The position numbers were made by a program, and so were the translations under genes. Under the pieces are notes generated by a model. It saw only the letters and a list, made by a program, of their open reading frames with translations. It was not told the DNA's origin and did not search any database. Below are positions 1 to 64,000 of a stretch of DNA of 64,000 nt, one piece after another. The stretch is taken from IMG/VR virus record IMGVR_UViG_3300027969_002800, positions 52,994 through 116,993 of that record. The stretch is one strand, 5' to 3'. Within the stretch, counting starts at the first letter, position 1. Every line of letters begins with the position of its first letter. This stretch comes from a virus.

Positions 1-912
1 GCTATATCAGTGATATTCACACCCAAGGGGAGAGAGAATAGAGACAAATGGAAACAGATAGAAGACCTCTATCCAGAATCAGAGTTTCATTATTACAATG
101 ATGAAGACAATTTAAATCAACTGTTAGGAATATATATTCCTGTACTAAGACCATATGTACTTTGGAAACATTTCAAAGCTAATCCAGAACTAAGTGAGAA
201 AGCAATATTCTATTGTGATTCAGATATTCTATTCACTAAAGATTTTAATGTAGATGAGTTCTTAGATGATAATGTTAACTACCTATCAGATACAAACAGC
301 TACATCAATGCTACATATTTTGATAGTAAAGAAAGAGATGTTCTCCCAGAGAAGCTAGAAGCATACAAAACAAGAGATGTTCTTGGAGAAATAGCTAGTG
401 TTATTGGTATAGATAGAGCAACATGTGAAGCTAACAATCTACACTCAGGAGGAGCACAATATCTACTAAAGAATGTAGATGGTGAGTTCTGGAGTAAGGT
501 GATGAATGATTGCATTCTTATTAGAACATATTTACAGAATGTAAATAGAGAGTTCTTTAAAGATGAGAATACAGGTTATCAATCATGGTGTGCAGATATG
601 TGGGCTGTTCTTTGGAACTTATGGTTTAGAGAACAAGAAACAAAAGTGGTTCCTGAACTAGCGTTCACCTGGGCAACAGACCCAATATCTAAACTAGAAT
701 CTCACACAATCTTTCATAATGCAGGAATAACAGGAGTATCAATGAATGGATATCCTTGTTTCTACAAAGGAAAATATCATCAAGGAACTGATCCTACAAA
801 AGATCCTCACTTAGATGATGTATTAAACAATATAGAATCACAGAAGTATTGTACATGGTTCTATGCAAACGAACTTAACAACATAAAGCAAAAATATAAA
901 CTTAATTATTAA
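1..912 (+). CDS. Glycosyltransferase-like protein (5' end cut by window)
   Basis: Frame 1 is open from base 1. A GTG at base 10 could start a 300-residue protein, but codons before it are also open, so the true start probably lies outside the window. An acidic motif CDSDILF near residue 70 sits in a hydrophobic strand as in DxD nucleotide-sugar sites of GT-A enzymes. Trp-rich stretches (WCADMWAVLWNLW) and a late His follow. The likely role is sugar transfer, perhaps to virion or host surface. The donor cannot be told from sequence. Two further glycosyltransferases lie at 5586-6982 on the other strand. Confidence 0.6.
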   Translation, partial: AISVIFTPKGRENRDKWKQIEDLYPESEFHYYNDEDNLNQLLGIYIPVLRPYVLWKHFKANPELSEKAIFYCDSDILFTKDFNVDEFLDDNVNYLSDTNSYINATYFDSKERDVLPEKLEAYKTRDVLGEIASVIGIDRATCEANNLHSGGAQYLLKNVDGEFWSKVMNDCILIRTYLQNVNREFFKDENTGYQSWCADMWAVLWNLWFREQETKVVPELAFTWATDPISKLESHTIFHNAGITGVSMNGYPCFYKGKYHQGTDPTKDPHLDDVLNNIESQKYCTWFYANELNNIKQKYKLNY

Positions 913-929
913 TAACAAAAACAATTATC

Positions 930-1163
930 ATGAGTAACAAGAGAGACCTTAAGGCCTATGTAAGATTCGATGGATCTGGCAGAATTGTAGCAGGAAGTTT
1001 AGTCCTAAGAAGAAGTAAACCAAAGGTTGGTAAATGGCAAGAAATTACAGCATACGAATGTTGTAACTATATTCCTACTACTACCACAACAACAACAGCA
1101 GCACCTACAACTAGTACAACTACTACAGCAGCTCCTACAACAACTACAACAACCACCGTTTAA
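930..1163 (+). CDS. Small virion-like protein with Thr-rich tail
   Basis: This 77-residue protein has two parts. Residues about 7-42 (LKAYVRFDGSGRIVAGSLVL and onward to GKWQEI) match the N-terminus of the carbonic-anhydrase-like protein at 3460-4470. The rest is a low-complexity tail of Thr with Ala-Ala-Pro spacers. Similar Thr tails occur on 57435-58625 and 59385-59750 in the structural block, which suggests a surface-exposed virion protein or a site for O-glycosylation. Function is unknown. It starts 18 bases after the glycosyltransferase. Confidence 0.7.
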   Translation: MSNKRDLKAYVRFDGSGRIVAGSLVLRRSKPKVGKWQEITAYECCNYIPTTTTTTTAAPTTSTTTTAAPTTTTTTTV

Positions 1164-1173
1164 TATTTAAACT

Positions 1174-1605
1174 ATGGCACTAAAATCACTATTTCCAGAA
1201 GAAATGATGGAAGGTAAATCAGGAGGGGGTAGTGGGCTAACGCTAGAGACTATCGCTGGGAAGTTATCATACTTCTACGAACAATTACATTTGTTACATT
1301 TTCAAACTACATCATTTGCTGAGCATGAAGCTTTAGGTAAGATATATGATAAGGTGGGAGATTTCCAAGATGAAATCATAGAGAAGATTATGGGATATTC
1401 AGGAAAGAGAGTTAGAGCATACAAGATTGATGCTTTAAAAGATTATTCAGGAGGTATGCCTAACACAGTGGTAAAAGAGTTAGTTACATTTGCTAAACAA
1501 TTAGAAGAGTTTGGAGAAGCTAACAATATGCCAGACATAGAGAATGTTGCTCAATCATTAAGCGGAGAAGCAGCTCAAACTCTTTATAGATTAACCCTTT
1601 CATAA
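1174..1605 (+). CDS. Dps/ferritin-like protein
   Basis: The 143-residue protein has the Dps pattern: after a Gly-rich N-terminus, a helix carries LHLLHFQTTSFAEHEALGKI and continues into KVGDFQDEIIEKIMGY. The His of the first part and the later Asp/Glu residues sit where Dps ferroxidase ligands are found at the dimer interface. The family binds iron and protects DNA, but phage members are poorly studied. Ferroxidase activity and DNA binding are inferred only. It ends directly at the start of the next gene (TAA then ATG). Confidence 0.65.
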   Translation: MALKSLFPEEMMEGKSGGGSGLTLETIAGKLSYFYEQLHLLHFQTTSFAEHEALGKIYDKVGDFQDEIIEKIMGYSGKRVRAYKIDALKDYSGGMPNTVVKELVTFAKQLEEFGEANNMPDIENVAQSLSGEAAQTLYRLTLS

Positions 1606-1893
1606 ATGGAGATTAACAGAAAACATTTTCCAAGTGTAATGCAAGATAATGATGAAATCTTTTTTGCACATTTCGAGGGGATTGTAAATTCTGTTGATGA
1701 GTTATGTAGTCTAGAGATAACTAAGTTATCAAATAGTTATAAATTTCGTATAGCTGCAAGTCTTCCTAAGTATAACAATATGCTTATAGAAGAAGTGCTA
1801 AAGTTTTGTAACATGTTCAACATTAGAGTGGATATGAGTAAGAGTATTAAAACAAGTTCAGTAATAACTTTTGAAATAAATTTGCAAGTGTAA
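1606..1893 (+). CDS. Hypothetical protein, 95 aa
   Basis: I do not recognise this protein. It begins at the base after the stop of the Dps-like gene, so the two are probably translationally coupled. Alternating hydrophobic strands and helices suggest a small alpha/beta fold. No membrane segment, metal site or repeat is visible. Confidence 0.65.
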   Translation: MEINRKHFPSVMQDNDEIFFAHFEGIVNSVDELCSLEITKLSNSYKFRIAASLPKYNNMLIEEVLKFCNMFNIRVDMSKSIKTSSVITFEINLQV

Positions 1894-1946
1894 CAAATTC
1901 TTTCTACATTTGTTACAATTATAAACCAATTAAACATTTTTACATT

Positions 1947-2201
1947 ATGGCAGATTACAATCCTAATGCACGTTACACATGGACTCCTGAAGACAAGTTT
2001 GAATTATCAGGACAAGAATTTGGTCTATTCCTTAACATGGTTAGATCTTATTTAGCATCAGAAGATGGCGCACGTTTTCAATTAATGTCTCAAGCTAATG
2101 AAGCAATTGAGAAAATCATGAAAGCTGGTGTTGAAGCAGATGTTATCAAGGAAGTGTCAGACACTCCTACAGAAGCTCTAGAAGCTGAGGTTATGGAATA
2201 A
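1947..2201 (+). CDS. Hypothetical protein, 84 aa
   Basis: This is an acidic, largely helical protein (LSGQEFGLFLNMVRSYL then a Glu-rich C-terminus) of unknown function. It follows an AT-rich gap of 53 bases. Its place among late-strand genes and its simple helical composition would fit a minor virion or assembly protein, but nothing in the sequence proves this. Confidence 0.65.
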   Translation: MADYNPNARYTWTPEDKFELSGQEFGLFLNMVRSYLASEDGARFQLMSQANEAIEKIMKAGVEADVIKEVSDTPTEALEAEVME

Positions 2202-2258
2202 CACAAGAATGCTGTTGGGTGAAGAATAACAGCACATTTCTAAAAAAAGCACTTCTCT

Positions 2259-2459
2259 ATGAGAATATACGAACCAAAGAATAGAATAGATGTTACAACA
2301 CCCAAGGGAGAGGGAATCATATGGTTAGTGACTGAACTAGGTCATGAAACTGATACCATCTATACAATTATAATAAACACTACAGGTGAGATGTGGCAAT
2401 ACACTCACAAAGATATAATCGTTAAACCCAATATAACATTTAAACGCTATGGCAATTAA
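2259..2459 (+). CDS. Hypothetical protein, 66 aa
   Basis: A small beta-rich protein (EGIIWLVTELG, TIYTIIINTTGEMWQY) of unknown function. Its last 11 bases overlap the start of the next gene in another frame, a spacing typical of phage operons. No motif was recognised. Confidence 0.6.
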   Translation: MRIYEPKNRIDVTTPKGEGIIWLVTELGHETDTIYTIIINTTGEMWQYTHKDIIVKPNITFKRYGN

Positions 2460-2655
2460 AAAGAAAAATGGTGGAAGTCTAACTGGACTTAAAGCCTCCA
2501 ACAAAAGAGTTGGTCCTGTAGATCCTAATGGAGCATACACAAAAGTTCAAAAGAAAACATTAGCTGGTGCTAAAGGAAAAGTTTCTCTTACCAAAGACAA
2601 ACAACTTGGTGCTACAAAGATGGCTAAGTGTGGAGCTAAAATGTCTAAGAAATAA
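2449..2655 (+). CDS. Lys-rich small protein, 68 aa
   Basis: This very basic protein (about a quarter Lys) lacks hydrophobic core segments and ends MAKCGAKMSKK. It is the first of a run of small basic proteins (2449-5496). Their charge suggests binding to nucleic acid, possibly packaged with or condensed on the genome. This is inference from composition only. Its stop shares one base with the next ATG (TAATG). Confidence 0.6.
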   Translation: MAIKKKNGGSLTGLKASNKRVGPVDPNGAYTKVQKKTLAGAKGKVSLTKDKQLGATKMAKCGAKMSKK

Positions 2656-2816
2656 TGGCTACTGATAAAAAGTGGATTCAATCTGCAACAGCCTCTATAA
2701 AAAAAAGAGGAACTGCTGGGAAATGCACACCCATCACAAAAAAGGGGTGTTCTGGAAAAGCTAAAACTTTAGCTCTTACATTCAAAAAAATTGCTAAATC
2801 TAACAAAAAGAAATAA
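2655..2816 (+). CDS. Conserved basic phage peptide, 53 aa
   Basis: Starts in a TAATG overlap with the previous gene and ends NKKK. The motif WIQSATASIKKRGTAGKCTP followed by ITKKGC and KALALTFKK-like residues belongs to a small family I know from many large phage genomes (the CTP-TK-C pattern), whose function has not been established to my knowledge. Two Cys about ten residues apart may bind metal. The reading frame shows strong Lys codon use like its neighbours. Confidence 0.65.
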   Translation: MATDKKWIQSATASIKKRGTAGKCTPITKKGCSGKAKTLALTFKKIAKSNKKK

Positions 2817-2818
2817 TC

Positions 2819-3460
2819 ATGGCAATTACTAAAGTACCTAATGGTCCTCTTATTAAACCTAAAGGTCCATTTAAAGGAAGTACATTGAAAGCTGGTGGTA
2901 AGATAATCAAGAAAGCTCAGAATGGTAAAACTTGGCAAAGTATGTCTCAACCTGAAAAGGCAAGTAAAATAGCTGAGTTAAAGCAAAAAGGAGGATTTGA
3001 GAACGTTAAGAGATATAAAGACTCAATAAGTACAGATGCTGAAAATAGACGTAATGCAGCATTTCAAAAAAATGCAGATGTTAGAGGACTAACTGTAGAA
3101 CAGTTAAGACAAGCTAATAAAAAAGACGAACGTAAGCCTGACTTAACACCGAAGGGTGATTATAAAATGAGAGAAACCAAAAGTGCTAATACAGATGGCC
3201 CAAGTTTATTAAGTAGATTAAATCCACTTGGAGACAAAGCTAGATGTATTTATACTAATAATCGTGGTAAGGCTGAAACAAAAGCTAATGGTGGAAAGGT
3301 TAAGAAAGCTAAAGCTGGAGCAATGATTAAACGTGCTGATGGTTCATTCTCTAAACCTGGTCTTTGGGATAATATCCGTAAGAATAAAGGATCTGGAAAG
3401 AAACCTACTAAGCAAATGTTAGTGCAAGAAAAGAAAATAAAAGCTAAATCTAAAAAATAA
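2819..3460 (+). CDS. Basic protein with repeated GGKxxKKAxxG motifs
   Basis: The 213-residue protein is Lys-rich and probably disordered. The short motif GGKIIKKAQNGK near residue 26 recurs as GGKVKKAKAGAMIKR near residue 160 and as GATIKKAQSG in the protein at 4814-5335, so the two genes share a repeated basic element. Function is unknown; DNA or capsid binding is possible. It overlaps the next gene by one base (TAATG). Confidence 0.6.
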   Translation: MAITKVPNGPLIKPKGPFKGSTLKAGGKIIKKAQNGKTWQSMSQPEKASKIAELKQKGGFENVKRYKDSISTDAENRRNAAFQKNADVRGLTVEQLRQANKKDERKPDLTPKGDYKMRETKSANTDGPSLLSRLNPLGDKARCIYTNNRGKAETKANGGKVKKAKAGAMIKRADGSFSKPGLWDNIRKNKGSGKKPTKQMLVQEKKIKAKSKK

Positions 3461-4470
3461 TGGCAAATTGTAAAAATTGTAATTCTAAGCTAAAAGCATA
3501 TGCTAGAATTGATGGAACAAACACACTTGTTTCAGGAAGTCTTGTTTTAAGATTAACAAAACCTAAAGTTGGAAACTGGAAAGAAGTACAACCTATAGAA
3601 TATTTTAATAAAACTTCTCAACATTATCTTGACATAGTACAAGCTACATATCCAGATGCTAAATTAGCTAACACTGTTGCTATTAAGTTAGAACAATTTC
3701 TTTCTGATAGAGGAATTTATGCTAACAATACAGTTTTAAATTACACTTCATGTTCAGATGATGTTAATGCTCCTGAGTTTGCTAACATATTTAATATAGG
3801 TCAAACTCCTCCAGCATTAAATGAATTCCTTGGACCATTTATGGGTGGTGGTTTAGCAGGTTATCCTCATACAGGTGCTTTAGGATTACAAGCTTGGCAA
3901 AGTCATGCTACAACAGATACTCCTATTGATGGGCCTTTATTATTAATTAATATGCCTCACATAGGTGTTACACAACAAGCTGATCTTGTTGCTAGTAATG
4001 ATAATGTGGGTAGAATGTTAAGAAGAGGAAAAACTTCTGCTACAGCAGATAATACATGTGGAGCTGTAGTTACAGCTGCTCAATGGGTTATGACTAATAC
4101 AGCTAGTGGGCCTACTCCAGTGAGAGGTGCAGGTGTATTTGCTAATAATGACCAATACTTCACTCTTGCCACTATATTATGGGCAAATAGATCTACATTA
4201 TGTAATTCTACTAATAACTTTGTACTAGATCCTACTAAATATAGTGCTGGTGTTAAATTAGCTACAGAATATATTAGAGCAAAAAGTTTTACTGATTTAA
4301 AAAATACTTTAATACCTGTTCTTATAGGACAAAAGAATTTATATTTCCTAACTGCTACATTTATTAATACTGACGATGAGTGGGCTCCTTGTATTGATTT
4401 TAAAGAATTATGGCTTTGGGATTCAGGAGCTTGGACAAATCTTACAACACAATTTAATACATATTTATAA
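3460..4470 (+). CDS. LCIB/C-type beta-carbonic anhydrase domain fused to a virion-like N-terminal module
   Basis: The 336-residue protein starts with a CKNC pair and the module shared with 930-1163 (residues about 11-45). From about residue 53 it matches the LCIB/LCIC carbonic anhydrase family of algae and bacteria. The zinc and catalytic positions are present: Cys98 with Asp100/101 (TSCSDD), His167 (NMPHIGV), Arg188/189 (MLRRGK) and Cys200 (NTCGAV). The family turns CO2 into bicarbonate. Family motifs GGGLAGYPHTGALGL and TPIDG are also in order. The domain looks intact, so activity is plausible. Fusion to a short phage module suggests the enzyme or its fold is displayed on, or carried with, the virion. 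A non-enzymatic structural use of the fold is the alternative. Confidence 0.8.
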   Translation: MANCKNCNSKLKAYARIDGTNTLVSGSLVLRLTKPKVGNWKEVQPIEYFNKTSQHYLDIVQATYPDAKLANTVAIKLEQFLSDRGIYANNTVLNYTSCSDDVNAPEFANIFNIGQTPPALNEFLGPFMGGGLAGYPHTGALGLQAWQSHATTDTPIDGPLLLINMPHIGVTQQADLVASNDNVGRMLRRGKTSATADNTCGAVVTAAQWVMTNTASGPTPVRGAGVFANNDQYFTLATILWANRSTLCNSTNNFVLDPTKYSAGVKLATEYIRAKSFTDLKNTLIPVLIGQKNLYFLTATFINTDDEWAPCIDFKELWLWDSGAWTNLTTQFNTYL

Positions 4471-4748
4471 TGGCAACAGCAGCTTGGACACGTAAAGAAG
4501 GAAAGAATCCTTCTGGTGGATTAAACGCTAAAGGAATAGCATCATATAGAGCGGCAAACCCAGGAAGCAAGCTCAAAAAAGCTGTTACGACTAAACCTTC
4601 CAAACTTAAAGCTGGAAGTAAAGATGCAAAGCGAAGAGCATCTTTTTGTAGTAGAATGTCTGGGATGAAGAAGAAAAATACATCTTCTAAGACAGCTAAA
4701 GATCCTAATAGTAGAATCAATAAATCATTAAGAAAATGGAACTGTTAA
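4470..4748 (+). CDS. DUF6321-like small basic protein
   Basis: The 92-residue protein shows the family pattern AWTRKEGKNPSGGLNAKG at its start, then RRASFCSRMSGMK and DPNSRINKSLRKWNC at its end. Such proteins are common in phages and some bacteria; I know of no proven role. Three Cys could bind metal. Its start overlaps the previous stop by one base, as in the rest of this operon. Confidence 0.75.
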   Translation: MATAAWTRKEGKNPSGGLNAKGIASYRAANPGSKLKKAVTTKPSKLKAGSKDAKRRASFCSRMSGMKKKNTSSKTAKDPNSRINKSLRKWNC

Positions 4749-4792
4749 ACAAAAATGGGAAGCCTAGTCCTCCCCCTCCTCCTGGATTATAA
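4736..4792 (+). CDS. Possible 18-residue Pro-rich peptide
   Basis: An ATG inside the end of the preceding gene opens a short frame reading NGKPSPPPPPGL before a stop. Five consecutive Pro codons are unusual. The overlap fits the compact style of this operon, but so short a frame could be chance. Confidence 0.25.
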   Translation: MELLNKNGKPSPPPPPGL

Positions 4793-4813
4793 CAACTAAA
4801 CAATAAATATATT

Positions 4814-5335
4814 ATGTCACAACCTAAAAAACCTGCAAAAGCAGAAAGTACAGTCATAAAACCTATGGCTAAAAAAGATAGATTTAAAAATCTAGGTGGA
4901 GAAATTGGAAATCCTCCTTTCCCAAATGGAAGAAAAAATATGCCTTACGCACCTACCAAAATGGGTGGTGCTAAGAATGGTAAAACTATGAGCAAAGCTA
5001 AAGATGGTAAATCATTTCCTGATCTTAACAAAGATGGAAAGATTACTAAAGCAGACATCCTTAAAGGACGTGGTGTTATAGCTAAGAAAGGTGCTACAAT
5101 TAAGAAAGCACAATCTGGTATTAATACATTATTACCTGGTGGATATGCTCCTAAATCAAGAGAAGAAAAATACAACAACTATCCTAGTTCTAAATCTGCA
5201 CCTAAAGCTAAAGCTAAACCTAAATCATCTATACAAGAAGCTACTCCTCAAGAAGTAAAAAAATATGGAATGATGGGTTCACAACAGGCTAAATCAGGAG
5301 CTAAAATGAAGAAATGCAAATACGGTTGTAACTAA
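4814..5335 (+). CDS. Lys-rich protein with an EF-hand/dockerin-like calcium loop
   Basis: The 173-residue protein is basic and low in hydrophobic residues. Residues about 74-88 read DLNKDGKITKADIL, with oxygen ligands at loop positions 1, 3, 5 and 12, the pattern of EF-hand and dockerin loops. GATIKKAQSG follows, an element shared with 2819-3460. The C-terminus carries a CKYGC pair. A calcium-stabilised, DNA- or capsid-binding protein is a reasonable guess. It starts after a Pro-rich micro-ORF and ends in TAATG overlap with the next gene. Confidence 0.65.
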   Translation: MSQPKKPAKAESTVIKPMAKKDRFKNLGGEIGNPPFPNGRKNMPYAPTKMGGAKNGKTMSKAKDGKSFPDLNKDGKITKADILKGRGVIAKKGATIKKAQSGINTLLPGGYAPKSREEKYNNYPSSKSAPKAKAKPKSSIQEATPQEVKKYGMMGSQQAKSGAKMKKCKYGCN

Positions 5336-5496
5336 TGACTTCTGGTAAAGCAAAGAAATCAGGAGCACCAAGAAAAGCTCCAAAGGTCTCTATTCCTAGA
5401 AAGGACAAACCTTTTTCAAAGACTAAGTCTATGGATGATAAAGCTATCAGAACTTCTCCTCAGCAACCAATGAAGCAAAAGAGATTATCAAAATAA
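5335..5496 (+). CDS. Basic small protein, 53 aa
   Basis: Starts within the previous stop (TAATG) and reads a Lys/Arg/Ser/Pro-rich, probably disordered chain ending KQKRLSK. It is the last clear gene of this plus-strand block. Function is unknown. Confidence 0.55.
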   Translation: MTSGKAKKSGAPRKAPKVSIPRKDKPFSKTKSMDDKAIRTSPQQPMKQKRLSK

Positions 5497-5559
5497 TTTA
5501 ATGTGCCCCTCCTAATGTTAGTTCGTTAGGACCTAAGACTACTGATCTTATCAAAAAAG

Positions 5560-5587
5560 AAAGCCCTTATTTCAAGGGCTTTTTTTT
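5560..5587. terminator. Bidirectional intrinsic terminator
   Basis: Eight-base arms AAGCCCTT and AAGGGCTT flank a five-base loop. The plus strand continues into eight T, and the minus strand into TTTCTTTTTT. It separates the plus block from the convergent minus block. The last codon of the minus gene at 5586 lies inside it. Confidence 0.9.
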
Positions 5588-6233
5588 ATGATCTATATTT
5601 ATTATAATAAACATTACCTTCTAATAATTTGTATCTTATACCAAACTTATGCAATAGATACGGAAGACTAAGTTGATCTTGAACAGACCATATGCAATTA
5701 TGATAGAACCACTCTTTCATTAAATTGTATTGTCTATTAGCTATAACATTCTTAGAATATATGAATGTACCACACTCAAATAGAATATTGTCTACCCACG
5801 TAACATCTTTAGAATAACTCTGCACCTGTTCTATCATTCTTTCTCCCTCATATCTATCAATAAGATATTGATTACCTGTATCAATTAAGCTAATAACATA
5901 ATCTAGCTCTTGCTTAACAGAACTTCTTCCTGAATGTTTAAAGAAACATGCATCTGTGTCAATACATTCATCTACCATTCTTTCTATAGCCAATGGATCT
6001 GATATTGAGAAACCAGAATCTATCCATATATAATAGTCATAATCTGGATGATCTTCCCAAACTATCATTTTAGGTATTTTACCACGTAGTCTAGGTAACA
6101 TAGCTTTTTGTCTAGGAGATTCTGTTTGATCATCTATTCTATTAAATACTATTTCATACTTATCAGATTTTTGATCTACCCATCTAGAATATAATCCACT
6201 TCCAAATGAAGCTGTTGTTACTAGCACTCTCAT
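5586..6233 (-). CDS. DUF616/TOD1-MUCI70-like glycosyltransferase
   Basis: The 215-residue protein begins with a strand MRVLVTTASFG, then has KIPKMIVWEDHPDYDYYIWI followed by DSGFSISDP. This segment matches the DUF616 hexosyltransferase-like family, where the Asp-containing strand is the metal/nucleotide-sugar site. It overlaps the next glycosyltransferase gene by four bases (ATGA), so the two probably act together, for example on virion proteins, phage DNA or host surface glycans. The target is unknown. Confidence 0.65.
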   Translation of the reverse strand: MRVLVTTASFGSGLYSRWVDQKSDKYEIVFNRIDDQTESPRQKAMLPRLRGKIPKMIVWEDHPDYDYYIWIDSGFSISDPLAIERMVDECIDTDACFFKHSGRSSVKQELDYVISLIDTGNQYLIDRYEGERMIEQVQSYSKDVTWVDNILFECGTFIYSKNVIANRQYNLMKEWFYHNCIWSVQDQLSLPYLLHKFGIRYKLLEGNVYYNKYRS

Positions 6234-6982
6234 TGTTTATTTACAAAATCTTTTAACATTTGTGCATAATCTTTATTCCAATGAGGATTTAAATGAACAT
6301 CTCCTGTAGGTATTAGATTTCTTTGTCTTAAGTTTTCTATATATTCACTATGTCTTTGTATGATGTTAGGCTTATCTGCAGTGTCTGTACCTTGTCCAGA
6401 TTGATGATATCCTCTACCACCCCACATATAAAACCAAGAAGCTTCTGAGTCAGGCATTTTTGCATCAATAACATATTCTTTACCAAAGGAATGTATTCTA
6501 TTAACTAATGTTGTATCTCCTCCAGCATTCTCTATAGGACTCTTACCAATTGCTTCCCAAACTTTTTTACTGTATACAATACCTGAGTTACCAATTCCCA
6601 TTATCTTTGTTATACTAGGCTCATTGTAATACACACCTGTTTCCCAATGTAAGATGTTAGTATCTTCTTTCCAAAATTTAGCTATGTTGGATAAATGATT
6701 AGACAAAGCTACATCATCATCATCCCATACAGCTATTAGTTCTCCAGAACATCTTTCTATAGCATAGTTTTCTTTATCCCCAATTGTAGGGAATGTTTCA
6801 TCTAGATTATAGATTTTGATTTCTGGGTGATCGTATATTAACTTCTGAAGAGGGTAGTCATTAACTATGATTAGTTCTTTCTTACCTGGATACTCTTGTA
6901 GGAGGAAACTTTGTATAGCTTCCTCCAGAGTATCTACTCTTCCATAAGTGATGCATTTAGCAGATATGAAAGGATATTGCAT
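6230..6982 (-). CDS. Family 2 (GT-A) glycosyltransferase
   Basis: The 250-residue protein has the GT2 layout: an N-terminal strand and ITYGR, then TLEEAIQSFLLQ and ELIIVNDYP, then the metal-binding VWDDDDVAL near residue 107 and a Gly-rich acceptor region (GGRGYHQSGQG). Such enzymes transfer sugars from nucleotide donors. It is coupled to the DUF616-like gene by an ATGA overlap. Confidence 0.8.
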   Translation of the reverse strand: MQYPFISAKCITYGRVDTLEEAIQSFLLQEYPGKKELIIVNDYPLQKLIYDHPEIKIYNLDETFPTIGDKENYAIERCSGELIAVWDDDDVALSNHLSNIAKFWKEDTNILHWETGVYYNEPSITKIMGIGNSGIVYSKKVWEAIGKSPIENAGGDTTLVNRIHSFGKEYVIDAKMPDSEASWFYMWGGRGYHQSGQGTDTADKPNIIQRHSEYIENLRQRNLIPTGDVHLNPHWNKDYAQMLKDFVNKQ

Positions 6983-6984
6983 AA

Positions 6985-7287
6985 TTACCAGATGTGAATT
7001 ATACTAAAATAAGGAATCATAGCTACACTAAAATCTTCAAATTCAAAAGGAACTTCATATATTGTTGCTAATGCAGAAGGTTCTACCAGTACAAAACATC
7101 CTTCTACTAAATCTGTATCTGTAATACCTGTACCTACAGAAAATACTTCCAGCTTAGGCATTTTTTTAATTAAAGCTTTCTCTAAAGCTTCTTTAGTATT
7201 TTCATCTACTATAATTTTACCTTCAATTTTTTTAGGAATTTTAATATACACTCTTGTTCCTAATAATTTTTTAAATCCTTTTTCCAT
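6985..7287 (-). CDS. Possible GroES-like co-chaperonin
   Basis: The 100-residue protein fits the GroES layout: GTRVYIKIP as first strand, then GKIIV, a mobile-loop-length linker, LEVFSVGTG, then VEGCFVLVEPSA and a hydrophobic C-terminal strand. Phage co-chaperonins such as T4 gp31 modify host GroEL for capsid folding. The match rests on pattern and length only, so other small beta-barrels are possible. Confidence 0.4.
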   Translation of the reverse strand: MEKGFKKLLGTRVYIKIPKKIEGKIIVDENTKEALEKALIKKMPKLEVFSVGTGITDTDLVEGCFVLVEPSALATIYEVPFEFEDFSVAMIPYFSIIHIW

Positions 7288-7306
7288 AATTGTTTTGTTT
7301 TAATTG

Positions 7307-7489
7307 TTATACACTTACTACTAATGTCCAAACATTAGATATTGATGGTGGGAACTTTTCCCCTTTTGTCAAAGCTATAAATTCTTTGCCACTTCTGAAC
7401 AATCCACTAACTCTTGTTCTTTGTCCTGTTTTTGCACTGATGTTTTCACTGCTTAGCTCTAGTAGAGCTAATAATAATTGTTTAATCAT
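7307..7489 (-). CDS. Hypothetical protein, 60 aa
   Basis: I place the start at the ATG giving MIKQLLLALLELSS. An upstream ATG at 7519 would overlap the thioredoxin gene more and is less likely. A conserved-looking KTGQRTRVSGLFRSG segment and a beta C-terminus are visible. Function unknown. Confidence 0.5.
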   Translation of the reverse strand: MIKQLLLALLELSSENISAKTGQRTRVSGLFRSGKEFIALTKGEKFPPSISNVWTLVVSV

Positions 7490-7493
7490 AGTT

Positions 7494-7757
7494 TTAGTTA
7501 TTAAGTTCTTTTGAATCATTTATCTCTGTAAGAATAGCTTTGTATTTATCTAATGGCATAGATCCAGACACTCTGTGCACCTCTTTACCATCTCTTAAGA
7601 AAACTAATGTAGGAACACTACGTACATTGTACTTCATAGCTGTTTCCATATCTTTTTCAATATCTATGTTAGTTATACCAATTACATCCTTTAATGTAGA
7701 TGCTAACACTTTACATGGTCCACATGTAACCATTGAAAATTTAAGTACTTCTATCAT
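7494..7757 (-). CDS. Thioredoxin-like protein
   Basis: The 87-residue protein has the redox motif TCGPCK near residue 11 and the cis-Pro motif RSVPTLVF near residue 46, followed by the usual GxxPLDKY-type helix. It is shorter than host thioredoxin (about 105) but complete in its core. Likely roles are electron donor to a ribonucleotide reductase or control of host redox state; no reductase gene is in the window. Confidence 0.85.
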   Translation of the reverse strand: MIEVLKFSMVTCGPCKVLASTLKDVIGITNIDIEKDMETAMKYNVRSVPTLVFLRDGKEVHRVSGSMPLDKYKAILTEINDSKELNN

Positions 7758-8467
7758 TTTTGTTTTTTCAATTTTTTAATACAATAGTTTTTATGTAAGT
7801 AATAAGAATTAACATTAAGTGTGTCACATGCTTCTTTTACACTACCATAAATTACATTGTTTATTAATACTTTAGTTGCAAATCCATTATTGCTACCTTT
7901 TTGTTTACCCTTTAAAGATTCTGATATAGCAGTAGCTCTTTTTGATCTATCTTCTTCAGACAAATTATCCCAATATGCTTTTACTGATGTTTTTCTTTTT
8001 GTTTTTTCTAAATCAGCAGTGTCACCATATTGTTCTTCATATGTTTTATATTCTCTATTTTCATTAATTGAACTTAACTTTTTCTTTGTTTGTTCACTAT
8101 GAGTTTTTCCATAGAAAGGATTATTTTCTCCAATATAGGAATCTTTAATTTTATTTAATGTTTCTACATCTTTGATTGATTTTTTGTTTAAAATTCTTGC
8201 ACTTCTTAGATTTACAATATGTTCACGTGTATCATTTTCATAACATTCAGCTATCATTAAATGTGCTTTGATATGATCTTCTACTGATAAATTTACAAAA
8301 TTAGTTTTGTTATTTACTGATAAAGTATCATCTGTCCATAAATTTTTAGGAATGATATGATGTTTATGTAAAACTAATGTTTTATCATAAGATAAAGTTG
8401 AACAATTTTTTATAAAGTCCAAATAAGTATAAAAATTTTCAAGATCAAAATGTGTTGCAGATTTCAT
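7754..8467 (-). CDS. HNH homing endonuclease with NUMOD repeats
   Basis: The 237-residue protein has HKHHIIPKNLW near residue 34 as the HNH core, then a NUMOD3 motif (GENNPFYGKTHSEQTKKKLS) and a NUMOD1-like DNA-binding helix region near the C-terminus (SVKEACDTLNV). This is the layout of free-standing phage homing endonucleases. It lies between phoH and the thioredoxin gene and overlaps the latter by four bases. Confidence 0.85.
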   Translation of the reverse strand: MKSATHFDLENFYTYLDFIKNCSTLSYDKTLVLHKHHIIPKNLWTDDTLSVNNKTNFVNLSVEDHIKAHLMIAECYENDTREHIVNLRSARILNKKSIKDVETLNKIKDSYIGENNPFYGKTHSEQTKKKLSSINENREYKTYEEQYGDTADLEKTKRKTSVKAYWDNLSEEDRSKRATAISESLKGKQKGSNNGFATKVLINNVIYGSVKEACDTLNVNSYYLHKNYCIKKLKKQK

Positions 8468-8486
8468 AATACAAATATACTAATTA

Positions 8487-9140
8487 TTAATCTTTTCCAT
8501 ATTCTAAAGATAAAATTTTTCCAACAAGATCTGATCTATGGTTTTCTTTCAATTTGATCCATTCAATTCCTTCTATTTTTTTAGAAAGTTCAATTACATA
8601 AGATAATCCAGTGTAACTATTTTTTGTATCATTTTGTTCTGAATCACCATTAATAATTATCTTACCTGTCTTACCAAGTCTTGTTAGTATAGCAAGCATT
8701 TCCCCTTTTGACAGGTTTTGCGCTTCCTCCACCACCAACACATCATCAATAGTTTTACCACGTATAAACTGAACAGGATAAGCAATAACCCTCTTGTTCT
8801 TAACCAGTTCTTGAATCTTAAGTTTATCATAACACTTTTCAAGGTTTTCCTGAAATGCTTCTAGGTAAGGATTGAACTTCTCTTCAAGATCTCCTGGAAG
8901 AAACCCTAGTGATCCACCCACTTCAATTGTTGCTCTTGTAACATAAATGTGATTACATTGTTTCTTCATTAAGAAATCTAAAGCAGCTTGGGCACATACT
9001 AGAGACTTACCACTTCCAGCTCTACCAGTAACAATAACTATTTGGTTATCTATTATTAACTGTTTAGCAAGCTTCTGTTCTTCGTTGAGGGTAACAGCAT
9101 ATTTGATATCACTTTTACGTTCCCTGTTAGGTTCTTTCAT
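8487..9140 (-). CDS. phoH: PhoH-like ATPase
   Basis: The 217-residue protein has a Walker A motif GRAGSGKS at about 39-46, a Walker B motif VLVVEEAQNLS near 127 and a sensor strand IIINGDSEQND. These and the segment GFLPGDLEEKFNPYLE are typical of PhoH-family ATPases, often thought to act on RNA. They are frequent in phages, with unclear purpose. The start overlaps the upstream HNH-like gene by 14 bases. Confidence 0.9.
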   Translation of the reverse strand: MKEPNRERKSDIKYAVTLNEEQKLAKQLIIDNQIVIVTGRAGSGKSLVCAQAALDFLMKKQCNHIYVTRATIEVGGSLGFLPGDLEEKFNPYLEAFQENLEKCYDKLKIQELVKNKRVIAYPVQFIRGKTIDDVLVVEEAQNLSKGEMLAILTRLGKTGKIIINGDSEQNDTKNSYTGLSYVIELSKKIEGIEWIKLKENHRSDLVGKILSLEYGKD

Positions 9141-9579
9141 ATTTTAGTTTTAATTGGTTACGTCTATTATTAACCTCCTCATACTTATACATGTCATTTT
9201 CAACATTAGAATGCTCCTCAAGGGTCAAAAGTATAATATTTTCTTCATCTAAACAAGCTTCTGGATACTTTTCTTTTGGTAAAATGTGATGGAAATATGT
9301 ACTCATTGCTTCTTTACCAAGATAGGCATCACTTATTTCTGACCTATGTGGTCTTTTCTTCCATATACACAAGAAGAACTGTCTCATTTCCAAGAACTTA
9401 CTAGGAGATTTGTCCAGTTTTTGTGATAATAAACTGGACTTTTGCAAAGATTTACCATCACTAACCCCTTTTTTAGGGGTTAATGTTGGCTTTAACCTAC
9501 TTTGAGCTAAAGGTTTTCTTTGTTTATGCTGAAAGCAATATTCTCCATCAGAATTCTTTCCACATGTTTTACACTTCAT
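9127..9579 (-). CDS. HNH/NinG-like nuclease with zinc ribbon
   Basis: I use the ATG at 9579 (150 residues), since the longer frame to 9654 would lie over the neighbouring gene. An N-terminal zinc-ribbon pattern (CKTCG, then C and H) is followed by a Lys-rich linker and FHHILPKEKYPE with ENIILLTLEEH, an HNH core resembling lambda NinG recombination nucleases. It could process recombination intermediates or be a homing enzyme. It overlaps the upstream gene by 11 bases. Confidence 0.6.
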   Translation of the reverse strand: MKCKTCGKNSDGEYCFQHKQRKPLAQSRLKPTLTPKKGVSDGKSLQKSSLLSQKLDKSPSKFLEMRQFFLCIWKKRPHRSEISDAYLGKEAMSTYFHHILPKEKYPEACLDEENIILLTLEEHSNVENDMYKYEEVNNRRNQLKLKYERT

Positions 9580-9874
9580 CTTCTTTAGTAAAGTAATGAT
9601 TGAAAGGATTAGGTCCTGATGTGTATGGTTGTGTACTACCAGATGTAGGACCATTAATACCTCCAGTTATTGGTAAAGTTCCAAATGGTGTAGGTGTGCA
9701 ATCACAACTTCCTTTCCATGGAGCATTTATCTTTCCACATCTATGACATTCCCATGATAAAGAAACTTTAGGACATGTGCACATTTGTGGTTGTCCTGTA
9801 CTACTCCAAGTAAGAGGCATAGTTTTATATCCTCTACAAGTTGTACATATCTGAGGGAAATCAAAATTAGTCAT
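9569..9874 (-). CDS. Cys-rich zinc-binding protein, 101 aa
   Basis: Four Cys pairs are visible: CTTC, CTC, CHRC and CDC, the layout of two zinc knuckles. A Pro/Gly/Thr-rich C-terminal half follows. Function unknown. It overlaps its downstream neighbour by 11 bases and its upstream neighbour by 8. Confidence 0.6.
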
Positions 9875-10109
9875 TGTCTTCTACTTTTTCATACGTTAAT
9901 TCAAATATATCTGGTTTACATGGATAAAATTCTCCTTGTACTCCTTTTATGATATAATCACCTTTAGAAGCATGCATCTGTCCTTCTAAGGTTTGAATGT
10001 ACAATTCTCCATCTCTAAATTCAACGCCTCTTAAAAAATCATATATTTCTTCTTGATTTCCATTCCATTGAATTGCTTCAATTACAACTGGTTTTTTTCT
10101 GTATTTCAT
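9867..10109 (-). CDS. Conserved phage protein of the [12 protein letters not shown] type
   Basis: The 80-residue protein has the family signature [16 protein letters not shown] at the start and [20 protein letters not shown] at the end. Such proteins occur in very many phages, but no function is established. The length is usual for the family. Confidence 0.8.
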
Positions 10110-10741
10110 AATTTATTTATTTTTTTATGTTTAACATTAATTGGTGTATTTACTATTTTCTCTATAGACCATCCTCTAAGAACTCTATTATTAAATGTTG
10201 AAGTTGAAATATTTAATTTTTCACACCATTCAGACATACATAAAGTTTCTTCTAAGTAAGTATATACTTTATTATTAGTTCTATTTCTAGCTTGAATCAT
10301 TGGTGTAGCCCATCTACAATTACTAGGTTCATAATTTCCATTCACGTCTATTCTATCTATAGTTAAATCTTTTGATTCTCCCATATCTAAATAAAAATTA
10401 ATAAATGAATCTTTCCATTTATCACATATAATAATTCCTCTTCCTCCATAGTTTTTATAACGAGGATTATTAGAATTATAACATCTGTCTTTCATAGACT
10501 GCCATATTGAAAATTCTCTAGACTTCCACATACCATGTGATCCTGTTAGAAGTGAACATTTATTACAACTTCTAGATGCACCACTTCTCAATGATGCACC
10601 TAAAACTTGTTTTTCTTTTCCACAATCACATTTTACATTATATAATATGTGACCATTTTTGTTTCTGGTTTCAATTTCAGATATAACTGTTAGTATACCA
10701 TATTTTTTACCAATCATACATTGTTTATTTGTTTTTCCCAT
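10106..10741 (-). CDS. HNH homing endonuclease
   Basis: The 211-residue protein has [12 protein letters not shown], a Cys-containing segment (CDCGKEK, CNKC), [20 protein letters not shown] and [20 protein letters not shown], the set of motifs of a widespread phage HNH family, often with an AP2-like DNA-binding part. A C-terminal helix-turn-helix-like region follows. It overlaps the downstream gene by four bases. Confidence 0.85.
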
Positions 10742-10791
10742 AATTTAAATATTTAAGATTTTACAAATATACAATATTTATTAAACAAAAA

Positions 10792-11097
10792 CTAATTATC
10801 CTTACAAAACTGTCCATTTCTCATAACTCCACTACGTTTAGCTATTACATTGTATGCACTCTCTAAACATTCTGTCAAACTCACTCCTTGCAGTTCTGCT
10901 TGGATGATGATTGTAACTAGGATGTCACCTAGTGCATCAATTATCTCTTCTTTGTTGTTATCAAAGATAGCATCTGCTAGTTCTTCCACTTCTTCCAATG
11001 TTTTATCACATTGTCTACCTGGTGTTCCATTCTCTAGAATACCTTTTTGTTCTGCCCATGCTAATACAAGAGCTTCTAATTCATTGTAACTTTTCAT
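10792..11097 (-). CDS. mazG: MazG-like nucleotide pyrophosphohydrolase
   Basis: The 101-residue protein carries the MazG metal-binding pattern KTLEEVEELADAI followed by EEIIDALGDILV, with Glu/Asp spaced as in EExxE and ExxD. The family hydrolyses NTPs or dNTPs to monophosphates; phage members may lower ppGpp or clean nucleotide pools. It overlaps the dNMP kinase gene by four bases, which supports a nucleotide role. Confidence 0.85.
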   Translation of the reverse strand: MKSYNELEALVLAWAEQKGILENGTPGRQCDKTLEEVEELADAIFDNNKEEIIDALGDILVTIIIQAELQGVSLTECLESAYNVIAKRSGVMRNGQFCKDN

Positions 11098-11735
11098 ATT
11101 ATTTTTTCTGTTATTAATATTTGTCTAACTTTTTCTATTAGATCTTTTATAGATCCATCATTAATGATTTCATAATCAAACTCTGCTTTATCAAGACTTG
11201 TCTCACTAGGATGTAATCTTACAGGTGTTTTACTTTTCTCAACTGGTCTAACCACTTTAATTGTAAGTCCTTTGACATCCTCTACAGCTTCTAATTCATT
11301 AGGAAACCTAACATCTGTAATAATCCAATTGCTTGGGTTGTACTCACTCATCTTTGGTCTCTTGTATTCACACATTAATGCGTTCACCCAAGCGTTAGGA
11401 TGTAATCCATCACGTATAGCTTCTGTACCAAGCTTCTGAAGAAGTTCTCTTACAGACATTAATGCATTAAACTGTATGTCAGCAAATGGTGGTATTGAGT
11501 TAAGTGGTACTTGTTGCACTGTTCCCCATTCATATCCAAGATATGACTTCTTGAATTCTTGATCTTCAAAATCCTCTACAGGAATACCAGTTAACAAGGA
11601 AGCTATTTGTTTTAGCTTCCCTGCAAACTTCTTAACTTCAAACACTGGCCCATGATTACTAAGACATACCTCTTGTATAATTTCTCCAACAGTGTCTTTA
11701 CCACTTCCTATTCTACCTGCTATACCTATTATCAT
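11094..11735 (-). CDS. Deoxynucleoside monophosphate kinase
   Basis: The 213-residue protein begins MIIGIAGRIGSGKDTVGE, a P-loop with the following helix as in T4 gp1-like dNMP kinases. Later come SVRELLQKLGTEAIRDGLHPN and WIITDVRFPNE, which are family landmarks for the lid and substrate region. It would make dNDPs for replication. It sits between mazG and the recombinase with four-base overlaps on both sides. Confidence 0.8.
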   Translation of the reverse strand: MIIGIAGRIGSGKDTVGEIIQEVCLSNHGPVFEVKKFAGKLKQIASLLTGIPVEDFEDQEFKKSYLGYEWGTVQQVPLNSIPPFADIQFNALMSVRELLQKLGTEAIRDGLHPNAWVNALMCEYKRPKMSEYNPSNWIITDVRFPNELEAVEDVKGLTIKVVRPVEKSKTPVRLHPSETSLDKAEFDYEIINDGSIKDLIEKVRQILITEKII

Positions 11736-12790
11736 AATGCATCTGGTTCAGGACATACATCTTCTTCCACTTCCACTTCTTCAATAGGAAGATCAGTTTG
11801 GTTGATTGCAGCTACAATCTTCTCTTTAAGCTCATCATAGAACTCTGGGTTATCAACTACCAACTGTTTGAATTCTTCTAAGTCATACTTAGTTCCATCT
11901 ACTGTCATAGTTTTACCATACTTACGTCCTAGCTCAAACTCATTAAGAAGAGTCATCATCTCATCAAGAATGTCAATACCTTTACCATACACAATCTCAA
12001 ACTCTGATTTTCTATATGGAGGAGACATTTTATTCTTGACAGCTTTCAGCTTAGTAATGTTACCATAGTTTACATCACCATCTTTGGCTAAAGTTCTAGA
12101 CACTTCTATTCTTACATCACTGTAGAATTTAAGAGCATGACCACCTTGAGTTGTTGTAGGATTACCAAACATAACACCAATCTTCTCTCTATATTGGGAT
12201 ATTACGATAACACATACATTATGCTGTGATAGAGCCCCTTTAAGCTTTGGATAAGCATTACTGTTCAATAAAGCTTTTCTACCGATTGTAGAGTCTCCTA
12301 CATCACCATCAAGCATCTTCTTAGGAATAAGCGATGAATCTGAATCGATAATTACTAGATCAATCTCTCCAGTGTTAATCATTTCCATAGCAATATTGAA
12401 ACCCTCCTCACCACAAGATGGTTGAGAAATCAATAGCTTAGTTGTATCAACACCTAGTTTCTTGAAATAGTTCTTGTCAACAGCATGCTCACCATCTATA
12501 TATAGAACAGTTCCTCCTGCTTTTTGACATTCAGCTGCAGCATGTCCACATATTGTAGATTTACCTGTGCCCTCCCAGCCCATAAGTTCATAGAGTTTCC
12601 CCTTTACAAATCCTCCTACACCAAGTGTGATGTGATCAAAACCAATACTCCCTGTACTGATTACATCATAATCACCTCCTGCTTTAGAGTCTAACGCTAA
12701 TATTGAACCAACCCCATATTTTTTATTAAGGTTGTCAACTGCTTCTTGAAACTTGTTATTAGTTTCTTTTACTACTTTTTTTCCTGCCAT
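11732..12790 (-). CDS. recA: RecA/UvsX-like recombinase
   Basis: The 352-residue protein has a Walker A motif GWEGTGKST at 71-79, the RecA strand LYIDGEHAVD, a Walker B-like LVIIDSDSSLIP, an L1/L2-type region and VIVISQYREKIG. The order and length match bacterial RecA, with an acidic C-terminus (EEVEVEEDV) in place of the RecA C-terminal domain tail. It would drive strand exchange in phage recombination and repair. It is the first gene after the long control region at 12791-13035. Confidence 0.9.
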   Translation of the reverse strand: MAGKKVVKETNNKFQEAVDNLNKKYGVGSILALDSKAGGDYDVISTGSIGFDHITLGVGGFVKGKLYELMGWEGTGKSTICGHAAAECQKAGGTVLYIDGEHAVDKNYFKKLGVDTTKLLISQPSCGEEGFNIAMEMINTGEIDLVIIDSDSSLIPKKMLDGDVGDSTIGRKALLNSNAYPKLKGALSQHNVCVIVISQYREKIGVMFGNPTTTQGGHALKFYSDVRIEVSRTLAKDGDVNYGNITKLKAVKNKMSPPYRKSEFEIVYGKGIDILDEMMTLLNEFELGRKYGKTMTVDGTKYDLEEFKQLVVDNPEFYDELKEKIVAAINQTDLPIEEVEVEEDVCPEPDAL

Positions 12791-13035
12791 TATTTAGTTG
12801 TTTTAATTGTTTTTTAGTTATTTTTTAGTTGTTTTAACTGTTTAAAGATAATAAATTTTTGTGTTATTTCCTAACCTTTTGTAGTAAGATAGACCCCATA
12901 AATTAGGGTTTATCTATCCACGATTGGTCCCATAAATCTTAGAAATTTGGGACGAAATAGTTATTCTTGGTGAAAAATAGGTATTTCTGATATGTTCTGG
13001 TGAAAAGTAGGTTTGACTATTAATAGTCAATAGTC
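12791..13035 (-). promoter_or_regulatory. Control region upstream of recA with direct and inverted repeats
   Basis: No gene is seen here. A near-identical sequence, GGTGAAAAATAGGT and GGTGAAAAGTAGGT, occurs twice 30 bases apart (about 12964-13012). Inverted repeats include GTCCCA/TGGGAC (about 12927-12955) and the palindrome GACTATTAATAGTC (13015-13028). AT-rich leader sequence follows to the recA start. This is probably promoter and operator DNA for the recA-mazG group. A replication role is also possible. Confidence 0.5.
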
Positions 13036-13062
13036 AAAAAAACCCTAAATTTCTTTAGGGCT
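13036..13062 (-). terminator. Intrinsic terminator
   Basis: Read on the minus strand, CCCTAAA and TTTAGGG arms with a GAAA loop are followed by seven T. It ends transcripts coming from the gene group above 13104 and insulates recA. Confidence 0.85.
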
Positions 13063-13103
13063 CTTTCTTCACAATTTAAAAAAAACATAACAGAACAGAA
13101 CTT

Positions 13104-13283
13104 TTATTCACTTGTTCTAAGTGATGTATTACCTTTTTCACATTTATCAAAAGGACAATGTCTGCATTCATTACCACAGCATTGTTTCTTTGTTTTTAAT
13201 AGATACTCCTTAGTGAAATGAATTCTTCCATCCTCTAAGTAATAGTCTCTAAACTCTATGAATTCTTTTTTATCTTCACTCAT
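13104..13283 (-). CDS. DUF5522-like small Cys protein
   Basis: The 59-residue frame has RDYYLEDGRIHFTKEYLL followed by QCCGNECRHCPFDKC. The CC-G-x-x-CRHCP pattern is that of the DUF5522 family, common in Bacteroidota. The five Cys probably bind metal. It overlaps its upstream neighbour by four bases and ends 42 bases before the terminator. Confidence 0.75.
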   Translation of the reverse strand: MSEDKKEFIEFRDYYLEDGRIHFTKEYLLKTKKQCCGNECRHCPFDKCEKGNTSLRTSE

Positions 13284-13459
13284 TTTCTATTCATTTTAGA
13301 AGGAACTATTATATATTCCTCATCGAATAACTGATGCACTCTCTTTGGATCTAAACTGAATATATCAATTAGTTCTTCTGGAGATAATGCTGGATATCTT
13401 TCTTTGAACTCAAATATAAGAAGTTTAGTTTTTAGAGCTAGTTTTCTTGTATTCCCCAT
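13280..13459 (-). CDS. Small helical protein, 59 aa
   Basis: The frame reads MGNTRKLALKTKLLIFEFKE followed by SPEELIDIFSLDPKRVHQLF, which could form a helix-turn-helix. It overlaps the upstream gene by 35 bases and the downstream DUF5522 gene by four. A small DNA-binding regulator is possible but unproved. Confidence 0.55.
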   Translation of the reverse strand: MGNTRKLALKTKLLIFEFKERYPALSPEELIDIFSLDPKRVHQLFDEEYIIVPSKMNRK

Positions 13460-13682
13460 CTTGAGATTGTTTTATAAGTTCTCTTTCATCTTCGAATGCA
13501 TATCGATACTTAGCATCTTTATATTCCTCCATGATGATTGGATTATGCATTTTTCTGAAGAAGTCTTTGCTGGTGCTCTCTATAGCTAGAATGATGTGAC
13601 TATCATTATATCCACATACATATCCCTTATACTTAGGATGCACTATCAACATATTCTTATACTGGTTGAATACTTTTTCCAT
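13425..13682 (-). CDS. Hypothetical protein, 85 aa
   Basis: I do not recognise this protein. The first half is beta-like (YKGYVCGYNDSHIILAIE), the second half charged and helical, ending in a Lys/Ser-rich tail. Overlaps with both neighbours show it belongs to a tightly packed operon running from 16192 down to 13104. Confidence 0.6.
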   Translation of the reverse strand: MEKVFNQYKNMLIVHPKYKGYVCGYNDSHIILAIESTSKDFFRKMHNPIIMEEYKDAKYRYAFEDERELIKQSQDGEYKKTSSKN

Positions 13683-13995
13683 CTTTGTCTAGGTTTAAAC
13701 TTGCTAATCTATTTTCTAACTCATATTCCACCTTTAGAATGAAGTTGATCTTGTCTTCGAGTTCTTGATCAACAATTCTACCTACAAAAGGCATTAGTTC
13801 ATAAAGATTTGTATACACCCTAGCTAATCCATATTTAGTTTTTATTTGACTAAATTGAAATCCAGGAATCTTTATAAGATCATTAAATATTTGGTCTACA
13901 TAAGTTAATACAGAAGGTTCATCAATAGACATTCCATAATGCCCTTCTTCTAAATAAGCTGCATACTTATCATTAAATTCTTTATACGTTCTCAT
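13657..13995 (-). CDS. Hypothetical protein, 112 aa
   Basis: A mostly helical soluble protein without a recognised motif. It overlaps the following gene by 26 bases and the preceding one by 14. Confidence 0.6.
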   Translation of the reverse strand: MRTYKEFNDKYAAYLEEGHYGMSIDEPSVLTYVDQIFNDLIKIPGFQFSQIKTKYGLARVYTNLYELMPFVGRIVDQELEDKINFILKVEYELENRLASLNLDKDGKSIQPV

Positions 13996-14389
13996 TTGTT
14001 TCTTCTTTAGGGGTTAATTTGTTTTCTAATATTTCAAATGCTGCTTCTATAGCAAACAATTCTGCTTCTTTTCTAGTTTTTTTAATATCTGGACTGATAT
14101 TACCAATTTTATATGAAAAATAATTACTAGGATATATAGATCCTTCATTTAGTGGTCTAAAAATCTCTATTAATATATGATTCTCATCAAATACATCTAA
14201 TAACATTCTAGGATTGGCATCAATCATAATTGCTAGTTTGTCATCTTCTATACCTGTTTCTCTCATCATGTCTTTGAATTCATCTGGAACATCTGCTGTT
14301 TGCAATGATTCAATCATCTTTTCTAAAAACCATGCTCTAATAACAACAGCTGATGCTGTATGTTTTTGTAATAAATCTATTCCTTTCAT
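13982..14389 (-). CDS. Hypothetical protein, 135 aa
   Basis: Unknown function. A helical N-terminal half (SAVVIRAWFLEKMIESLQ) precedes a beta-containing middle and a Glu-rich end. It sits one base from its upstream neighbour, so it is probably cotranslated. Confidence 0.6.
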   Translation of the reverse strand: MKGIDLLQKHTASAVVIRAWFLEKMIESLQTADVPDEFKDMMRETGIEDDKLAIMIDANPRMLLDVFDENHILIEIFRPLNEGSIYPSNYFSYKIGNISPDIKKTRKEAELFAIEAAFEILENKLTPKEETNENV

Positions 14390-14390
14390 A

Positions 14391-14594
14391 TTATTGTTCT
14401 ATTGGTTGTTCATGTAATACTAGAGAGGCTTCTATCCACCATACTCTTTCAAAATCAAACTCAGTTAACGGTTCCTTTTCTTTGCATGCTTTATATTTGA
14501 TGTCATACATCATAGCAGCCATCTCACAGAATGTAGCAGTCTTTTCTGTTCCATACTCTTCTATCAGTGATTCTAATATTTGTCTATTAAACAT
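14391..14594 (-). CDS. Hypothetical protein, 67 aa
   Basis: A small helical protein with several Cys and Met and no clear motif. It overlaps the upstream 183-residue gene by eight bases. Confidence 0.55.
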   Translation of the reverse strand: MFNRQILESLIEEYGTEKTATFCEMAAMMYDIKYKACKEKEPLTEFDFERVWWIEASLVLHEQPIEQ

Positions 14595-15138
14595 GTTCTT
14601 TTAGTTTATCAATTATTAATACTTCTTTTTCTTCATCCCAACCTTCCCACACTTCAAACTCATCTTCAAATGTAATACCTATTTTATCTTCCCAGAACTC
14701 TACAAGATCTGCGCTCTTCTTAAATATTCTCAATTGAAGACTTATCTCATCTTTGCTTAGTCCTGATTTGATAATCTTAACAGACTTAGGGAATTCACTC
14801 TGGAAGGCTTTTGATGTTTTAGAATACTTACCTTGTTTAACAAGTTCAAAGTCTTGCTTGAATCTTTCATTGAGTTGATATACAACAACAACAAACCCAT
14901 CTTCATAATCATAATCTTCTATTATAGATTTTGTTCTTTCATATTCTCCATCTAAGAACTCCCTAAACTTATCCAAATTATCAGGCTTAAATAACAGATA
15001 TATAGAATCTTTATAATCATGTTGCATTTTTTCATCTTTAATGTATCCATTTATAAATCCATTTGAGCGTAAAGCATCCTTTGGCACCCGAAGAGTGGGC
15101 ACCATAAAGATACTAGTTATATTCTTTTTTACTTCCAT
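14587..15138 (-). CDS. Hypothetical protein, 183 aa
   Basis: An acidic alpha/beta protein starting with the strand NITSIFMVPTLRVPKDAL. It lies two bases after the PD-(D/E)XK exonuclease gene, so it may work with that nuclease in recombination. No domain was recognised. Confidence 0.6.
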   Translation of the reverse strand: MEVKKNITSIFMVPTLRVPKDALRSNGFINGYIKDEKMQHDYKDSIYLLFKPDNLDKFREFLDGEYERTKSIIEDYDYEDGFVVVVYQLNERFKQDFELVKQGKYSKTSKAFQSEFPKSVKIIKSGLSKDEISLQLRIFKKSADLVEFWEDKIGITFEDEFEVWEGWDEEKEVLIIDKLKEHV

Positions 15139-15139
15139 G

Positions 15140-16192
15140 TTATCCCTTAATGTTAACTATTCCATTAGATAAATAGTTTTTGTGGCTTATGTTCCACGTT
15201 CCTGTTTCTTTACACCATATAAGTGCTTTAACAATATCTTCTACACCAGGATATGTTCTTCCTTTGTGTACAAATCCATCATGAGCATCTCCCATATCAT
15301 CAATATCTAGTGTATAAATCAATGGCTGATAGTAGTTGGTTGAATCACATACAATAAACTTTAGATATTCCACTGTATATTCATAATATTCACTCTCTGG
15401 ATCATCTACTAGTTTTAACATTGCATGAAAATACAAATAAGCTTGGATGTATGCTCTTCTGTAAAGATAGTATTCTTCATAGAAATTCTCTACACTCCAT
15501 GTACATTTTAAATCATATGGCTGTATGACTCTTTCATCATGATCAATGATCACTTTATCAAGCATACTCTTAAGAGGAAGACCATCTAGGTCATATCCTT
15601 CTACCTGCATTTGATCTATCACTGTATACCTAGAGCTGTTCACTAGATTAACAATTGGTGCTGTTGTACTATTAGTCTTTAACTGCTCAACAATCTTTTC
15701 AGCAATAGATACTTCCATTGTATTGATAACAGTTAGATTCTTAGTTCTAACCATTCGTATTTCATTATAATAGATCTCAGCATCAGATCCAAAGAACTTA
15801 CCTATCACAGCCTCGTATTTAATCTTAAATCCTGATATAACATAAGCTTCTTGTGATATGTCTGTAAAATCTTTTGTCACTACACCATTTTCATCTGTAC
15901 AATCTCTTGTTACACGATATAATGCTTCAACAAAGTCTAACATTAATCCTGTTGGTGTAGAAGCACAAGATGACATATAGAACTTTTCATCAAATAAATG
16001 AGGTTCCATTAAAATACACTCAACCAACTTACCCATGTTAATAGATGTATTGTCTTTATCTTCTACAGATTCATTTAAATAATATTTTTTATAATATTTT
16101 CTTCTATTTTCAGAAAACATTTTTAAAGATGAGGAACTATCCATAACTACTTTCCTATAATCTTCTTCTGTTCTTTTTTTACTTGTTATCAT
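15140..16192 (-). CDS. PD-(D/E)XK exonuclease (RecE/Cas4-like)
   Basis: The 350-residue protein has MGKLVECILMEP near residue 55, then SMLDKVIIDHDERVIQPYDLK near 210-230 and a Gln/Tyr motif RRAYIQAYLYF. This order (Glu after GxLvE, Asp, then D-L-K and Q-x-x-x-Y) is that of RecB/RecE-type exonucleases in phages. It probably resects DNA ends for the RecA-like protein. Confidence 0.75.
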   Translation of the reverse strand: MITSKKRTEEDYRKVVMDSSSSLKMFSENRRKYYKKYYLNESVEDKDNTSINMGKLVECILMEPHLFDEKFYMSSCASTPTGLMLDFVEALYRVTRDCTDENGVVTKDFTDISQEAYVISGFKIKYEAVIGKFFGSDAEIYYNEIRMVRTKNLTVINTMEVSIAEKIVEQLKTNSTTAPIVNLVNSSRYTVIDQMQVEGYDLDGLPLKSMLDKVIIDHDERVIQPYDLKCTWSVENFYEEYYLYRRAYIQAYLYFHAMLKLVDDPESEYYEYTVEYLKFIVCDSTNYYQPLIYTLDIDDMGDAHDGFVHKGRTYPGVEDIVKALIWCKETGTWNISHKNYLSNGIVNIKG

Positions 16193-16206
16193 ATTTTTAA
16201 TTTGTG

Positions 16207-16863
16207 TTATGTTAAATATTTAAACGGTTTACATTTTTCAGGAGAATTATTTAATCTTCTTCTAAGTGTTTCTATAGGTATATTAAAAAGTTTAGCAACC
16301 ATAGACATAGATTTATATATCTCATTAGTTTCAGTATTAATAACTTTTTTTCCTTTTTTGTATAACGCTTTGTTTTTATTGTTCAATAAACCTTTTGAAA
16401 TCTTAAGTTTATGCTCATTAGAAAGTTTCTTTCCTAAATTTGCAATTCTATTAGCTTGTCTAGTTTTTGAAGATCTTTTTTTACCTAAATTAGAAATTCT
16501 TAATTTCTCTTTAGTTTCTTCAGAAACTTTATGACCAAGCATTTTTTGTCTTCTTTTTTCAATAGATTCTTTTGATTGTTTATGCCCTGCACTTCCTCTA
16601 CCTCCTGCATCAATATTTACTAGCGGTCCTTTGTTTAAAGTTCTTCTACCTATTGATTCTATTAAAGAAATTTCTATTAATAAAGCTTCTTCGTAAGTTA
16701 TATCATTATGTAGAATTTCAACTTTATAAGATGTTTTATCTGTAATTGCTTTCCAAAAAGAATTTCTGCAGTTTTTAGAATAAGCTCTTTTTAAAGTTGC
16801 ACCAACACCAATGTAAAATATTTCATTTTTGTCTAATCTGATGTGTTGATAAACTATTGCCAT
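16207..16863 (-). CDS. GIY-YIG homing endonuclease with NUMOD3 repeats
   Basis: The 218-residue protein has a GIY-YIG-type start (IFYIGVGATLKRAYSKN) and the catalytic Glu in LIEISLIES. Repeated NUMOD3 segments follow (GHKQSKESIEKRR, GHKVSEETKEKLR, GKKLSNEHKLK), with a helix-turn-helix at the C-terminus. It is a free-standing mobile endonuclease inserted in the exonuclease operon. Confidence 0.85.
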   Translation of the reverse strand: MAIVYQHIRLDKNEIFYIGVGATLKRAYSKNCRNSFWKAITDKTSYKVEILHNDITYEEALLIEISLIESIGRRTLNKGPLVNIDAGGRGSAGHKQSKESIEKRRQKMLGHKVSEETKEKLRISNLGKKRSSKTRQANRIANLGKKLSNEHKLKISKGLLNNKNKALYKKGKKVINTETNEIYKSMSMVAKLFNIPIETLRRRLNNSPEKCKPFKYLT

Positions 16864-16997
16864 TACATTAATAAGTCTTGAATAATTATTAATCTAATGT
16901 ATGCTGATAGGCTAAGTCCTAATGATTCAGCTTTTTTAACTAATTTTTCTTTTACTTCTCCATTTATACGAAGTAAAATAGTTTCTTGATTTTTCAT
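16863..16997 (-). CDS. Ribbon-helix-helix-like protein, 44 aa
   Basis: The frame starts with a strand QETILLRINGEVKEK, then helices KKAESLGLSLSAYIRLII, the layout of Arc/CopG-type DNA-binding proteins. Its stop overlaps the ATG of the GIY-YIG endonuclease (TAATG), so it may repress that gene or travel with it. Confidence 0.65.
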   Translation of the reverse strand: MKNQETILLRINGEVKEKLVKKAESLGLSLSAYIRLIIIQDLLM

Positions 16998-17118
16998 TTG
17001 TATATATTTTTGTTATACAAACGTAATACAAATATTTTAATCTACCAAATTTTTTATAACATTTTTTTAAACATTACTGCTCTGTATTGAGCTTCTGTTT
17101 TTGTTCCTTTTATCATAA

Positions 17119-17286
17119 TTATTTGTATATTAATATTGCTGATTGTAATGCTCGTTCACCTCTTATAGCATTGATAGATGTCATAACTAATGATACAACA
17201 GTCTTCAATTCTTTATTCTCTATCATCAATTGAAGATCTCTCTGGATGATATATACATTCTCACTCTCCCAATATCTTGTTTTCAT
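17119..17286 (-). CDS. Hypothetical protein, 55 aa
   Basis: This short helical frame starts inside the last codons of the metallopeptidase gene (ATG at 17286) in another frame and ends ILIYK. The dense overlap and lack of stops over 165 bases support it. Just downstream, an ATG at 17116 opens a further 20-codon frame to 17054, which may be chance. Confidence 0.5.
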   Translation of the reverse strand: MKTRYWESENVYIIQRDLQLMIENKELKTVVSLVMTSINAIRGERALQSAILIYK

Positions 17287-17641
17287 CTTCTTTGATTTTT
17301 AAAATTTGATTAGTTAAATATTCTAATGAATAAGCATAAGCTTCTTCTGATTCATATGCAAACTCTATACCTATCTTTTCAAATAGATATACAATAGCAT
17401 GAAAAGCTTCATGAGCTACAATGCCTGGGTTATCTATATCATCTTTAAACCTTATAAGAATACATCCAGTCTTAAGTTTAAATGTAGTGGCTATAGCTTT
17501 TTGATTAGTCATTCTTTTATCAAACTTCTTCTTAGATATGTTCTCTTTGATTTCTTCGTACAGATCATCATCTGATTGTCCTATAGACACAACTACATCA
17601 TGTCCATATACATCTATTGGTATCACTTTAAATATGTTCAT
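17261..17641 (-). CDS. HExxH zinc metallopeptidase-like protein
   Basis: The 126-residue protein contains IVAHEAFHAIVYLF with the HExxH zinc motif and a downstream Glu in EEAYAYSLEYL as possible third ligand. This small minimal gluzincin-type layout recurs in phages. The substrate is unknown; it may cleave a phage or host protein. Confidence 0.75.
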   Translation of the reverse strand: MNIFKVIPIDVYGHDVVVSIGQSDDDLYEEIKENISKKKFDKRMTNQKAIATTFKLKTGCILIRFKDDIDNPGIVAHEAFHAIVYLFEKIGIEFAYESEEAYAYSLEYLTNQILKIKEDENKILGE

Positions 17642-17868
17642 AGTGTTTGTTTAAATGCTTCTATAATTTGTGGATACAAAGCTCGTATCTCCCTTGGTAC
17701 TCTACTGAAGAACCATCTCACCTCTAGTTCATATTGCTCACCCTTGTCATCTAATCCTTGTGGATGTATTAACCAGAAATAATGATATTTACCATTGTTC
17801 TCTACGTGTCCTTCATGCCACACTTCATTAAAAGCAGGTTCTTTGTTTATTGTTATTGCGTTAGTCAT
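17638..17868 (-). CDS. Hypothetical protein, 76 aa
   Basis: A soluble beta-rich protein with several Trp and His (NEVWHEGHVENNGKYHYFWL). It overlaps the metallopeptidase gene by four bases (ATGA) and the upstream gene by eight. Function unknown. Confidence 0.6.
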   Translation of the reverse strand: MTNAITINKEPAFNEVWHEGHVENNGKYHYFWLIHPQGLDDKGEQYELEVRWFFSRVPREIRALYPQIIEAFKQTL

Positions 17869-18268
17869 CTATTGTAATGTTATTAGTTATACGATGTTCT
17901 ATTTCCTTCTTCATTATTTCTTCCATCCATGGAGCTATTTTACCTCCCATATCTTTAATGATATTATTGATATGATCATTTGACATATCTGCTACTGATT
18001 TATATGATAGAGGACTTCTACCATCTTTACCTCTATTGCCCCAATGTGCAGCACTTCTATTCATCTGATGATCATCTGATAGATATATAGTGGAACGTGC
18101 ATCAACTAATGAAAGATCTTTACCTCCATAGCGTTGATAATCTGTACCACCATCTACCATTGTTTCATTCCAACAATTACATGTTTTGTAATCATGTCTG
18201 TTATATGATGTAAGCACTTCTCCACATTCTCTACATTGTACTCTATTGAGTATTATCTGTTTCTCCAT
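17861..18268 (-). CDS. DUF7695-like zinc-binding protein
   Basis: The 135-residue protein has VQCRECGEVLTSYNRHDYKT followed by CNCWNETMVDGGTDYQRYGG, a pattern I know from phage proteins of the DUF7695 type, with four Cys likely holding zinc. A helical C-terminal half follows. Function unknown. Confidence 0.65.
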   Translation of the reverse strand: MEKQIILNRVQCRECGEVLTSYNRHDYKTCNCWNETMVDGGTDYQRYGGKDLSLVDARSTIYLSDDHQMNRSAAHWGNRGKDGRSPLSYKSVADMSNDHINNIIKDMGGKIAPWMEEIMKKEIEHRITNNITIDD

Positions 18269-18273
18269 AATGA

Positions 18274-18696
18274 TTATCTATCACATTCAACAAATGATTC
18301 TGGGTACTCTTTTAATGCTTTAAGATATTCTTCTATCCAAGGAACAAAATTATGATACATTCCCCAACCATTTGGGCTATTGAATGTTTCATAATGTTTT
18401 GGTCTAGCTTTCATATCTGATAAACCTTTTTCTATAATAGGAATTATCTCATAAGCTTGTACAGGATTAGCCTCTTCAAACTTATATTGAGCATCATAAT
18501 CATTTTCAGGAATATCATACCCTGGTTTCAATTGATAAGGTCTCCATAGTGCTTCATACAATCCAGCAGCGTCAGCCATCTTTCCTAGATTATGTGTAAT
18601 GTTTGCATTATACAAAGATTCTCTTTGTGGTTCTAATGTTTTACCTTCGTCATAAGTGACATGGTAATTTCTATATAATGTTACGTCTAAACTCAT
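18274..18696 (-). CDS. Conserved phage protein, SLDVTLY type
   Basis: The 140-residue protein starts MSLDVTLYRN and has THNLGKMADAAGLYEALWRP, then FNSPNGWGMYHNFVPWIEEY. These landmarks belong to a family found in many phages without known function. It overlaps the zinc-ribbon gene before it by four bases. Confidence 0.7.
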   Translation of the reverse strand: MSLDVTLYRNYHVTYDEGKTLEPQRESLYNANITHNLGKMADAAGLYEALWRPYQLKPGYDIPENDYDAQYKFEEANPVQAYEIIPIIEKGLSDMKARPKHYETFNSPNGWGMYHNFVPWIEEYLKALKEYPESFVECDR

Positions 18697-18791
18697 TTGT
18701 TTTGTTTATTACAGGTTTTACATTTTAGTGTCTCTGGATCAAAGTTTCTCTCTGTCTTACACTTGTCACAATATTGATATAATGTTATCAT
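18693..18791 (-). CDS. Tiny zinc-ribbon protein, 32 aa
   Basis: The frame has two Cys pairs (CDKC and CKTC) 18 residues apart, a minimal zinc ribbon. Four-base ATGA overlaps at both ends with real genes support translation. Confidence 0.6.
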   Translation of the reverse strand: MITLYQYCDKCKTERNFDPETLKCKTCNKQNK

Positions 18792-19171
18792 TTCTTTTTA
18801 ACTTGTTTCTCTTTTAATGTTTTCTTATCATGGCATGTTGTACACAAAATCTGTAGATTATCTTGTTCACAGAACAATCTTTCTACAAATCCTGGTAAAT
18901 CATCTGCACAATTAAGACTCCCAGCAGGTAACACGTGATCAACATTAACTTGTTTCTCAGGATACCACTTCTTACACTTCTTACACTGATATTCATACTT
19001 CTGGCGTTTACTAACACCTTTATAATCTCTACGTGCATTTAATTTACATACTGATATAGGCTTCCACCATCTACTCTTTTGTCTCAAAGCACTTCTTATG
19101 AAGCTCCAGAAGGCTGCCTCACTCATTGTACCACTGCATCTTGTCTTTGGGACTAACACTCTCTTCGCCAT
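18788..19171 (-). CDS. HNH endonuclease
   Basis: The 127-residue protein has paired CKKC, then QVNVDHVLPAGS as the first HNH part and LQILCTTCHDKKT as the last, with Cys for the structural zinc. It could be a homing enzyme or a phage packaging-type HNH protein. It lies downstream of rIIB behind an inverted repeat. Confidence 0.8.
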   Translation of the reverse strand: MAKRVLVPKTRCSGTMSEAAFWSFIRSALRQKSRWWKPISVCKLNARRDYKGVSKRQKYEYQCKKCKKWYPEKQVNVDHVLPAGSLNCADDLPGFVERLFCEQDNLQILCTTCHDKKTLKEKQVKKK

Positions 19172-19189
19172 ATTATTATAATTAAGTTA

Positions 19190-19218
19190 TGTCGCAAATA
19201 TAGGATAAATTTGCGACA
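19190..19218. repeat. Perfect 10-base inverted repeat between rIIB and HNH gene
   Basis: Arms TGTCGCAAAT and ATTTGCGACA flank a nine-base spacer. There is no T-tract on the minus strand, so it may be an operator, an RNA-stabilising hairpin or a weak terminator. Confidence 0.6.
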
Positions 19219-19236
19219 CAACTGTAATTAATTTTA

Positions 19237-20751
19237 CTACTTAATCGTGTTCACACGATTGGTAATCTTAGCTTTCATTTCACTAAGATTCAATACAATA
19301 GCATTGATCTCTGCTGCTGATATAGAAGGCATGTTGAACTCATGTTTCTTAGCTTCAGTTGCAAATCCTTCTTTCGCTTTTTCAGCTAAGCTTTCCAATT
19401 CACGAATAGCATATTGCTCATCCAATTGTAAGAAATCAAAGCTTCTATCATTCATGATTTGATCTGCTTCAGCAACAGTGGTTAACATGAATGGAAGATA
19501 TTCCCAACATCTACCTTTCTCTGTACCAATACCAACCACTTTCATAGGATTATGAAGAGTCATAACTGTAGTATCACCACAAAGAACATAAGGAGCTGTG
19601 TATCCTGCAAAGTGAAGACCTGCTGTAGCACAATCTTGTGTACTCCAGTTACATTCTTCTTTAGGCATGCTTACAACTTGTCCTACACGAATGTCAAATG
19701 TTTGAGTCCAGTTATCAGTGAATCTATTCTCTTCTCTATTAGGAAGATCTAGATAGATTTCTGTAAGTGTACCAATTCTTTGTCCATGGTCTATAGGCCA
19801 TTCTTCATCATAAGTATATTCTTCCACCTCACCTGTTCCATCACATCTTTCACACTCTACCCATTCTCCATCTTCCCAAGATTCTTCATCTTCCCATCCA
19901 CCATCACCTAAACAATCAGGACATGTTGTAGATGTATGAGTTTCTGTTTTAGTTAGGTTGTCTTTATGTACAAGTTTGTATTCTCCTTCTTCTAAGAAGA
20001 TTGTATAATCATCTGGGTTCTTCTTCCACACAGCTTTCACTTTGTTGTAAGCATTACTTACAAAGTATACAAGCTCTGGAGAACCATGGAGTGTTACAAC
20101 ATTTCTAAGAGCTACAAAGAATCCTTGTTTAGTGATTTTGAAACTATTATCTGTTAAGAATCTGTATAGTTCATTAGCAACCTCAGCTCTTGGATTAAGA
20201 CAACACCACATAAAGAAGTTTTTATGGGCCATGTAATCATCATCATTGTTAAGAGCTTCTTGAATGTCTCCAAATCCTGTATAATAACTCACTCTATCAA
20301 CTATCTCAATGAATTTCTCCACAAGCAATTGAGGCATACTTCTAGATGTTCCTGTTAGATAAACAGAATTACCTTCTACAATGAAATCAGGAAGACTAGC
20401 AAGTGATTCTATTCCTTTCTGTAGAGCTTTGATTCTAGCTGCTTCAGCTTTTGCTTTCTCTACATCAGCTGCAACATCTCTAGAACCTATGATAGCATGT
20501 ATTTCATATGCATCTTTAGCTTCTATAACAGCATAGTAATCTTCTTCTGTTGCTCCAGGCTTACTTAATACACTTCCATCAACAAGGACCACTGTAAGTG
20601 TGTCATTAGCTATTTGAACTCTAAGATAGGGAGTCACCTTTGGTGTTTCCTCTTCCTGCATTAATTGTTCTAACTTCTCAGCTACCACTTTAGTAATTGC
20701 AGATTCTGCTGTTTGCTTGAACCAGTCAAGACTTAAAAATTTGTTTTCCAT
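19237..20751 (-). CDS. rIIB: RIIB-like protein
   Basis: The 504-residue protein has the rIIB landmark SVYLTGTSRSMPQLLVEKF near residue 130 and lies directly after the rIIA-like gene, as in T4. In the middle it has a DnaJ-type Cys-rich zinc segment (CPDCLGDGG then CERCDGTGEV). In T4, RIIA and RIIB associate with the membrane and affect lysis and exclusion by lambda Rex. The purpose in crAss-like phages is unknown, and the zinc segment would be an addition to the T4 form. Confidence 0.65.
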   Translation of the reverse strand: MENKFLSLDWFKQTAESAITKVVAEKLEQLMQEEETPKVTPYLRVQIANDTLTVVLVDGSVLSKPGATEEDYYAVIEAKDAYEIHAIIGSRDVAADVEKAKAEAARIKALQKGIESLASLPDFIVEGNSVYLTGTSRSMPQLLVEKFIEIVDRVSYYTGFGDIQEALNNDDDYMAHKNFFMWCCLNPRAEVANELYRFLTDNSFKITKQGFFVALRNVVTLHGSPELVYFVSNAYNKVKAVWKKNPDDYTIFLEEGEYKLVHKDNLTKTETHTSTTCPDCLGDGGWEDEESWEDGEWVECERCDGTGEVEEYTYDEEWPIDHGQRIGTLTEIYLDLPNREENRFTDNWTQTFDIRVGQVVSMPKEECNWSTQDCATAGLHFAGYTAPYVLCGDTTVMTLHNPMKVVGIGTEKGRCWEYLPFMLTTVAEADQIMNDRSFDFLQLDEQYAIRELESLAEKAKEGFATEAKKHEFNMPSISAAEINAIVLNLSEMKAKITNRVNTIK

Positions 20752-20784
20752 TTTATTTATTTATTTAATTGTTACTTGTTAAAG

Positions 20785-20806
20785 AGAGGGACACGAATGT
20801 CCCTCT
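20785..20806 (-). repeat. Stable TTCG hairpin between rIIA and rIIB
   Basis: On the minus strand, nine-base arms AGAGGGACA and TGTCCCTCT enclose a TTCG tetraloop. Only CTTTAAC follows, so termination would be partial. It may set the rIIA to rIIB expression ratio or protect RNA ends. Confidence 0.65.
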
Positions 20807-20812
20807 GTTAAA

Positions 20813-23110
20813 TTATACTAATTCTTCTAAACTAGCTTCTGTTAATACTTCATCATTTATTCTAATTTTATAATGCTCAAGATTCACTCTATGTTTGTGA
20901 TATTTGAACAAGTCAGTCATCAAGTTGCACAATGGATCTTCTGCATTATAATAACCCATTCTTGAACACAAAGGATTCAAGAAATACAATTTATCAAGCA
21001 AAGCTTTCATCTCTAGATACTCTGTGTATATTAATGGATCAAACAGATTGTGTTGTTCTGCTACAGATAACATTGATTTAACTAATGCTGGATCACTTGT
21101 TACATAATTCAAACGCTTATATTGAACTAGCTTCTCTAGTTTATCACCTAAATCTTTAGAAGTGTAAGCAATCATTTTTGCTTTATCAAATACATATCTA
21201 TTTTTCTCAATTAGTTCATATACTAGCACTGATGTAATCATTCTTTTGAATGGTGCATTCTTTCCTTCCATAAATTTATCATATGATATTAAATTGTGTA
21301 TCTCTAGTTGATTAACTATCTTTAGTTCTCTGTCTGAAAATGTAACCACTTCCATCACTTGCTTTTGCATCATTGCATAAAGAGCATCGAGTTTCAATGA
21401 ATCTTCATGTTTAGCATACACAATCACTTCTTTACGTTTATGTAACTCTTCCAGTTTATACAATTGAGAATCAAACTTACAGTTTCTACCATTGCTATAT
21501 CTAGCTAATGGAACACCTTTCTTACATACAATCTCTCCTTGAATCTTAAGTCTTTTACCACTAGCTACACCAGCTGTACTAACCTTCACTTTCTTTCTAC
21601 TATCAATAAATGATTGTGTTACATAAATTGAATCTAGATCAATGAAGTTTGCTTCAATAAGAGATAGAACATATTGATATTCCTTAATCACTTGTCTCCA
21701 CTCATGTCTTTTATACTGATGCAATTGTAATCTGTGGTAGTAGGTATCTGAATCATAGTTGCTAGGTTTACCTAGCTTCATAGGTTTATTTCGTTTAACA
21801 AAACATTGTTGAACATCTGTTCTGCATATAGATTTCATATAGTCTTTCTTCAATTGAGAAATTCTATCTTCATATAAATACACATTAACCTTACCATTAC
21901 ATATGTTCTCTATGTTATATCCCCAAACATAATGCTTAGTGGCATCCTTCATCTTCTTATCCTTCAATGTGAATTTAAGGACATATGCACTATCTATCAT
22001 GTGTGACTTAGTTCTACCATATACAGAAGGGAAATCTAGTAGAGTTACACCTTTTAGTTCTGGGACAGCTGCTTTAATAGTGGCATATTTAATCAAAGGA
22101 CTAATACTAAGTGTTCTATTATTTACCATTTCAACAAAATGTCCACTCTTTTCCAAGTAATTAATCATAGATTTGATATCATCACTCTTGATTACAGTTT
22201 CATTATACTTACCAATAAAATAATCTGCTACCTCTGCAAGTTTCTTCTTGATGATGTCTTTAGCTTCCTGTGTATATCTTAATGATTCTCTGTTTGGTGT
22301 AGGGAATAACCCATCACTTAGTGAAAATCTAAGAGCTATAGGAAACTCAAGTCTGTCTATTCCAAGTTTTTCAAAGTCAAGTGGATAATATACATTGTCC
22401 AAACAGATGTGTAACTTGTTATCTGTATTCATTTCAGAGAATTGAAAGTGTGTGTGTCTACTAATAACAAAATCATTAGTGATGCTTGAATCTTCTGGTA
22501 CATCAAAATACACACTCTCGAAATAACACAATTGTTCTTTAATCTTTCTTTGGAAGTTATACTTATCACCATACTTAACAGGAATAATAATCTTTACACC
22601 ATTAGCTTCTGTTGTTTCTGTTTCATATAAAAGATCAATAGTGTTAGTATCTTCTCCTTCATACATCATATACTTACGTTCCATACCATCTTTTCTACAT
22701 ACAAAATAGAAACTACTAGAATATGCTAGAGGGGCCTTGAAACCAAGACCCATCATACCTAATTCTGTAGCACTATTTCTCTTAGTAGACTTACCATACT
22801 TACTAATGATGTTACGTACATCATCAGCATCTAGGCCTATACCAAAATCTTCTACACAAAACTCATAATTGTTATATGATGCAGCTTTTAGTGAAACTAT
22901 AATTGGTGTGTCTACACCAGCTCTTCTATGACTATCTAGAGCATTACTTGCGCATTCTCTAATAGCTGAGCCTATATCATCAGAATATAAATTCTTACTT
23001 AACATCTGCATCAATATCTGTGCAGAATCTAAGTCTAAAGACATACCAATACTTTCTTGTGTTTGTCCTTCTGTTAGGACGTGTGCTTCTGTCTGTTTTT
23101 CTAATATCAT
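20813..23110 (-). CDS. rIIA: RIIA-like GHKL ATPase
   Basis: The 765-residue protein has a GHKL ATP-binding domain at its start: N box IRECASNALDSHRRA (Glu and Asn/Asp), G1 box VEDFGIGLD, and G2 box GMMGLGFKAPLAYS. This N-terminus plus the size and the following rIIB-like gene identify a T4 RIIA homologue. The family is thought to act at the membrane in lysis timing or defence. The C-terminal half is unlike well-known domains. Confidence 0.8.
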   Translation of the reverse strand: MILEKQTEAHVLTEGQTQESIGMSLDLDSAQILMQMLSKNLYSDDIGSAIRECASNALDSHRRAGVDTPIIVSLKAASYNNYEFCVEDFGIGLDADDVRNIISKYGKSTKRNSATELGMMGLGFKAPLAYSSSFYFVCRKDGMERKYMMYEGEDTNTIDLLYETETTEANGVKIIIPVKYGDKYNFQRKIKEQLCYFESVYFDVPEDSSITNDFVISRHTHFQFSEMNTDNKLHICLDNVYYPLDFEKLGIDRLEFPIALRFSLSDGLFPTPNRESLRYTQEAKDIIKKKLAEVADYFIGKYNETVIKSDDIKSMINYLEKSGHFVEMVNNRTLSISPLIKYATIKAAVPELKGVTLLDFPSVYGRTKSHMIDSAYVLKFTLKDKKMKDATKHYVWGYNIENICNGKVNVYLYEDRISQLKKDYMKSICRTDVQQCFVKRNKPMKLGKPSNYDSDTYYHRLQLHQYKRHEWRQVIKEYQYVLSLIEANFIDLDSIYVTQSFIDSRKKVKVSTAGVASGKRLKIQGEIVCKKGVPLARYSNGRNCKFDSQLYKLEELHKRKEVIVYAKHEDSLKLDALYAMMQKQVMEVVTFSDRELKIVNQLEIHNLISYDKFMEGKNAPFKRMITSVLVYELIEKNRYVFDKAKMIAYTSKDLGDKLEKLVQYKRLNYVTSDPALVKSMLSVAEQHNLFDPLIYTEYLEMKALLDKLYFLNPLCSRMGYYNAEDPLCNLMTDLFKYHKHRVNLEHYKIRINDEVLTEASLEELV

Positions 23111-23111
23111 G

Positions 23112-23477
23112 TTATATAAATTTAATTTGTTCTAAAATTTGTCTTGATTCTATATATCTATTTAAGTCTTCTGGTTCTGTAAATAAACTTTCTGGGTTTT
23201 CTATTTTCATCACTCTCCATTTCCAATCCATTATATATGATTTTGCTATCCAGCTTTTATCAAACTCTTCTGAATTAGCTTTATCATGATCTCTATATGC
23301 TGCATCAGCTTTTACTCTGTTATACTGATCTAAAGATGACGCAGGCCAATGTGTTTCATAAAATTGTAATGTATTAGTACCTTCTCCACAATACCAACCA
23401 AGTGTAAATCCACTTGAATAACTAATAGCTATAAAGTCTCCTATTTGGAGATCACCTCCATAATTTACTGTTCTCAT
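23112..23477 (-). CDS. Hypothetical protein, 121 aa
   Basis: The start (YGGDLQIGDFIAISYSSGFT) suggests a small SH3-like beta domain, followed by helical segments. It lies two bases before rIIA and overlaps its upstream neighbour by four bases. Function unknown. Confidence 0.6.
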   Translation of the reverse strand: MRTVNYGGDLQIGDFIAISYSSGFTLGWYCGEGTNTLQFYETHWPASSLDQYNRVKADAAYRDHDKANSEEFDKSWIAKSYIMDWKWRVMKIENPESLFTEPEDLNRYIESRQILEQIKFI

Positions 23478-23818
23478 ATTGTTTCTCTTTTTACTAACCA
23501 GATTTGTTTGAAGTTTAAATCAAACTTCTCAATAGGACTATCCTGTTCAGGAGCTTCTATTTTATATTTTTTAATATCATATGTATAAGGAACACTCCGT
23601 TGTAATATATGATCAAATTTAGAAGCACTTCTTTGTGTAATATCTACATTAACTTTACATTTTACATTTATGTATCTATCTACAAGTGGTTGCCATTGAT
23701 AGACTGTTTTACTTCTTCTAGGAACTTCCACCAATTTTAAATACTTAGGCTGTTGCGTAAGTGTTAAGATTTCATCTCCTATTTCAAGCTCTTCTATGTT
23801 TATTAATTGATTTTCCAT
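23474..23818 (-). CDS. Hypothetical protein, 114 aa
   Basis: Begins INIEELEIGDEILTLTQ, again like a beta-barrel of SH3 or Hint type, followed by strands rich in Lys and Val. No catalytic motif is seen. Coupled to the downstream gene by a four-base overlap. Confidence 0.6.
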   Translation of the reverse strand: MENQLINIEELEIGDEILTLTQQPKYLKLVEVPRRSKTVYQWQPLVDRYINVKCKVNVDITQRSASKFDHILQRSVPYTYDIKKYKIEAPEQDSPIEKFDLNFKQIWLVKRETI

Positions 23819-23821
23819 AAT

Positions 23822-24040
23822 CTATAATGAGTTAAGTAATTCTTCTTTTGTTTTAAATATTTCTCTTTCGTAAAATGTAGGACTGTTCCCATTATACCCT
23901 TCAATGGTATATCTGTCTTGATAAGTCATAATTTTCATTATTTTACCTGGATCAACTTCATAAATAACACATTCTTTTGGTCTATTACCAATCATTATCC
24001 ATACTGTATCTCCTGGATCATATTTTGTTTCTATTTTCAT
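23822..24040 (-). CDS. SH3-like small protein, 72 aa
   Basis: The segment YDPGDTVWIMIGNRPKECVI is typical of KOW/SH3-like small barrels, which often bind RNA or protein. It is one of three consecutive small barrel-like proteins (23112-24040), possibly related by duplication. Confidence 0.6.
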   Translation of the reverse strand: MKIETKYDPGDTVWIMIGNRPKECVIYEVDPGKIMKIMTYQDRYTIEGYNGNSPTFYEREIFKTKEELLNSL

Positions 24041-24049
24041 ATTGTTAAA

Positions 24050-24513
24050 TTAAAAGGGCACATCTATTGGCACCCATTGTACACTAAATCCATTGTTTTC
24101 TTCTAATAGCACATCCACTTTACTGAACACACCTTCTGTATCCCATTCAGAATGTTTATATGCAGCACTGGCTGGATGACTAAGCTCAAACACATGAGTA
24201 AATATCCCTGTGTATTTTTTATATCTAGCTGCATCCTTACCAAGAAACACAATTGGCACTCCTAAGTGATTTATTATTTCCTCAAACAGATATTTAACAA
24301 GTGGTTCCCATGCATCTAGATGACTTCCTGCTTTGTTAATCTCTGTTGTTAGAGCTGCATTGAACATAAGAACACCCTGATGAGCCAAATGACTAACATC
24401 TGGATCTTTAATAATATCAAAGTTCAATCCATTATAATATTCTCTCTCTATGCCCATATAGAAATGTTCTAATGTAGGCTGTAATTGTTCTGTAATAGAA
24501 CATCCCATTAATA
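24050..24513 (-). CDS. ung: Uracil-DNA glycosylase, exon 2
   Basis: This is the C-terminal two thirds of a family 1 UDG: GLNFDIIKDPDVSHLAHQGV, LMFNAALTTEINKAGSHLDA, VFLGKDAARYK and the Leu-loop motif LSHPASAAYK with the conserved His. Reading starts at 24513 when joined to exon 1 (25372-25627) after intron removal. The junction then codes VADGLLMGCS in frame, and the whole protein has 239 residues. The enzyme would remove uracil from DNA, but see exon 1 for the altered catalytic motif. Confidence 0.85.
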
Positions 24514-25371
24514 CATTTGTTAACTCTAAAGCTCTTTATCCTTAGATTCTGCATCTTTTTTTTTTAGATTATACATGCAGTTCAGACTATATCATCAATT
24601 TCTACTCAATCAGAGGAAATTGTCCTGCGCTCGTGGTGTTTTACCATCTTCAGCATTACCTGTTAAGACTCCTTACACTAGTCGTTGAACCTTCTAATTA
24701 TTTCTAACTAGCTTGGCTGCTGATTGTCTATCTCTAGATTTTCCAGCAATTCACAGGATTTATCATGGACTATTAAATAATTATAAGCTGCTAGTAAAAT
24801 TTCTTTATTGTCTTTAAGGAATCCTAATCCTCTGTTACAGCTATTACATAATAAACCTCTAACCTTGTTTGTTGAATGATCGTGATCTATGCATAAAGTT
24901 GTAGCTCTCATTTTTTCTGTATCAGATATTTTTAATGATTTTTTACATATAGCACAACTTTTATTTTGATTTTCAAACATTTTCATAAATGTTTTTTTAT
25001 CTAAACCATAACTTTTTATTCTAGAAAGTCTAGATTTAGATTTATTACATTTTTTACAAGAGTAATTATTACCTGCACAACTAAACGTAGAAACACAATT
25101 ATTAAAGTTAGATAAAGGAAGTTCTAATTTGCAAGTTGGACATATAAAATTACCATTACTAATAGCAATTTTTCTCTTATCTCTAAATAATTCCACTTCA
25201 GATTTTTCTCCCTTACTTACTCTAATATTTCTAGTTATTGATGCTTTTCTACAAGAAATACATGTAGTATAACATTTGTTTTTTATTTTTCCTAAAAACA
25301 ATTTATTTTCTTTTTCTACTTTACAACGTGTACATTTTTTCATATACAAATATAATCATTTTAACTGGTTA
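24514..25371 (-). ncRNA. Group I intron in the UDG gene
   Basis: The 858-base insert separates the two UDG exons. On the minus strand, near its 3' end, it shows the conserved group I core pieces AATCAGCAGCCAAGC (Q), GTTCAACGACTAG (R) and GATATAGTC (S). The proposed 5' exon ends in T and the intron ends in G (24514), as group I splicing needs, and the spliced frame restores a UDG consensus. It carries an HNH endonuclease gene near its 5' end. Confidence 0.85.
24708..25343 (-). CDS. Intron-encoded HNH (endonuclease VII-type) homing endonuclease
   Basis: I start at the ATG giving MKKCTRCKVEKE (211 residues); a TTG two codons upstream is less likely. Several Cys pairs (CTRC, CISC, CPTC, CKKC) bind zinc. 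The core CAICKKSL, then CIDHDHSTNKVRGLLCNSCN, is the recombination endonuclease VII family. It would cut intron-less UDG genes and spread the intron. Confidence 0.85.
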   Translation of the reverse strand: MKKCTRCKVEKENKLFLGKIKNKCYTTCISCRKASITRNIRVSKGEKSEVELFRDKRKIAISNGNFICPTCKLELPLSNFNNCVSTFSCAGNNYSCKKCNKSKSRLSRIKSYGLDKKTFMKMFENQNKSCAICKKSLKISDTEKMRATTLCIDHDHSTNKVRGLLCNSCNRGLGFLKDNKEILLAAYNYLIVHDKSCELLENLEIDNQQPS

Positions 25372-25627
25372 ATCCATCTGCAACAGGCGCATCATTCTTA
25401 AGTGTGTGATATGGACATAAGCCTACCATCACAACCTTTAGTTCATCTAATGGTGTCTCTAAGAAACATCTCCAAACATGCATAGAGAGAGGAGCAACTC
25501 GCTTGCCCCTCTTACTCTCTGCTTTTAGGAATGCATATATCTTATCACACTGCTCACTCTCTATAAATGGACGCATTTTAGCATGCCATGATGGGTGAAA
25601 CTGATGTTTAAAATTGCTCCAATTCAT
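25372..25627 (-). CDS. ung: Uracil-DNA glycosylase, exon 1 (catalytic Asp replaced)
   Basis: This exon codes 85 residues plus one base: the UDG N-terminus ending KVVMVGLCPYHTLKNDAPVADG. In family 1 UDG the water-activating motif is GQDPYH. Here it reads GLCPYH, so the catalytic Asp is Cys and the Gln is Leu. The rest of the fold motifs are present. The protein may be weakly active, altered in specificity or a DNA-binding form without glycosylase activity. It overlaps the upstream 62-residue gene by 20 bases. Confidence 0.85.
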
Positions 25628-25796
25628 CTTCTTCTATTAATTGTCTAATTGATTCTTTACATAGTTCTATTTCATGTGTAGGAGAACCTCCTTCTTCTAT
25701 TTCATCTTGACACAAAGAAACAAAGTCCCATATTTCATCAAACTTATTTGGGTGCTCATTCTTTAATGATCTAGCCCATTGTACTAGCTCTTCCAT
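25608..25796 (-). CDS. Hypothetical protein, 62 aa
   Basis: An acidic helical protein (LVQWARSLKNEHPNKFDEIW) with no recognised motif. Its start shares one base with the stop of the upstream gene (TAATG). Confidence 0.55.
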   Translation of the reverse strand: MEELVQWARSLKNEHPNKFDEIWDFVSLCQDEIEEGGSPTHEIELCKESIRQLIEEDELEQF

Positions 25797-26563
25797 TACG
25801 CTACAAATAATTCTAATTGGTTACCAGCTGGTATAACTAATTCTTGTTTAGATGTAATAATATCTGCTGCTCCTGTAAAGAAACTATGAGCATCAATATG
25901 ATTGTTCATCCATAAGCTTGGGTGCACTTGTTTCATACTAAATGTTGTAAACTGATAAAGCTCCCATAATGAATTGCTAGCATTGTAATCATGAGTTGGT
26001 TTATCCAATTCTCTCTTAATGATGTTCAATTGTGTTGATTCAATGAATTGCTCTTCAATGTACATTCTACCAATCAATTCAGCTTGTGCTCTTTTATCAA
26101 GATCAATAGATTTCATAGCTTCTCTCTCCACTTGCATCTTTATAAATGCTTCTCCTGCTCTCTTGATATATTCTACAATAGCTTGTGGTGTGAATGTTTG
26201 TATTTCTCCTTGGTGTTTCTTTTTGAATGCACCATAATCACCACTAACACATCCATTCTCACAAATGAATATTCTTGTACCAATAGCAAACTTCAGTGAT
26301 AGAGATTTATCATAGCTATTCTGCCATCCTATTTGTAATTGCATTTCACTATCTGCCACATTTTTAATTGTGAACTTACCATTAGCAACCCTACCCTCTT
26401 TTGCAGAGGTGTATAGTTCTTGGTCTAGAACAAATCCTGATTGATGTATACTCTCAAGTGTGAGGTCCATCAGTTGTTCATGTGAAACTGGTTTGTAAGT
26501 TTTAGTCTGTTGAGGGATTGGTGCTGCTAGCAACATTCCTCTTGCTGTGTTGTAATTTTCCAT
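25796..26563 (-). CDS. DUF932-like protein with C-terminal clamp-binding motif
   Basis: The 255-residue protein has the DUF932-type middle (NSYDKSLSLKFAIGTRIFIC then ENGC) seen in phage and plasmid proteins of unknown function. It ends GNQLELFVA, a QLxLF motif like those that bind the bacterial sliding clamp. The phage DNA polymerase ends with a similar QLNLF. The protein may thus join the replisome. Confidence 0.65.
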   Translation of the reverse strand: MENYNTARGMLLAAPIPQQTKTYKPVSHEQLMDLTLESIHQSGFVLDQELYTSAKEGRVANGKFTIKNVADSEMQLQIGWQNSYDKSLSLKFAIGTRIFICENGCVSGDYGAFKKKHQGEIQTFTPQAIVEYIKRAGEAFIKMQVEREAMKSIDLDKRAQAELIGRMYIEEQFIESTQLNIIKRELDKPTHDYNASNSLWELYQFTTFSMKQVHPSLWMNNHIDAHSFFTGAADIITSKQELVIPAGNQLELFVA

Positions 26564-26569
26564 GTTATT

Positions 26570-26749
26570 TTATCCTAATGTTAATGATACGTTCCTATGA
26601 AAGAACCTTGTTAATATTCCTTCTAAATTCTCTATTCCTATACATTCCACTGTTCCTAATGTTTCACCATCTTCTGTAGTGGATAACCATTCAATATTCT
26701 CTTTAATCTCTTCTTCGAGTATTTCTAACTCGTCATCTGTTACTCTCAT
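26570..26749 (-). CDS. Acidic small protein, 59 aa
   Basis: The frame begins MRVTDDELEILEEEIKENIE and is strongly acidic and helical. It overlaps the upstream gene by four bases (ATGA), which supports translation. Function unknown. Confidence 0.55.
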   Translation of the reverse strand: MRVTDDELEILEEEIKENIEWLSTTEDGETLGTVECIGIENLEGILTRFFHRNVSLTLG

Positions 26750-26967
26750 AATGTTTGTTTATAAATTTCTAATAGTTCTTTTCTGTTTCTATACTTATAC
26801 TTATTATACTCTTTGCCTTCTGATTCAATACACCACTCTGCAAATCCAATAGCAAATTCATCTGCTATTTCTACCATTTTATCTACTGATTCAGAAACTT
26901 CTTCTGCCTCTACTATAGGTTCAGTAGTCCAAATGTACTCATTATATAATTTTTCTTTTAGTGTCAT
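26746..26967 (-). CDS. Hypothetical protein, 73 aa
   Basis: A helical acidic protein of unknown function. The pattern VDKMVEIADEFAIGFAEWCI recalls small helical proteins common in Bacteroidota phages. It lies three bases from its upstream neighbour. Confidence 0.6.
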   Translation of the reverse strand: MTLKEKLYNEYIWTTEPIVEAEEVSESVDKMVEIADEFAIGFAEWCIESEGKEYNKYKYRNRKELLEIYKQTL

Positions 26968-26970
26968 AAT

Positions 26971-27369
26971 TTAATATTCTAAAATTCCTGAATCTCTAAT
27001 TGCTTCATAAAGCTCTTTCTTCTGTGGAGGGAATAACACTGTAGCATCAATCAGAGCTTCTAAATATCTCTTTCTGGATGATATATCTAATATGTTATTC
27101 ACCTTAAGTGCACTATCTATTCTATTTGATAGTTCCATTATCACTGTAGCTCCTCTTTTGAAATGTTCTGCATCTTCCTCATCTCTCACTTCAATAAGTT
27201 TACCTACATAGCCTTCAATGTGTGGAATAGTTTGTTTAAGAGACTGTTTAGCTCTATGTGTAAACAAATTATTCTCATTCATTGTTTCAAATCTCTCTAA
27301 TAATGCAACAGAGAGGGATAAGCTCTCTATCACTATATCATTTAGTTCATCTGATGTTAATTTGCTCAT
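26971..27369 (-). CDS. Hypothetical helical protein, 132 aa
   Basis: Long amphipathic helices and no domain that I recognise. It overlaps the upstream gene by four bases and is part of the primase transcription unit. Confidence 0.6.
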   Translation of the reverse strand: MSKLTSDELNDIVIESLSLSVALLERFETMNENNLFTHRAKQSLKQTIPHIEGYVGKLIEVRDEEDAEHFKRGATVIMELSNRIDSALKVNNILDISSRKRYLEALIDATVLFPPQKKELYEAIRDSGILEY

Positions 27370-27584
27370 AATATTTGATATTGTTTAGCAAAATAATCTA
27401 CAACTTCTGGTATATGTTTTTTGTAATAAGGTTGATTATCCATACAAAATTCTTTAAGTTGTTGTTTATTAGTTATAGTCTTAAAATGGCTTTCACCACT
27501 TACTGCAATACTTACTAAATCATCTAATTCGTTTATAAAATCTTTTACTAACCAACCTTCCCAAATGTGTTTTTCTAAATTCAT
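27366..27584 (-). CDS. Hypothetical protein, 72 aa
   Basis: A small helical protein directly coupled to the primase gene by an ATGA overlap. Function unknown. Confidence 0.6.
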   Translation of the reverse strand: MNLEKHIWEGWLVKDFINELDDLVSIAVSGESHFKTITNKQQLKEFCMDNQPYYKKHIPEVVDYFAKQYQIL

Positions 27585-28585
27585 ATTATTTCTCTTTGTG
27601 TTAAATATCTCTCAATTGTCTTTAATCCATGTGTTCTGGCAAGGTCTGCCCAATCTTTTATTCCTTCTTCTAGATAAATCTTTGGTACATTACAATACTC
27701 AAACCCAAACTTTTCTGTTATGAGTTGAGAATTCTTTACACCAGCTTCATCACTGTCAAAGGATAAGATTTGTGTGTCAGAGTTTTCTTTGATGTATTCT
27801 ACATTCTCTTCAGAGAAACATCCTAAGCCTTCATTCTGTACAGCACAACAACATGGCACAACCTTCTTCATCACCATATAATCCTTCTTACTCTTATTGA
27901 TGAATGCAACATCACAATCTTTTATATCTTGTAATCCATCCATCATTGTAATAGGAACATTGTTAGGCATCCATTTATTCTTCTTATCTGCAAATGGTCT
28001 GTAGATTTTCCAATAGCCCTCATATAGATAACCAAATCTAAGCTCAGTGTCCTTTAGAGGGAACTTCTGTTTGTTTAGATAGAGAGTGTCTATTGAATAC
28101 ACATTGTTAGCTCTAAGATCATCTATGTCCTGATAATATTCATTCCAATATGCTAGCTCTTCGTGTGTGAACTTTCTTGACTTCACTTGAATAAAGAATT
28201 CACGTTTGCTTAATAATGGTGGTTGCGTATATTCAGAAACAATTCTCTCATAGTTTTTTGTAGAAGAAGAATTAACAATACCAAGATCAAAATCTCTATC
28301 AATCATAAACAATGCTTCACTTAATGATGATAGATTGAATAGCATTACCACAAAATTAAAACATCCACCTCTTCTAGTAGAATCTGAAAAATCATGAAAT
28401 GTTAATGCTTTTCCTTTATATCCTATAATGAATGAAGGATTCTTCTCGTTTCTAAATGGTGAATAAGTAACAACATTTATCTTCCAGTTATCGTGAGGCA
28501 TATACATTCTGTATATATCATATTCAGATATCCTGCTCAGTATATTCTCACATGTTAGTTTTACTCTTCTTGTTCCTTTTATCAT
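27581..28585 (-). CDS. DnaG-like primase
   Basis: The 334-residue protein begins with the region that holds the zinc domain in DnaG (YSPFRNEKNPSFIIGYKGKA then FHDFSD and GGCFNFVVMLF), though the usual CHC2 Cys set is incomplete. A TOPRIM core follows: AFINKSKKDYMVMKKV, NEGLGCFSEEN and LSFDSDEAGVKNS with the DxD metal site. It makes primers for the family B polymerase. Such primases are crAss-like core genes. It is first after the operator-like repeat at 28612. Confidence 0.8.
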   Translation of the reverse strand: MIKGTRRVKLTCENILSRISEYDIYRMYMPHDNWKINVVTYSPFRNEKNPSFIIGYKGKALTFHDFSDSTRRGGCFNFVVMLFNLSSLSEALFMIDRDFDLGIVNSSSTKNYERIVSEYTQPPLLSKREFFIQVKSRKFTHEELAYWNEYYQDIDDLRANNVYSIDTLYLNKQKFPLKDTELRFGYLYEGYWKIYRPFADKKNKWMPNNVPITMMDGLQDIKDCDVAFINKSKKDYMVMKKVVPCCCAVQNEGLGCFSEENVEYIKENSDTQILSFDSDEAGVKNSQLITEKFGFEYCNVPKIYLEEGIKDWADLARTHGLKTIERYLTQREII

Positions 28586-28611
28586 AGCTCTAAATGTAAA
28601 TTATTGCTATT

Positions 28612-28630
28612 AGTACCAATTATTGGTACT
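28612..28630. promoter_or_regulatory. Palindromic operator-like site upstream of primase
   Basis: AGTACCAA and TTGGTACT arms around TTA form a perfect inverted repeat 27 bases before the primase ATG and after the preceding terminator. A dimeric repressor site or promoter element is likely. Confidence 0.55.
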
Positions 28631-28650
28631 TTTCGCAAACTATTACTAAT

Positions 28651-28680
28651 AAAAAACCCTCTCCAAATTAATGAAGAGGG
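28651..28680 (-). terminator. Intrinsic terminator after SSB-like gene
   Basis: On the minus strand CCCTCTTC and GGAGAGGG form an eight-base stem followed by six T. It ends the unit that includes the SSB-like and helicase genes. Confidence 0.9.
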
Positions 28681-28701
28681 CTCTTACTAACAATAAATCA
28701 A

Positions 28702-29574
28702 TTAATAATCATCTCCATCTTCAGATATAAACGCATCAGAAGCAACTAAGTTATCATCTGTGTTATAATCTTGTAAATCTTTCAGGATGTAATAGTCTTT
28801 ACAACCATATTCTCCAACAACATTCACTACGAATTTCTCATGTGCTTTCAATTCTTTTGGTTTCTTATTCTTAAGATTATCTATTGTTTTTCTGTTTCCA
28901 TAATCAACAAGTCTAAATTGTTTAAGACCACCTCCATAAAGAAAAGCTTTGTTGTAGATTCCTTGATACTCTTTAGACTCACCATCACGTTCTTTAACTA
29001 TGACAGTAGCTAATGCACCCACTGGACCACACCATTCACCATTGATTTCATCTTTAAGTTGTTTCACATTACCTTTCATCAACTTCTTCCATTCTATTTC
29101 TAATGTTGTAGTTGCTTTACGATAATCTAATTCACACAACCATGTGCGTAAGAAGTTATAAAAATCTTCTTCACCTACATATGCAATTCTATAATCTCTA
29201 TCTTTCTTAAACCAATCAGCTAGATCATTCTCATCAGCTGCCCAAGAACACATACCAACATTATTGACATATTGATTCTTAGTACCATCTTTATTCTCAC
29301 GTTCTTTATCTTCTAAGAAGAAGCTCACTTTGAACTTATCTTTATTTTTAAGTTCTTCTAACCATATATCAACACGAAGATAGTTATTACCATCTTTGGT
29401 CTCACCTAAGTACTCAGCAGCTTTGCTGTCTTCTTTAAGTTCCATACCAAGTATGTCTTTAAACTCTTCGATTGTTGGATTAATAGCTACTACGTTTGCT
29501 TCAAACAAACCAACTTTTTTTCCGAAATCTCCACTTCCTGTGTTTTCTCTTTTACTTCCGCCAATTCCTGCCAT
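28702..29574 (-). CDS. Putative single-stranded DNA-binding protein
   Basis: The 290-residue protein has a mixed beta/alpha body with many aromatic and basic residues and an acidic tip (ISEDGDDY), as in phage SSBs whose tail binds partner proteins. It lies in the replication operon next to ATPase, helicase and polymerase genes, and crAss-like phages carry an SSB of similar size at this place. I recognise no sharp motif, so the call rests on size, tail and context. Confidence 0.55.
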   Translation of the reverse strand: MAGIGGSKRENTGSGDFGKKVGLFEANVVAINPTIEEFKDILGMELKEDSKAAEYLGETKDGNNYLRVDIWLEELKNKDKFKVSFFLEDKERENKDGTKNQYVNNVGMCSWAADENDLADWFKKDRDYRIAYVGEEDFYNFLRTWLCELDYRKATTTLEIEWKKLMKGNVKQLKDEINGEWCGPVGALATVIVKERDGESKEYQGIYNKAFLYGGGLKQFRLVDYGNRKTIDNLKNKKPKELKAHEKFVVNVVGEYGCKDYYILKDLQDYNTDDNLVASDAFISEDGDDY

Positions 29575-29602
29575 AATTTTGATTTTTAATTTATTTATTT
29601 AG

Positions 29603-30277
29603 TTATGCATTATAATAATTAGTTAAACTGTCTGCTACTAATTGCAGATTGTTTGGTATTTTAAGCTCTTGGAACATTCCATCAGGGCTTTTAGCTGGTA
29701 TCTTTCTATAACGATTAGTTATTAGTTGATAGTTAACTGTTCCATCTTTGTTCTCTTCTACACTAGTGTATAGACAAACAGTCAACAGTCCTTCAAGTAA
29801 GACTTGATTGTCAATTAATTTACCTGCTGTTTTGATTTTATATCCTATGATATCTTGTCCATCCATTATTTCTTCTGGATGTGTTAGATAGAACACAGTG
29901 ATATCATTTCTTAACTGTCTAGCAGTTCTAAATAGATCTACCATGTCTTTAGCCATAACACTAAATTTGGTAAATCCTGTCTCTGTAGCTTTACTCACCA
30001 TATTGAATCCCATAATATAATTAGAGTCTTCAATGATGATGTTCTTAACATGTGGAGCTTTTTCAGAAATAGTCTTTAATAAACGAGTGATCTCGTTAGC
30101 ATCATCTACTTCCTTGTAATTCTTCTTTTCTAGATTGTAAAGTTTCTCACTCCCTTTGAATGGAAGTTCTTTCTTTGCAACATTGATAATGTACGTTTCT
30201 TCTGGATTTAAATGCTTTATTGCTGTACTTTTTCCTGTACCAGTTGCACCTACAATCCCTACTAATTTACTTGCCAT
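29603..30277 (-). CDS. P-loop ATPase (Sak4/AAA_24-like)
   Basis: The 224-residue protein starts VGIVGATGTGKSTAIKHL (Walker A) and has NIIIEDSNYIMG as Walker B, then ITVFYLTHPEE as sensor. Small RecA-fold ATPases of this kind include Sak4 annealing factors and the gp-type ATPases next to phage SSBs. A recombination or replication helper role is likely. Confidence 0.75.
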   Translation of the reverse strand: MASKLVGIVGATGTGKSTAIKHLNPEETYIINVAKKELPFKGSEKLYNLEKKNYKEVDDANEITRLLKTISEKAPHVKNIIIEDSNYIMGFNMVSKATETGFTKFSVMAKDMVDLFRTARQLRNDITVFYLTHPEEIMDGQDIIGYKIKTAGKLIDNQVLLEGLLTVCLYTSVEENKDGTVNYQLITNRYRKIPAKSPDGMFQELKIPNNLQLVADSLTNYYNA

Positions 30278-30338
30278 TGATTTTAATTTATTTAGTTATT
30301 TAATTTTCATTATATAAAGATAAGAATAATTTTTTTAA

Positions 30339-30890
30339 TTATATCTTTTTATTCCAAGGTATTTTACCAAATCTAGGATTTTTGTCTCCTTTTTTAGCTT
30401 CTGATATTCTTTGTTTATGTTCTTCAGATTTTTTAACACCTTTATTGGCTTGAGACATTTTTAATTTTGTTTCATCTGATAATTTTCTATCTTGTTTTGC
30501 TAAAGATAGCTTTAATCTGTGCTCTGGAGATAATTTCTTACCAGTTAAGGCTTTTTTGGTTTTCTCAATTGCTTCTACACTATTTCCAGCTTTATTTAAT
30601 GGATGTGTAGGTTTCATATTGTAGCCTTTATTATAGTTAAATGCATCTAACATATTACACCAATAATGCTCTTGTGAATATAAATATTCTTCATCACATT
30701 CTTCAAGAATTTCAAAATCAAATGATTTTTCACCATACTTATTAAAAGCACGTTGAAGATGTTCATTTATATGAATATTGTTTCTTAAAGTATATTTATG
30801 TTTGGAAATTCTATTTAAAAAATTAATAGTTTTTCCTACATAAAGTTTATTATTTACTTTATTGGTGATTGTGTAGATGCATGAAGTCAT
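30339..30890 (-). CDS. GIY-YIG homing endonuclease
   Basis: The 183-residue protein begins CIYTITNKVNNKLYVGKT, the GIY-YIG core, with EILEECDEEYLYSQEHYWCN holding the catalytic Glu. NUMOD3 repeats follow (GKKLSPEHRLKLS, RKLSDETKLKMSQ, GVKKSEEHKQRIS). It is inserted between two replication genes and overlaps the SF2 helicase start region by four bases. Confidence 0.9.
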   Translation of the reverse strand: MTSCIYTITNKVNNKLYVGKTINFLNRISKHKYTLRNNIHINEHLQRAFNKYGEKSFDFEILEECDEEYLYSQEHYWCNMLDAFNYNKGYNMKPTHPLNKAGNSVEAIEKTKKALTGKKLSPEHRLKLSLAKQDRKLSDETKLKMSQANKGVKKSEEHKQRISEAKKGDKNPRFGKIPWNKKI

Positions 30891-31966
30891 AAGTAAAATA
30901 TTTTATCTTTGTCAAACAGATCTAAGGCTCTTGAAAGCCATGTTAATTCGATAGGTTCTGTTGTACTAACAATACAAATATACGCTTTTTTTTCTAAATT
31001 ATCATAATCCATTGCCATACATCTAAATATTTTTTGTGTAAGATTTTCAGGATTTGAATCAAAAGAATTTATTATAACTCTATTTAACTTTGAAAATGTC
31101 ACTCCTGTATTACCAATCTTTACAACAGCTAAATGTTTTCCTTCTCCTTCAGCAAAGTCTTCAAAAATACTTTTTTCTTTAGACTTATTATGATAGGATG
31201 GAATACCAAGATTATCTGCAACAGCAGTGGTACCGCAGAATACTAAGACCCTCTCATTTTTATGTGCAGCCAAAAGTGCCTTTGTAGCTATAGATTTGGC
31301 TAGGGATGATTGAATCAAACGCATTCTAGCTAGACGTAAAAACATTGTATCTGTACCACTATTCTGTAGTTTGTTAATCACCCAGGATATGCCATCATAA
31401 TGCTTCTTCTCAGTCTTGAGCTTACCCTTGTAATCATTGTACACAGTGTTATCTAAAGGCACTCTTATTACATGTATTTCATAATCTACAATAACACCTT
31501 CTTCAATTGCTTTTTCAATTGGATATGTAGCTATTACATGTATGTCAAGTTCTTCTTCTAATGTTCGTTCTGTATCACTGGCTAATGTACCAGTGAGACC
31601 AAGAATCTGTTTGTTGTTATCAAACAAATCCTTACACACTTCTATCTGAGCTTCACTCAGTAGATGTATCTCATCTATAATAACAAGATCATACTTCTTA
31701 TCACTATATTTCTTTAGTGATAGGTGAGTTGTATATGTTACATTAGCATCGAGATATCCTCTATCAGCAAAATCAGCTTGCCAAGAGTCTTTAATCTTAT
31801 TATCTGGATAAGCAATAAGCACGCTCTTAAGTTTTGGTTTAAAATGTTCTAGTATATTAATACTAGTTCTTATCTTACCAAACCTAGGACATAAGTTTAA
31901 TATGCCATGCTTCTTTTTTAACCATACATCAGCAAATTCTCTTTGCCTTTTATCACGTATTGTCAT
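30887..31966 (-). CDS. SF2 DEAD/H-box-like helicase
   Basis: The 359-residue protein has motif I LCPRFGKIRTS (a Walker A variant), motif II LVIIDEIHLL, motif III LTGTLA and a C-terminal motif VI QKIFRCMAMDYD. This is the UvsW/SNF2-like branch that crAss-like phages carry. It probably remodels forks or recombination intermediates. It overlaps the DnaB-like gene by four bases. Confidence 0.85.
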   Translation of the reverse strand: MTIRDKRQREFADVWLKKKHGILNLCPRFGKIRTSINILEHFKPKLKSVLIAYPDNKIKDSWQADFADRGYLDANVTYTTHLSLKKYSDKKYDLVIIDEIHLLSEAQIEVCKDLFDNNKQILGLTGTLASDTERTLEEELDIHVIATYPIEKAIEEGVIVDYEIHVIRVPLDNTVYNDYKGKLKTEKKHYDGISWVINKLQNSGTDTMFLRLARMRLIQSSLAKSIATKALLAAHKNERVLVFCGTTAVADNLGIPSYHNKSKEKSIFEDFAEGEGKHLAVVKIGNTGVTFSKLNRVIINSFDSNPENLTQKIFRCMAMDYDNLEKKAYICIVSTTEPIELTWLSRALDLFDKDKIFYL

Positions 31967-33030
31967 TCTCTTAGGAAATATGATTTATTTGTTACGCTCT
32001 GATAGTCATCATCAGTGATGTCTTTTTTTCTAGGCAATTCCTTGAATAGGCCCAATTCACCCAAGAATGCAAGTCCTATTCTTAAATCGTCTGCACCATA
32101 GCTATTTTTAATAAGTCTAACACTTCTAAAATACTTAGCACCATATTCATCTTTTAGTTTATCTAAGTCATAACCACTAGGGTCTGCCACTTTGTATCTC
32201 ATAGGATCAAATAATGCCATAACAACATCAGCATCATTCTGTGTTGCTGAGCTGTCTGCAAAATCCTCTAGTTGAGGTTCTACATCACCATTCTTTATTC
32301 TAGAAGGATTAGAAATGTCACGATTGAACTGACTAACCACCACTGGTGAATATCCATAGAAATCTCTAGCATATCTAAGTTCATCAGACATCTTATCAAT
32401 AGCTTGTTTCTTTGTAGGTTGATCTTTAGTTAGCTTAAGCAAACCAATGTGATCTATTACCACCATAGTGATTTGACTTGGGTCATTAGGAATATATATT
32501 TTATTCCATTTATCCAATTGTTCTATTGTACCATTCTCTAGCGCATAATCTTTTAGCTCTTTTGCTATACCTACAGGATTTTCTGGTCCATCAATGATAG
32601 TAACAATTTCACACAGCTTATCTACATAATCTTTGTAATGTAAGAACAGATCATGTTCATCTTTAGTCAGCTTCTCAGTCCAACCAAGAAGCTTACCTAC
32701 AGGAATAATGATTCCCTGGTCTAGAAATATTTTACGAGATACCCATTTGGCAATCTTATAAGTTCTACTTCTCTCCATGGACCTATACCACACCTTCACT
32801 TTGATACCTGAAGCAATTCCTTCTTTAGACATAGCCCAATCAACAGGATTAAGAACAAATGCATCATCAATGAAAGATGTTTTACCACTACCAGTTAGAC
32901 CACCTACAAGATAATACATACTCTTACGAATACCTACATATCTAGTCAAGCGATCAAATCCCATAGGGATTCCTTTGTTGAGATCATTCATCCCTTTCTC
33001 AACTTCTGCATTTAATAGTTCAAAACTCAT
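31963..33030 (-). CDS. DnaB-like replicative helicase
   Basis: The 355-residue protein has the RecA-type core of DnaB helicases: GITMGFDRLTR-type lead-in (GIPMGFDRLTRYVG), Walker A GGLTGSGKTSF at 44-52, Walker B MVVIDHIGLL and VVVSQFNRD as the H3 region. The DnaB N-terminal domain is absent. It would be the fork helicase. Confidence 0.85.
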   Translation of the reverse strand: MSFELLNAEVEKGMNDLNKGIPMGFDRLTRYVGIRKSMYYLVGGLTGSGKTSFIDDAFVLNPVDWAMSKEGIASGIKVKVWYRSMERSRTYKIAKWVSRKIFLDQGIIIPVGKLLGWTEKLTKDEHDLFLHYKDYVDKLCEIVTIIDGPENPVGIAKELKDYALENGTIEQLDKWNKIYIPNDPSQITMVVIDHIGLLKLTKDQPTKKQAIDKMSDELRYARDFYGYSPVVVSQFNRDISNPSRIKNGDVEPQLEDFADSSATQNDADVVMALFDPMRYKVADPSGYDLDKLKDEYGAKYFRSVRLIKNSYGADDLRIGLAFLGELGLFKELPRKKDITDDDYQSVTNKSYFLRE

Positions 33031-33238
33031 GTTTTATGTTTTTAGATGGATATCTACTTATTCTTGACCTAGGATTTTCTTTCATTGCATGCTTTAATGA
33101 ATCATACTCAGTAAAAACTCCTTCTGGCTTATATCCACATTCATTTTCATAAATGTAAATATCTGGAGCATCTTTTAATTCTAATTCATTATATAGCTCA
33201 ACTGTTCTATCATCAAATGTAACTACTCTTTGTTTCAT
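33020..33238 (-). CDS. Hypothetical protein, 72 aa
   Basis: A small charged protein of unknown function. It overlaps the helicase gene by 11 bases and its upstream neighbour by four. Confidence 0.6.
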   Translation of the reverse strand: MKQRVVTFDDRTVELYNELELKDAPDIYIYENECGYKPEGVFTEYDSLKHAMKENPRSRISRYPSKNIKHEF

Positions 33239-33429
33239 AATAGCTCTATTTCTTGTTTAACTTCTAACCAAAATGGTTTCATCACTTGATAACAGTGTTC
33301 TAATATCTCATCAACTGCTATTAATGCACAATTCTTAGCTCTTTGTAAACAATCTTCTTGTCCAAGTTTCCATTGAACATTAGGATAGAACTTCTGAATT
33401 AATTCTTTAGCCTTTTCTTTTGGTGTCAT
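33235..33429 (-). CDS. Hypothetical protein, 64 aa
   Basis: Begins TPKEKAKELIQKFYPNVQW, a pattern common in small Bacteroidota phage proteins (KAKELIxKF), followed by an ALIAVDEIL helix. Function unknown. It shares one base with the upstream stop. Confidence 0.65.
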   Translation of the reverse strand: MTPKEKAKELIQKFYPNVQWKLGQEDCLQRAKNCALIAVDEILEHCYQVMKPFWLEVKQEIELL

Positions 33430-34058
33430 TAGATATCTGTACCTCCTGTTGGTTTTAGTTTAGCTTCAGTGATTGTTCCACCATCTTTAATTAGTTCAAT
33501 GAAAGGCTCAAATGCTCTTTGATTCAGATATACAGAGGATCCTTGCATAAACTTAAGTCTATTGGCATTCTCTGTAATGGATGTTTCTTTCTTTTGATTC
33601 ACCTCGAAGTTGAGAGCAGCTATAAGTTGTTCAGCTGTATATTCTCCTTCTAAGAGTATTTTATCAAATTTCAATCTACAATCATCTTTATGTAATCTAA
33701 GTGCTCTAGTGCCCTTGAATGTCTTACCCTTGTGTTCAAATGAATCTGTACCTGGGTAAGTCTTCCACCACTCTTCAAAATCTGTTGTGGCAGGTCTTCT
33801 TCTTACAATCTTAGTGTTCATCTTAGTGTCCATAAACACTAACAAATCTCTACCTAGCACTGTGAGTTTCTCATCATCTTTTGTTATCAATGCCTTTCTT
33901 ATTAAAGACTGATAGACAGAAGCAATCTTCATACTCCCCTCACATAGAGGAGAGACATCATACTGTTCGTCTATCAGCTTCAGTAGAAATATAACATCAA
34001 GGTTGTGACCTCTTTTGATGAGCTCCTCGTATTGTTGAGGGCTTATTGTCAATTTCAT
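33429..34058 (-). CDS. Replisome-organizer-like protein, 209 aa
   Basis: The N-terminal half resembles a winged helix (ASVYQSLIRKALITKDDEKLT). Then comes FEEWWKTYPGTD with KTFKGTRALRLHKDDCRLKF, a pattern seen in phage replication accessory proteins near helicases. It may load or guide the DnaB-like helicase. The role rests on context. Confidence 0.5.
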   Translation of the reverse strand: MKLTISPQQYEELIKRGHNLDVIFLLKLIDEQYDVSPLCEGSMKIASVYQSLIRKALITKDDEKLTVLGRDLLVFMDTKMNTKIVRRRPATTDFEEWWKTYPGTDSFEHKGKTFKGTRALRLHKDDCRLKFDKILLEGEYTAEQLIAALNFEVNQKKETSITENANRLKFMQGSSVYLNQRAFEPFIELIKDGGTITEAKLKPTGGTDI

Positions 34059-34206
34059 GTTTTACTATTTTAATTTTTGCAGGTTTTCTTTTCTTATTCT
34101 CCTGTTCATCTTCCCATTTATGCCATGCTGCTTCAATCTCTTTTTGTCTCTCAACAGCATAGATTTCATCATTGGTGTATTCCCAATCTTGTAACAGCCA
34201 GTCCAT
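33997..34206 (-). CDS. Hypothetical protein, 69 aa
   Basis: A charged helical protein (Trp-rich N-terminus, then KKRKPAKIKIVKHE). It overlaps the following gene by 62 bases in a different frame, more than is usual here, so either the start of that gene or the end of this one could be shorter in practice. Confidence 0.5.
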   Translation of the reverse strand: MDWLLQDWEYTNDEIYAVERQKEIEAAWHKWEDEQENKKRKPAKIKIVKHEIDNKPSTIRGAHQKRSQP

Positions 34207-34208
34207 AA

Positions 34209-34472
34209 TTATTTAGCTTTTCTAGGTCTCCCAATTTGCTTCTTAGCACCTGTTGTAGTTTTGATAACGTTAGCCTTAGGAGTTCTCTTTGTGTATTTTC
34301 TCTTTGGCTTAACTTCTAGCTCTACTACATCATCACTTTTGATTGGGTAATCATCATCGTTCTCCATTTTAATTGTAACTGTTAAGTCTCTAGATGATCT
34401 AAATAAACCTAATATCACTGCTGTAGCAACAGCAACAATTCCTGTAATAATAATAACTGAATTTGTTTCCAT
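34209..34472 (-). CDS. Membrane-anchored protein with AT-hook-like tail
   Basis: The 87-residue protein has one hydrophobic helix (VIIITGIVAVATAVILGLF, residues about 6-24), an acidic middle, and a basic C-terminus with KPKRKYTKRTPK and IGRPRKAK. GRPRK is the core of AT-hook DNA-binding motifs. This suggests a protein that ties AT-rich phage DNA to the inner membrane, fitting its place next to the polymerase. Confidence 0.6.
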   Translation of the reverse strand: METNSVIIITGIVAVATAVILGLFRSSRDLTVTIKMENDDDYPIKSDDVVELEVKPKRKYTKRTPKANVIKTTTGAKKQIGRPRKAK

Positions 34473-34483
34473 GTTTTCTTTCT

Positions 34484-34744
34484 TTAATTGTTAATGATTT
34501 TTAATCCAAACTGTAGGTCAAACCATCCGAAGGTTGACTCAGCTTTACTTTTGTTAAACTTAAATATTTTTTTTAGTAATGGAATAGCATAACGCTTGAA
34601 TTCCTCATGTTGTTCTTCTGTCATGGTATTATTACTATACCACAATTCATCTTCTTTAATATCATCAACAGTCTTACCAACCATTTTTAATTGGTATTCT
34701 ATTAGATGATCCGTAATGTTTGTACGGTTTACTTTTGCTTTCAT
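34484..34744 (-). CDS. Hypothetical protein, 86 aa
   Basis: A helical protein without recognised motif, coupled to the DNA polymerase gene by a four-base overlap. It could be a polymerase partner. Confidence 0.6.
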   Translation of the reverse strand: MKAKVNRTNITDHLIEYQLKMVGKTVDDIKEDELWYSNNTMTEEQHEEFKRYAIPLLKKIFKFNKSKAESTFGWFDLQFGLKIINN

Positions 34745-36702
34745 TCAAATAAATTTAATTGGTTAGGTATGTACACTGTTTTGATTCTTCTGCCTTCATT
34801 GTTAATCTTGGTGACTAGTCTGTTTGCTTTCTCTATGTAATAATCATAGTTTACATTATCAGTTTTACTGCGTTTTGGTAAGTAATTACAAACTTTACAT
34901 ACCCATTCGCCTGCTTCTATCTGACTGATTGCAGCAGCTCTAGTTTGACATTCAGGATTCTTCACCTTAAATATCTTATCACCATCGTTTGATACATAGT
35001 AACGTATCAACTTGTTGTACACAGTAGTTTCTCCTGTAGTTCTATTCGTTCCTTCATAATGAAAACTTCTAGTTGCTTTCTGTCTTAAACAAAAATCATA
35101 TAGATTAGTATGATGTATAATCGTAGTATCCACAGGAGTGCCATAAACAAAATAACGCTCAAGAGCAATGGGAACAATTCTAGCTGACTTGTTCTTGTGC
35201 AATTCAAAATCAGTAAGGAAATCACCTTTTTTCTTAATCTCTCCATTTGTCATAATTGCTAAATAATCATTCACTGTACTAAAAATAATCTTGGAATAGT
35301 CAGTCCTCTCTAATTCATATTGTGTTAGGTCCATCCAGTCCTTGTTGATCTCATGCATCAAAGGAAGTAATTCTTTCTTAATCTTGATAGTTACACCATC
35401 TGTGTTGGCAGAAATCACATGTATATCATTTAACTCGTATTGTTCAATAAGCATCATCAATGATAGTTCACCAGTTATAGTGGTGAACATAGTGAGTTGC
35501 CTATCATATATCCAGTTTTGCATATCTGATGATTTACCATATACAGAGTTAACAGCAAGTTTAAGTGCTCCAACAATTCCTTTAATCTTCTTATTACTCT
35601 TAGCAAGAGGTTTAAGCTCTAATCTTTTATCAAACATCTGTTTGTATCCTCTAAGGAATTCTTTTCCTAAATGAGCAGGAAACTTACCGTTGTTGATAAT
35701 GATTGCTGGGTAATAAGAACTAACATCCCAATCGATTATCTCATAGTCTTCATCAGCTTCAAATATCTTAGGACTATTCTCTGTGTGAAGACCACCTTTC
35801 ATAAAAGAATATACATTTCCATAGAAATCTATATGCTCTTTGAAATCATCTTGCAGACCAAGCTGCATTTTCTTTATCTTAGTTAAGAATGTCTTAAGCT
35901 GTGGTGTTTGAAATTCAACATACCTAGCAATACAATTCTTAACATCAATTGTCTTTCTAAAATATCCCTTCTTAGGAAGCTCTGTATATTTTATACCTTT
36001 CTCTTGACAATAATACTTCTTAATCATCTCATCACCAATTTTACTATCAGAATAGTTTAGACAAGGGATACCAAACTCTTGTTCGATATCCTGTCTAAGC
36101 TCTATTTGATTGTTTCCTTTGTATAAGGGATGATCTGTATCACCAAGTGTTATCTTATAGAATTCATACGTAGCATCAACATCATTGTGACAATAGTCAA
36201 TAGTCATTGCTACCTCTTCTTTTGTCATATCAACCTTAGTGTGATGTATAGGCATCTCTTCTATATTCTCAAGATCCATCTCAAACTCTAGTCTTTTTAG
36301 ACTCACCATTCGATTCTTATTATCGTAGTGGTGTATCTTGAACAGATCTAATTGTTTGAGGCTTAATTCATGCTCTCTGTACTCAGGAAACACATCATAA
36401 TTAGCATCATGTATAACATCAGCAGCCTTCTGTGCTATTCTTGCACATATTTCTAGGTTTGTTAACTCATGCCAATTCTCATAGTTTCTCAAGATCCATT
36501 CAACCACTTGACTATCGAAGCGTAGATTATTATATCCCACCCAATAAGCATCACTATTAGCTTCTGTATATCTAACGAAAGCATCAAGTTGATTCTTCCA
36601 TTTAGATACTTGAAAGCTTTTACCAGCTTTACCAGGCACCATACAAACAACACAAAACAGTTCTTGCATTGTCTCTATGTCGAAAATGATTACTTCTTTC
36701 AT
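34741..36702 (-). CDS. polB: Family B DNA polymerase
   Basis: The 653-residue enzyme has all exonuclease motifs (Exo I FDIE at 7-10, Exo II NNLRFD at 58-63, Exo III YCHNDVD at 170-176). Polymerase motifs are A (DWDVSSYYP, 324-332), B (KLAVNSVYGK, 381-390) and C (ANTDG, 432-436), where motif C has NTD in place of the usual DTD. It ends PNQLNLFE, a sliding-clamp-binding type motif, so it may borrow the host beta clamp. Size and motifs fit the compact crAss-like family B enzyme. Confidence 0.9.
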   Translation of the reverse strand: MKEVIIFDIETMQELFCVVCMVPGKAGKSFQVSKWKNQLDAFVRYTEANSDAYWVGYNNLRFDSQVVEWILRNYENWHELTNLEICARIAQKAADVIHDANYDVFPEYREHELSLKQLDLFKIHHYDNKNRMVSLKRLEFEMDLENIEEMPIHHTKVDMTKEEVAMTIDYCHNDVDATYEFYKITLGDTDHPLYKGNNQIELRQDIEQEFGIPCLNYSDSKIGDEMIKKYYCQEKGIKYTELPKKGYFRKTIDVKNCIARYVEFQTPQLKTFLTKIKKMQLGLQDDFKEHIDFYGNVYSFMKGGLHTENSPKIFEADEDYEIIDWDVSSYYPAIIINNGKFPAHLGKEFLRGYKQMFDKRLELKPLAKSNKKIKGIVGALKLAVNSVYGKSSDMQNWIYDRQLTMFTTITGELSLMMLIEQYELNDIHVISANTDGVTIKIKKELLPLMHEINKDWMDLTQYELERTDYSKIIFSTVNDYLAIMTNGEIKKKGDFLTDFELHKNKSARIVPIALERYFVYGTPVDTTIIHHTNLYDFCLRQKATRSFHYEGTNRTTGETTVYNKLIRYYVSNDGDKIFKVKNPECQTRAAAISQIEAGEWVCKVCNYLPKRSKTDNVNYDYYIEKANRLVTKINNEGRRIKTVYIPNQLNLFE

Positions 36703-36893
36703 AGTTTTGTTTTTTTATGATCTGTCCAATCTAACCAAAATCCTATAGCTACAATAATGTTCATACTAAATGATGCTAATATTTCTACTATGTCCTTATA
36801 TACATTAATAGAAAGATGGATATGTCCTACTACCCAGAAGGGCATAGCAAGATTATTTGATATCCATCTAACTAAATAATTTATAAATTTCAT
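36699..36893 (-). CDS. Small membrane protein, 64 aa
   Basis: Two hydrophobic stretches (NNLAMPFWVVGHIHLSINVY and SMNIIVAIGFWL) suggest membrane insertion. It overlaps the polymerase start by four bases. Function unknown. Confidence 0.6.
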   Translation of the reverse strand: MKFINYLVRWISNNLAMPFWVVGHIHLSINVYKDIVEILASFSMNIIVAIGFWLDWTDHKKTKL

Positions 36894-36917
36894 AGCCTAC
36901 AAAGATAATGAAAAATA

Positions 36918-37364
36918 TTAGTTATTATAATAATATCTTACGTGATCAGAATATATTACCACTCTACTTGGTATACCATTGAATGATATATTAGTTGGAG
37001 GAACTTCAATACCTATTTCTGCAGGCTGTTGTTTAATCTCAGACTTCTCTACAATCTCTTCACATATCTCTTTTAATATTACTTCTGATTTACTATCAGT
37101 TACATCTAATAGAGAACCTGGCATAAGATCAAAGTCTATTGATTGTTGTACAATAGTTGGTCTAAGTTTTGTTTTCTTAGTTGGTCCATTCCAAGTGTTA
37201 GTAATCTTTCTAGTGTTTCTAGCTAATGCTACAGCTTTGCTATAAATACCTGATGATGGTCTTTCCCATTCTATAGCTAAATCTTCTGCTATAATAGGAA
37301 GAGGTTTACCTGTTCTAATTTGTTGTTTAATCTCATTTACTTGCTTCGGTGTGTAATGTTTCAT
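36918..37364 (-). CDS. HTH-like protein, 148 aa
   Basis: The start (YTPKQVNEIKQQIRTGKPLP then IIAEDLAIEW and SSGIYSKAVALAR) resembles an Myb/HTH-type DNA-binding domain common in crAss-like phages. A long variable region and a beta C-terminus follow. It may be a transcription factor. Confidence 0.5.
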   Translation of the reverse strand: MKHYTPKQVNEIKQQIRTGKPLPIIAEDLAIEWERPSSGIYSKAVALARNTRKITNTWNGPTKKTKLRPTIVQQSIDFDLMPGSLLDVTDSKSEVILKEICEEIVEKSEIKQQPAEIGIEVPPTNISFNGIPSRVVIYSDHVRYYYNN

Positions 37365-37609
37365 ACTGGTTTTAATTTACGGTTTATAAATTCTCTTACA
37401 ATCATTCTATTCTTATGTGGTAACTCTCTAGTCTCAAACTCAACTTGTATGATGTTCTCATACACTTTTCTTGATATCATGTATTTAACACCATTCTTGT
37501 GAGTTGGATCATTTGATTCTAATGTAGCAGCTGTATTCTTTAGCTTGTTAGCTATTGATTCAGCTATCTTTCTTTCTTTTGTATGCTTATCTGATGATAA
37601 TATATTCAT
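37361..37609 (-). CDS. Hypothetical protein, 82 aa
   Basis: A charged protein with central strand KNGVKYMISRKVYENIIQ. Overlaps the HTH-like gene by four bases. Function unknown. Confidence 0.6.
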   Translation of the reverse strand: MNILSSDKHTKERKIAESIANKLKNTAATLESNDPTHKNGVKYMISRKVYENIIQVEFETRELPHKNRMIVREFINRKLKPV

Positions 37610-37611
37610 AT

Positions 37612-38064
37612 TTATTCTTCTTCTAATCCATCATTTAATGTTTCATCCCAATCATCATCTGATTCAGGAACTCTTAATATCACTCTATCTTCAAATAATA
37701 TAACACCTGGATGTTCAGTTTCATCACTTATCTCTATATCTATATATCCATCACACTCTCGTAATATGAAATTGATATCATCTAATGATACTTCTCTAAG
37801 TTCATCTGTGTGTTGTCCTTCATCCCACCAACCAAGTTCTTCTTCAGTTGCTAATAGTTCTTCATCATCATCTATGATGAATAGTTCAACAGGCGCACCA
37901 TTAGCAGCCATAAATGCATCAGCATCTTCAGGAACTTCTTCTAGTGCCCATAGTTCTACATATGGCTCCATTATGCCAACAGATATTCTGTTGACAAAGA
38001 GCATACCCTCCTCTAATGTAAAAGGAAGGTAACTCTTTAATACTATTTCTCCTGTATACCACAT
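37612..38064 (-). CDS. Very acidic protein, 150 aa
   Basis: Roughly a third of residues are Asp or Glu (for example FIIDDDEELLATEEELGWW), with few basic residues. Such charge is seen in DNA-mimic proteins that block nucleases, but also in ordinary beta proteins of phages. Function is unknown. It shares one base with its upstream neighbour. Confidence 0.6.
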   Translation of the reverse strand: MWYTGEIVLKSYLPFTLEEGMLFVNRISVGIMEPYVELWALEEVPEDADAFMAANGAPVELFIIDDDEELLATEEELGWWDEGQHTDELREVSLDDINFILRECDGYIDIEISDETEHPGVILFEDRVILRVPESDDDWDETLNDGLEEE

Positions 38065-38357
38065 TAGAACCCTGTTTTAATTGGTTGTGGTGATATTTCA
38101 TATGTACATTCTTGACTATATAGTCTTAGAATGATGTGAAGCTGTTCTATTCTTAAATAGTTTTCTTCTTCATCTAATGCTAGTCCTTTTATCTGTACGC
38201 CATTACCATTATCAATTAGTTCAATAGCTTTTGTTCCTACAAGACTACTGTTCCATTCAAGGTGATCACTGTAATATAATGTGTGTATCATTGAGCCTTC
38301 TGTGTTTGTTTTTAGATAGTCATACTCATGTATACCATCTATGTAAATCTCTTCCAT
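38064..38357 (-). CDS. Hypothetical protein, 97 aa
   Basis: A beta-rich acidic protein without recognised motif, in the same packed minus-strand cluster. Confidence 0.6.
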   Translation of the reverse strand: MEEIYIDGIHEYDYLKTNTEGSMIHTLYYSDHLEWNSSLVGTKAIELIDNGNGVQIKGLALDEEENYLRIEQLHIILRLYSQECTYEISPQPIKTGF

Positions 38358-38361
38358 GTTA

Positions 38362-38775
38362 TTAGGGGGTTTTAATTATTTCTATTAATTTTTTAAGACA
38401 TTCAAGTTCTGCTTCTTCGTAGGTATAGTTTTTGCGTTCAGACTCAAAATCATCTAAATTATAATCTTGAATTACAATTTCAAATCTGTAACTAATTACT
38501 TCACCTGATGAATCGCAATAAGGTATTATTAAAGAATGCTCATTATACTTCTCTCTAAACCATCTAAATGCTTGTTGGCATAATGGTGCTGAACATATAA
38601 TATCTTCTGTTTGGTTTGTGATTAAACCATCAGTATCAAAAAGCAAAGCTCCACAGCCATATAAAGTTGGTATTCTTTCTTTTGTTTTATAAGTCCAAGA
38701 TGATAAACAAGGTTCATCAAATCCTAATTCTTTTAAAGCCAATGCTTGTTCGTAGGGAATAAACTCTTTTTCCAT
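38362..38775 (-). CDS. Hypothetical protein, 137 aa
   Basis: Starts FIPYEQALALKELGFDEPCL, a pattern frequent in Bacteroidota phage and bacterial small proteins (YEQALxLKELGFDEPC). Later CSAPLCQQAFRWFREKY is also family-like. The role is unknown. Confidence 0.7.
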   Translation of the reverse strand: MEKEFIPYEQALALKELGFDEPCLSSWTYKTKERIPTLYGCGALLFDTDGLITNQTEDIICSAPLCQQAFRWFREKYNEHSLIIPYCDSSGEVISYRFEIVIQDYNLDDFESERKNYTYEEAELECLKKLIEIIKTP

Positions 38776-38777
38776 AG

Positions 38778-39011
38778 CTAATATCCTGCTAGTTTTGCCA
38801 TTAATCCATCTTGACTTAATATATAAGCAAGATCATCTTCTTGTTTTGGTGTAAGAGATTTAATAGCAGAAACAAGATTGATTCTACTATATGTTATATC
38901 TTCTCCATACATCTTCTTTACATTCTCTCCTATTTCTAAGAGCTCTGATACATTAAAATTGTCTACAGGATTGTTATTATCATCAACCCATCTTCCGTTA
39001 ATAATACGCAT
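38778..39011 (-). CDS. Hypothetical protein, 77 aa
   Basis: A helical protein (VSELLEIGENVKKMYGEDIT) of unknown function in the small-gene cluster; two bases from its downstream neighbour. Confidence 0.6.
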   Translation of the reverse strand: MRIINGRWVDDNNNPVDNFNVSELLEIGENVKKMYGEDITYSRINLVSAIKSLTPKQEDDLAYILSQDGLMAKLAGY

Positions 39012-39016
39012 AATTA

Positions 39017-39253
39017 TTAATTTAATTGGTTATCTATTACTTTCTCTATTATTTCATTGTATACATCATCACTAAGTAAATCAGTGATAACTATTCCTTC
39101 TAACTTAACTGATGTTATTTCAAACTCAGCAGAACATCCTGGATGTCCAGATCCATCTGGATAATACATAACCATTGGTTCTGGTGGAGAATAATACCCA
39201 TGTACATCTAAACGTACATCATATACATTTACTTCTGTTTCTATTTCTTTCAT
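39017..39253 (-). CDS. Hypothetical protein, 78 aa
   Basis: Contains DVHGYYSPPEPMVMYYPDGS followed by GHPGCSAEFEIT, a segment I associate with small conserved phage proteins of unknown role. Length is usual for them. Confidence 0.65.
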   Translation of the reverse strand: MKEIETEVNVYDVRLDVHGYYSPPEPMVMYYPDGSGHPGCSAEFEITSVKLEGIVITDLLSDDVYNEIIEKVIDNQLN

Positions 39254-39256
39254 ATC

Positions 39257-39634
39257 TTATTTCTTTTTAAATTGTTTAATAAATTGTTTAATAACATCTA
39301 TTGATGATTCAAAAGCTATTAAACTACCTTCTACTAAATGAATACTCATTTTATCTTGATTCTTTTCGATATTTTCTCTTATAATTCCTATTTCTGAAAT
39401 AATATCATTTAAAAAAGACTTAACTTTTTTCTCACTATAACTTCTTTCTTGTTGCCATTTAGCACCTGCAATAAAAGAATTTCTTATGTCATAATTTTTA
39501 TCATACCAATCCATATAATCATTTGTTTCTATAATTGGATATAATCTTTCAGCAACTTCTTCAAAAACTTTATCTTTTTGTAATTCTAAAGGCAGTTCTG
39601 ATAATTTAATTACGGATTTTGTTATTTTTTTCAT
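39257..39634 (-). CDS. Hypothetical protein, 125 aa
   Basis: I start at 39634 (MKKITKSVIKLSELPLELQK). The longer frame to 39694 reads through what looks like a duplicated gene end. YDIRNSFIAGAKWQQERSYS is a pattern typical of Bacteroidota phage proteins. The C-terminus ends IKQFIKQFKKK, and a copy of the DNA for this tail lies just upstream. Confidence 0.6.
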   Translation of the reverse strand: MKKITKSVIKLSELPLELQKDKVFEEVAERLYPIIETNDYMDWYDKNYDIRNSFIAGAKWQQERSYSEKKVKSFLNDIISEIGIIRENIEKNQDKMSIHLVEGSLIAFESSIDVIKQFIKQFKKK

Positions 39635-39668
39635 CTTATTTGTTTTTAAATTGTTTAATAAATTGTTC
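39633..39668. repeat. Duplicated gene-end remnant
   Basis: These bases nearly repeat 39253-39290 (the end of the gene at 39257). In another frame on the minus strand they read EQFIKQFKNK then stop. This looks like the tail of a lost paralogue left by duplication and deletion. Confidence 0.55.
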
Positions 39669-39706
39669 AAGGTTTTTTCCATTATTAGATTCACAGTTTA
39701 TTCCAG

Positions 39707-40372
39707 CTATACTTGTTTTCCAAAATATTCTTTTGGAACTTTAAAAGCATTTAATGAATATTCAATAGCATCTTGTTTAAATTCTTCTTTTAGTTTGCTT
39801 TCCCAATATTTACAATTAGCGTAAAAGTAATTATCAAAATCTCCATCTTCTGAATATTCTAAACAATCATTATCAAATTTTTCAAGTAATTCTTTAGAAG
39901 CAATTTTTCTAAATTCTTCAAAACTTAATGGTTCTTCTTTTGGAATGATGATTTTGTATTCAGACCAATTTCTAATAGGTTTACCAGTAACAGTGTCTAT
40001 AAAAGTTCTTTTAACCTCAACCTCCTCACAACTTGGATTCTTAACAAACCATTCTAAAAATTCATCATCAATAGCTTTTACACCATCTTTGATTAAGTCT
40101 TGGTATGTTGTTAGAATTATTTTTTTGCAACTTGGAGCATCATTAGCTAATTCAAACATTTCTCCATTAGAAATGGTATTGTTATCAACATTTAGCCAAT
40201 AATCATTAAGTTTAATTTCTTCATCATTAGTGATGTATATGTGTTGCGGAGTAATAGAGGCTACTCTATTATCATACATTCCAGCTTCTTTTTTACATAA
40301 GGCTAGTCCTGTTCTAATAGATTTAGACAACCTACTTAGTTTATCTGTTGATAATACGTGTATGTTTTTCAT
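39707..40372 (-). CDS. Conserved phage protein, 221 aa
   Basis: The N-terminal half (QHIYITNDEEIKLNDYWLN, KIILTTYQDLIKDGVKAIDD and EFLEWFVKNPSCEEVEV) is a pattern found in many Bacteroidota phages, without known function. The C-terminal half is helical. A palindromic site lies upstream. Confidence 0.7.
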   Translation of the reverse strand: MKNIHVLSTDKLSRLSKSIRTGLALCKKEAGMYDNRVASITPQHIYITNDEEIKLNDYWLNVDNNTISNGEMFELANDAPSCKKIILTTYQDLIKDGVKAIDDEFLEWFVKNPSCEEVEVKRTFIDTVTGKPIRNWSEYKIIIPKEEPLSFEEFRKIASKELLEKFDNDCLEYSEDGDFDNYFYANCKYWESKLKEEFKQDAIEYSLNAFKVPKEYFGKQV

Positions 40373-40424
40373 ATTATAATGTGTTTTTATAGTTAAATTG
40401 TAAGTTTTAAACTGACTAGAGTGA

Positions 40425-40452
40425 TATAAATCATAATATAATGTGATTTATA
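40425..40452. promoter_or_regulatory. Inverted repeat upstream of 40372 gene
   Basis: Arms TATAAATCA and TGATTTATA flank a ten-base AT-rich spacer, 53 bases before the start codon and after a terminator. It is a good candidate for an operator. Confidence 0.5.
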
Positions 40453-40482
40453 AAAGAATAAGGGCTCCACTACAGAGCCCTT
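40452..40482 (-). terminator. Intrinsic terminator
   Basis: Minus-strand arms AAGGGCTC and GAGCCCTT with a seven-base loop, followed by ATTCTTTTA. It follows the 48-residue frame and closes the RNA-rich region. Confidence 0.85.
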
Positions 40483-40494
40483 GAATTCTCCTCC

Positions 40495-40641
40495 CTAATA
40501 ACCCAACTTATGCAGTTGGTCTATGTTGGCTTCTACAATATACACACCATGTGTTATTGTACATGAGAATGCTATACACATAGCAAACGCTAATTGTCTG
40601 AATTGCCAAAACTCTGTTGGCTGTAATCTAATTGTCTTCAT
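40495..40641 (-). CDS. Small membrane peptide, 48 aa
   Basis: The frame reads MKTIRLQPTEFWQFRQLAF then a hydrophobic helix CIAFSCTITHGVYIV. It lies alone between two terminators, which supports a real short gene. Function unknown. Confidence 0.55.
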   Translation of the reverse strand: MKTIRLQPTEFWQFRQLAFAMCIAFSCTITHGVYIVEANIDQLHKLGY

Positions 40642-40670
40642 TTCTATTGTTATTAAGGATTAATACATAA

Positions 40671-40700
40671 TAAGAAAAGCCCCTAGTTTCCTAGAGGCTT
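40671..40700 (-). terminator. Intrinsic terminator with GAAA loop
   Basis: Minus-strand arms AAGCCTCTAG and CTAGGGGCTT (one G-U pair) enclose GAAA and are followed by TTCTTATT. It ends the transcript that carries the tmRNA and tRNA-like genes. Confidence 0.85.
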
Positions 40701-40819
40701 TAATAGGACCTTCTCCCTTGAGAGATGTCAATTGTTGAGGTTAGGAACTTTGGATACCCTGCTTCTCTATGAGTACTCAACACCTTCTCTGCGTGGATAG
40801 GACTCAACATTCGTGGCAT
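40700..40819 (-). CDS. Possible 39-residue basic peptide
   Basis: A short frame (MPRMLSPIHAEKVLSTHREA then GYPKFLTSTID) ends exactly at the terminator stem. It could be real or be untranslated trailer of the RNA genes. Confidence 0.3.
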   Translation of the reverse strand: MPRMLSPIHAEKVLSTHREAGYPKFLTSTIDISQGRRSY

Positions 40820-40869
40820 GCAAACTACCCAATGTCTGTTACTGTGCTATTTGCGTCAAGTAACTGCTG

Positions 40870-40965
40870 TGATTGAGACAGGACTTGAACCTGTATGTGT
40901 ACCGAGTTTATTTGGATTATGAGTACACTTAACCCAATTAGCGTCTACCATTTCGCCACTCAATC
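40870..40965 (-). tRNA. tRNA-Leu(UAA)-like gene with enlarged anticodon arm
   Basis: Read on the minus strand, the acceptor arms GATTGAG and CTCAATC, a Leu-type D arm (GGCGAAATGGTAGACGC) and a perfect T arm (ACAGG TTCAAGT CCTGT) are present, with a long variable region. TTAA gives a UAA anticodon. About 11 extra bases follow it before the 3' side of the anticodon stem (CCAAAT), so the arm is too long: it can form nine pairs with a ten-base loop. CCA is not encoded. This may be a broken tRNA, a tRNA with a tiny insert, or a decoy. Confidence 0.65.
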
Positions 40966-40982
40966 ATTTAATAATAGATAAA

Positions 40983-41486
40983 CTACATTTTATTTATATA
41001 AGATCTATTTGCAGATATATCACGTATTGTTGCATAAGGTATATCATACTCTATAGATAAATATTTCAAATCTAACTTTTCTTTATTAGTTCTTCTTAAT
41101 GAGATTATATTATATATCTGAGTAACTAAAGTAATATCAAATTGTCTATTAGGTGGTACATGTCCTTTTTGAAACTTTTTACCCTCATCTACTACTAATC
41201 TACCTTTAGCTTTACAATCTTGCATATTATCTTTCTGTGTACCTAAAAATAAATGATTAGGATTTACACATTTTCTGTTATCACATGTATGACAAACTTT
41301 TAATGTATTATCTGTGATATTACCGTAAATTAGCTCATATGATAATCTATGAGAACCATGTGTCTTATCTTTTGTTTTAAATGCACCGTATCCATTTGAT
41401 CTACATGATGCTGTCCATTCCCAACAATCATTCTCTGATTTGATACTTACTTTATCCCAGAATCTTTTAATTTGTTCTTCAGTCAT
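40983..41486 (-). CDS. HNH endonuclease
   Basis: The 167-residue protein has CWEWTASCRSNGYGAF, SHRLSYELIYG, VCHTCDNRKCVNPNHLFLGT and QKDNMQDCKAKGR, the HNH_3 layout of mobile endonucleases, plus a C-terminal helix-turn-helix (IRDISANRSY). It sits between the tRNA-Leu-like gene and the tmRNA, and probably homes to this RNA region. Confidence 0.9.
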   Translation of the reverse strand: MTEEQIKRFWDKVSIKSENDCWEWTASCRSNGYGAFKTKDKTHGSHRLSYELIYGNITDNTLKVCHTCDNRKCVNPNHLFLGTQKDNMQDCKAKGRLVVDEGKKFQKGHVPPNRQFDITLVTQIYNIISLRRTNKEKLDLKYLSIEYDIPYATIRDISANRSYINKM

Positions 41487-41501
41487 AATATAATTATTTT
41501 G

Positions 41502-41550
41502 CCACAGGGATAAGAATTGAACTTACATTTACATACCATTATGCCCTGTG
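41502..41550 (-). ncRNA. tRNA-like element without an anticodon arm
   Basis: On the minus strand, acceptor arms CACAGGG and CCCTGTG pair fully. A short D-like hairpin (CAT AATGGT ATG, with the GG of D loops) and a perfect T arm (GTAAG TTCAATT CTTAT with canonical loop) follow, but only TAAAT stands where the anticodon arm should be. It begins at the base after the tmRNA CCA end. The likely role is to mark the cleavage site for RNase P, releasing the tmRNA 3' end. A deletion remnant is the alternative. Confidence 0.7.
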
Positions 41551-41882
41551 TGGTGGAGGTGGCGGCATACGATAGCCGCGTCCAAATTACGTTCATCAAT
41601 ACAATTTATACAGCTTATTTAGGGTCAAGCTCAGCTTAACGATCCACCACTCTGTTTAATCTAACAGAGAAATCTTCATTAATTTAGGCTGCTACACCAA
41701 GATCAGTATCTACATTCAATAATGAGAACACTTTGTTCATGTTAGCTTCGATTTGTGCGTTTGCTCCTAGAGCCACTACACGAGAATTGTTTTTGCCATT
41801 TAATTAAATTCACCTTAGTTTACAGTTATCTCTCTGGCTGATTGTATTAATTATTGGTAACCTGTCAAATCCAGTCACCCCC
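41551..41882 (-). ncRNA. ssrA: tmRNA
   Basis: The 332-base RNA starts GGGGGTGACTGGATTTGACAGG, the typical tmRNA 5' end, and ends with the acceptor strand CACCTCC plus encoded ACCA. GGGGGTG pairs with CACCTCC (one G-U). A T arm GCGGC/GCCGC precedes the end, though with an eight-base loop. P2 is seen as AATACAAT (41841-41848) with ATTGTATT (41598-41605), and a helix after the tag stop as CTCTGTT/AACAGAG (41650-41669). The predicted tag frame is 41684-41797. Bacterial tmRNA with SmpB rescues stalled ribosomes and tags the peptide for proteolysis. Confidence 0.9.
41684..41797 (-). other. Predicted tmRNA tag reading frame, 37 codons
   Basis: The frame begins GKNNSRVVALGANAQIEANM, continues NKVFSLLNVDTDLGVAA and ends at TAA. 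The start GKNN and the end VAA look like tmRNA tags, whose ends are normally AA preceded by L or V. The usual tag is about 10 residues and rarely beyond 30, so this is very long. An alternative frame starting one base later (AKTILV) stops after six codons and lacks the AA end. Confidence 0.65.
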
Positions 41883-41953
41883 AAAATTGTAGGATATCGC
41901 TTAACCTACGAAGTTGATCACACTTCTTTTCTATACGAACGATTTTTTTTAGC

Positions 41954-42021
41954 ACCCAGTTTATATAGCTTGAATCTCTCAAGCACCATGCCTTATTAGG
42001 GTCTCTATATAAACTTAGGGT
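41954..42021 (-). ncRNA. Structured RNA element upstream of tmRNA
   Basis: On the minus strand ACCC-TA-AGTTTATATAG pairs with CTATATAAACT-GGGT (15 pairs with a two-base bulge). An inner hairpin GCTTGA/TCAAGC and a minor CCT/AGG hairpin lie inside, giving a branched fold. An A-tract follows before the tmRNA. The function is unknown; a processing signal, small RNA or another tRNA-like element is possible. Confidence 0.55.
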
Positions 42022-42039
42022 CACGTAGTAAGAGATGCT

Positions 42040-42120
42040 CTAAATGTTTTTTACAGATAGACTGGGACACATTACTACTTGCTGAGAACTCATTTGTGTT
42101 GTATATGCAGAAATTCTCAT
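42040..42120 (-). CDS. Possible 26-residue peptide
   Basis: A short frame (MRISAYTTQMSSQQVV) starts in an ATGA overlap with the 36-residue frame before it. The coupling is the only support. Confidence 0.25.
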   Translation of the reverse strand: MRISAYTTQMSSQQVVMCPSLSVKNI

Positions 42121-42227
42121 ATCTTCATCTCATTATCTTTCTCAAGGATAACAACACATTCTACATCTCTGTAGACATCTTTATGTAAACACACTACTAT
42201 AGCCAAGTCTTTTAACGCAGACCTCAT
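42117..42227 (-). CDS. Possible 36-residue peptide
   Basis: The frame MRSALKDLAIVVCLHKDV then YRDVECVVILEKDNEMKI alternates charged and hydrophobic residues like a small folded protein and ends in ATGA overlap with the next frame. No RNA structure explains this stretch. Confidence 0.35.
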   Translation of the reverse strand: MRSALKDLAIVVCLHKDVYRDVECVVILEKDNEMKI

Positions 42228-42343
42228 TAAGGCAGGCTTTTTGTTTACAAAGGTATTCAATGTTTAACCTATAGCTTCTAACAGATTATAAGTTCTGACG
42301 CTTTACACAGCTTAGCTATTTATTATGCAAATATAATAAATTA

Positions 42344-42499
42344 TTATTGATTAAGTGTATGTCTTACATCAATTGTTCTTTGTCTTATAATTCCTCTCTT
42401 GAAATTATATATCACTTCTACTATTAGTCTCTTAGACAATGTATGTCTGTAGGTATTAGTTGAACCAACTAATGTTCCTTTACTAATTCTAGGTCTCAT
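42344..42499 (-). CDS. Basic small protein, 51 aa
   Basis: The frame starts MRPRISKGTLVGSTNTYRHT and stays basic throughout. It follows the membrane protein at 42501 with one base between. Function unknown, perhaps nucleic-acid binding. Confidence 0.5.
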   Translation of the reverse strand: MRPRISKGTLVGSTNTYRHTLSKRLIVEVIYNFKRGIIRQRTIDVRHTLNQ

Positions 42500-42500
42500 G

Positions 42501-42731
42501 TTACAGCGTAGCAATGAACATAGTTATTGATGCTGTAGCTAATATAGCACACACCCAGCATAATATATTGAAATCACGCTTATATATAGCTTTCTGTTTC
42601 TCTAGCACATCTATTATCTGATCTTTGATCTCTAATGCTCTTTCTGCTTTATTCTGATATTCATGTACATCAGCTTTAATAAGCTGTATTTGATTCAATA
42701 GTTGATCTATTGTCTTTAAATCTTTCTTCAT
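42501..42731 (-). CDS. Membrane protein with coiled coil, 76 aa
   Basis: A long N-terminal helix (IDQLLNQIQLIKADVHEYQN) is likely a coiled coil, and a C-terminal hydrophobic helix (ILCWVCAILATASITMFIA) anchors it. Such i-spanin- or holin-like shapes are common among lysis proteins, but no motif proves that role. Confidence 0.65.
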   Translation of the reverse strand: MKKDLKTIDQLLNQIQLIKADVHEYQNKAERALEIKDQIIDVLEKQKAIYKRDFNILCWVCAILATASITMFIATL

Positions 42732-42749
42732 TGTTATTTGATTGTTTAA

Positions 42750-42911
42750 TTATTTCTTACCTAATATCATACCAATAAGAATTGGTAGTATGATTGGACT
42801 AAATATAAATGATGCGAAAGCATAAGCCTTCACATCATCTAATCTATCATAAGTCTCTATGAACACACCTAGCATAACTAAGTATGATGCAATGATGTAT
42901 ATAAATATCAT
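42750..42911 (-). CDS. Small membrane protein, 53 aa
   Basis: Two hydrophobic helices (MIFIYIIASYLVMLGVFI and FSPIILPILIGMILG) joined by an acidic loop. The ATG overlaps the previous stop (ATGA). A holin-type hairpin is possible. Confidence 0.6.
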   Translation of the reverse strand: MIFIYIIASYLVMLGVFIETYDRLDDVKAYAFASFIFSPIILPILIGMILGKK

Positions 42912-43099
42912 AAGCCAATAAGTTCATCAAAACAGCTCTCTAACAAATATGTTAAATCACGTCTCTCGTGTAACAATACATCAACTTGTTCTTCAATGAT
43001 ATGAATATTCGTATCATCGTGTGCATCTCTAAGACCATCTAAGAAACATATTTCATTCTTGATGTCTTGTAATCTTTGTTCAATTTGTTCTGTTCTCAT
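42908..43099 (-). CDS. Hypothetical helical protein, 63 aa
   Basis: Soluble coiled-coil-like protein (RTEQIEQRLQDIKNEICFLD). It shares one base with the upstream gene and four with the downstream membrane protein gene. Confidence 0.6.
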   Translation of the reverse strand: MRTEQIEQRLQDIKNEICFLDGLRDAHDDTNIHIIEEQVDVLLHERRDLTYLLESCFDELIGL

Positions 43100-43491
43100 T
43101 ATATTAAGTATTTTTTAAATTTTTCTGTTACTAATCGTATTTGTTCTCTAGCATAAACATCTGCATCATAATCCATATATGCATCAACAAGAGCTTTTAT
43201 TTCATTGGCTTTATCTGTTACATATTGCACACCATGAGTAGAATTATTATAACTATGAGCTGTGTCAAAGCCTATAATAAAGTATTCATTGTCTTTGTCC
43301 CATTGACTAAGTGTTATCTCTTCAGGACATCCATCGGGCTGTAGATAGTTTCCCCAACCTTCATTATCTATTAGTTTTACTAATATTGGATGGTCTTTGG
43401 GAATATGAACGTATCCACATCCCCAACCAATTGTTCTAATATGAGATTTAAAATCTTCCTCATATGCTACTGTACTAATGTATGTCTCCAT
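43099..43491 (-). CDS. Hypothetical protein, 130 aa
   Basis: An alpha/beta protein with DEDFKSHIRTIGWGCGYVHIP-like start (YEEDFKSHIRTIGWGCGYVH) and FIIGFDTAHSYNN. This resembles conserved phage proteins with a WGCGYV segment. The role is unknown. Confidence 0.65.
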   Translation of the reverse strand: METYISTVAYEEDFKSHIRTIGWGCGYVHIPKDHPILVKLIDNEGWGNYLQPDGCPEEITLSQWDKDNEYFIIGFDTAHSYNNSTHGVQYVTDKANEIKALVDAYMDYDADVYAREQIRLVTEKFKKYLI

Positions 43492-43495
43492 AATG

Positions 43496-43627
43496 TTATA
43501 ATGTTTTATCTATTACTACTTCTATTAATACTAATCCAGAAAATAATAGAGCTAACAATACTATTAGCCCTAATACAGCTTCTCTATGTTTCCACATGTA
43601 AGCTAATTGTTGTTTAATGTTTTTCAT
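43496..43627 (-). CDS. Small membrane protein, 43 aa
   Basis: One strong hydrophobic helix (AVLGLIVLLALLFSGLVLI) after a basic N-terminus, so N-in orientation is likely. It overlaps the upstream small gene by four bases. Confidence 0.6.
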   Translation of the reverse strand: MKNIKQQLAYMWKHREAVLGLIVLLALLFSGLVLIEVVIDKTL

Positions 43628-43761
43628 ATTACTCTATGTTTAGGATATTTATAACTGTGTGGTGAATGTGAAGCACAACTACTCATACTAAGTATAATAA
43701 GAAGTGCTGTTGCTGTAATAGCGTACATTATTAATAATGTAATGTAAGGATGTCTTTTCAT
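43624..43761 (-). CDS. Possible small lipoprotein, 45 aa
   Basis: A basic start, hydrophobic helix and then LSMSSCASHSP look like a lipoprotein signal, though Met at -3 is not the usual lipobox residue. If lipidated, the mature part is only about 20 residues. This and its membrane neighbours could be o-spanin-like. Confidence 0.5.
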   Translation of the reverse strand: MKRHPYITLLIMYAITATALLIILSMSSCASHSPHSYKYPKHRVI

Positions 43762-43763
43762 GG

Positions 43764-43970
43764 CTAATTGCTATTAAAATGTTTTTCAAGATCACATGCT
43801 ATTATAACACTTGGTATCCAACCAAATAATAACATAAGCATTAGTATGCCACCATCTGTGTAACATTCACGTAGCGATAGCTCTGATAGAGCATATCCAA
43901 TAAGACTCATAGAAGTCCATGTTGTAAGTAAGCATGCTATTATAGCAAGCATAAGTTTTGTTGATTTCAT
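43764..43970 (-). CDS. Membrane protein, 68 aa
   Basis: Two hydrophobic helices (LMLAIIACLLTTWTSMSLIG and LMLMLLFGWIPSVIIAC) with an acidic loop between. Function unknown, part of the membrane cassette 42501-44077. Confidence 0.65.
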   Translation of the reverse strand: MKSTKLMLAIIACLLTTWTSMSLIGYALSELSLRECYTDGGILMLMLLFGWIPSVIIACDLEKHFNSN

Positions 43971-43981
43971 ATTGTTTGTTA

Positions 43982-44077
43982 TTAAGGGATTAATAATCTA
44001 ATTAAGAATACAAATGCTATAACTATTATCCATAGTATAGTTTGTAATCCTTGGTTTTGTTTATTCTCGTGATACAT
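43982..44077 (-). CDS. Small membrane peptide, 31 aa
   Basis: The frame MYHENKQNQGLQTILWIIVI continues hydrophobic to the C-terminus, a tail-anchored type. The gene is short, but membrane composition and its position support it. Confidence 0.45.
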   Translation of the reverse strand: MYHENKQNQGLQTILWIIVIAFVFLIRLLIP

Positions 44078-44220
44078 AATGTATGTGTATTAAATCATCT
44101 ATAGTTATTCATAAAAGGAAAACGACCAAATCTTCAGAGTGTGAAGGTGTATATGTACTACATCCTACTGTTCTAGGAGTTAAATGATTTGTAATAGAAA
44201 GAGAGACAAAAACTTTCTAT

Positions 44221-44571
44221 TTATCTATGACCATGATTAAGTCTTGTTAAATAACTGTTGCTTGGTGATTTAGATTCTCTCTTCATGCCTTCAAGTTTTC
44301 TAATAGGTGATAATTTTTTACCATATGTCTGTAATAAGAAAACGTTATAAAGTTCACGATCTTTAGAAGGCTTATCTATTCTGAATTCTTCAGTGATACC
44401 AAGTTCATCTAATATATCATCCATAAAGGTTACACCACTAAGATTAAAATATATTGATATGAGAGTTTTTTGTTTTCTCATACCAAATATATGTTCTACA
44501 GTGCAATCTTTATATTTACCAAATTTAAGCTTTGACTTAACTGTCAGTGTTCTTAATATTGTTGCGCTCAT
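44221..44571 (-). CDS. Hypothetical protein, 116 aa
   Basis: A basic protein with LKFGKYKDCTVEHIFG at the start, a pattern resembling the small domain found beside phage exonucleases (LxFGKYKGxTVxDV). The middle region carries LSPIRKLEGMKRESKS. Function is unknown. Confidence 0.55.
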   Translation of the reverse strand: MSATILRTLTVKSKLKFGKYKDCTVEHIFGMRKQKTLISIYFNLSGVTFMDDILDELGITEEFRIDKPSKDRELYNVFLLQTYGKKLSPIRKLEGMKRESKSPSNSYLTRLNHGHR

Positions 44572-44663
44572 GTTTTTTAATGTTAAATATAACTAACAAA
44601 TAACAATGTATTTGTAAATTATATGTTGTGTTATGTTCAATAGACCCGTAGAAGAGCCTATTA

Positions 44664-44831
44664 TTATTCTTTTATAATAGATAACAAATATATAAGAACA
44701 TCTCTCTTACCACGTAAGTATTCATATTCTAATATATATGATTCATCTTTATCAGATATCATTAACATATCATCTAGTAAGAAGAATCTATCTGCTATTA
44801 TATCAAGCTCTGATTGTATAATGTCTTTCAT
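44664..44831 (-). CDS. Acidic small protein, 55 aa
   Basis: The frame MKDIIQSELDIIADRFFLLD followed by DESYILEYEYLRGKRDV is clearly protein-like and helical. It is the first gene after the non-coding zone at 44832-45207. Confidence 0.55.
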   Translation of the reverse strand: MKDIIQSELDIIADRFFLLDDMLMISDKDESYILEYEYLRGKRDVLIYLLSIIKE

Positions 44832-45207
44832 AATGCTATATGTATTGATTATGTTATTAGGTTTTTATTGTTTGTTATTAGAGGTTATTTTACTATGAAG
44901 GTATACACATCGATACATTCACACTCATTAAGAATTATAAATTCCTACAAAAATATCATCAAAACATCGTATTGTGATGTAATACTCTTACAAAAAGTTT
45001 ATTTCTCCCTCGTAGAAAGTTTGTTTTCTTCCTACAAAATATATTCTACAGTTTATACCTATATATATAGGTAGAAGTTATTGATGTTGTGATGTTGTTT
45101 TTTATAGCCCACCCAAACGATTAACATCCCACCCTTATATATAACAATAAGGTTTAACACTAAGTAGAATGTTGAGCCTCCCATTGATTGAGAGGCTCGA
45201 GTTCCAT
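44832..45207. other. Non-coding AT-rich zone with repeats
   Basis: No convincing gene is present. CTACAAAA recurs (about 44945 and 45032) with a related TTACAAAA at about 44990, and GTAGAAAG/GTAGAAG variants lie near 45012 and 45071. The 16-base palindrome ACCTATATATATAGGT is at 45057-45072, and a weak seven-base hairpin GAGCCTC/GAGGCTC at 45174-45198 lies after the next gene. It could hold promoters or a replication origin. Confidence 0.4.
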
Positions 45208-45606
45208 TTAGATTTGCGCTAACAATGCGTCAACATTAACTTGAGACAATCCTGCGCTCACTGCAGTTGATTTCACTGCTTGTGCTTTAAGAATGTCCAA
45301 AGCAAAATCATCAGCATAATCATCAGCCAATGCTTGTGCACTTGTGAATGCATCAATGATGTCAGTTCTTGTGAATGTGCTTGCACTACCATCAGCATTA
45401 AGAATGACCTTCTTGTCAGCATCAACATTGTTGTATGTGAATGTATTAACATTACAATACAATGGGAATGTGATGTCCTCTGACTTGGTCCAACCATTTT
45501 CTACTAACACTGCTTTAGGGCAGAAGTAAGAATCTTTTGCTTTATCAACGAAGTAAGCATTTCCTGCAGGCGTAAAGTTAGCCTTAACAATTTTAAGTGA
45601 TTTCAT
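45208..45606 (-). CDS. Conserved crAss-like small protein, 132 aa
   Basis: I start at 45606 (MKSLKIVKANFTPAGNAYFV) instead of 45663, since the upstream bases form the leader hairpins. The protein has beta strands, then a helical Ala/Asp-rich region. Its position as first gene of the minus block and the structured leader suggest early, strong expression. Function unknown. Confidence 0.65.
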   Translation of the reverse strand: MKSLKIVKANFTPAGNAYFVDKAKDSYFCPKAVLVENGWTKSEDITFPLYCNVNTFTYNNVDADKKVILNADGSASTFTRTDIIDAFTSAQALADDYADDFALDILKAQAVKSTAVSAGLSQVNVDALLAQI

Positions 45607-45941
45607 AATCAGGTTCTGTTTTTTATTGAGTGTTACGTTGAATGGGGGACTACCCCCAACCACTCAAAATGATGTGGGGGTCTTGGGTTGGAGTGGTCTC
45701 ACACAGTACACACATAAGCCATATCAAAATTTTGAAAAAAAATTTGAAAAAAGTTTTTGGATATATAAAATATATTTTACCTTTGGCGGGTGGGTGGGTT
45801 TGTCTATAAGGATAATTAGTTATCAATATAGTTCTCTAGATAAATATTATTCATAATATAGCTATGATATAAAAATATTTATCTATTATGTTCATTGTTA
45901 GTTTTATTTATATATCTTTGTCAATAGAATAAAACTAAATT
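45607..45941. promoter_or_regulatory. Divergent promoter and leader region
   Basis: Toward the minus strand, GGGGG (644-648 of this row, 45644-45648) can pair with CCCCC at 45653-45657, which can instead pair with GGGGG at 45676-45680, giving mutually exclusive hairpins in the leader of 45606. Toward the plus strand, TATCTTTG about 30 bases before the 45942 ATG matches the Bacteroidota -7 element TAnnTTTG, with TTG at the right distance upstream. Promoter identity is by pattern only. Confidence 0.5.
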
Positions 45942-46292
45942 ATGGAACCAACAGTTATAGTACAAAGACTAAAGAAGAGTGTATCAACTGATATACAACT
46001 AGCTGAGAAGTATTATTCTATTCTATCAGCTATAAACAATCTACATCTCACTGAGAGAGAAATACAGCTTATATCTTTTACAGCTATTAAAGGAAACATT
46101 ACATATGCTAATGTAAGGGAAGAATTCTGCAAACTACACAAAACAACAGGTCCTACAATTAACAACATCATCAGCAAGCTGAAGAAGGTGGGTATATTTA
46201 TTAAGGAAGGTGGTAAGGTGAAGGTGAACCCAGTTATTGTTATTGATTTCACTAAAGATTTAACACTAGGTATAACACTCACACATGAATAA
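45942..46292 (+). CDS. Winged-helix regulator-like protein
   Basis: The 116-residue protein has LHLTEREIQLISFTAIKGN then a helix-turn-helix TGPTINNIISKLKKVGIF and a basic wing KEGGKVKVNP. It is the first gene of the late plus block, so it may control late expression. A structural DNA-binding role is also possible, since its neighbour is HU-like. Confidence 0.6.
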   Translation: MEPTVIVQRLKKSVSTDIQLAEKYYSILSAINNLHLTEREIQLISFTAIKGNITYANVREEFCKLHKTTGPTINNIISKLKKVGIFIKEGGKVKVNPVIVIDFTKDLTLGITLTHE

Positions 46293-46647
46293 GCCAACAA
46301 CAATGTCTGTGAAAGAGTTCATCATTAAGAGGATGGCTCTTAGTTTAGTAACATCTGAGAAGATTATTGATAATGTTATACAACATCAGTTTGATTCTGC
46401 CAATGATGCTCTCAACTTAAACAACACTGTAGAGATATCAGGGTTTGGTAAGTTCTTCTTTAATGTTAAGAAGGCAGAGACACATTACAATAAGCTTCTA
46501 GCCATGAAGCAAGCATATGAGAATACATTAGCTGATCAATCTATAACAGATAAGAAAAGAAATGCTACAGAACAAAGAATGATTACAGTGTTAAGGGATA
46601 TCAAAACATTAAAACCAAAGATGCATGAGCCTAGGACAGATATATGA
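46285..46647 (+). CDS. HU/IHF-like protein (crAss gp78 type)
   Basis: The 120-residue protein follows the HU/IHF layout: SVKEFIIKRMALSLVTSEKI and IDNVIQHQFDSANDAL, then NNTVEISGFGKFFFNVKKAE, which is the conserved GFGxF strand. The C-terminus is helical and Lys-rich. HU-like genes just upstream of the terminase are a crAss-like hallmark. It may bend DNA for packaging. It overlaps both neighbours. Confidence 0.8.
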   Translation: MNKPTTMSVKEFIIKRMALSLVTSEKIIDNVIQHQFDSANDALNLNNTVEISGFGKFFFNVKKAETHYNKLLAMKQAYENTLADQSITDKKRNATEQRMITVLRDIKTLKPKMHEPRTDI

Positions 46648-46882
46648 GGGATGGAAGAATCATCTTCTCCCTGAAGAAAGAAATAAAGCTTTTATAGAAT
46701 ATACAAGCCAAACAAGAACTGCTATATGTGAACAATGTGACAAGCATTCTTCTAAACACAAATCAGTGAGACCAGATGCACATTGCACAGAATGTGGGTG
46801 TACGCTCTCAGCAAAGACTAAATGTTTAACATGTGAATGTCCATTAAGAAAATGGAGAGCCACAGAACTACCTACAATATGA
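46625..46882 (+). CDS. Zinc-ribbon protein, 85 aa
   Basis: Two zinc-ribbon sets are visible: CEQC near residue 35 with CTEC, and CLTC with C later (AHCTECGCTLSAKTKCLTCE). Such proteins precede the terminase in many Bacteroidota phages. It may help the packaging complex or act as a transcription factor. Confidence 0.65.
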   Translation: MSLGQIYEGWKNHLLPEERNKAFIEYTSQTRTAICEQCDKHSSKHKSVRPDAHCTECGCTLSAKTKCLTCECPLRKWRATELPTI

Positions 46883-47190
46883 ACATACGTAAAATCCCTT
46901 TAGAACCTCTTATACAAATCCTTCAAGATCTATTTGAGAATGGAACTGATTTCATTGATATATCAGGAGAACAGAATGCAGAAGGTGAAGCTCCAAGAGA
47001 CATGATAAAGATATCAGTTAAACCTGAATATATGATGGATCATGATGAACTTAATGATGAGAATACAATTGAGTTTATGGAAGAGGAAATAGAGATGGAT
47101 TACACAGGTTCATTTGAAGAGAACACTAAACGTACCATCATAGATGATAAGACGTCCTTCTCTGATGAAGATATAGATAATTTAATATAA
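46879..47190 (+). CDS. Acidic protein, 104 aa
   Basis: I start at 46879 (MNIRKIPLEPLIQILQDLFE), overlapping the zinc-ribbon stop by four bases; the longer frame from 46837 is unlikely. The protein is strongly acidic, with FIDISGEQNAEGEAPRDMIK followed by a Glu-rich tail. Function unknown. Confidence 0.6.
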   Translation: MNIRKIPLEPLIQILQDLFENGTDFIDISGEQNAEGEAPRDMIKISVKPEYMMDHDELNDENTIEFMEEEIEMDYTGSFEENTKRTIIDDKTSFSDEDIDNLI

Positions 47191-47196
47191 GAAGCT

Positions 47197-47472
47197 ATGA
47201 CAAAACCAAACTATCATAGAAAAATTATACAGCTGTTAGAACGTCTACACAAAGCACATCCTACATATAATATAGGAAGACATTTTGCAACAGCTCTTGA
47301 TGGTTATCAAGATGTATGGGGAGTGTCTGACAGAGAATTGCTCTTCTCATTACAGAAATATGAAGCAAGCCTGGATATGGATAGAGATCATATAGATGAA
47401 GAAGAGATAGAAGAGATAATAAAGGATGGCATGAATTTAAATGTAATATTCCTTGATGAAGAGGAGGACTAA
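47197..47472 (+). CDS. Hypothetical protein, 91 aa
   Basis: A helical protein (YHRKIIQLLERLHKAHPTYN then GRHFATALDGYQDVWG) ending in an acidic stretch. The pattern recurs in crAss-like packaging regions. Role unknown. Confidence 0.6.
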   Translation: MTKPNYHRKIIQLLERLHKAHPTYNIGRHFATALDGYQDVWGVSDRELLFSLQKYEASLDMDRDHIDEEEIEEIIKDGMNLNVIFLDEEED

Positions 47473-47483
47473 ACAAATACAAA

Positions 47484-47816
47484 ATGGCAGTAAAGAAAAC
47501 TACATACATAACAACGGAACTCAATTGGGCAGAAGAACAGTTATCAAGCTGGAAACAATACGTTGATGCTAATCCTTTACATACATTAGAGGATAGAATC
47601 AAATGGAAAGAAACTAAAGCTGGTGGTGCTATGCCTATGGTGATTGCCTCTATCGAGGCTCAAGGTAAGTTTGTACAAGAGACAATGAAGAACTATCTAG
47701 CTCTCTTAGAACAAGTAGAAAAGCTCAGAGAGAAAGAAGAAGCTAAAGCAGTACCTATAAGAGGTGGTGCTGAGCTTGGAAGTATGGCAGAAGAGTTTTT
47801 AAAAGGTAGAAAATAA
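47484..47816 (+). CDS. Possible small terminase subunit
   Basis: The 110-residue protein is helical (LNWAEEQLSSWKQYVDANPL), with coiled coil LLEQVEKLREKEE and end GSMAEEFLKGRK. It lies directly before terL with one shared base, where the small terminase subunit would be expected. There is no clear HTH, so this is a context-based guess. Confidence 0.45.
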   Translation: MAVKKTTYITTELNWAEEQLSSWKQYVDANPLHTLEDRIKWKETKAGGAMPMVIASIEAQGKFVQETMKNYLALLEQVEKLREKEEAKAVPIRGGAELGSMAEEFLKGRK

Positions 47817-49840
47817 TGGATGGACTACAAAGTATTGACTACAAGGATTGGTTCATCAATCAAAAGAGAGTTCCTCAGAAAGACTCAGATGAGTATAAAG
47901 CGTTCTATGCCTATCATAAACAACTATGCATTGATGGTTGTACAATGGGAGGAGTATATATCAATCCTTTTTTATATTGGCATTTAAACTTCTGGAATAC
48001 AGAAGTAGATATAATAGATGAACGTGGAAGAATATCACAGAAATATGCTAATCCATATTTACGTGATAATGAATGGGTTATTACAAATGAAATAGATAGA
48101 GCACAAATAGAAAAGAAAGGCCTAGTTATACTGGGCATTCGTCGTTTGGCTAAGTCAGTAATTGAGAGCAGTTATATAGGTTGGGGAGCTACATTTGATG
48201 AGAACTCCCAGAACATTATAGCAGGATTGAATGCTCCCGATATAAAGCTTATCACAGATAAGATTGACAAAGGATTAAACTTTCTACCAGAAGCATGGAG
48301 ATGGCAGAGGGTTGAGGATAATTGGAAAAACCAAGTTACTTTAGGGATCAAGACAAAAGCAGGAGAGCGAATCCCCTTTTCTCAGATCCTTATTCGTAAC
48401 TTAGATGGTGGTAATAACGAGGAAGCAATTGCAGGTACTAAACCTAGAAAATTAATTATTGATGAGATTGGTAAAGGAAGTTTCCTTAGAGGACTACAAG
48501 CTGCAACTCCAGGTTTTACTACACCATATGGTTGGGGATGTAGCCCTATCCTTACAGGTACTGGAGGAGATATGCAGAATTTTATGGATGCTAAGTCTCT
48601 TATGTTCGATGTAGAGAATTTCAACTTCCTTACATATAATAACGCTAAAGATGATAAACGAGTACATGGGCTATTCATATCCCATAAGTACAGAATGGAA
48701 GCTAAAGAAGAATCCACATTAGGAGCATACCTTGAACAACCAGCAGATTCTGAATTACACAATGTAAAGATGCTAGTCTCTAATGAAGAGAAAGCAGATA
48801 AGATTACAAATGATAACCTTGACAGATTAAAAAAAGCTGGTGATAGACTAGCTTATTTAAAAGAGAAGATGTATTACCCACAAGAAGTGGATGATATATT
48901 CTTGAATGAGGACACAAATATATTTGATATAGAAGCTACCAAACGTCAGAAGGCTAGACTACTAGCACAAGAAAGAACAGGAACCCCTGTTGTTCTTTAT
49001 GATGATGGTAATGGTGTAAAGCATGAGTTTACAGACAAATTACCTATATCAAACTTCCCTCTTAAGAATAGTGATAACAAAGAAGCTCCTGTAGTGATAT
49101 ATGAGTTTCCAATAGAGAGTCCTCCTTATGGATTATATGTAGCAGGGATTGACCCTTATAGACAGGGCAAGTCTGCTTATTCAAGTTCATTAGGATCTGT
49201 GTATATATACAAACGTATGCACAGTATATCAGGAGAGAAGTATCAAGATATGTTTGTTGCTAGCTATTGTGCTAGACCAGAGAAGAAAGAAACCTGGGAA
49301 GAACAAGCACGTTACCTGATTAAATATTACAATGCAAGAGCTCTATGTGAGAATGACGAAATATCTTTTATTGACTACATGATAGCTAAAGGAGATGCTC
49401 ATTACCTAGAAAGACAACCTGATTGGTTAAAGGAAATAGTTCCAAATACTACCGTAAGACGAGACTATGGAATACATAGATCTTCTGAGAAAATTAGAGA
49501 CTTTTTACATGGCTGCCTTAAAAAATATTCAGAAGAAGTTATACATACAGAGAAAGATGAAGATGGAAACATTAAATCTGAAACAAAAGGTATGTCTAAA
49601 ATATTTGATCCTGTTCTCCTCGAGGAGATGATACAATATAATGAGACAGGTAACTTTGATAGAATCATTGCAGCAGAACTAGCAATAGCTCTAGCAATGA
49701 AACTAGATCCCATAATGGGAAAAATAGGAGGAGAGCAAGATGTAAGAATGCAATCAATGTTCACAAAGAACAAAAAGAATACTCTGTTTACACAAAGCAG
49801 ATCAATGTTTAACACACCAAAAAATAAATTGTTTAGATAA
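47816..49840 (+). CDS. terL: Terminase large subunit
   Basis: The 674-residue protein has the packaging ATPase: Walker A-like LGIRRLAKS at 106-114, Walker B KLIIDEIGKG at 212-221 and motif III SPILTGTGG. The nuclease half has AGIDPYRQGKSAYS (first Asp) and ALCENDEISFIDYM. It packages DNA into the prohead and cuts it. Size and sequence style fit crAss-like TerL. Note that Walker A lacks the second Gly of GxxGxGK(S/T). Confidence 0.9.
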   Translation: MDGLQSIDYKDWFINQKRVPQKDSDEYKAFYAYHKQLCIDGCTMGGVYINPFLYWHLNFWNTEVDIIDERGRISQKYANPYLRDNEWVITNEIDRAQIEKKGLVILGIRRLAKSVIESSYIGWGATFDENSQNIIAGLNAPDIKLITDKIDKGLNFLPEAWRWQRVEDNWKNQVTLGIKTKAGERIPFSQILIRNLDGGNNEEAIAGTKPRKLIIDEIGKGSFLRGLQAATPGFTTPYGWGCSPILTGTGGDMQNFMDAKSLMFDVENFNFLTYNNAKDDKRVHGLFISHKYRMEAKEESTLGAYLEQPADSELHNVKMLVSNEEKADKITNDNLDRLKKAGDRLAYLKEKMYYPQEVDDIFLNEDTNIFDIEATKRQKARLLAQERTGTPVVLYDDGNGVKHEFTDKLPISNFPLKNSDNKEAPVVIYEFPIESPPYGLYVAGIDPYRQGKSAYSSSLGSVYIYKRMHSISGEKYQDMFVASYCARPEKKETWEEQARYLIKYYNARALCENDEISFIDYMIAKGDAHYLERQPDWLKEIVPNTTVRRDYGIHRSSEKIRDFLHGCLKKYSEEVIHTEKDEDGNIKSETKGMSKIFDPVLLEEMIQYNETGNFDRIIAAELAIALAMKLDPIMGKIGGEQDVRMQSMFTKNKKNTLFTQSRSMFNTPKNKLFR

Positions 49841-49841
49841 C

Positions 49842-52427
49842 ATGGCAATAATTAGATACACAAAAGATGCTACCATACGGTATGCCTACTTAAACATCTT
49901 TCCTGATCAGTTCAAGACAGAGAAGGAGAAACAAGATGAGAGCTGGATTAAAAACACCATGGATTATTTTTCCAACAAAGCTTATGCTGAATACATAAAG
50001 AATAGAGATACGTTTGTAAAGAACTATGATCTTATGAAGGGTATTCTACGTATGGAAGATTTCTATCAAGAACCAGAGGTGAGAAGCTTTACAGATGTAC
50101 TTACAGCAGATCTAGAACTTCCAGCTTATGTAAAACATTATTCTATTGTAACAACACCTATTAATGAGTTAGTAGGAGAGATATCAAAAAGACCTGATAC
50201 ATTCAGAGTGAAAGCTTTTGATGATGATAGTAAAGCAGAAGAGCTTCAGTTCAAGACTGATACATTACAAGAATATGTAATTAATCAAGTGAAACAACAA
50301 CTAGCTGCAAAAGCTGCAATGCAAGGAGAAGAAATAGATCCTGAGCAATTAGATCAGATGACTATGGAACAAGTTAAGGATCAACTTGATAGTTATACAT
50401 CCATAGCTGAGAAGTGGGCTAACCATGTTCTTACATGTCAGAAAGCTGAATTCAATCTTAAAGAAAAGAGTGAAGATGCATTTAGAGATATGTTAATATC
50501 TGCTAGAGAGTTCTATCATATATATGAAGACAACTCTAAGTTAGGATTTAACATAGAGGTGGCTAATCCAAAGAATACTTGGTACCTATCTACACCAGAT
50601 AGAAAATATATATCAGATCCAACAGGTAGAGCACAAGGTGCATATGCTGCTGGTACTGTGACAGTTATGGAACTATCTGAAATTATTGAATCTGTTCCTG
50701 ATCTTACTAAAGAAGAAATAGATCACCTTAGATCATCCTTACAAGATTATGGATTAATCAATGTACGTGAATCTAATCTTGGTAATCCTAATGCTCCAGA
50801 AGGACAAGACTCTGTGCAGTATGATACATTTGACCCTCTCGTTTTACAAACAAGAATGATGATAGAGAGTGAGATGAAAGAGAACAATGATGGACTTAAA
50901 GACTTCTTAGGACTAACCAACAACGTTAGTTCATTTGGATATAAGTATGTTGTTGTAAGAAGCTATTGGATATCTAAAAAGAAAATAGGTAAGTTGATTT
51001 ATACAGATGAAATGGGTAATGAGCAATCAATGCTTGTTGATGAATCATATAAATCAGGAACTATTCCTACACAATCATCACTAGAATGGGGATGGATTAA
51101 CCAATGGTATCAAGGAACAAAGATTGGTCCAGACATCTATCATATCAAACCATTTAAACTATTAAACTATTGTCCTATTATTGGTACTATACATGAGGTG
51201 AAGAACACAGAGGCTAAATCTCTTGTCGATCTTATGAAGCCTTTCCAGGTAATATATAATGTATGTATGAACCAACTTTACAAACTACTTGAGAAAGAGG
51301 TGGGTAAAGTGCAGCTTATGTCATTAAGACACATTCCTATTCCTAAAGATGGAGATGCACAAGATGCTCTTGACATATGGGAAATGGAAGCACGTAATAG
51401 AGGAGTGGTGTTTATTGATGATAGCCCAGAGAATATGAAGAGCCCTAGCTCATTCAATCAATTTACAGCTCTTGATCTTACACGTACACAAGAGATACAA
51501 TCTAGATATAATCTTGCTATGCAGATTAAACAAGAATGTTGGGAACTTGTAGGTATGTCTAAACAACGTATGGGATCTGTTTCTGCTTCTGAATCAGCTA
51601 CAGGTACTAACACTGCAATGCAACAGAGTTATTCTCAAACAGAGCCTCTGTTCGTGGCACATGAGTATGTGATGGGACAATTGTATCAGAGTATTATAGA
51701 TGCTGCTCTTTATGTAGAATCATCCAAACCACAATCTACTCTATCATATATTACATCTGAGGGTGAGTCTGCATTTGTACAAGTGAATGGAACAGATCTT
51801 AGATTTAGAGATTTGAAAGTGTTCCTTACTAATAGACCAGAAGATACACAAATGTTTAATGAGCTTAGACAATTGTCTCAAGCTATTATACAAAATGGTG
51901 GCACACTTTATGATGTTGTTGAACTGTACAGTTCTAAATCACAAAGAGATCTTAAGAAAACATTCAAAGATCTTAGAGATAGACAGATTGCACAACAAGA
52001 ACAAGCTAATCAGTTGCAACAACAACAATTGCAACAACAACAAGAACAATCTCAAGCACAAATTCAACAAGCTGCTCAACAAGCTGAAGCACAAATGGCT
52101 CATGATGATTATCAAAAAGAACTTGATAGACTATCTAAAAAAGAAATTGCCATCATACAAGCTACAGGATTTGGTAATGTTGAAGCTGAAGATGTTAATG
52201 CTAATGCTATTCCTGATGTAATGGAAGTTAGTAGACTTGCTTACGATCAAGATAAAGCTACTAAAGAATATGGATTAAAAATGGCTGATGTTCAATCTAA
52301 AAACAAACAGTTCAACGATAAGATGGCAGTTGAAAAAGATAAGATTGCTGTTGCAAGAGAGAACATGGCAAACGATTTAGCTATTGCTAAAGAAAATGCT
52401 AAGGGCAGAAATAACAAAAAAGGTTAA
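49842..52427 (+). CDS. Portal protein
   Basis: The 861-residue protein follows terL after one base, as in crAss-like phages. Typical portal segments include the N-terminal clip/wing region and FHIYEDNSKLGFNIEVANPK-like strand (HIYEDNSKLGFNIE). A C-terminal Gln-rich coiled coil (about residues 720-755) and Lys-rich helices follow. Twelve copies should form the DNA channel at one capsid vertex. The length is typical of crAss-like portals. Confidence 0.85.
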   Translation: MAIIRYTKDATIRYAYLNIFPDQFKTEKEKQDESWIKNTMDYFSNKAYAEYIKNRDTFVKNYDLMKGILRMEDFYQEPEVRSFTDVLTADLELPAYVKHYSIVTTPINELVGEISKRPDTFRVKAFDDDSKAEELQFKTDTLQEYVINQVKQQLAAKAAMQGEEIDPEQLDQMTMEQVKDQLDSYTSIAEKWANHVLTCQKAEFNLKEKSEDAFRDMLISAREFYHIYEDNSKLGFNIEVANPKNTWYLSTPDRKYISDPTGRAQGAYAAGTVTVMELSEIIESVPDLTKEEIDHLRSSLQDYGLINVRESNLGNPNAPEGQDSVQYDTFDPLVLQTRMMIESEMKENNDGLKDFLGLTNNVSSFGYKYVVVRSYWISKKKIGKLIYTDEMGNEQSMLVDESYKSGTIPTQSSLEWGWINQWYQGTKIGPDIYHIKPFKLLNYCPIIGTIHEVKNTEAKSLVDLMKPFQVIYNVCMNQLYKLLEKEVGKVQLMSLRHIPIPKDGDAQDALDIWEMEARNRGVVFIDDSPENMKSPSSFNQFTALDLTRTQEIQSRYNLAMQIKQECWELVGMSKQRMGSVSASESATGTNTAMQQSYSQTEPLFVAHEYVMGQLYQSIIDAALYVESSKPQSTLSYITSEGESAFVQVNGTDLRFRDLKVFLTNRPEDTQMFNELRQLSQAIIQNGGTLYDVVELYSSKSQRDLKKTFKDLRDRQIAQQEQANQLQQQQLQQQQEQSQAQIQQAAQQAEAQMAHDDYQKELDRLSKKEIAIIQATGFGNVEAEDVNANAIPDVMEVSRLAYDQDKATKEYGLKMADVQSKNKQFNDKMAVEKDKIAVARENMANDLAIAKENAKGRNNKKG

Positions 52428-52434
52428 AAAAGTT

Positions 52435-52450
52435 CTCCTCTTCGGGGGAG
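52435..52450 (+). repeat. TTCG-loop hairpin after portal
   Basis: CTCCTC and GGGGAG close a cTTCGg tetraloop just after the portal stop, without T-tract. It may be a processing or mRNA-stability element, leaving some read-through to the scaffold gene. The 120 bases after it to 52570 hold no gene. Confidence 0.65.
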
Positions 52451-52570
52451 TAAAAAATATTAATGCTATATTATCAACAAAATTGAATCATATCAACTGA
52501 TAATGCTTTGATATTCAAAACTCTTATTATACATTTACATTAAATAAACCAAACACAAATACAACTACAT

Positions 52571-53827
52571 ATGGCTGACAATTTAGAAACTATGGGAAAC
52601 TTTAGTATCCAAGATACTATGGAAATGGGAATGGGTAACCAAGAACTATTAAATGACTTGTTTTCCCCTGAGACAGCATCATCTAATCCAGAAGATGTAA
52701 CTCCTATTATCAATGAGGCTGATGCACCTGCTGCACCTGCTAAACCAGAAGTTCCAAAAGGTAAGGATATTGTTCCTCCTAAGAGCGTTGATGGTAAAAC
52801 AGATGAAGAGAAACTAGAAGGTCAATCAATGATCTCTGATTTCTTAAGTGATAATCCTGATGATGAAGAGGAAGAAGCTCCAGTATCAAAAGTTGCAAAA
52901 TCTGCAACAGTTGATAATGATGAGGTTGAAGATGAACCAGAAACAACACAGTTCACAGCTCTTGCTAATGATCTATATAAACTAGGAGTGTTCACATCTG
53001 ATGATGATACACAAGAACCAGTTTCTACAGCAGAAGAATTCTTAGAAAGATTTAATGAAGAAAAGAAAAAAGGTGCTAGTGAAATAGTACAAAACTTCAT
53101 AGGACAATTTGGAGAAGATTATCAAGAAGCTTTTGATGCCATATTTGTAAAAGGAGTTGATCCAAAAGATTACTTCACTACATATAACACTGTTGTTGGA
53201 TTTGCTGAGATGGATCTTTCTGATGAGACCAATCAAGTTAGAATAATGAAACAAGCTCTAACTAATCAAGGGTTTGATCCAGAAGATATAGAAACAGAAG
53301 TTGAAAGACTTAAAAACTATGGTGACTTAGAAAGTGTTGCAACTAAAAACCACAAGGTGTTAGTTAAAAAAGAAGCAGCTAAGTTACAAGAATTAGAAGC
53401 TAAATCTGCAGCTGAGCTACAACAAAAAGCTCAAGTCAGAAATCAATATATAAGCAATGTGCAATCCATCTTAAATGATAAGGTGAAAGCAAAAGAGTTT
53501 GATGGTATTCCTATCAATCCAAAATTAGCAACAGAACTACAAGACTTCTTATTAGTAGATAAGTGGAAAACTCCATCAGGAGAAACTCTTACAGACTTTG
53601 ATCGTGCTATTCTTGATATGAAAAGACCTGAGAACCACGCAATGAAAGTTAAGGTGGGGCTAATTCTAAAGATGTTAGAAAAAGATCCTACATTATCAGC
53701 TATACAAAGAACAGGTGTTACGAAGAAATCTAACGAACTGTTTGGAGAAGTTGCAAGACAAGTTACCAAAGCTAAGAGCACTGGTACAGGAGCAAGTAGT
53801 GTTAATACAAAATCGTGGTTTCAATAA
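52571..53827 (+). CDS. Scaffold-like capsid assembly protein
   Basis: The 418-residue protein has an acidic, Pro/Ala-rich N-terminal half (DNPDDEEEEAPVSK, DNDEVEDEPETT), a helical middle with coiled-coil (KLQELEAKSAAELQQKAQVR), and ends VNTKSWFQ. It lies between portal and capsid genes, the scaffold position. Composition and location support an assembly scaffold. No protease gene was seen nearby. Confidence 0.65.
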   Translation: MADNLETMGNFSIQDTMEMGMGNQELLNDLFSPETASSNPEDVTPIINEADAPAAPAKPEVPKGKDIVPPKSVDGKTDEEKLEGQSMISDFLSDNPDDEEEEAPVSKVAKSATVDNDEVEDEPETTQFTALANDLYKLGVFTSDDDTQEPVSTAEEFLERFNEEKKKGASEIVQNFIGQFGEDYQEAFDAIFVKGVDPKDYFTTYNTVVGFAEMDLSDETNQVRIMKQALTNQGFDPEDIETEVERLKNYGDLESVATKNHKVLVKKEAAKLQELEAKSAAELQQKAQVRNQYISNVQSILNDKVKAKEFDGIPINPKLATELQDFLLVDKWKTPSGETLTDFDRAILDMKRPENHAMKVKVGLILKMLEKDPTLSAIQRTGVTKKSNELFGEVARQVTKAKSTGTGASSVNTKSWFQ

Positions 53828-53856
53828 CAAATTAATAATTAATAAATTCAAATAAA

Positions 53857-55410
53857 ATGGCAGTTCAAACAATCCCTGGGTTAACTGGTTTTACTTATGC
53901 TCGTGTAGCGTCTATGGACAAGCGTGCAGTAGGTAAACTTACAGACTCGAATCACTTGGAAAGTTTTCACTCTACTGAGCCTGCGGACTATGACAAAAAA
54001 ATCATCAGTCTTTATACCCAGAGCTCATTGTACAGTAATGACTTTCTTGACATGATCAACAAAAGCACACCTTATTATATCGATAATAATAGTGATGCAT
54101 GGAAATGGCAAGTAGCAGTTCCTTACAAATTCCCAAAAATTATTGACATCCCTGCTTCTACAGAAGCTCTGAGCAAACCAGGTATCGATGGTCAAGAATT
54201 CCAATTAGTATTAGATACTAATGAGTTTTCTAAAAACGCTATCATCTCTGTAGGTACACGTCAGTATGGTCCACGTTTCTACGTAATTAAAGATCCTGTG
54301 CCTTGGAATGCTGGATTTTTGTATTCATTCACTCTTGTGACTGACAATCCTACTATCGATTTCGTTAATCCTTTGTTCTTACAATATGGTATCGAACTTG
54401 AATTAGTTGATGCAGCTATTGGAGAATTTGATCAAGACTTATTAGGTCTTCCAAGATTAGGTGAGCAAATCACAATGTTCGAATCTTTAGGTTCTGCATA
54501 TGGATATGAGCACAAAATCACAGAATGGGCTGATGATAAAATGATGAGAGATGCTTCAGGTAAACCTCTTGACATTTTGGTATATGCTCCACAAAGACGT
54601 AACCAATTACCTTTAACTCGTAATGATGTTAAATGGGAACCGTTCATTGAGTTCTGGATGCGTAAATCTATGTTGGAATTGAAAGTTAAACGTATGATCT
54701 GGGCTAAACCAGGTACAGTTAAAACTAACGGTTCTAAACAAGAAGTTAAACGTACATCTGCTGGTGTTTACCACAGAATGAGAAACAATGGTAACTTAGT
54801 ACAATACAACAGAGGTGAATTCTCTGCTAACTTGATTCGTTCAGTATTTGGTGATCTTTTCTACAGAAGAGTGGATGTTAAAGACAGACGAGTTAAAATG
54901 TACACTAACGAAGCTGGATTCGATGTATTCCAACAAGCTTTGAAAACTGATGCATTAAATTCAGGTCTTACATTTATGGCAGATTCTGGAAACAGATATA
55001 TGCAAGGTGAAGGACAACATATCACTTACAACTTTGCATTCGATGCAATGGTTACACGTGAGACTGGTAGAGTTGAACTTATTCACTTGAAAGAATTAGA
55101 TTTACCACAAACTAACCTAGAGTTTGGACAAAACAAAAAATCTACGCCTGTATTTATGGTGTTTGATGTTTCTCCAATGGGTGATGGTAGTATGGTGAAC
55201 AACATTAGAGAAGTGAGAATGAAAGGTGCTCCTTCTATGACTTGGGGTTATATTGATGGTACTCGTCACCACTTAGGTTTTGCTAAGTCTCAAGGTATGA
55301 GTTCAGCTAACAAATTCCCAGGATATGAAATTTGGATGAAAGACAGATGTGATGTATTCATCGAAGATTTGTCTAGAACTGTGTTGATCGAGGAAATCCC
55401 ACAATTCTAA
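53857..55410 (+). CDS. Major capsid protein (HK97 fold)
   Basis: The 517-residue protein starts MAVQTIPGLTGFTYARVAS and has SNHLESFHSTEPADY, then long beta/alpha body of HK97-like type. Size, order after portal and scaffold genes and codon use richer in C and G than its neighbours (high expression) identify the major capsid protein. It ends before two RNA hairpins and a tRNA. Confidence 0.85.
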   Translation: MAVQTIPGLTGFTYARVASMDKRAVGKLTDSNHLESFHSTEPADYDKKIISLYTQSSLYSNDFLDMINKSTPYYIDNNSDAWKWQVAVPYKFPKIIDIPASTEALSKPGIDGQEFQLVLDTNEFSKNAIISVGTRQYGPRFYVIKDPVPWNAGFLYSFTLVTDNPTIDFVNPLFLQYGIELELVDAAIGEFDQDLLGLPRLGEQITMFESLGSAYGYEHKITEWADDKMMRDASGKPLDILVYAPQRRNQLPLTRNDVKWEPFIEFWMRKSMLELKVKRMIWAKPGTVKTNGSKQEVKRTSAGVYHRMRNNGNLVQYNRGEFSANLIRSVFGDLFYRRVDVKDRRVKMYTNEAGFDVFQQALKTDALNSGLTFMADSGNRYMQGEGQHITYNFAFDAMVTRETGRVELIHLKELDLPQTNLEFGQNKKSTPVFMVFDVSPMGDGSMVNNIREVRMKGAPSMTWGYIDGTRHHLGFAKSQGMSSANKFPGYEIWMKDRCDVFIEDLSRTVLIEEIPQF

Positions 55411-55466
55411 TAATAACAGTAGGCGTACAGCTTCCCATTATAGAACAGCGTATGTCTCTTTTTTCC

Positions 55467-55513
55467 GAGAAGAATCCCCTCACCTCCTCTCCCTCCTAGA
55501 GGGGAAGCTTCTC
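55467..55513 (+). repeat. Two-part hairpin downstream of capsid gene
   Basis: GAGAAG pairs with CTTCTC and CCCCTC with GAGGGG, with AAT/AAG as internal loop. No T-tract follows. It may protect or process the highly expressed capsid mRNA. Confidence 0.6.
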
Positions 55514-55519
55514 AAATTA

Positions 55520-55570
55520 GAGTGATGGATTGTGGTGTCCACAGTCGCATTCCATTCAATTGGAACACTC
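55520..55570 (+). ncRNA. Three-tier stem-loop before tRNA
   Basis: GAGTG/CACTC, ATGGA/TCCAT and TGTGG/CCACA form nested stems with small internal loops, ending six bases before the tRNA. It may be a processing signal or a small RNA. No family was recognised. Confidence 0.5.
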
Positions 55571-55575
55571 TGCAA

Positions 55576-55646
55576 GGCGGTTTAGTGTAATAGGTAGCAT
55601 ATCGGGCTCATAACCCAATGGCCAGGTTCGAGTCCTGAATCCGCAA
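55576..55646 (+). tRNA. tRNA-Met(CAU), initiator-like
   Basis: GGCGGTT and ATCCGCA form an acceptor with an unpaired 1:72 (G and A). The D arm GTGT/GCAT, T8 and A9, anticodon loop CTCATAA and T loop TTCGAGT are in place. Anticodon stem pairs 29-31:39-41 are GGG:CCC, the mark of initiator tRNA, as is the weak 1:72 pair. Against this, 11:24 is T:A as in elongators. Mismatches at 6:67, 28:42 and 49:65 lower stability, and CCA is not encoded. It lies between capsid and connector genes. Confidence 0.75.
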
Positions 55647-55680
55647 CTAAAATAAACCAAATAAATTAAATTAACTACAT

Positions 55681-56649
55681 ATGGGTAAGACAGGCAAAAT
55701 CTCTACGATAAAGAGAGAGTTCACTAGTACACAACTTCAAACTATGGACAGTGGGTTAGCACAAAAAGGAATGACAAGAATCCCTGGAACAGGAGTATTC
55801 AAGTATCCTTACAAAGAATTAGATGGTAAGTACAGAACAGGATTAGATCCTACTGCTTCATACATCAGAAGAATTTCAGATCCTCTAGAAAGAGAATTAG
55901 AAACTGAAAGAGTTACTAAGCTTAAAGAAAAACTTGAATATGAATTAGGTGATATTGATTTAGGACCTCGTTCAAACTTCTGGAACTATGGACTATCAAC
56001 TTCTACAGATGACCAGACTCACGTACAATCTGTTAAATTAATGGATGGTGATAACTTCTTTGATCTATCAGTTCCTTTTCAAGAGATAGCCTTTTCATGG
56101 TTGAGAGTACATCCAACAATTGCATCAAGTCACCAAGCTTGGGAAAGAGGTGAGTATCCAGCAGAGACACAGTTCTATGTTGTAGATGATGAGATTGAGA
56201 ATGCAGTTATATACAAGAAAAAACAATTGATCAACAAAGCAATTGTATTATTTGATTCAATGACTCCTGAGAAGAAAAAGAAAGTTGCAAGACTTTTAGG
56301 ACTTCCAGTAACAGAAGAAACCAAAGAAGAGGTTGTTTACAATCAAGTAGATAACGTATTGAAACAAACAGAATTTAAGAATGGTAAATATTCAGGATTA
56401 AATCCAGTTGAAGTGTTCAATAGATTTGCTACAATGAAAGATGACTTACTACATATTAAAGATTTAGTTAAACAAGCAACAGCACATTCAGTATATAGAA
56501 TCAAACCTAATGGTAAGATATATGAAGGTGAATATGAAGTGGCAAAAGATGAAGATGACTTAGTTAGATTCTTAGCTGATGATGATAACCAAGATGAGTT
56601 ATTGATATTAGAAGGTAAATTAAAAACTAAAAAACTAGCTTCTGTTTAA
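55681..56649 (+). CDS. Structural protein, 322 aa
   Basis: The protein after the capsid and tRNA in crAss-like order is a virion component near the head-tail joint. It contains LGPRSNFWNYGLSTSTDD and a Lys-rich middle (KKKKVARLLGLPVTEE), and it ends with acidic patches. I recognise no domain. The stop lies in a hairpin AAAACTAGC/GCTAGTTTT (56631-56661). Confidence 0.6.
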   Translation: MGKTGKISTIKREFTSTQLQTMDSGLAQKGMTRIPGTGVFKYPYKELDGKYRTGLDPTASYIRRISDPLERELETERVTKLKEKLEYELGDIDLGPRSNFWNYGLSTSTDDQTHVQSVKLMDGDNFFDLSVPFQEIAFSWLRVHPTIASSHQAWERGEYPAETQFYVVDDEIENAVIYKKKQLINKAIVLFDSMTPEKKKKVARLLGLPVTEETKEEVVYNQVDNVLKQTEFKNGKYSGLNPVEVFNRFATMKDDLLHIKDLVKQATAHSVYRIKPNGKIYEGEYEVAKDEDDLVRFLADDDNQDELLILEGKLKTKKLASV

Positions 56650-56677
56650 GAGGCTAGTTTTAAAAATATAAAAGCAT

Positions 56678-57409
56678 ATGATCCCAGTAGATAGTTTATT
56701 ATATAAAGTAGATCAAAGACTAAATAAACTATCAACTAATGAGCACCAACAGATTCAATTAGAAGATAAGATTTTAGCTTTGAACGAAGCTCAGATTAAG
56801 TTGATAAAACAAAAGATTGATGGTATTAGTATTGCTAGTGGATTAGGAATGGATTCTTTTAAAAAGCGTTACGAAGATTTACAAAGTCTTGTAATGAATT
56901 ATAATCACCAACCTTTAACATTAACATTAAAAGATCGTGATTTAAATCAATGGGCTGCTAATATTCATTTACTTGAACCTAAGTATATGTTTTATGTTGA
57001 CAGTTATGCATTAGCTGATAAAGGAAGATGTAAAGATAGAAAGATATGGATTAACCGAGATCTTGCTAAACATGGTGATCTTCAATTCATATTAAACAAT
57101 GAGCATTACAAACCTTCATTTGAATACCAAGAAACATTTAACTTCTTAGCATCAGATGAAATCTCAATCTTTACTGATGGTACCTTTACCCCTAAGAATC
57201 TACAAATAATGTATATGAGATATCCTCTTTATATTAATAAAACAGGATATATAATGTTAGATGGTAATCCATCATTTGATCAAGACTGTGAACTTGAGAC
57301 ATACTTAGAAGATGAACTTCTAGATCTTACAGTTCAGAATCTAGCAATGTATACTGAGAATGCTGCTGCAGTACAAAGTGCACAGTTCAGAATACAAACA
57401 AACGAGTAA
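56678..57409 (+). CDS. Head-tail connector (ring) protein, 243 aa
   Basis: The protein has N-terminal helices, then YMFYVDSYALADKGRCKDRK and NLQIMYMRYPLYINKTGYIM, followed by an acidic helix typical of connector C-termini. Position two genes after the capsid fits the ring proteins that join portal and tail in crAss-like virions. Assignment is by order and size. Confidence 0.55.
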   Translation: MIPVDSLLYKVDQRLNKLSTNEHQQIQLEDKILALNEAQIKLIKQKIDGISIASGLGMDSFKKRYEDLQSLVMNYNHQPLTLTLKDRDLNQWAANIHLLEPKYMFYVDSYALADKGRCKDRKIWINRDLAKHGDLQFILNNEHYKPSFEYQETFNFLASDEISIFTDGTFTPKNLQIMYMRYPLYINKTGYIMLDGNPSFDQDCELETYLEDELLDLTVQNLAMYTENAAAVQSAQFRIQTNE

Positions 57410-57434
57410 ATTTTTAACTTAATAAATAAACAAA

Positions 57435-58625
57435 ATGGCTGATTTTTCATTAACCACGTTATTCGTGGTTCCAGTAGGGCAAACAACTGTCCCTAGCTCT
57501 GGCTCAACACAAGACTTGACTGCAGGTACTGTGGGAATCTTTAACAATCTTTATGCTACTGTAACTAGTACCACTATCAAAAGTGCTCCTTACTTCTACA
57601 TTGCACAAGGAAGACAAAACACTTATCTTCAAGGATCTAAAAGATCTGACAAAATTGGTGTTGCTACAACTGCATTAACAGGTAATGCTCAAACAATTTC
57701 AGGAAAAGCATCTAACGTAACTGAATGGTATAAAGTAACAGGATGTCCAACTGCGGCAAACCAAATTACTGATGTAACTAACTTCACTGCACAATGTGGT
57801 GATGTAATCACACTTACCCTTCGTGCTGACAGTTCTTACCTTAGAACTCTTTATTTCAACGGATTTACACGTTCAGTAACTATTCAAGCACCTTGTTGTG
57901 ATTGTGGTGATGATCCATGTACTGATGTTGATGCAAATGGATTGATTAACCAATTGATTGCAAAATTAACTGCACAAGCTCCTGGTATCAATCCTGACAA
58001 CATTAGCTTGAACAACTTCTACACATTTGAAAATGTAGGTGGAACTATTCTACGTATTACAGGAAAACCTTTAACAGCATATGGACAACCATGTGATATT
58101 GCTGCGTTCCCTTTTGAATATGACAGAATGACTTTCAGAACTTTTGTATATGCTGGTCCAGCTACAACTGCTGACTTTATTGTTGCTGATTCTTGTAACA
58201 TTGTTGCTGATGCTGTTATCACTCAACGTTCTTCTTATGCTTCAGGACAAGCTGCAGAATTTATTCAATTAGAGAAAAACTTCTATAGCTACCAAGCTGG
58301 TTACTTGAAACACCTTTACAGAATGAATGGTTACAATGAGAACTTTGAATCTTATGTTTCTGCAGGTGCTACTTATAACTCATTCTATATCAAATTCAAT
58401 GAGTATGACAAATCTGCTTACCAATGGGGCGATTATATTATGGAAGATTCTACAGTAATTCTTGCGGTTCCTCAAGGAGGTTCTGATCTTACTGATGAAT
58501 TTGAAGCAATCTTGGTAGGTGCTTTAGGAGCTGTTACAGATGATAATGATTGTGTAATTACAACCACTACTACATCAACTGCTGCGCCTTCAACAACAAC
58601 CACTTCATCTACTAACATTCCTTAA
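57435..58625 (+). CDS. Structural protein with Thr-rich tail, 396 aa
   Basis: A beta-rich N-terminal domain (SAPYFYIAQGRQNTYLQGSK then RSDKIG) is followed by a Cys-rich turn (CCDCGDDPC) and another beta domain. It ends TTTSTAAPSTTTTSSTNIP-like, a Thr/Ser/Ala/Pro tail as on 930-1163. It is probably a tail or head surface protein, possibly O-glycosylated. A strong terminator follows. Confidence 0.65.
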   Translation: MADFSLTTLFVVPVGQTTVPSSGSTQDLTAGTVGIFNNLYATVTSTTIKSAPYFYIAQGRQNTYLQGSKRSDKIGVATTALTGNAQTISGKASNVTEWYKVTGCPTAANQITDVTNFTAQCGDVITLTLRADSSYLRTLYFNGFTRSVTIQAPCCDCGDDPCTDVDANGLINQLIAKLTAQAPGINPDNISLNNFYTFENVGGTILRITGKPLTAYGQPCDIAAFPFEYDRMTFRTFVYAGPATTADFIVADSCNIVADAVITQRSSYASGQAAEFIQLEKNFYSYQAGYLKHLYRMNGYNENFESYVSAGATYNSFYIKFNEYDKSAYQWGDYIMEDSTVILAVPQGGSDLTDEFEAILVGALGAVTDDNDCVITTTTTSTAAPSTTTTSSTNIP

Positions 58626-58659
58626 GGATAACAAGTAGAATTATAAATTCCTAATACTG

Positions 58660-58697
58660 AGGGGAGATGAGTTTAAAAACGCTCTCTCCCCTTTTTA
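58660..58697 (+). terminator. Intrinsic terminator
   Basis: AGGGGAGA and TCTCCCCT form an eight-base stem followed by TTTTT. It closes the capsid-connector unit before the fibre genes. Confidence 0.85.
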
Positions 58698-58718
58698 TTA
58701 ACCTTCAAACACAAACTC

Positions 58719-59285
58719 ATGGCAGATTTAAAATTAGACATACTTGTAGTACCTACATATAGTACATTAACACTTGGAGTGATGGACGCTTCAACCTATC
58801 CAACAGATCCACCAGATGTTGAAAGTGCAAGTATGAAAATAACTATTCCTGGATTTGGAGAAGCTCCATTATTACCATTTGATGTAAATTCATTTAATTT
58901 ATATAACTCTGGTAATCTTGGTATTACTGAAGTGGGTATTGATCAACCTCTACCTGATGGAATATACAGATTAAGATACTCTGTAGCACCTGCATATTTG
59001 AACTTTGTAGAAAGAACAATAATGCGTACAGAAAGAATACAAGAAAAGTTTGATAGAGCTTTTCTTCAATTAGATTTAATGGAATGCGATGGTGCAATTA
59101 AAACACAATCTAGTGTTACATTAAACACGATCAACTTCTTTATACAAGGAGCAATAGCTGCAGGTAATAACTGTGCTGAATATGAGGCAACTAGATTATA
59201 CAATCAAGCAGATAATATGTTAAATAGTTTTTTAAGATCTAACTGTGGTTGTTCAGGTAACAACTATCAAATTAATTTCAATTAA
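58719..59285 (+). CDS. Tail/connector protein, 188 aa
   Basis: A beta-rich start (LDILVVPTYSTLTLGVMDAS) and a helical end with EYEATRLYNQADNMLNSFLR then CGCSG. In crAss-like phages such proteins follow the ring proteins and probably complete the tail. Assignment by position only. Confidence 0.55.
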   Translation: MADLKLDILVVPTYSTLTLGVMDASTYPTDPPDVESASMKITIPGFGEAPLLPFDVNSFNLYNSGNLGITEVGIDQPLPDGIYRLRYSVAPAYLNFVERTIMRTERIQEKFDRAFLQLDLMECDGAIKTQSSVTLNTINFFIQGAIAAGNNCAEYEATRLYNQADNMLNSFLRSNCGCSGNNYQINFN

Positions 59286-59287
59286 TC

Positions 59288-59383
59288 ATGGCACAATGTA
59301 ATTCATGTGGAGCTAATGTAGGATGTGGATGTCAATTAAAAAATGGACTATGTGCTACATGCGCAGGTAAAATAAATAAATAA
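59288..59383 (+). CDS. Tiny Cys-rich protein, 31 aa
   Basis: The frame MAQCNSCGANVGCGCQLKNG then LCATCAGK has six Cys in pairs, a minimal zinc knuckle. It lies two bases after the previous stop and one base before the next ATG, so it is surely part of the operon. I associate this motif with small crAss-region proteins. The role may be to hold together fibre parts. Confidence 0.7.
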   Translation: MAQCNSCGANVGCGCQLKNGLCATCAGKINK

Positions 59384-59384
59384 T

Positions 59385-59750
59385 ATGTTAACACCAAGAC
59401 TAACTAATTGTCCTGAATGTGCAGACATTCCTAATTTATTAAAAAAGATAGATTGTAAGTTAGCAGAATATGCTAATGGTCTATACAACAATGTTGTATT
59501 CATGTTGAATCAAGTTGTCTCTGCTGGAGCAATGATTCAACTTTTGGCGTATAAAAGAATCCTTACATACAAACAATGTAATCCTGATTACTTAAGTGAT
59601 TTCTGTATGGATAAGATTGTAAGTAAGGTGATAAGACTAACATCAGGTTGTTATATCAAACCTATCTTTACACCAATTCCTACAACATCTACAACATCAA
59701 CATCTACTACTTGTCAACCACTAACCACCACCACCACAACAACAATATAA
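59385..59750 (+). CDS. Hypothetical protein with Thr-rich tail, 121 aa
   Basis: Begins NCPECADIPNLLKKIDCKLA, a Cys pair and helices, then YLSDFCMDKIVSKVIRLTSG. The tail is Thr/Ser-rich with one Cys (TTSTSTTCQPLTTTT). Likely virion protein next to fibres. Confidence 0.65.
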   Translation: MLTPRLTNCPECADIPNLLKKIDCKLAEYANGLYNNVVFMLNQVVSAGAMIQLLAYKRILTYKQCNPDYLSDFCMDKIVSKVIRLTSGCYIKPIFTPIPTTSTTSTSTTCQPLTTTTTTTI

Positions 59751-59762
59751 AATAAATATAAT

Positions 59763-60893
59763 ATGTCTAATTGTCAAAATTGTTTTAATGGATGCACCGA
59801 AACTGTTTCAGATCAGTGTGTCAGATATACAGGAATAGATGTTCCTACATTAGGTATTCAAACTGGTGATCCTTTATCAGTGATTGAACAATCTCTAACC
59901 ACATTTCTTGTTTCTGCATTAGATGGATCTGGAATAAAAATAGACCTTAGTAGTATAGATGTATGTACAGCGGTACAACAATATCTTCCTAATTGTGGAG
60001 AACTATCTATTGCAGATATATCAAAAGCTCTTATAGAAGCTGCTTGTAATATACAAGAACAAGTTGATGTTATTGCTGCTACACTTGCTGTATTAAACGC
60101 TGATTATACAATTGGATGTTTAACAGGTGTTACAGCATCTTCTGATACACATGCCATTGTGCAAGCTACAATAACAAAACTTTGTAGTGTTGATGCTAGT
60201 TTAGCATTTGTAATTGGTCAACTGCCATCATATGTATTAAAATCAGAAATCTGTACATTGATTGAAGATTGTACAAGTGGTACTAGTGTAGCAATTAAAG
60301 CTCAAAGCAAAATGCTTCCTTATAGTGTAATTTCTTATTATGGACCAGCATCTGGATATCCAACTATATCAGATGGATTTGGTAGTACAGGTGCAGGATA
60401 TGGATATTGGGAAAATGTATATCTATGTAATGGAGGAAATCCAGGTGTTCCAGATTTGAGAGGAAGAGTTGCTGTAGGTGCTACAGATATGGCAACAGCA
60501 GCATGGCCTACCAGTGGACAAACACAACCAGGTGTTAATGATAATCCTGCATATGGATACAAAGATCCAGCTACAGGAATACAAGGAAGTAACTTTACTA
60601 CATTAACATTAGCACAAATACCAGCACATAATCATGCTGGTTCTACAGCAACTACAATTATTTCTCCATCGAGCCACAGTCATACTTTTGCTACACAAAA
60701 TGTTTCTACTGGTTCTGTTGGTAATAATGTTCAAGGTACAAGTCAAAGTACTGCGGGTGGAACAAAAACAACAAGTGATGTTACAATTAGTGCAACAACA
60801 ACATTAACAATATTACCACAAGGCCAGGGTGAGAAACATTCTAATATTCAACCAGGACTTGCAGTTTATTATCTTATCTATATCCCAGCATAA
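59763..60893 (+). CDS. Tail fibre with tail-collar domain
   Basis: The 376-residue protein has a Cys-rich start (CQNCFNGCTE) and helical region, then a phage tail-collar module from about residue 180: LPYSVISYYGP, GYWENVYLCNGGNPGVPDLRG with the VPDLRGRVAVGA core, and a Gly/Thr/Ser-rich tip ending QPGLAVYYLIYIPA. Such modules form short fibres for host recognition. Confidence 0.8.
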   Translation: MSNCQNCFNGCTETVSDQCVRYTGIDVPTLGIQTGDPLSVIEQSLTTFLVSALDGSGIKIDLSSIDVCTAVQQYLPNCGELSIADISKALIEAACNIQEQVDVIAATLAVLNADYTIGCLTGVTASSDTHAIVQATITKLCSVDASLAFVIGQLPSYVLKSEICTLIEDCTSGTSVAIKAQSKMLPYSVISYYGPASGYPTISDGFGSTGAGYGYWENVYLCNGGNPGVPDLRGRVAVGATDMATAAWPTSGQTQPGVNDNPAYGYKDPATGIQGSNFTTLTLAQIPAHNHAGSTATTIISPSSHSHTFATQNVSTGSVGNNVQGTSQSTAGGTKTTSDVTISATTTLTILPQGQGEKHSNIQPGLAVYYLIYIPA

Positions 60894-60899
60894 TAATAT

Positions 60900-63800
60900 A
60901 TGTCTTACCCACCTACTCCACAAAGAAAAGCTTGCAACTGTAGTGATCCTTGTATCTCTACAGATGATGTTTACTACGCTGGTCCCAATCTTCCAAACTC
61001 AGGAATCAATACTTATAATGTATTAACAGAAGTTATAGAGAAGCTAGATGCTATCTATGCTGTTCCTACATTACAGAAAGTAACAGAGGTGGGTAATTAT
61101 ACCACTCTACCAATAATTGCAGATTCATTTGTAAAGATTGGTGGAGATGGTACTAATATTTTATTGGATGATGGTACAGTGTTACCTATAGGAGATTTAC
61201 CTTCACCTACAACACCTGGATTACAAGAAGTATTAACTGTTGGCAATACTGACAACATAGGTAATTCAATGTTATTTATTGACCCTTCGGATACTAATAA
61301 TCTTTCAGGGATTAATTATGGGGGTCATTTTGTCGTTGGTAATGAATTAAATAATTCTTTAAGTAGTACATCTATGTTAAATACTGGAATTAGATTCTAT
61401 AATAGTGATATAGGTTCTGATACATTACATTTTAATGCTAATTTAACTACTGATGATAAATCAAATTGGGGATATACTAATAATTATTTTATACCTAAAA
61501 AACCTGAAGGAACTTATACACTAGCTACATTAGATGATATACCAGCACCTTTAGGATATACACCAGTTAATAAAGCTGGTGATACAATGCTTGGAGATTT
61601 AATACTAAATGAAGATCCATCAACTGCATTAGGTGCTGCAACAAAGCAGTACGTGGATAATATAGCAGCAGGGATTAACTTCCATGCTCCTGTAACAGTG
61701 GCCACAGATGTATCATTAGTTGCCACATATAATAACGGTGTAGATGGTCTAGGGGCAACGTTAACAGGAACATCTGTTGGTGTATTAATGATAGATGGAG
61801 AAACTCCTGCATACTTACAAAGAATATTAGTTTGGCAACAAATAAATGCTATTGAGAATGGTATATATGATTTAACTACAGTAGGAGATGGGACAACAAT
61901 ATATCAGTTAACAAGATCAACAGATGCTGACAATTCTCCTGTAGGTGAAATACAGTATGGAGATTACGTTCTTGTATTATCAGGAGATACTAACGGAGGA
62001 TTTGGATTTATATGTAACACACCAGGAACAATAGATATTGGAATAACACCAATTAACTATGTTCAATTTAATGCTGCTCAAGCTGTAACAGCTGGTTATG
62101 GATTACAAGAGCTAACTCCTAATGTAATATCTATAAACCCATTAGAGACACAGGAGAAGATAACCCTTACAACAACAGGTACTGGAGCTGCTACATTAGA
62201 TGATCTTACTAATACACTTAATATACCTACAATAGGAGTTGTTTCAGCTACAGAAACTGGTGTAGTAAATAATACTTCCTTACAAGAACTTGGAGGAGTT
62301 GATAAAACAATTAATGGTGTAAGAGTTGGTAGAGGGAATATTTCTGACCCTGCTTCTGAAAATACCGCAGTAGGTTATCAGGCTTTACAATCAGTTATTC
62401 ATACTACAGGAGATGAAGGATATTATAACACTGCATTTGGTGATGAAGCATTAAAATCATTAACTACTGGTAATTCAAGTAGTGCATTTGGAGATTGGGC
62501 ATTAAGACTTTGTACAACAGGGTCATATAATACAGGAATTGGAGGTGGAGCTTTAATGGGTCTAACTACTGGCTCATACAATCTAGCAGTAGGTGAGAAT
62601 AGCCTTCTTTCTAATGTATCTGGACAAAGGAATACTGCAGTGGGTTCTTTTGCATTAAATTTAAATACAGGTTCTTATAATACTGCAATTGGTATGTTAG
62701 CAGGAGGATTATCAACTTCTTCAGGTAATTGGAATATACTTGTAGGAATGCAAGCTGGTAGAGATATAAGCACAGGAGGCAACAATTTATTAATTGAAAA
62801 CATAACTAATGCCTCTATAACTTCAGGTAGTTTTAATATTGTGTTAAACCCTAAACAAAAATCTGGTGTAACCACAGGATCTTTTAATACGATTATAGGA
62901 TGCTGGGATGGGGCATTTCCAAATGCAATGGCAAATAATGTTATAATAGGAGATGGTCAAGGTAACATTAGGTTTAGAACAACAGAGACAGGATTAACAA
63001 CAGTTCCTGGTCAAACAAATGCTTTAATAGATGGAGACACCACTGGTAAAGCTGTGGTGACTAAGGAGTATTTAAGTACTACTAACTACTGGACTAAGAC
63101 AGGGAATGATATTTACAATAATAACACTGGAAATATAATAATTGGAGCAACTACAGCCCCAAATCCATCACTTATAGGAAAATTAAATATAGTAGGTAAT
63201 ATTTATACAACTGGAAAAGTATGGTCTGCAGATGCTCAAGGTTTCAGATTTAATGATGGGGCATCAGGAATGTATTATAGAGCCACTCAAGGTTTAGAAT
63301 TTGTAGTTTATGGTGATGGAACTAGTGCACTAGGACACTATAATTTTACACCTGTATATCCACTTGGAGGTAATCCAAATTATGTAAGTGGTACAACAAG
63401 ATGTATAAATACTAGTGGAACATACGCTGCAATTTCTGGAAGTGTATCATCAAGAATAATAAATATAGAACCTACTATTAACCAAACTGGAACAGCAAAT
63501 GGAATAATAAGAGGTCTTTATATAAATCCAACACTAACCTCTGCTTATGATTTTAGAGCAATAGAAGTAACTGCTGGAAAGGTGATTGTACCAACTGCAA
63601 TTAATAGTAATGAGGCTGTAAATAAAGGACAAGTAGATAACAGACTCGTAGTTGAAACAGCAGTACCATATACACTAACAGATACAGATAGTGGAGGAAT
63701 AGTTATATTCACAGCATCTACAACACTAACAATACCAACAGGACTTGCTGCTGGGTTTGAATGTACATTTGTAACATTAGCTGGTGTAACACTAACTGTA

Positions 63801-63917
63801 TCTGCTGGATCAAATGTATTAAATAATGCTACTGGTACTTTATTGGCACCACAACTAAGTTTTACATTAAAGAGAATGATAGCTGCAAACACATTCATAG
63901 CAACAGGAAACCTATAA
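60900..63917 (+). CDS. Large tail fibre with YadA-head-like repeats, 1005 aa
   Basis: The N-terminal part shares Cys-rich start style with 59763 (ACNCSDPCIS). The middle has repeats such as NTAVGYQALQS, GYYNTAFGDEALKS, GSYNTGIGGGALMG, GQRNTAVGSFALN and GSYNTAIGML, a YadA-head-like left-handed beta repeat. The C-terminus is beta-rich. A trimeric fibre that binds host surface is likely, and the repeats can recombine to change host range. A domain TKQYVDNIAAGINFHAPV (near 235) recurs in other phage fibres. Confidence 0.8.
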   Translation: MSYPPTPQRKACNCSDPCISTDDVYYAGPNLPNSGINTYNVLTEVIEKLDAIYAVPTLQKVTEVGNYTTLPIIADSFVKIGGDGTNILLDDGTVLPIGDLPSPTTPGLQEVLTVGNTDNIGNSMLFIDPSDTNNLSGINYGGHFVVGNELNNSLSSTSMLNTGIRFYNSDIGSDTLHFNANLTTDDKSNWGYTNNYFIPKKPEGTYTLATLDDIPAPLGYTPVNKAGDTMLGDLILNEDPSTALGAATKQYVDNIAAGINFHAPVTVATDVSLVATYNNGVDGLGATLTGTSVGVLMIDGETPAYLQRILVWQQINAIENGIYDLTTVGDGTTIYQLTRSTDADNSPVGEIQYGDYVLVLSGDTNGGFGFICNTPGTIDIGITPINYVQFNAAQAVTAGYGLQELTPNVISINPLETQEKITLTTTGTGAATLDDLTNTLNIPTIGVVSATETGVVNNTSLQELGGVDKTINGVRVGRGNISDPASENTAVGYQALQSVIHTTGDEGYYNTAFGDEALKSLTTGNSSSAFGDWALRLCTTGSYNTGIGGGALMGLTTGSYNLAVGENSLLSNVSGQRNTAVGSFALNLNTGSYNTAIGMLAGGLSTSSGNWNILVGMQAGRDISTGGNNLLIENITNASITSGSFNIVLNPKQKSGVTTGSFNTIIGCWDGAFPNAMANNVIIGDGQGNIRFRTTETGLTTVPGQTNALIDGDTTGKAVVTKEYLSTTNYWTKTGNDIYNNNTGNIIIGATTAPNPSLIGKLNIVGNIYTTGKVWSADAQGFRFNDGASGMYYRATQGLEFVVYGDGTSALGHYNFTPVYPLGGNPNYVSGTTRCINTSGTYAAISGSVSSRIINIEPTINQTGTANGIIRGLYINPTLTSAYDFRAIEVTAGKVIVPTAINSNEAVNKGQVDNRLVVETAVPYTLTDTDSGGIVIFTASTTLTIPTGLAAGFECTFVTLAGVTLTVSAGSNVLNNATGTLLAPQLSFTLKRMIAANTFIATGNL

Positions 63918-63919
63918 TT

Positions 63920-64000
63920 ATGAATAACTTAGCATTCCAAATATACGGAACAAAAAAAGCAGCTCCCTTTCAATCTGTCTGGAAGACAGATACTGCTGTT
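63920..64000 (+). CDS. Start of next gene, cut by window
   Basis: An ATG two bases after the fibre stop opens MNNLAFQIYGTKKAAPFQSV, which runs past the window. It is probably another virion gene. Too little is present for a call. Confidence 0.6.
   Translation, partial: MNNLAFQIYGTKKAAPFQSVWKTDTAV

Follow-up and report, generated by a model that had tools for sequence, protein, structure and literature searches.

The locus and its carrier

The DNA analysed here (the window, 64,000 nucleotides) comprises bases 52,994-116,993 of a 116,993-base virus record of IMG/VR (IMGVR_UViG_3300027969_002800). It contains a gene in which a short N-terminal module precedes a domain of the LCIB carbonic anhydrase type (Table 1). 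At the left end of the record the plus strand encodes virion-type proteins, a 4320-aa protein, a collagen-like fibre and a FISUMP-bearing 701-aa protein; the same block continues with a peptidase, of the M15 type as judged by eye, the module-bearing genes and the LCIB gene, and is followed by a minus-strand block. The plus strand of the right end encodes the large terminase subunit (TerL), the portal, a 418-aa protein, the major capsid protein (MCP) and tail-type proteins, in that order.

Table 1. Features of the window (positions count from its first base; roles of the module and of single residues are predicted)
Feature	Position	Strand	Basis
Part of the phrog_4417 gene (338 aa in the full record), DxD motif, glycosyltransferase-like by eye	10..912	+	
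Sister gene, same N-terminal module with Thr-rich tail, 77 aa	930..1163	+	E 2e-14 to the module of the LCIB protein
DUF5856/Dps-like gene (phrog_858), recurrent neighbour	1174..1605	+	
LCIB-type carbonic anhydrase fusion gene, ATG, 336 aa	3460..4470	+	PF18599, fold and dN/dS
N-terminal module (putative adaptor), aa 11-50, small beta-rich segment	3490..3609	+	similarity to 930-1163
LCIB_C_CA domain, aa 54-333	3619..4458	+	superposition range and profile alignment
Codons C98 (zinc ligand), S99 (PtLCIB4 S47), D100 (catalytic Asp)	3751..3759	+	alignment
Codon H149 (PtLCIB4 H88)	3904..3906	+	alignment and H88A chain
Codon H167 (zinc ligand)	3958..3960	+	alignment
Codon R188 (presumed Arg of the Asp-Arg dyad, role by analogy)	4021..4023	+	alignment
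Codon C200 (zinc ligand)	4057..4059	+	alignment
DUF6321 gene	4470..4748	+	PF19846, E 2.4e-19
TerL, portal, 418-aa protein, MCP	47816..55410	+	phrog_6681, phrog_6547, phrog_11589

Relatives of the LCIB protein were found in 63 IMG/VR loci, out of 97 pattern matches, and the gene context was considered for the 58 loci of 8 kb or more. A DUF6321 match is present in 21 of these 58, and the phrog_4417 gene adjoins a module gene in relatives. An MCP was recognised in 12 LCIB loci (L031, L034-L042, L065 and L067, several of them near-copies), in L041 with confirmation by phrog_11589. The L069 type of locus encodes a major head protein (phrog_138, 2.9e-68), a head-tail adaptor (phrog_211), a tail sheath (phrog_23, 2.2e-71) and a tail tube, and its LCIB gene sits between the head-tail adaptor and tail sheath genes. 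Thus, in the window record, in the 12 loci with an MCP and in L069 the LCIB gene lies among structural genes. Where the loci are of the L021-L029 and L044-L064 kind, many of them have mostly neighbouring genes that carry no label.

Judging from the PHROG assignments of TerL, portal and MCP, the carrier is a crAss-like phage in the broad sense, as the earlier note had recognised. Its TerL matches 88 INPHARED records, which include Cellulophaga, Flavobacterium and gut crAss-like phages, and its MCP, searched by tblastn, matches only Leptolyngbya phage Lbo-JY46. The CO2-rich gut in which the earlier note had placed the phage finds no support in this comparison, nor does anything speak against it: among the 15 of 88 TerL matches listed, the best is that of Lbo-JY46 (40%), with Cellulophaga phages phi17:2/phi4:1 at 31% and gut phage csAssE-Sib nearly as close at 30%, the gut crAss-like phages among them (csAssE-Sib, cr115_1, cr10_1, cr4_1) ranging from 25 to 30%.

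As to the host, Shine-Dalgarno-like sites precede 4 of 84 genes (open reading frames of at least 100 aa with ATG, by our own gene calling), against 2.2 expected from shuffling, and the leaders are A-rich. Few such sites and A-rich leaders are usual for Bacteroidota, and the scarcity of these signals weakly suggests a host from this group. A cyanobacterial host, to which the nearest TerL might point, is not favoured in view of the same sites and leaders; this argument is weak, however, because Lbo-JY46 itself has Shine-Dalgarno-like sites at 2 of 32 genes, a plain count without shuffling that covers all but two of the 34 CDS of the stretch. Promoters of the Bacteroidota -33/-7 type were seen upstream of two genes and are uninformative. 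The idea that a tRNA-Thr gene might serve the Thr-rich tails described below is weak as well, as the 97-base call has the anticodon AGT while the main Thr codon is ACA, and Rfam does not report this call.

The LCIB-type domain

The earlier note had described an LCIB-type domain in the gene at 3460-4470, with coordinates that proved exact, and had proposed a search with the LCIB_C_CA profile and a structure prediction as checks; both uphold the assignment. PF18599 (LCIB_C_CA) matches the window protein with E 2e-17 and 63.7 bits (curated cut-off, 25 bits), aa 73-216 being aligned to profile positions 7-128 of 223, and it matches 39 of the 39 members of set A2 at 0.001. In the PDB, phmmer retrieved 6kfs (1.9e-9) and PtLCIB4 5b5y (9.8e-7). 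A 39-row profile, made of the window protein, 35 other viral and three bacterial relatives, was aligned to PtLCIB4 over nearly the full length of the domain (E 1.2e-34).

The AlphaFold2 model built from the 39-row alignment has a mean pLDDT of 81.3 and a pTM of 0.77, with weak stretches at aa 1-8, 45-50 and 102-114. All eight matches that Foldseek returned for it at E 0.001 or better are of the LCIB type. Residues 54-333 of the model were superposed on PtLCIB4 (5b5y_B) with Z 25.8 over 235 residues at 2.2 A, the superposed residues being 23% identical; 6kfs followed with Z 25.4 and CrLCIB 5k5w with Z 19.9, while the best ordinary beta-carbonic anhydrase reached Z 11.8. Among the 50 structure entries shown in this ranking the LCIB-type ones come first and the ordinary beta-carbonic anhydrases after them. 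Since the profile and the superposition span nearly the whole domain, we regard the modelled domain (aa 54-333) as complete and attribute the half-length Pfam match to the divergence of this member. Chance similarity to LCIB is ruled out by the Pfam match, the fold, the matches of the whole set and the profile alignment.

The dN/dS ratios of 0.12-0.36 in eight pairs of relatives indicate purifying selection. Neither NCBIfam nor PHROGs has a family for the window LCIB protein. Three proteins were submitted to PADLOC, which assigned them 0 families, and a reading as a defence or anti-defence gene was dropped for this reason.

Active-site residues

To count the conservation of single residues, 56 distinct viral proteins were aligned with 80 bacterial ones and two PDB fragments, and for each column the rows that cover it were taken. 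C98 and D100 are each identical in 54/54 viral and 80/80 bacterial rows, H149 in 55/55 and 80/80, and H167, R188 and C200 each in 56/56 and 80/80; at position 99 one of the 54 viral rows has Ala and the other 53 have Ser. Because one of the patterns by which the loci were retrieved itself contained CSDD, the count was repeated on the 30 viral rows that do not fit it: C98 and D100 are retained in 28/28 (two rows being gapped), S99 in 27/28, H149 in 29/29, and H167, R188 and C200 in 30/30 each. The viral proteins that show this conservation share as little as 25% identity in pairs (median 39%), and only 34 of their 255 well-filled columns are invariant, the catalytic set being among these 34.

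The residues named in the earlier note (C98, D100/D101, H167, R188/R189 and C200) are all in place; of its two candidate arginines R188, not R189, is the invariant one. H149 and S99, the counterparts of PtLCIB4 H88 and S47, were absent from that list. In the 39-row profile alignment two mutant chains of PtLCIB4 deviate at these columns, H88A with Ala in the column of H149 and S47R in that of S99. We take a Ser in place of Arg next to the first Cys, as at S47 of PtLCIB4, to be a feature of the LCIB/C-type beta-carbonic anhydrases. These enzymes assemble as dimers.

According to a 2026 paper, a conserved Gln/His is suggested to stabilise the transition state of beta-carbonic anhydrases, and the LCIB structure paper is cited there among the cases where replacement of this residue impaired activity (PMC13144422). 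A review describes PtLCIB4 as apparently constitutively active; for Chlamydomonas LCIB no in vitro activity has been quantified (PMC9614477). The zinc site of the window protein is predicted from the superposition and the residue alignment, and with the Cys-His-Cys ligands, the Asp, the Arg, the His and the Ser all kept, the domain is predicted to have a catalytically competent site of the LCIB type. We regard carbonic anhydrase chemistry, with fair confidence, as the likeliest activity of the phage LCIB protein.

The N-terminal module and its cargo

The earlier note's observation that the LCIB protein shares a module with the Thr-tailed protein at 930-1163 was borne out: 23 of 40 residues (58%) of aa 11-50 are identical to the start of the latter (E 2e-14), and these two are the copies present in the virus record. 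The module, about 43 aa long and roughly of the form KAYVRYDGSGRIVPGSLILRRxKPKVGxWxEIPAYECC, has strands predicted in the AlphaFold2 model at 12-17, 29-31 and 40-42.

An N-terminal extension distinguishes the viral from the cellular proteins. Of the 53 untruncated viral rows, 52 have 88-148 residues ahead of the first Cys ligand, against 45-64 in the 80 bacterial ones, whose open frames measure 236-290 aa. The exception is the second LCIB gene of locus L050, which has 52 such residues, thus no adaptor, and whose neighbours match nothing labelled. The window-type module profile, to which viral LCIB rows had contributed, matches 31 of 56 viral and none of 80 bacterial rows; on the LCIB genes of the MCP-bearing L008 (the same contig as L041), L031, L034, L035, L039, L042 and L065 its E-values run from 5.5e-16 to 1.3e-19. 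Altogether the viral LCIB domains carry at least four kinds of N-terminal segment, their carriers being crAss-like phages and one phage with a tail sheath gene.

Two of these kinds also begin neighbouring genes with other cargo. The window-type module begins a FISUMP-bearing neighbour (L007:6999-8039, PF09603, E 6e-36), a neighbour with LRR_5 repeats (L029:4879-6078, E 5.7e-26) and, in related loci, genes with Thr-rich tails or unassigned C-termini. The second kind, an N-domain of about 65 aa found in L045 and unrelated to the window type, begins five distinct non-LCIB neighbours in L045, L055 and L071, and long Thr/Pro repeats follow in three of the five; no structure-search row shows it matched, but it is poorly modelled, with pLDDT below 50 at 1-35 and 37-48. 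L052, a locus of the same type, has a head-tail adaptor gene (phrog_211, 1.4e-9) and a DNA polymerase gene nearby. As for the other segments, the N-terminus of the L068/L069 type is fibre-like by eye, and the first L050 LCIB gene has yet another one.

A scan of IMG/VR for the window-type module gave 287 relatives among 300 pattern matches, of which the best 80 were kept. These 80 loci contain 130 module genes, one to three per locus, and 63 of the 130, near-copies included, end in a tail of at most 60 aa with more than 40% Thr. The 50 module proteins with long cargo mostly have no Pfam match at 0.01, the few matches being SSP160 (two), LRR_5, PKD_4 (0.003), a mucin-like family and four others (one each). 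Because so few of the 50 match Pfam, to speak of surface-type cargo is to build on these few matches and on the Thr-rich composition. A cupredoxin reading of the L223 protein was dropped, its motif having been seen by eye only and Pfam giving 0 families. None of 102 unique module proteins has a signal-like hydrophobic N-terminus; 9 of 53 LCIB proteins were flagged as signal-like, and the flagged stretch is the module's own IVPGSLIL-type strand. In 50,697 INPHARED records tblastn found no match to the module. Taken by their sequences, proteins with different C-terminal cargo have a short N-terminal module in common, as display proteins do.

Distribution and origin

The reference collections searched yielded no counterpart of the phage LCIB proteins. 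The window, L045 and L069 LCIB proteins had no tblastn match in the same 50,697 phage records; PHROGs has no family for the L045, L066, L069 and first L050 LCIB proteins; and BFVD gave no match at E 0.001 or better, the best being a Pandoravirus carbonic anhydrase at 9.6e-3. A phage LCIB-type carbonic anhydrase was not found in the open-licence literature searched, and the term 'carbonic anhydrase' does not occur in the main text of a review of Crassvirales (PMC10136315, word search).

The scan of bacterial genomes with two patterns gave 84 LCIB relatives, the top match being 29% identical; going by their titles, most of the best 80 (L072-L151) belong to Bacteroidota, and Ignavibacteria and one Bythopirellula MAG are among the few exceptions. 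These cellular proteins belong to the same family and have the catalytic residues in 80 of 80 cases, but they stand alone, without the module, and are 24-33% identical to the phage protein in the best segment. In a maximum-likelihood tree of 58 rows (37 viral, 19 bacterial and two PDB), all 37 viral rows fall on one side of a branch with support 100/99 and length 1.38, a tree for which the program warns of long branches and in which fragments represent the two PDB entries. Phage proteins are not nested within the cellular bacterial ones, and by this tree phage LCIB forms one branch apart from bacterial and diatom LCIB.

The GC content of the LCIB gene (0.328) equals that of the record (0.327) almost exactly, and no phage-type copy appears among the best 80 of the 84 bacterial relatives. 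With the distant phage branch, this does not favour a recent capture of a host gene; nor did the same scan (best 80 of 84 relatives, two patterns) give anything in support of a prophage origin.

Proposed location and function of the phage LCIB protein

Virion display seems to us the likeliest location of phage LCIB, and a probable one, from the short constant N-terminus, the varied cargo, the missing export signal and the use by LCIB of at least two shared N-domains. The modular context thus makes carriage in the virion, one of the roles suggested in the earlier note, more likely. The closest parallel in plan is provided by the head fibres gp21 and gp29 of crAss001, a phage of the same broad group, whose first 38 and 58 residues, respectively, are seated in hexon pockets while the C-terminal domains lie outside, as described in the crAss001 atlas (PMC10172136). 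The likeness is one of architecture, a short N-terminus with a variable C-terminal domain; unlike gp21 and gp29, the phage LCIB protein has an enzyme domain as its cargo, and its place on the virion is predicted. The atlas also states that most crassvirus groups have no recognisable gp21/gp29 homologues, and its authors suggest that in these the same job may fall to proteins not yet characterised (PMC10172136).

The explanation we put first is that the gene encodes a catalytically competent LCIB-type beta-carbonic anhydrase displayed on the virion as the cargo of an adaptor protein, a reading to which we give an even chance. The N-module would dock on the capsid or the neck during assembly, like the N-termini of gp21 and gp29, and would leave the enzyme exposed on the particle, where the LCIB domain would bind zinc and interconvert CO2 and HCO3- with H+. 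What this would be good for is the most speculative step; our guess is that, while the phage adsorbs to or enters a respiring Bacteroidota cell, the enzyme would act on carbonate and pH locally, in the boundary layer of that cell.

An enzyme of the cytosol is an unlikely alternative, though the first to be considered. The protein would then be a late auxiliary metabolic enzyme supplying bicarbonate (or removing CO2) for carboxylation in nucleotide or lipid synthesis, and its N-module would aid only solubility or oligomerisation. The intact active site, the lack of a signal peptide and the adaptor-less second gene of L050 are in accord with this, as is the presence of a cellular LCIB in certain relatives of the presumed host (in the class of G002 the family occurs in 9 genomes out of 198, and G002 is one of the nine). 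However, a purely metabolic role leaves aside the N-terminal segment, present in 52 of 53 untruncated viral rows and absent from 80 of 80 bacterial ones, the FISUMP, LRR and Thr-rich cargo on the same modules, and the position of the LCIB gene in one plus-strand block with fibre genes in the window record.

The virion location would also suit an LCIB fold repurposed as an adhesin or receptor-binding cargo and no longer an enzyme, a version that we consider improbable. It draws on the fact that one module carries LCIB in some genes and FISUMP or LRR in others, and on the uneven DNA similarity within the LCIB domain; FISUMP itself has the fold of a C-type lectin and is counted, in two reports, with the variable proteins that DGRs target in Bacteroides phages and in human microbiomes (PMC8143477, PMC4159848). 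The invariance of the pocket, catalytic His, Asp and Arg included, while the rest diverges down to 25% identity, counts against a role in binding only, because a domain of that kind would be expected to lose some of its pocket residues. Hydrolases of COS and CS2 with the beta-carbonic anhydrase fold exist, and, together with the length of the branch that separates the phage proteins from characterised LCIB (1.38), they are the grounds for a zinc hydratase or hydrolase acting, on the virion or in the cell, on COS, CS2 or a similar small substrate; we hold this to be very unlikely, as S99, H149 and the Cys-His-Cys/Asp/Arg set match those of PtLCIB4, which according to a review appears constitutively active (PMC9614477), and no positive sign of another substrate was seen.

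To return to a displayed carbonic anhydrase, its relation to known systems is as follows. With the LCIB/C-type beta-carbonic anhydrases (PtLCIB4 5b5y, 6kfs, CrLCIB 5k5w) the phage protein shares the fold, as predicted, and the Cys-His-Cys ligands, the Asp, the Arg, the catalytic His and the Ser; it differs from them in its separate branch and added N-terminal adaptor, and its setting is that of phage structural genes, whereas theirs is the algal CO2-concentrating system. DabA2 of the inorganic-carbon uptake complex DAB2 likewise has a beta-carbonic anhydrase-like Cys2His zinc site and an Asp-Arg dyad, but it is without the transition-state Gln/His, while the phage protein keeps H149, and it works in a membrane complex (PMC13144422).

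In general terms, environmental tailed phages of Bacteroidota, both crAss-like and contractile-tailed, may display an active carbonic anhydrase by means of exchangeable N-terminal adaptors, and this may be part of a wider display of interchangeable cargo on crAss-like capsids. We advance this broader proposal tentatively, as slightly short of an even chance.

The virion-borne enzymes known to us degrade walls, capsules or nucleic acids. If the proposed display is real, a virion enzyme with CO2 and bicarbonate as its substrates, whose target would be dissolved inorganic carbon and pH and not a polymer, would add a new class to the chemistry of virions. In the crAss001 atlas it is left open which proteins replace the gp21/gp29 head fibres in most crassviruses (PMC10172136), and the module family, with its 287 relatives among 300 IMG/VR pattern matches, is a concrete candidate for work on head fibres of this type. 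LCIB itself, known mainly from algal CO2-concentrating systems, gains a phage branch for the comparison of sequence and activity.

Variation and copies of the LCIB gene

When the DNA identity of the gene encoding the LCIB-type carbonic anhydrase protein (LCIB) was compared by amino acid segment between the window and two IMG/VR loci carrying viral relatives (L006 and L007), it was 0.42-0.57 before residue 100, 0.65-0.77 at residues 101-200, 0.88-0.92 at 201-240, 0.73-0.83 at 241-280 and 0.47-0.62 after 280. Across residues 201-280, the sequence from a further locus, L014, differs from the others. The peak at residues 201-280 may reflect either mosaic exchange or local constraint. Another contig, L050, carries two LCIB genes in tandem that are strongly diverged, the second being devoid of the N-terminal adaptor; none of the remaining genes of this contig matched anything labelled.

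Features of the window and of related viral loci
Locus	Feature	Position	Strand	Remarks
Window	phrog_4417 gene	10-912		GT-A-like DxD motif, read by eye
Window	N-module gene	930-1163		Thr-tailed; adjoins phrog_4417 gene
Window	Dps-like DUF5856 gene	1174-1605		
Window	tmRNA	41551-41882	-	Rfam RF00023, 72.8 bits vs 47, E 2.1e-26
L050	tandem LCIB genes	7746-8867, 8878-9804		strongly diverged
L152	genes with common ~60-aa N-terminus	3298-4515, 4535-5866, 5886-7550, 16421-17284		N-terminus unlike N-module
L223	N-module protein	2825-3412		cargo cupredoxin-like by motif YNCQYHSGM, by eye only

Adaptor modules and neighbouring genes

A gene for the N-module, the short N-terminal adaptor of LCIB, adjoins a phrog_4417 gene in the window, L012, L015-L020 and L043 (in L017, one gene away). 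The phrog_4417 product may be a phage O-glycosyltransferase, the substrate of which would be a Thr-rich virion protein; however, in some loci the adjoining module gene lacks the Thr tail. The position of the Dps-like gene beside the module genes is kept in L012, L015-L020 and L043; in L039, L041 and L065 a Dps-like match is also present, downstream of LCIB.

The N-module protein of L223 was not assigned to any Pfam family. Possibly, another such protein occurs in a named virus, Virus NIOZ-UU157, whose 142-aa A0A7S9SUE7 matched the AlphaFold2 model of the window LCIB in the viral structure database BFVD (50% identity over 52 alignment columns, E 0.032). The common N-terminus of the four L152 genes, all in one record, would represent a second adaptor family within one phage; Thr-rich stretches follow it in two of them, and the gene at 16421-17284 is a weak member (1.6e-4).

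tmRNA and relationship to Leptolyngbya phage Lbo-JY46

The tmRNA of the window was not called by ARAGORN. Among the matches listed, the closest to the window phage were TerL (40%) and MCP (26%) of Lbo-JY46 (PP438436.1), the recorded host of which is a cyanobacterium. The stretch of this phage that was analysed has a GC content of 0.319; of 32 genes counted in it, 2 have an SD-like site upstream. Given these values and the TerL/MCP kinship, the cyanobacterial host assignment of Lbo-JY46 may be questionable.
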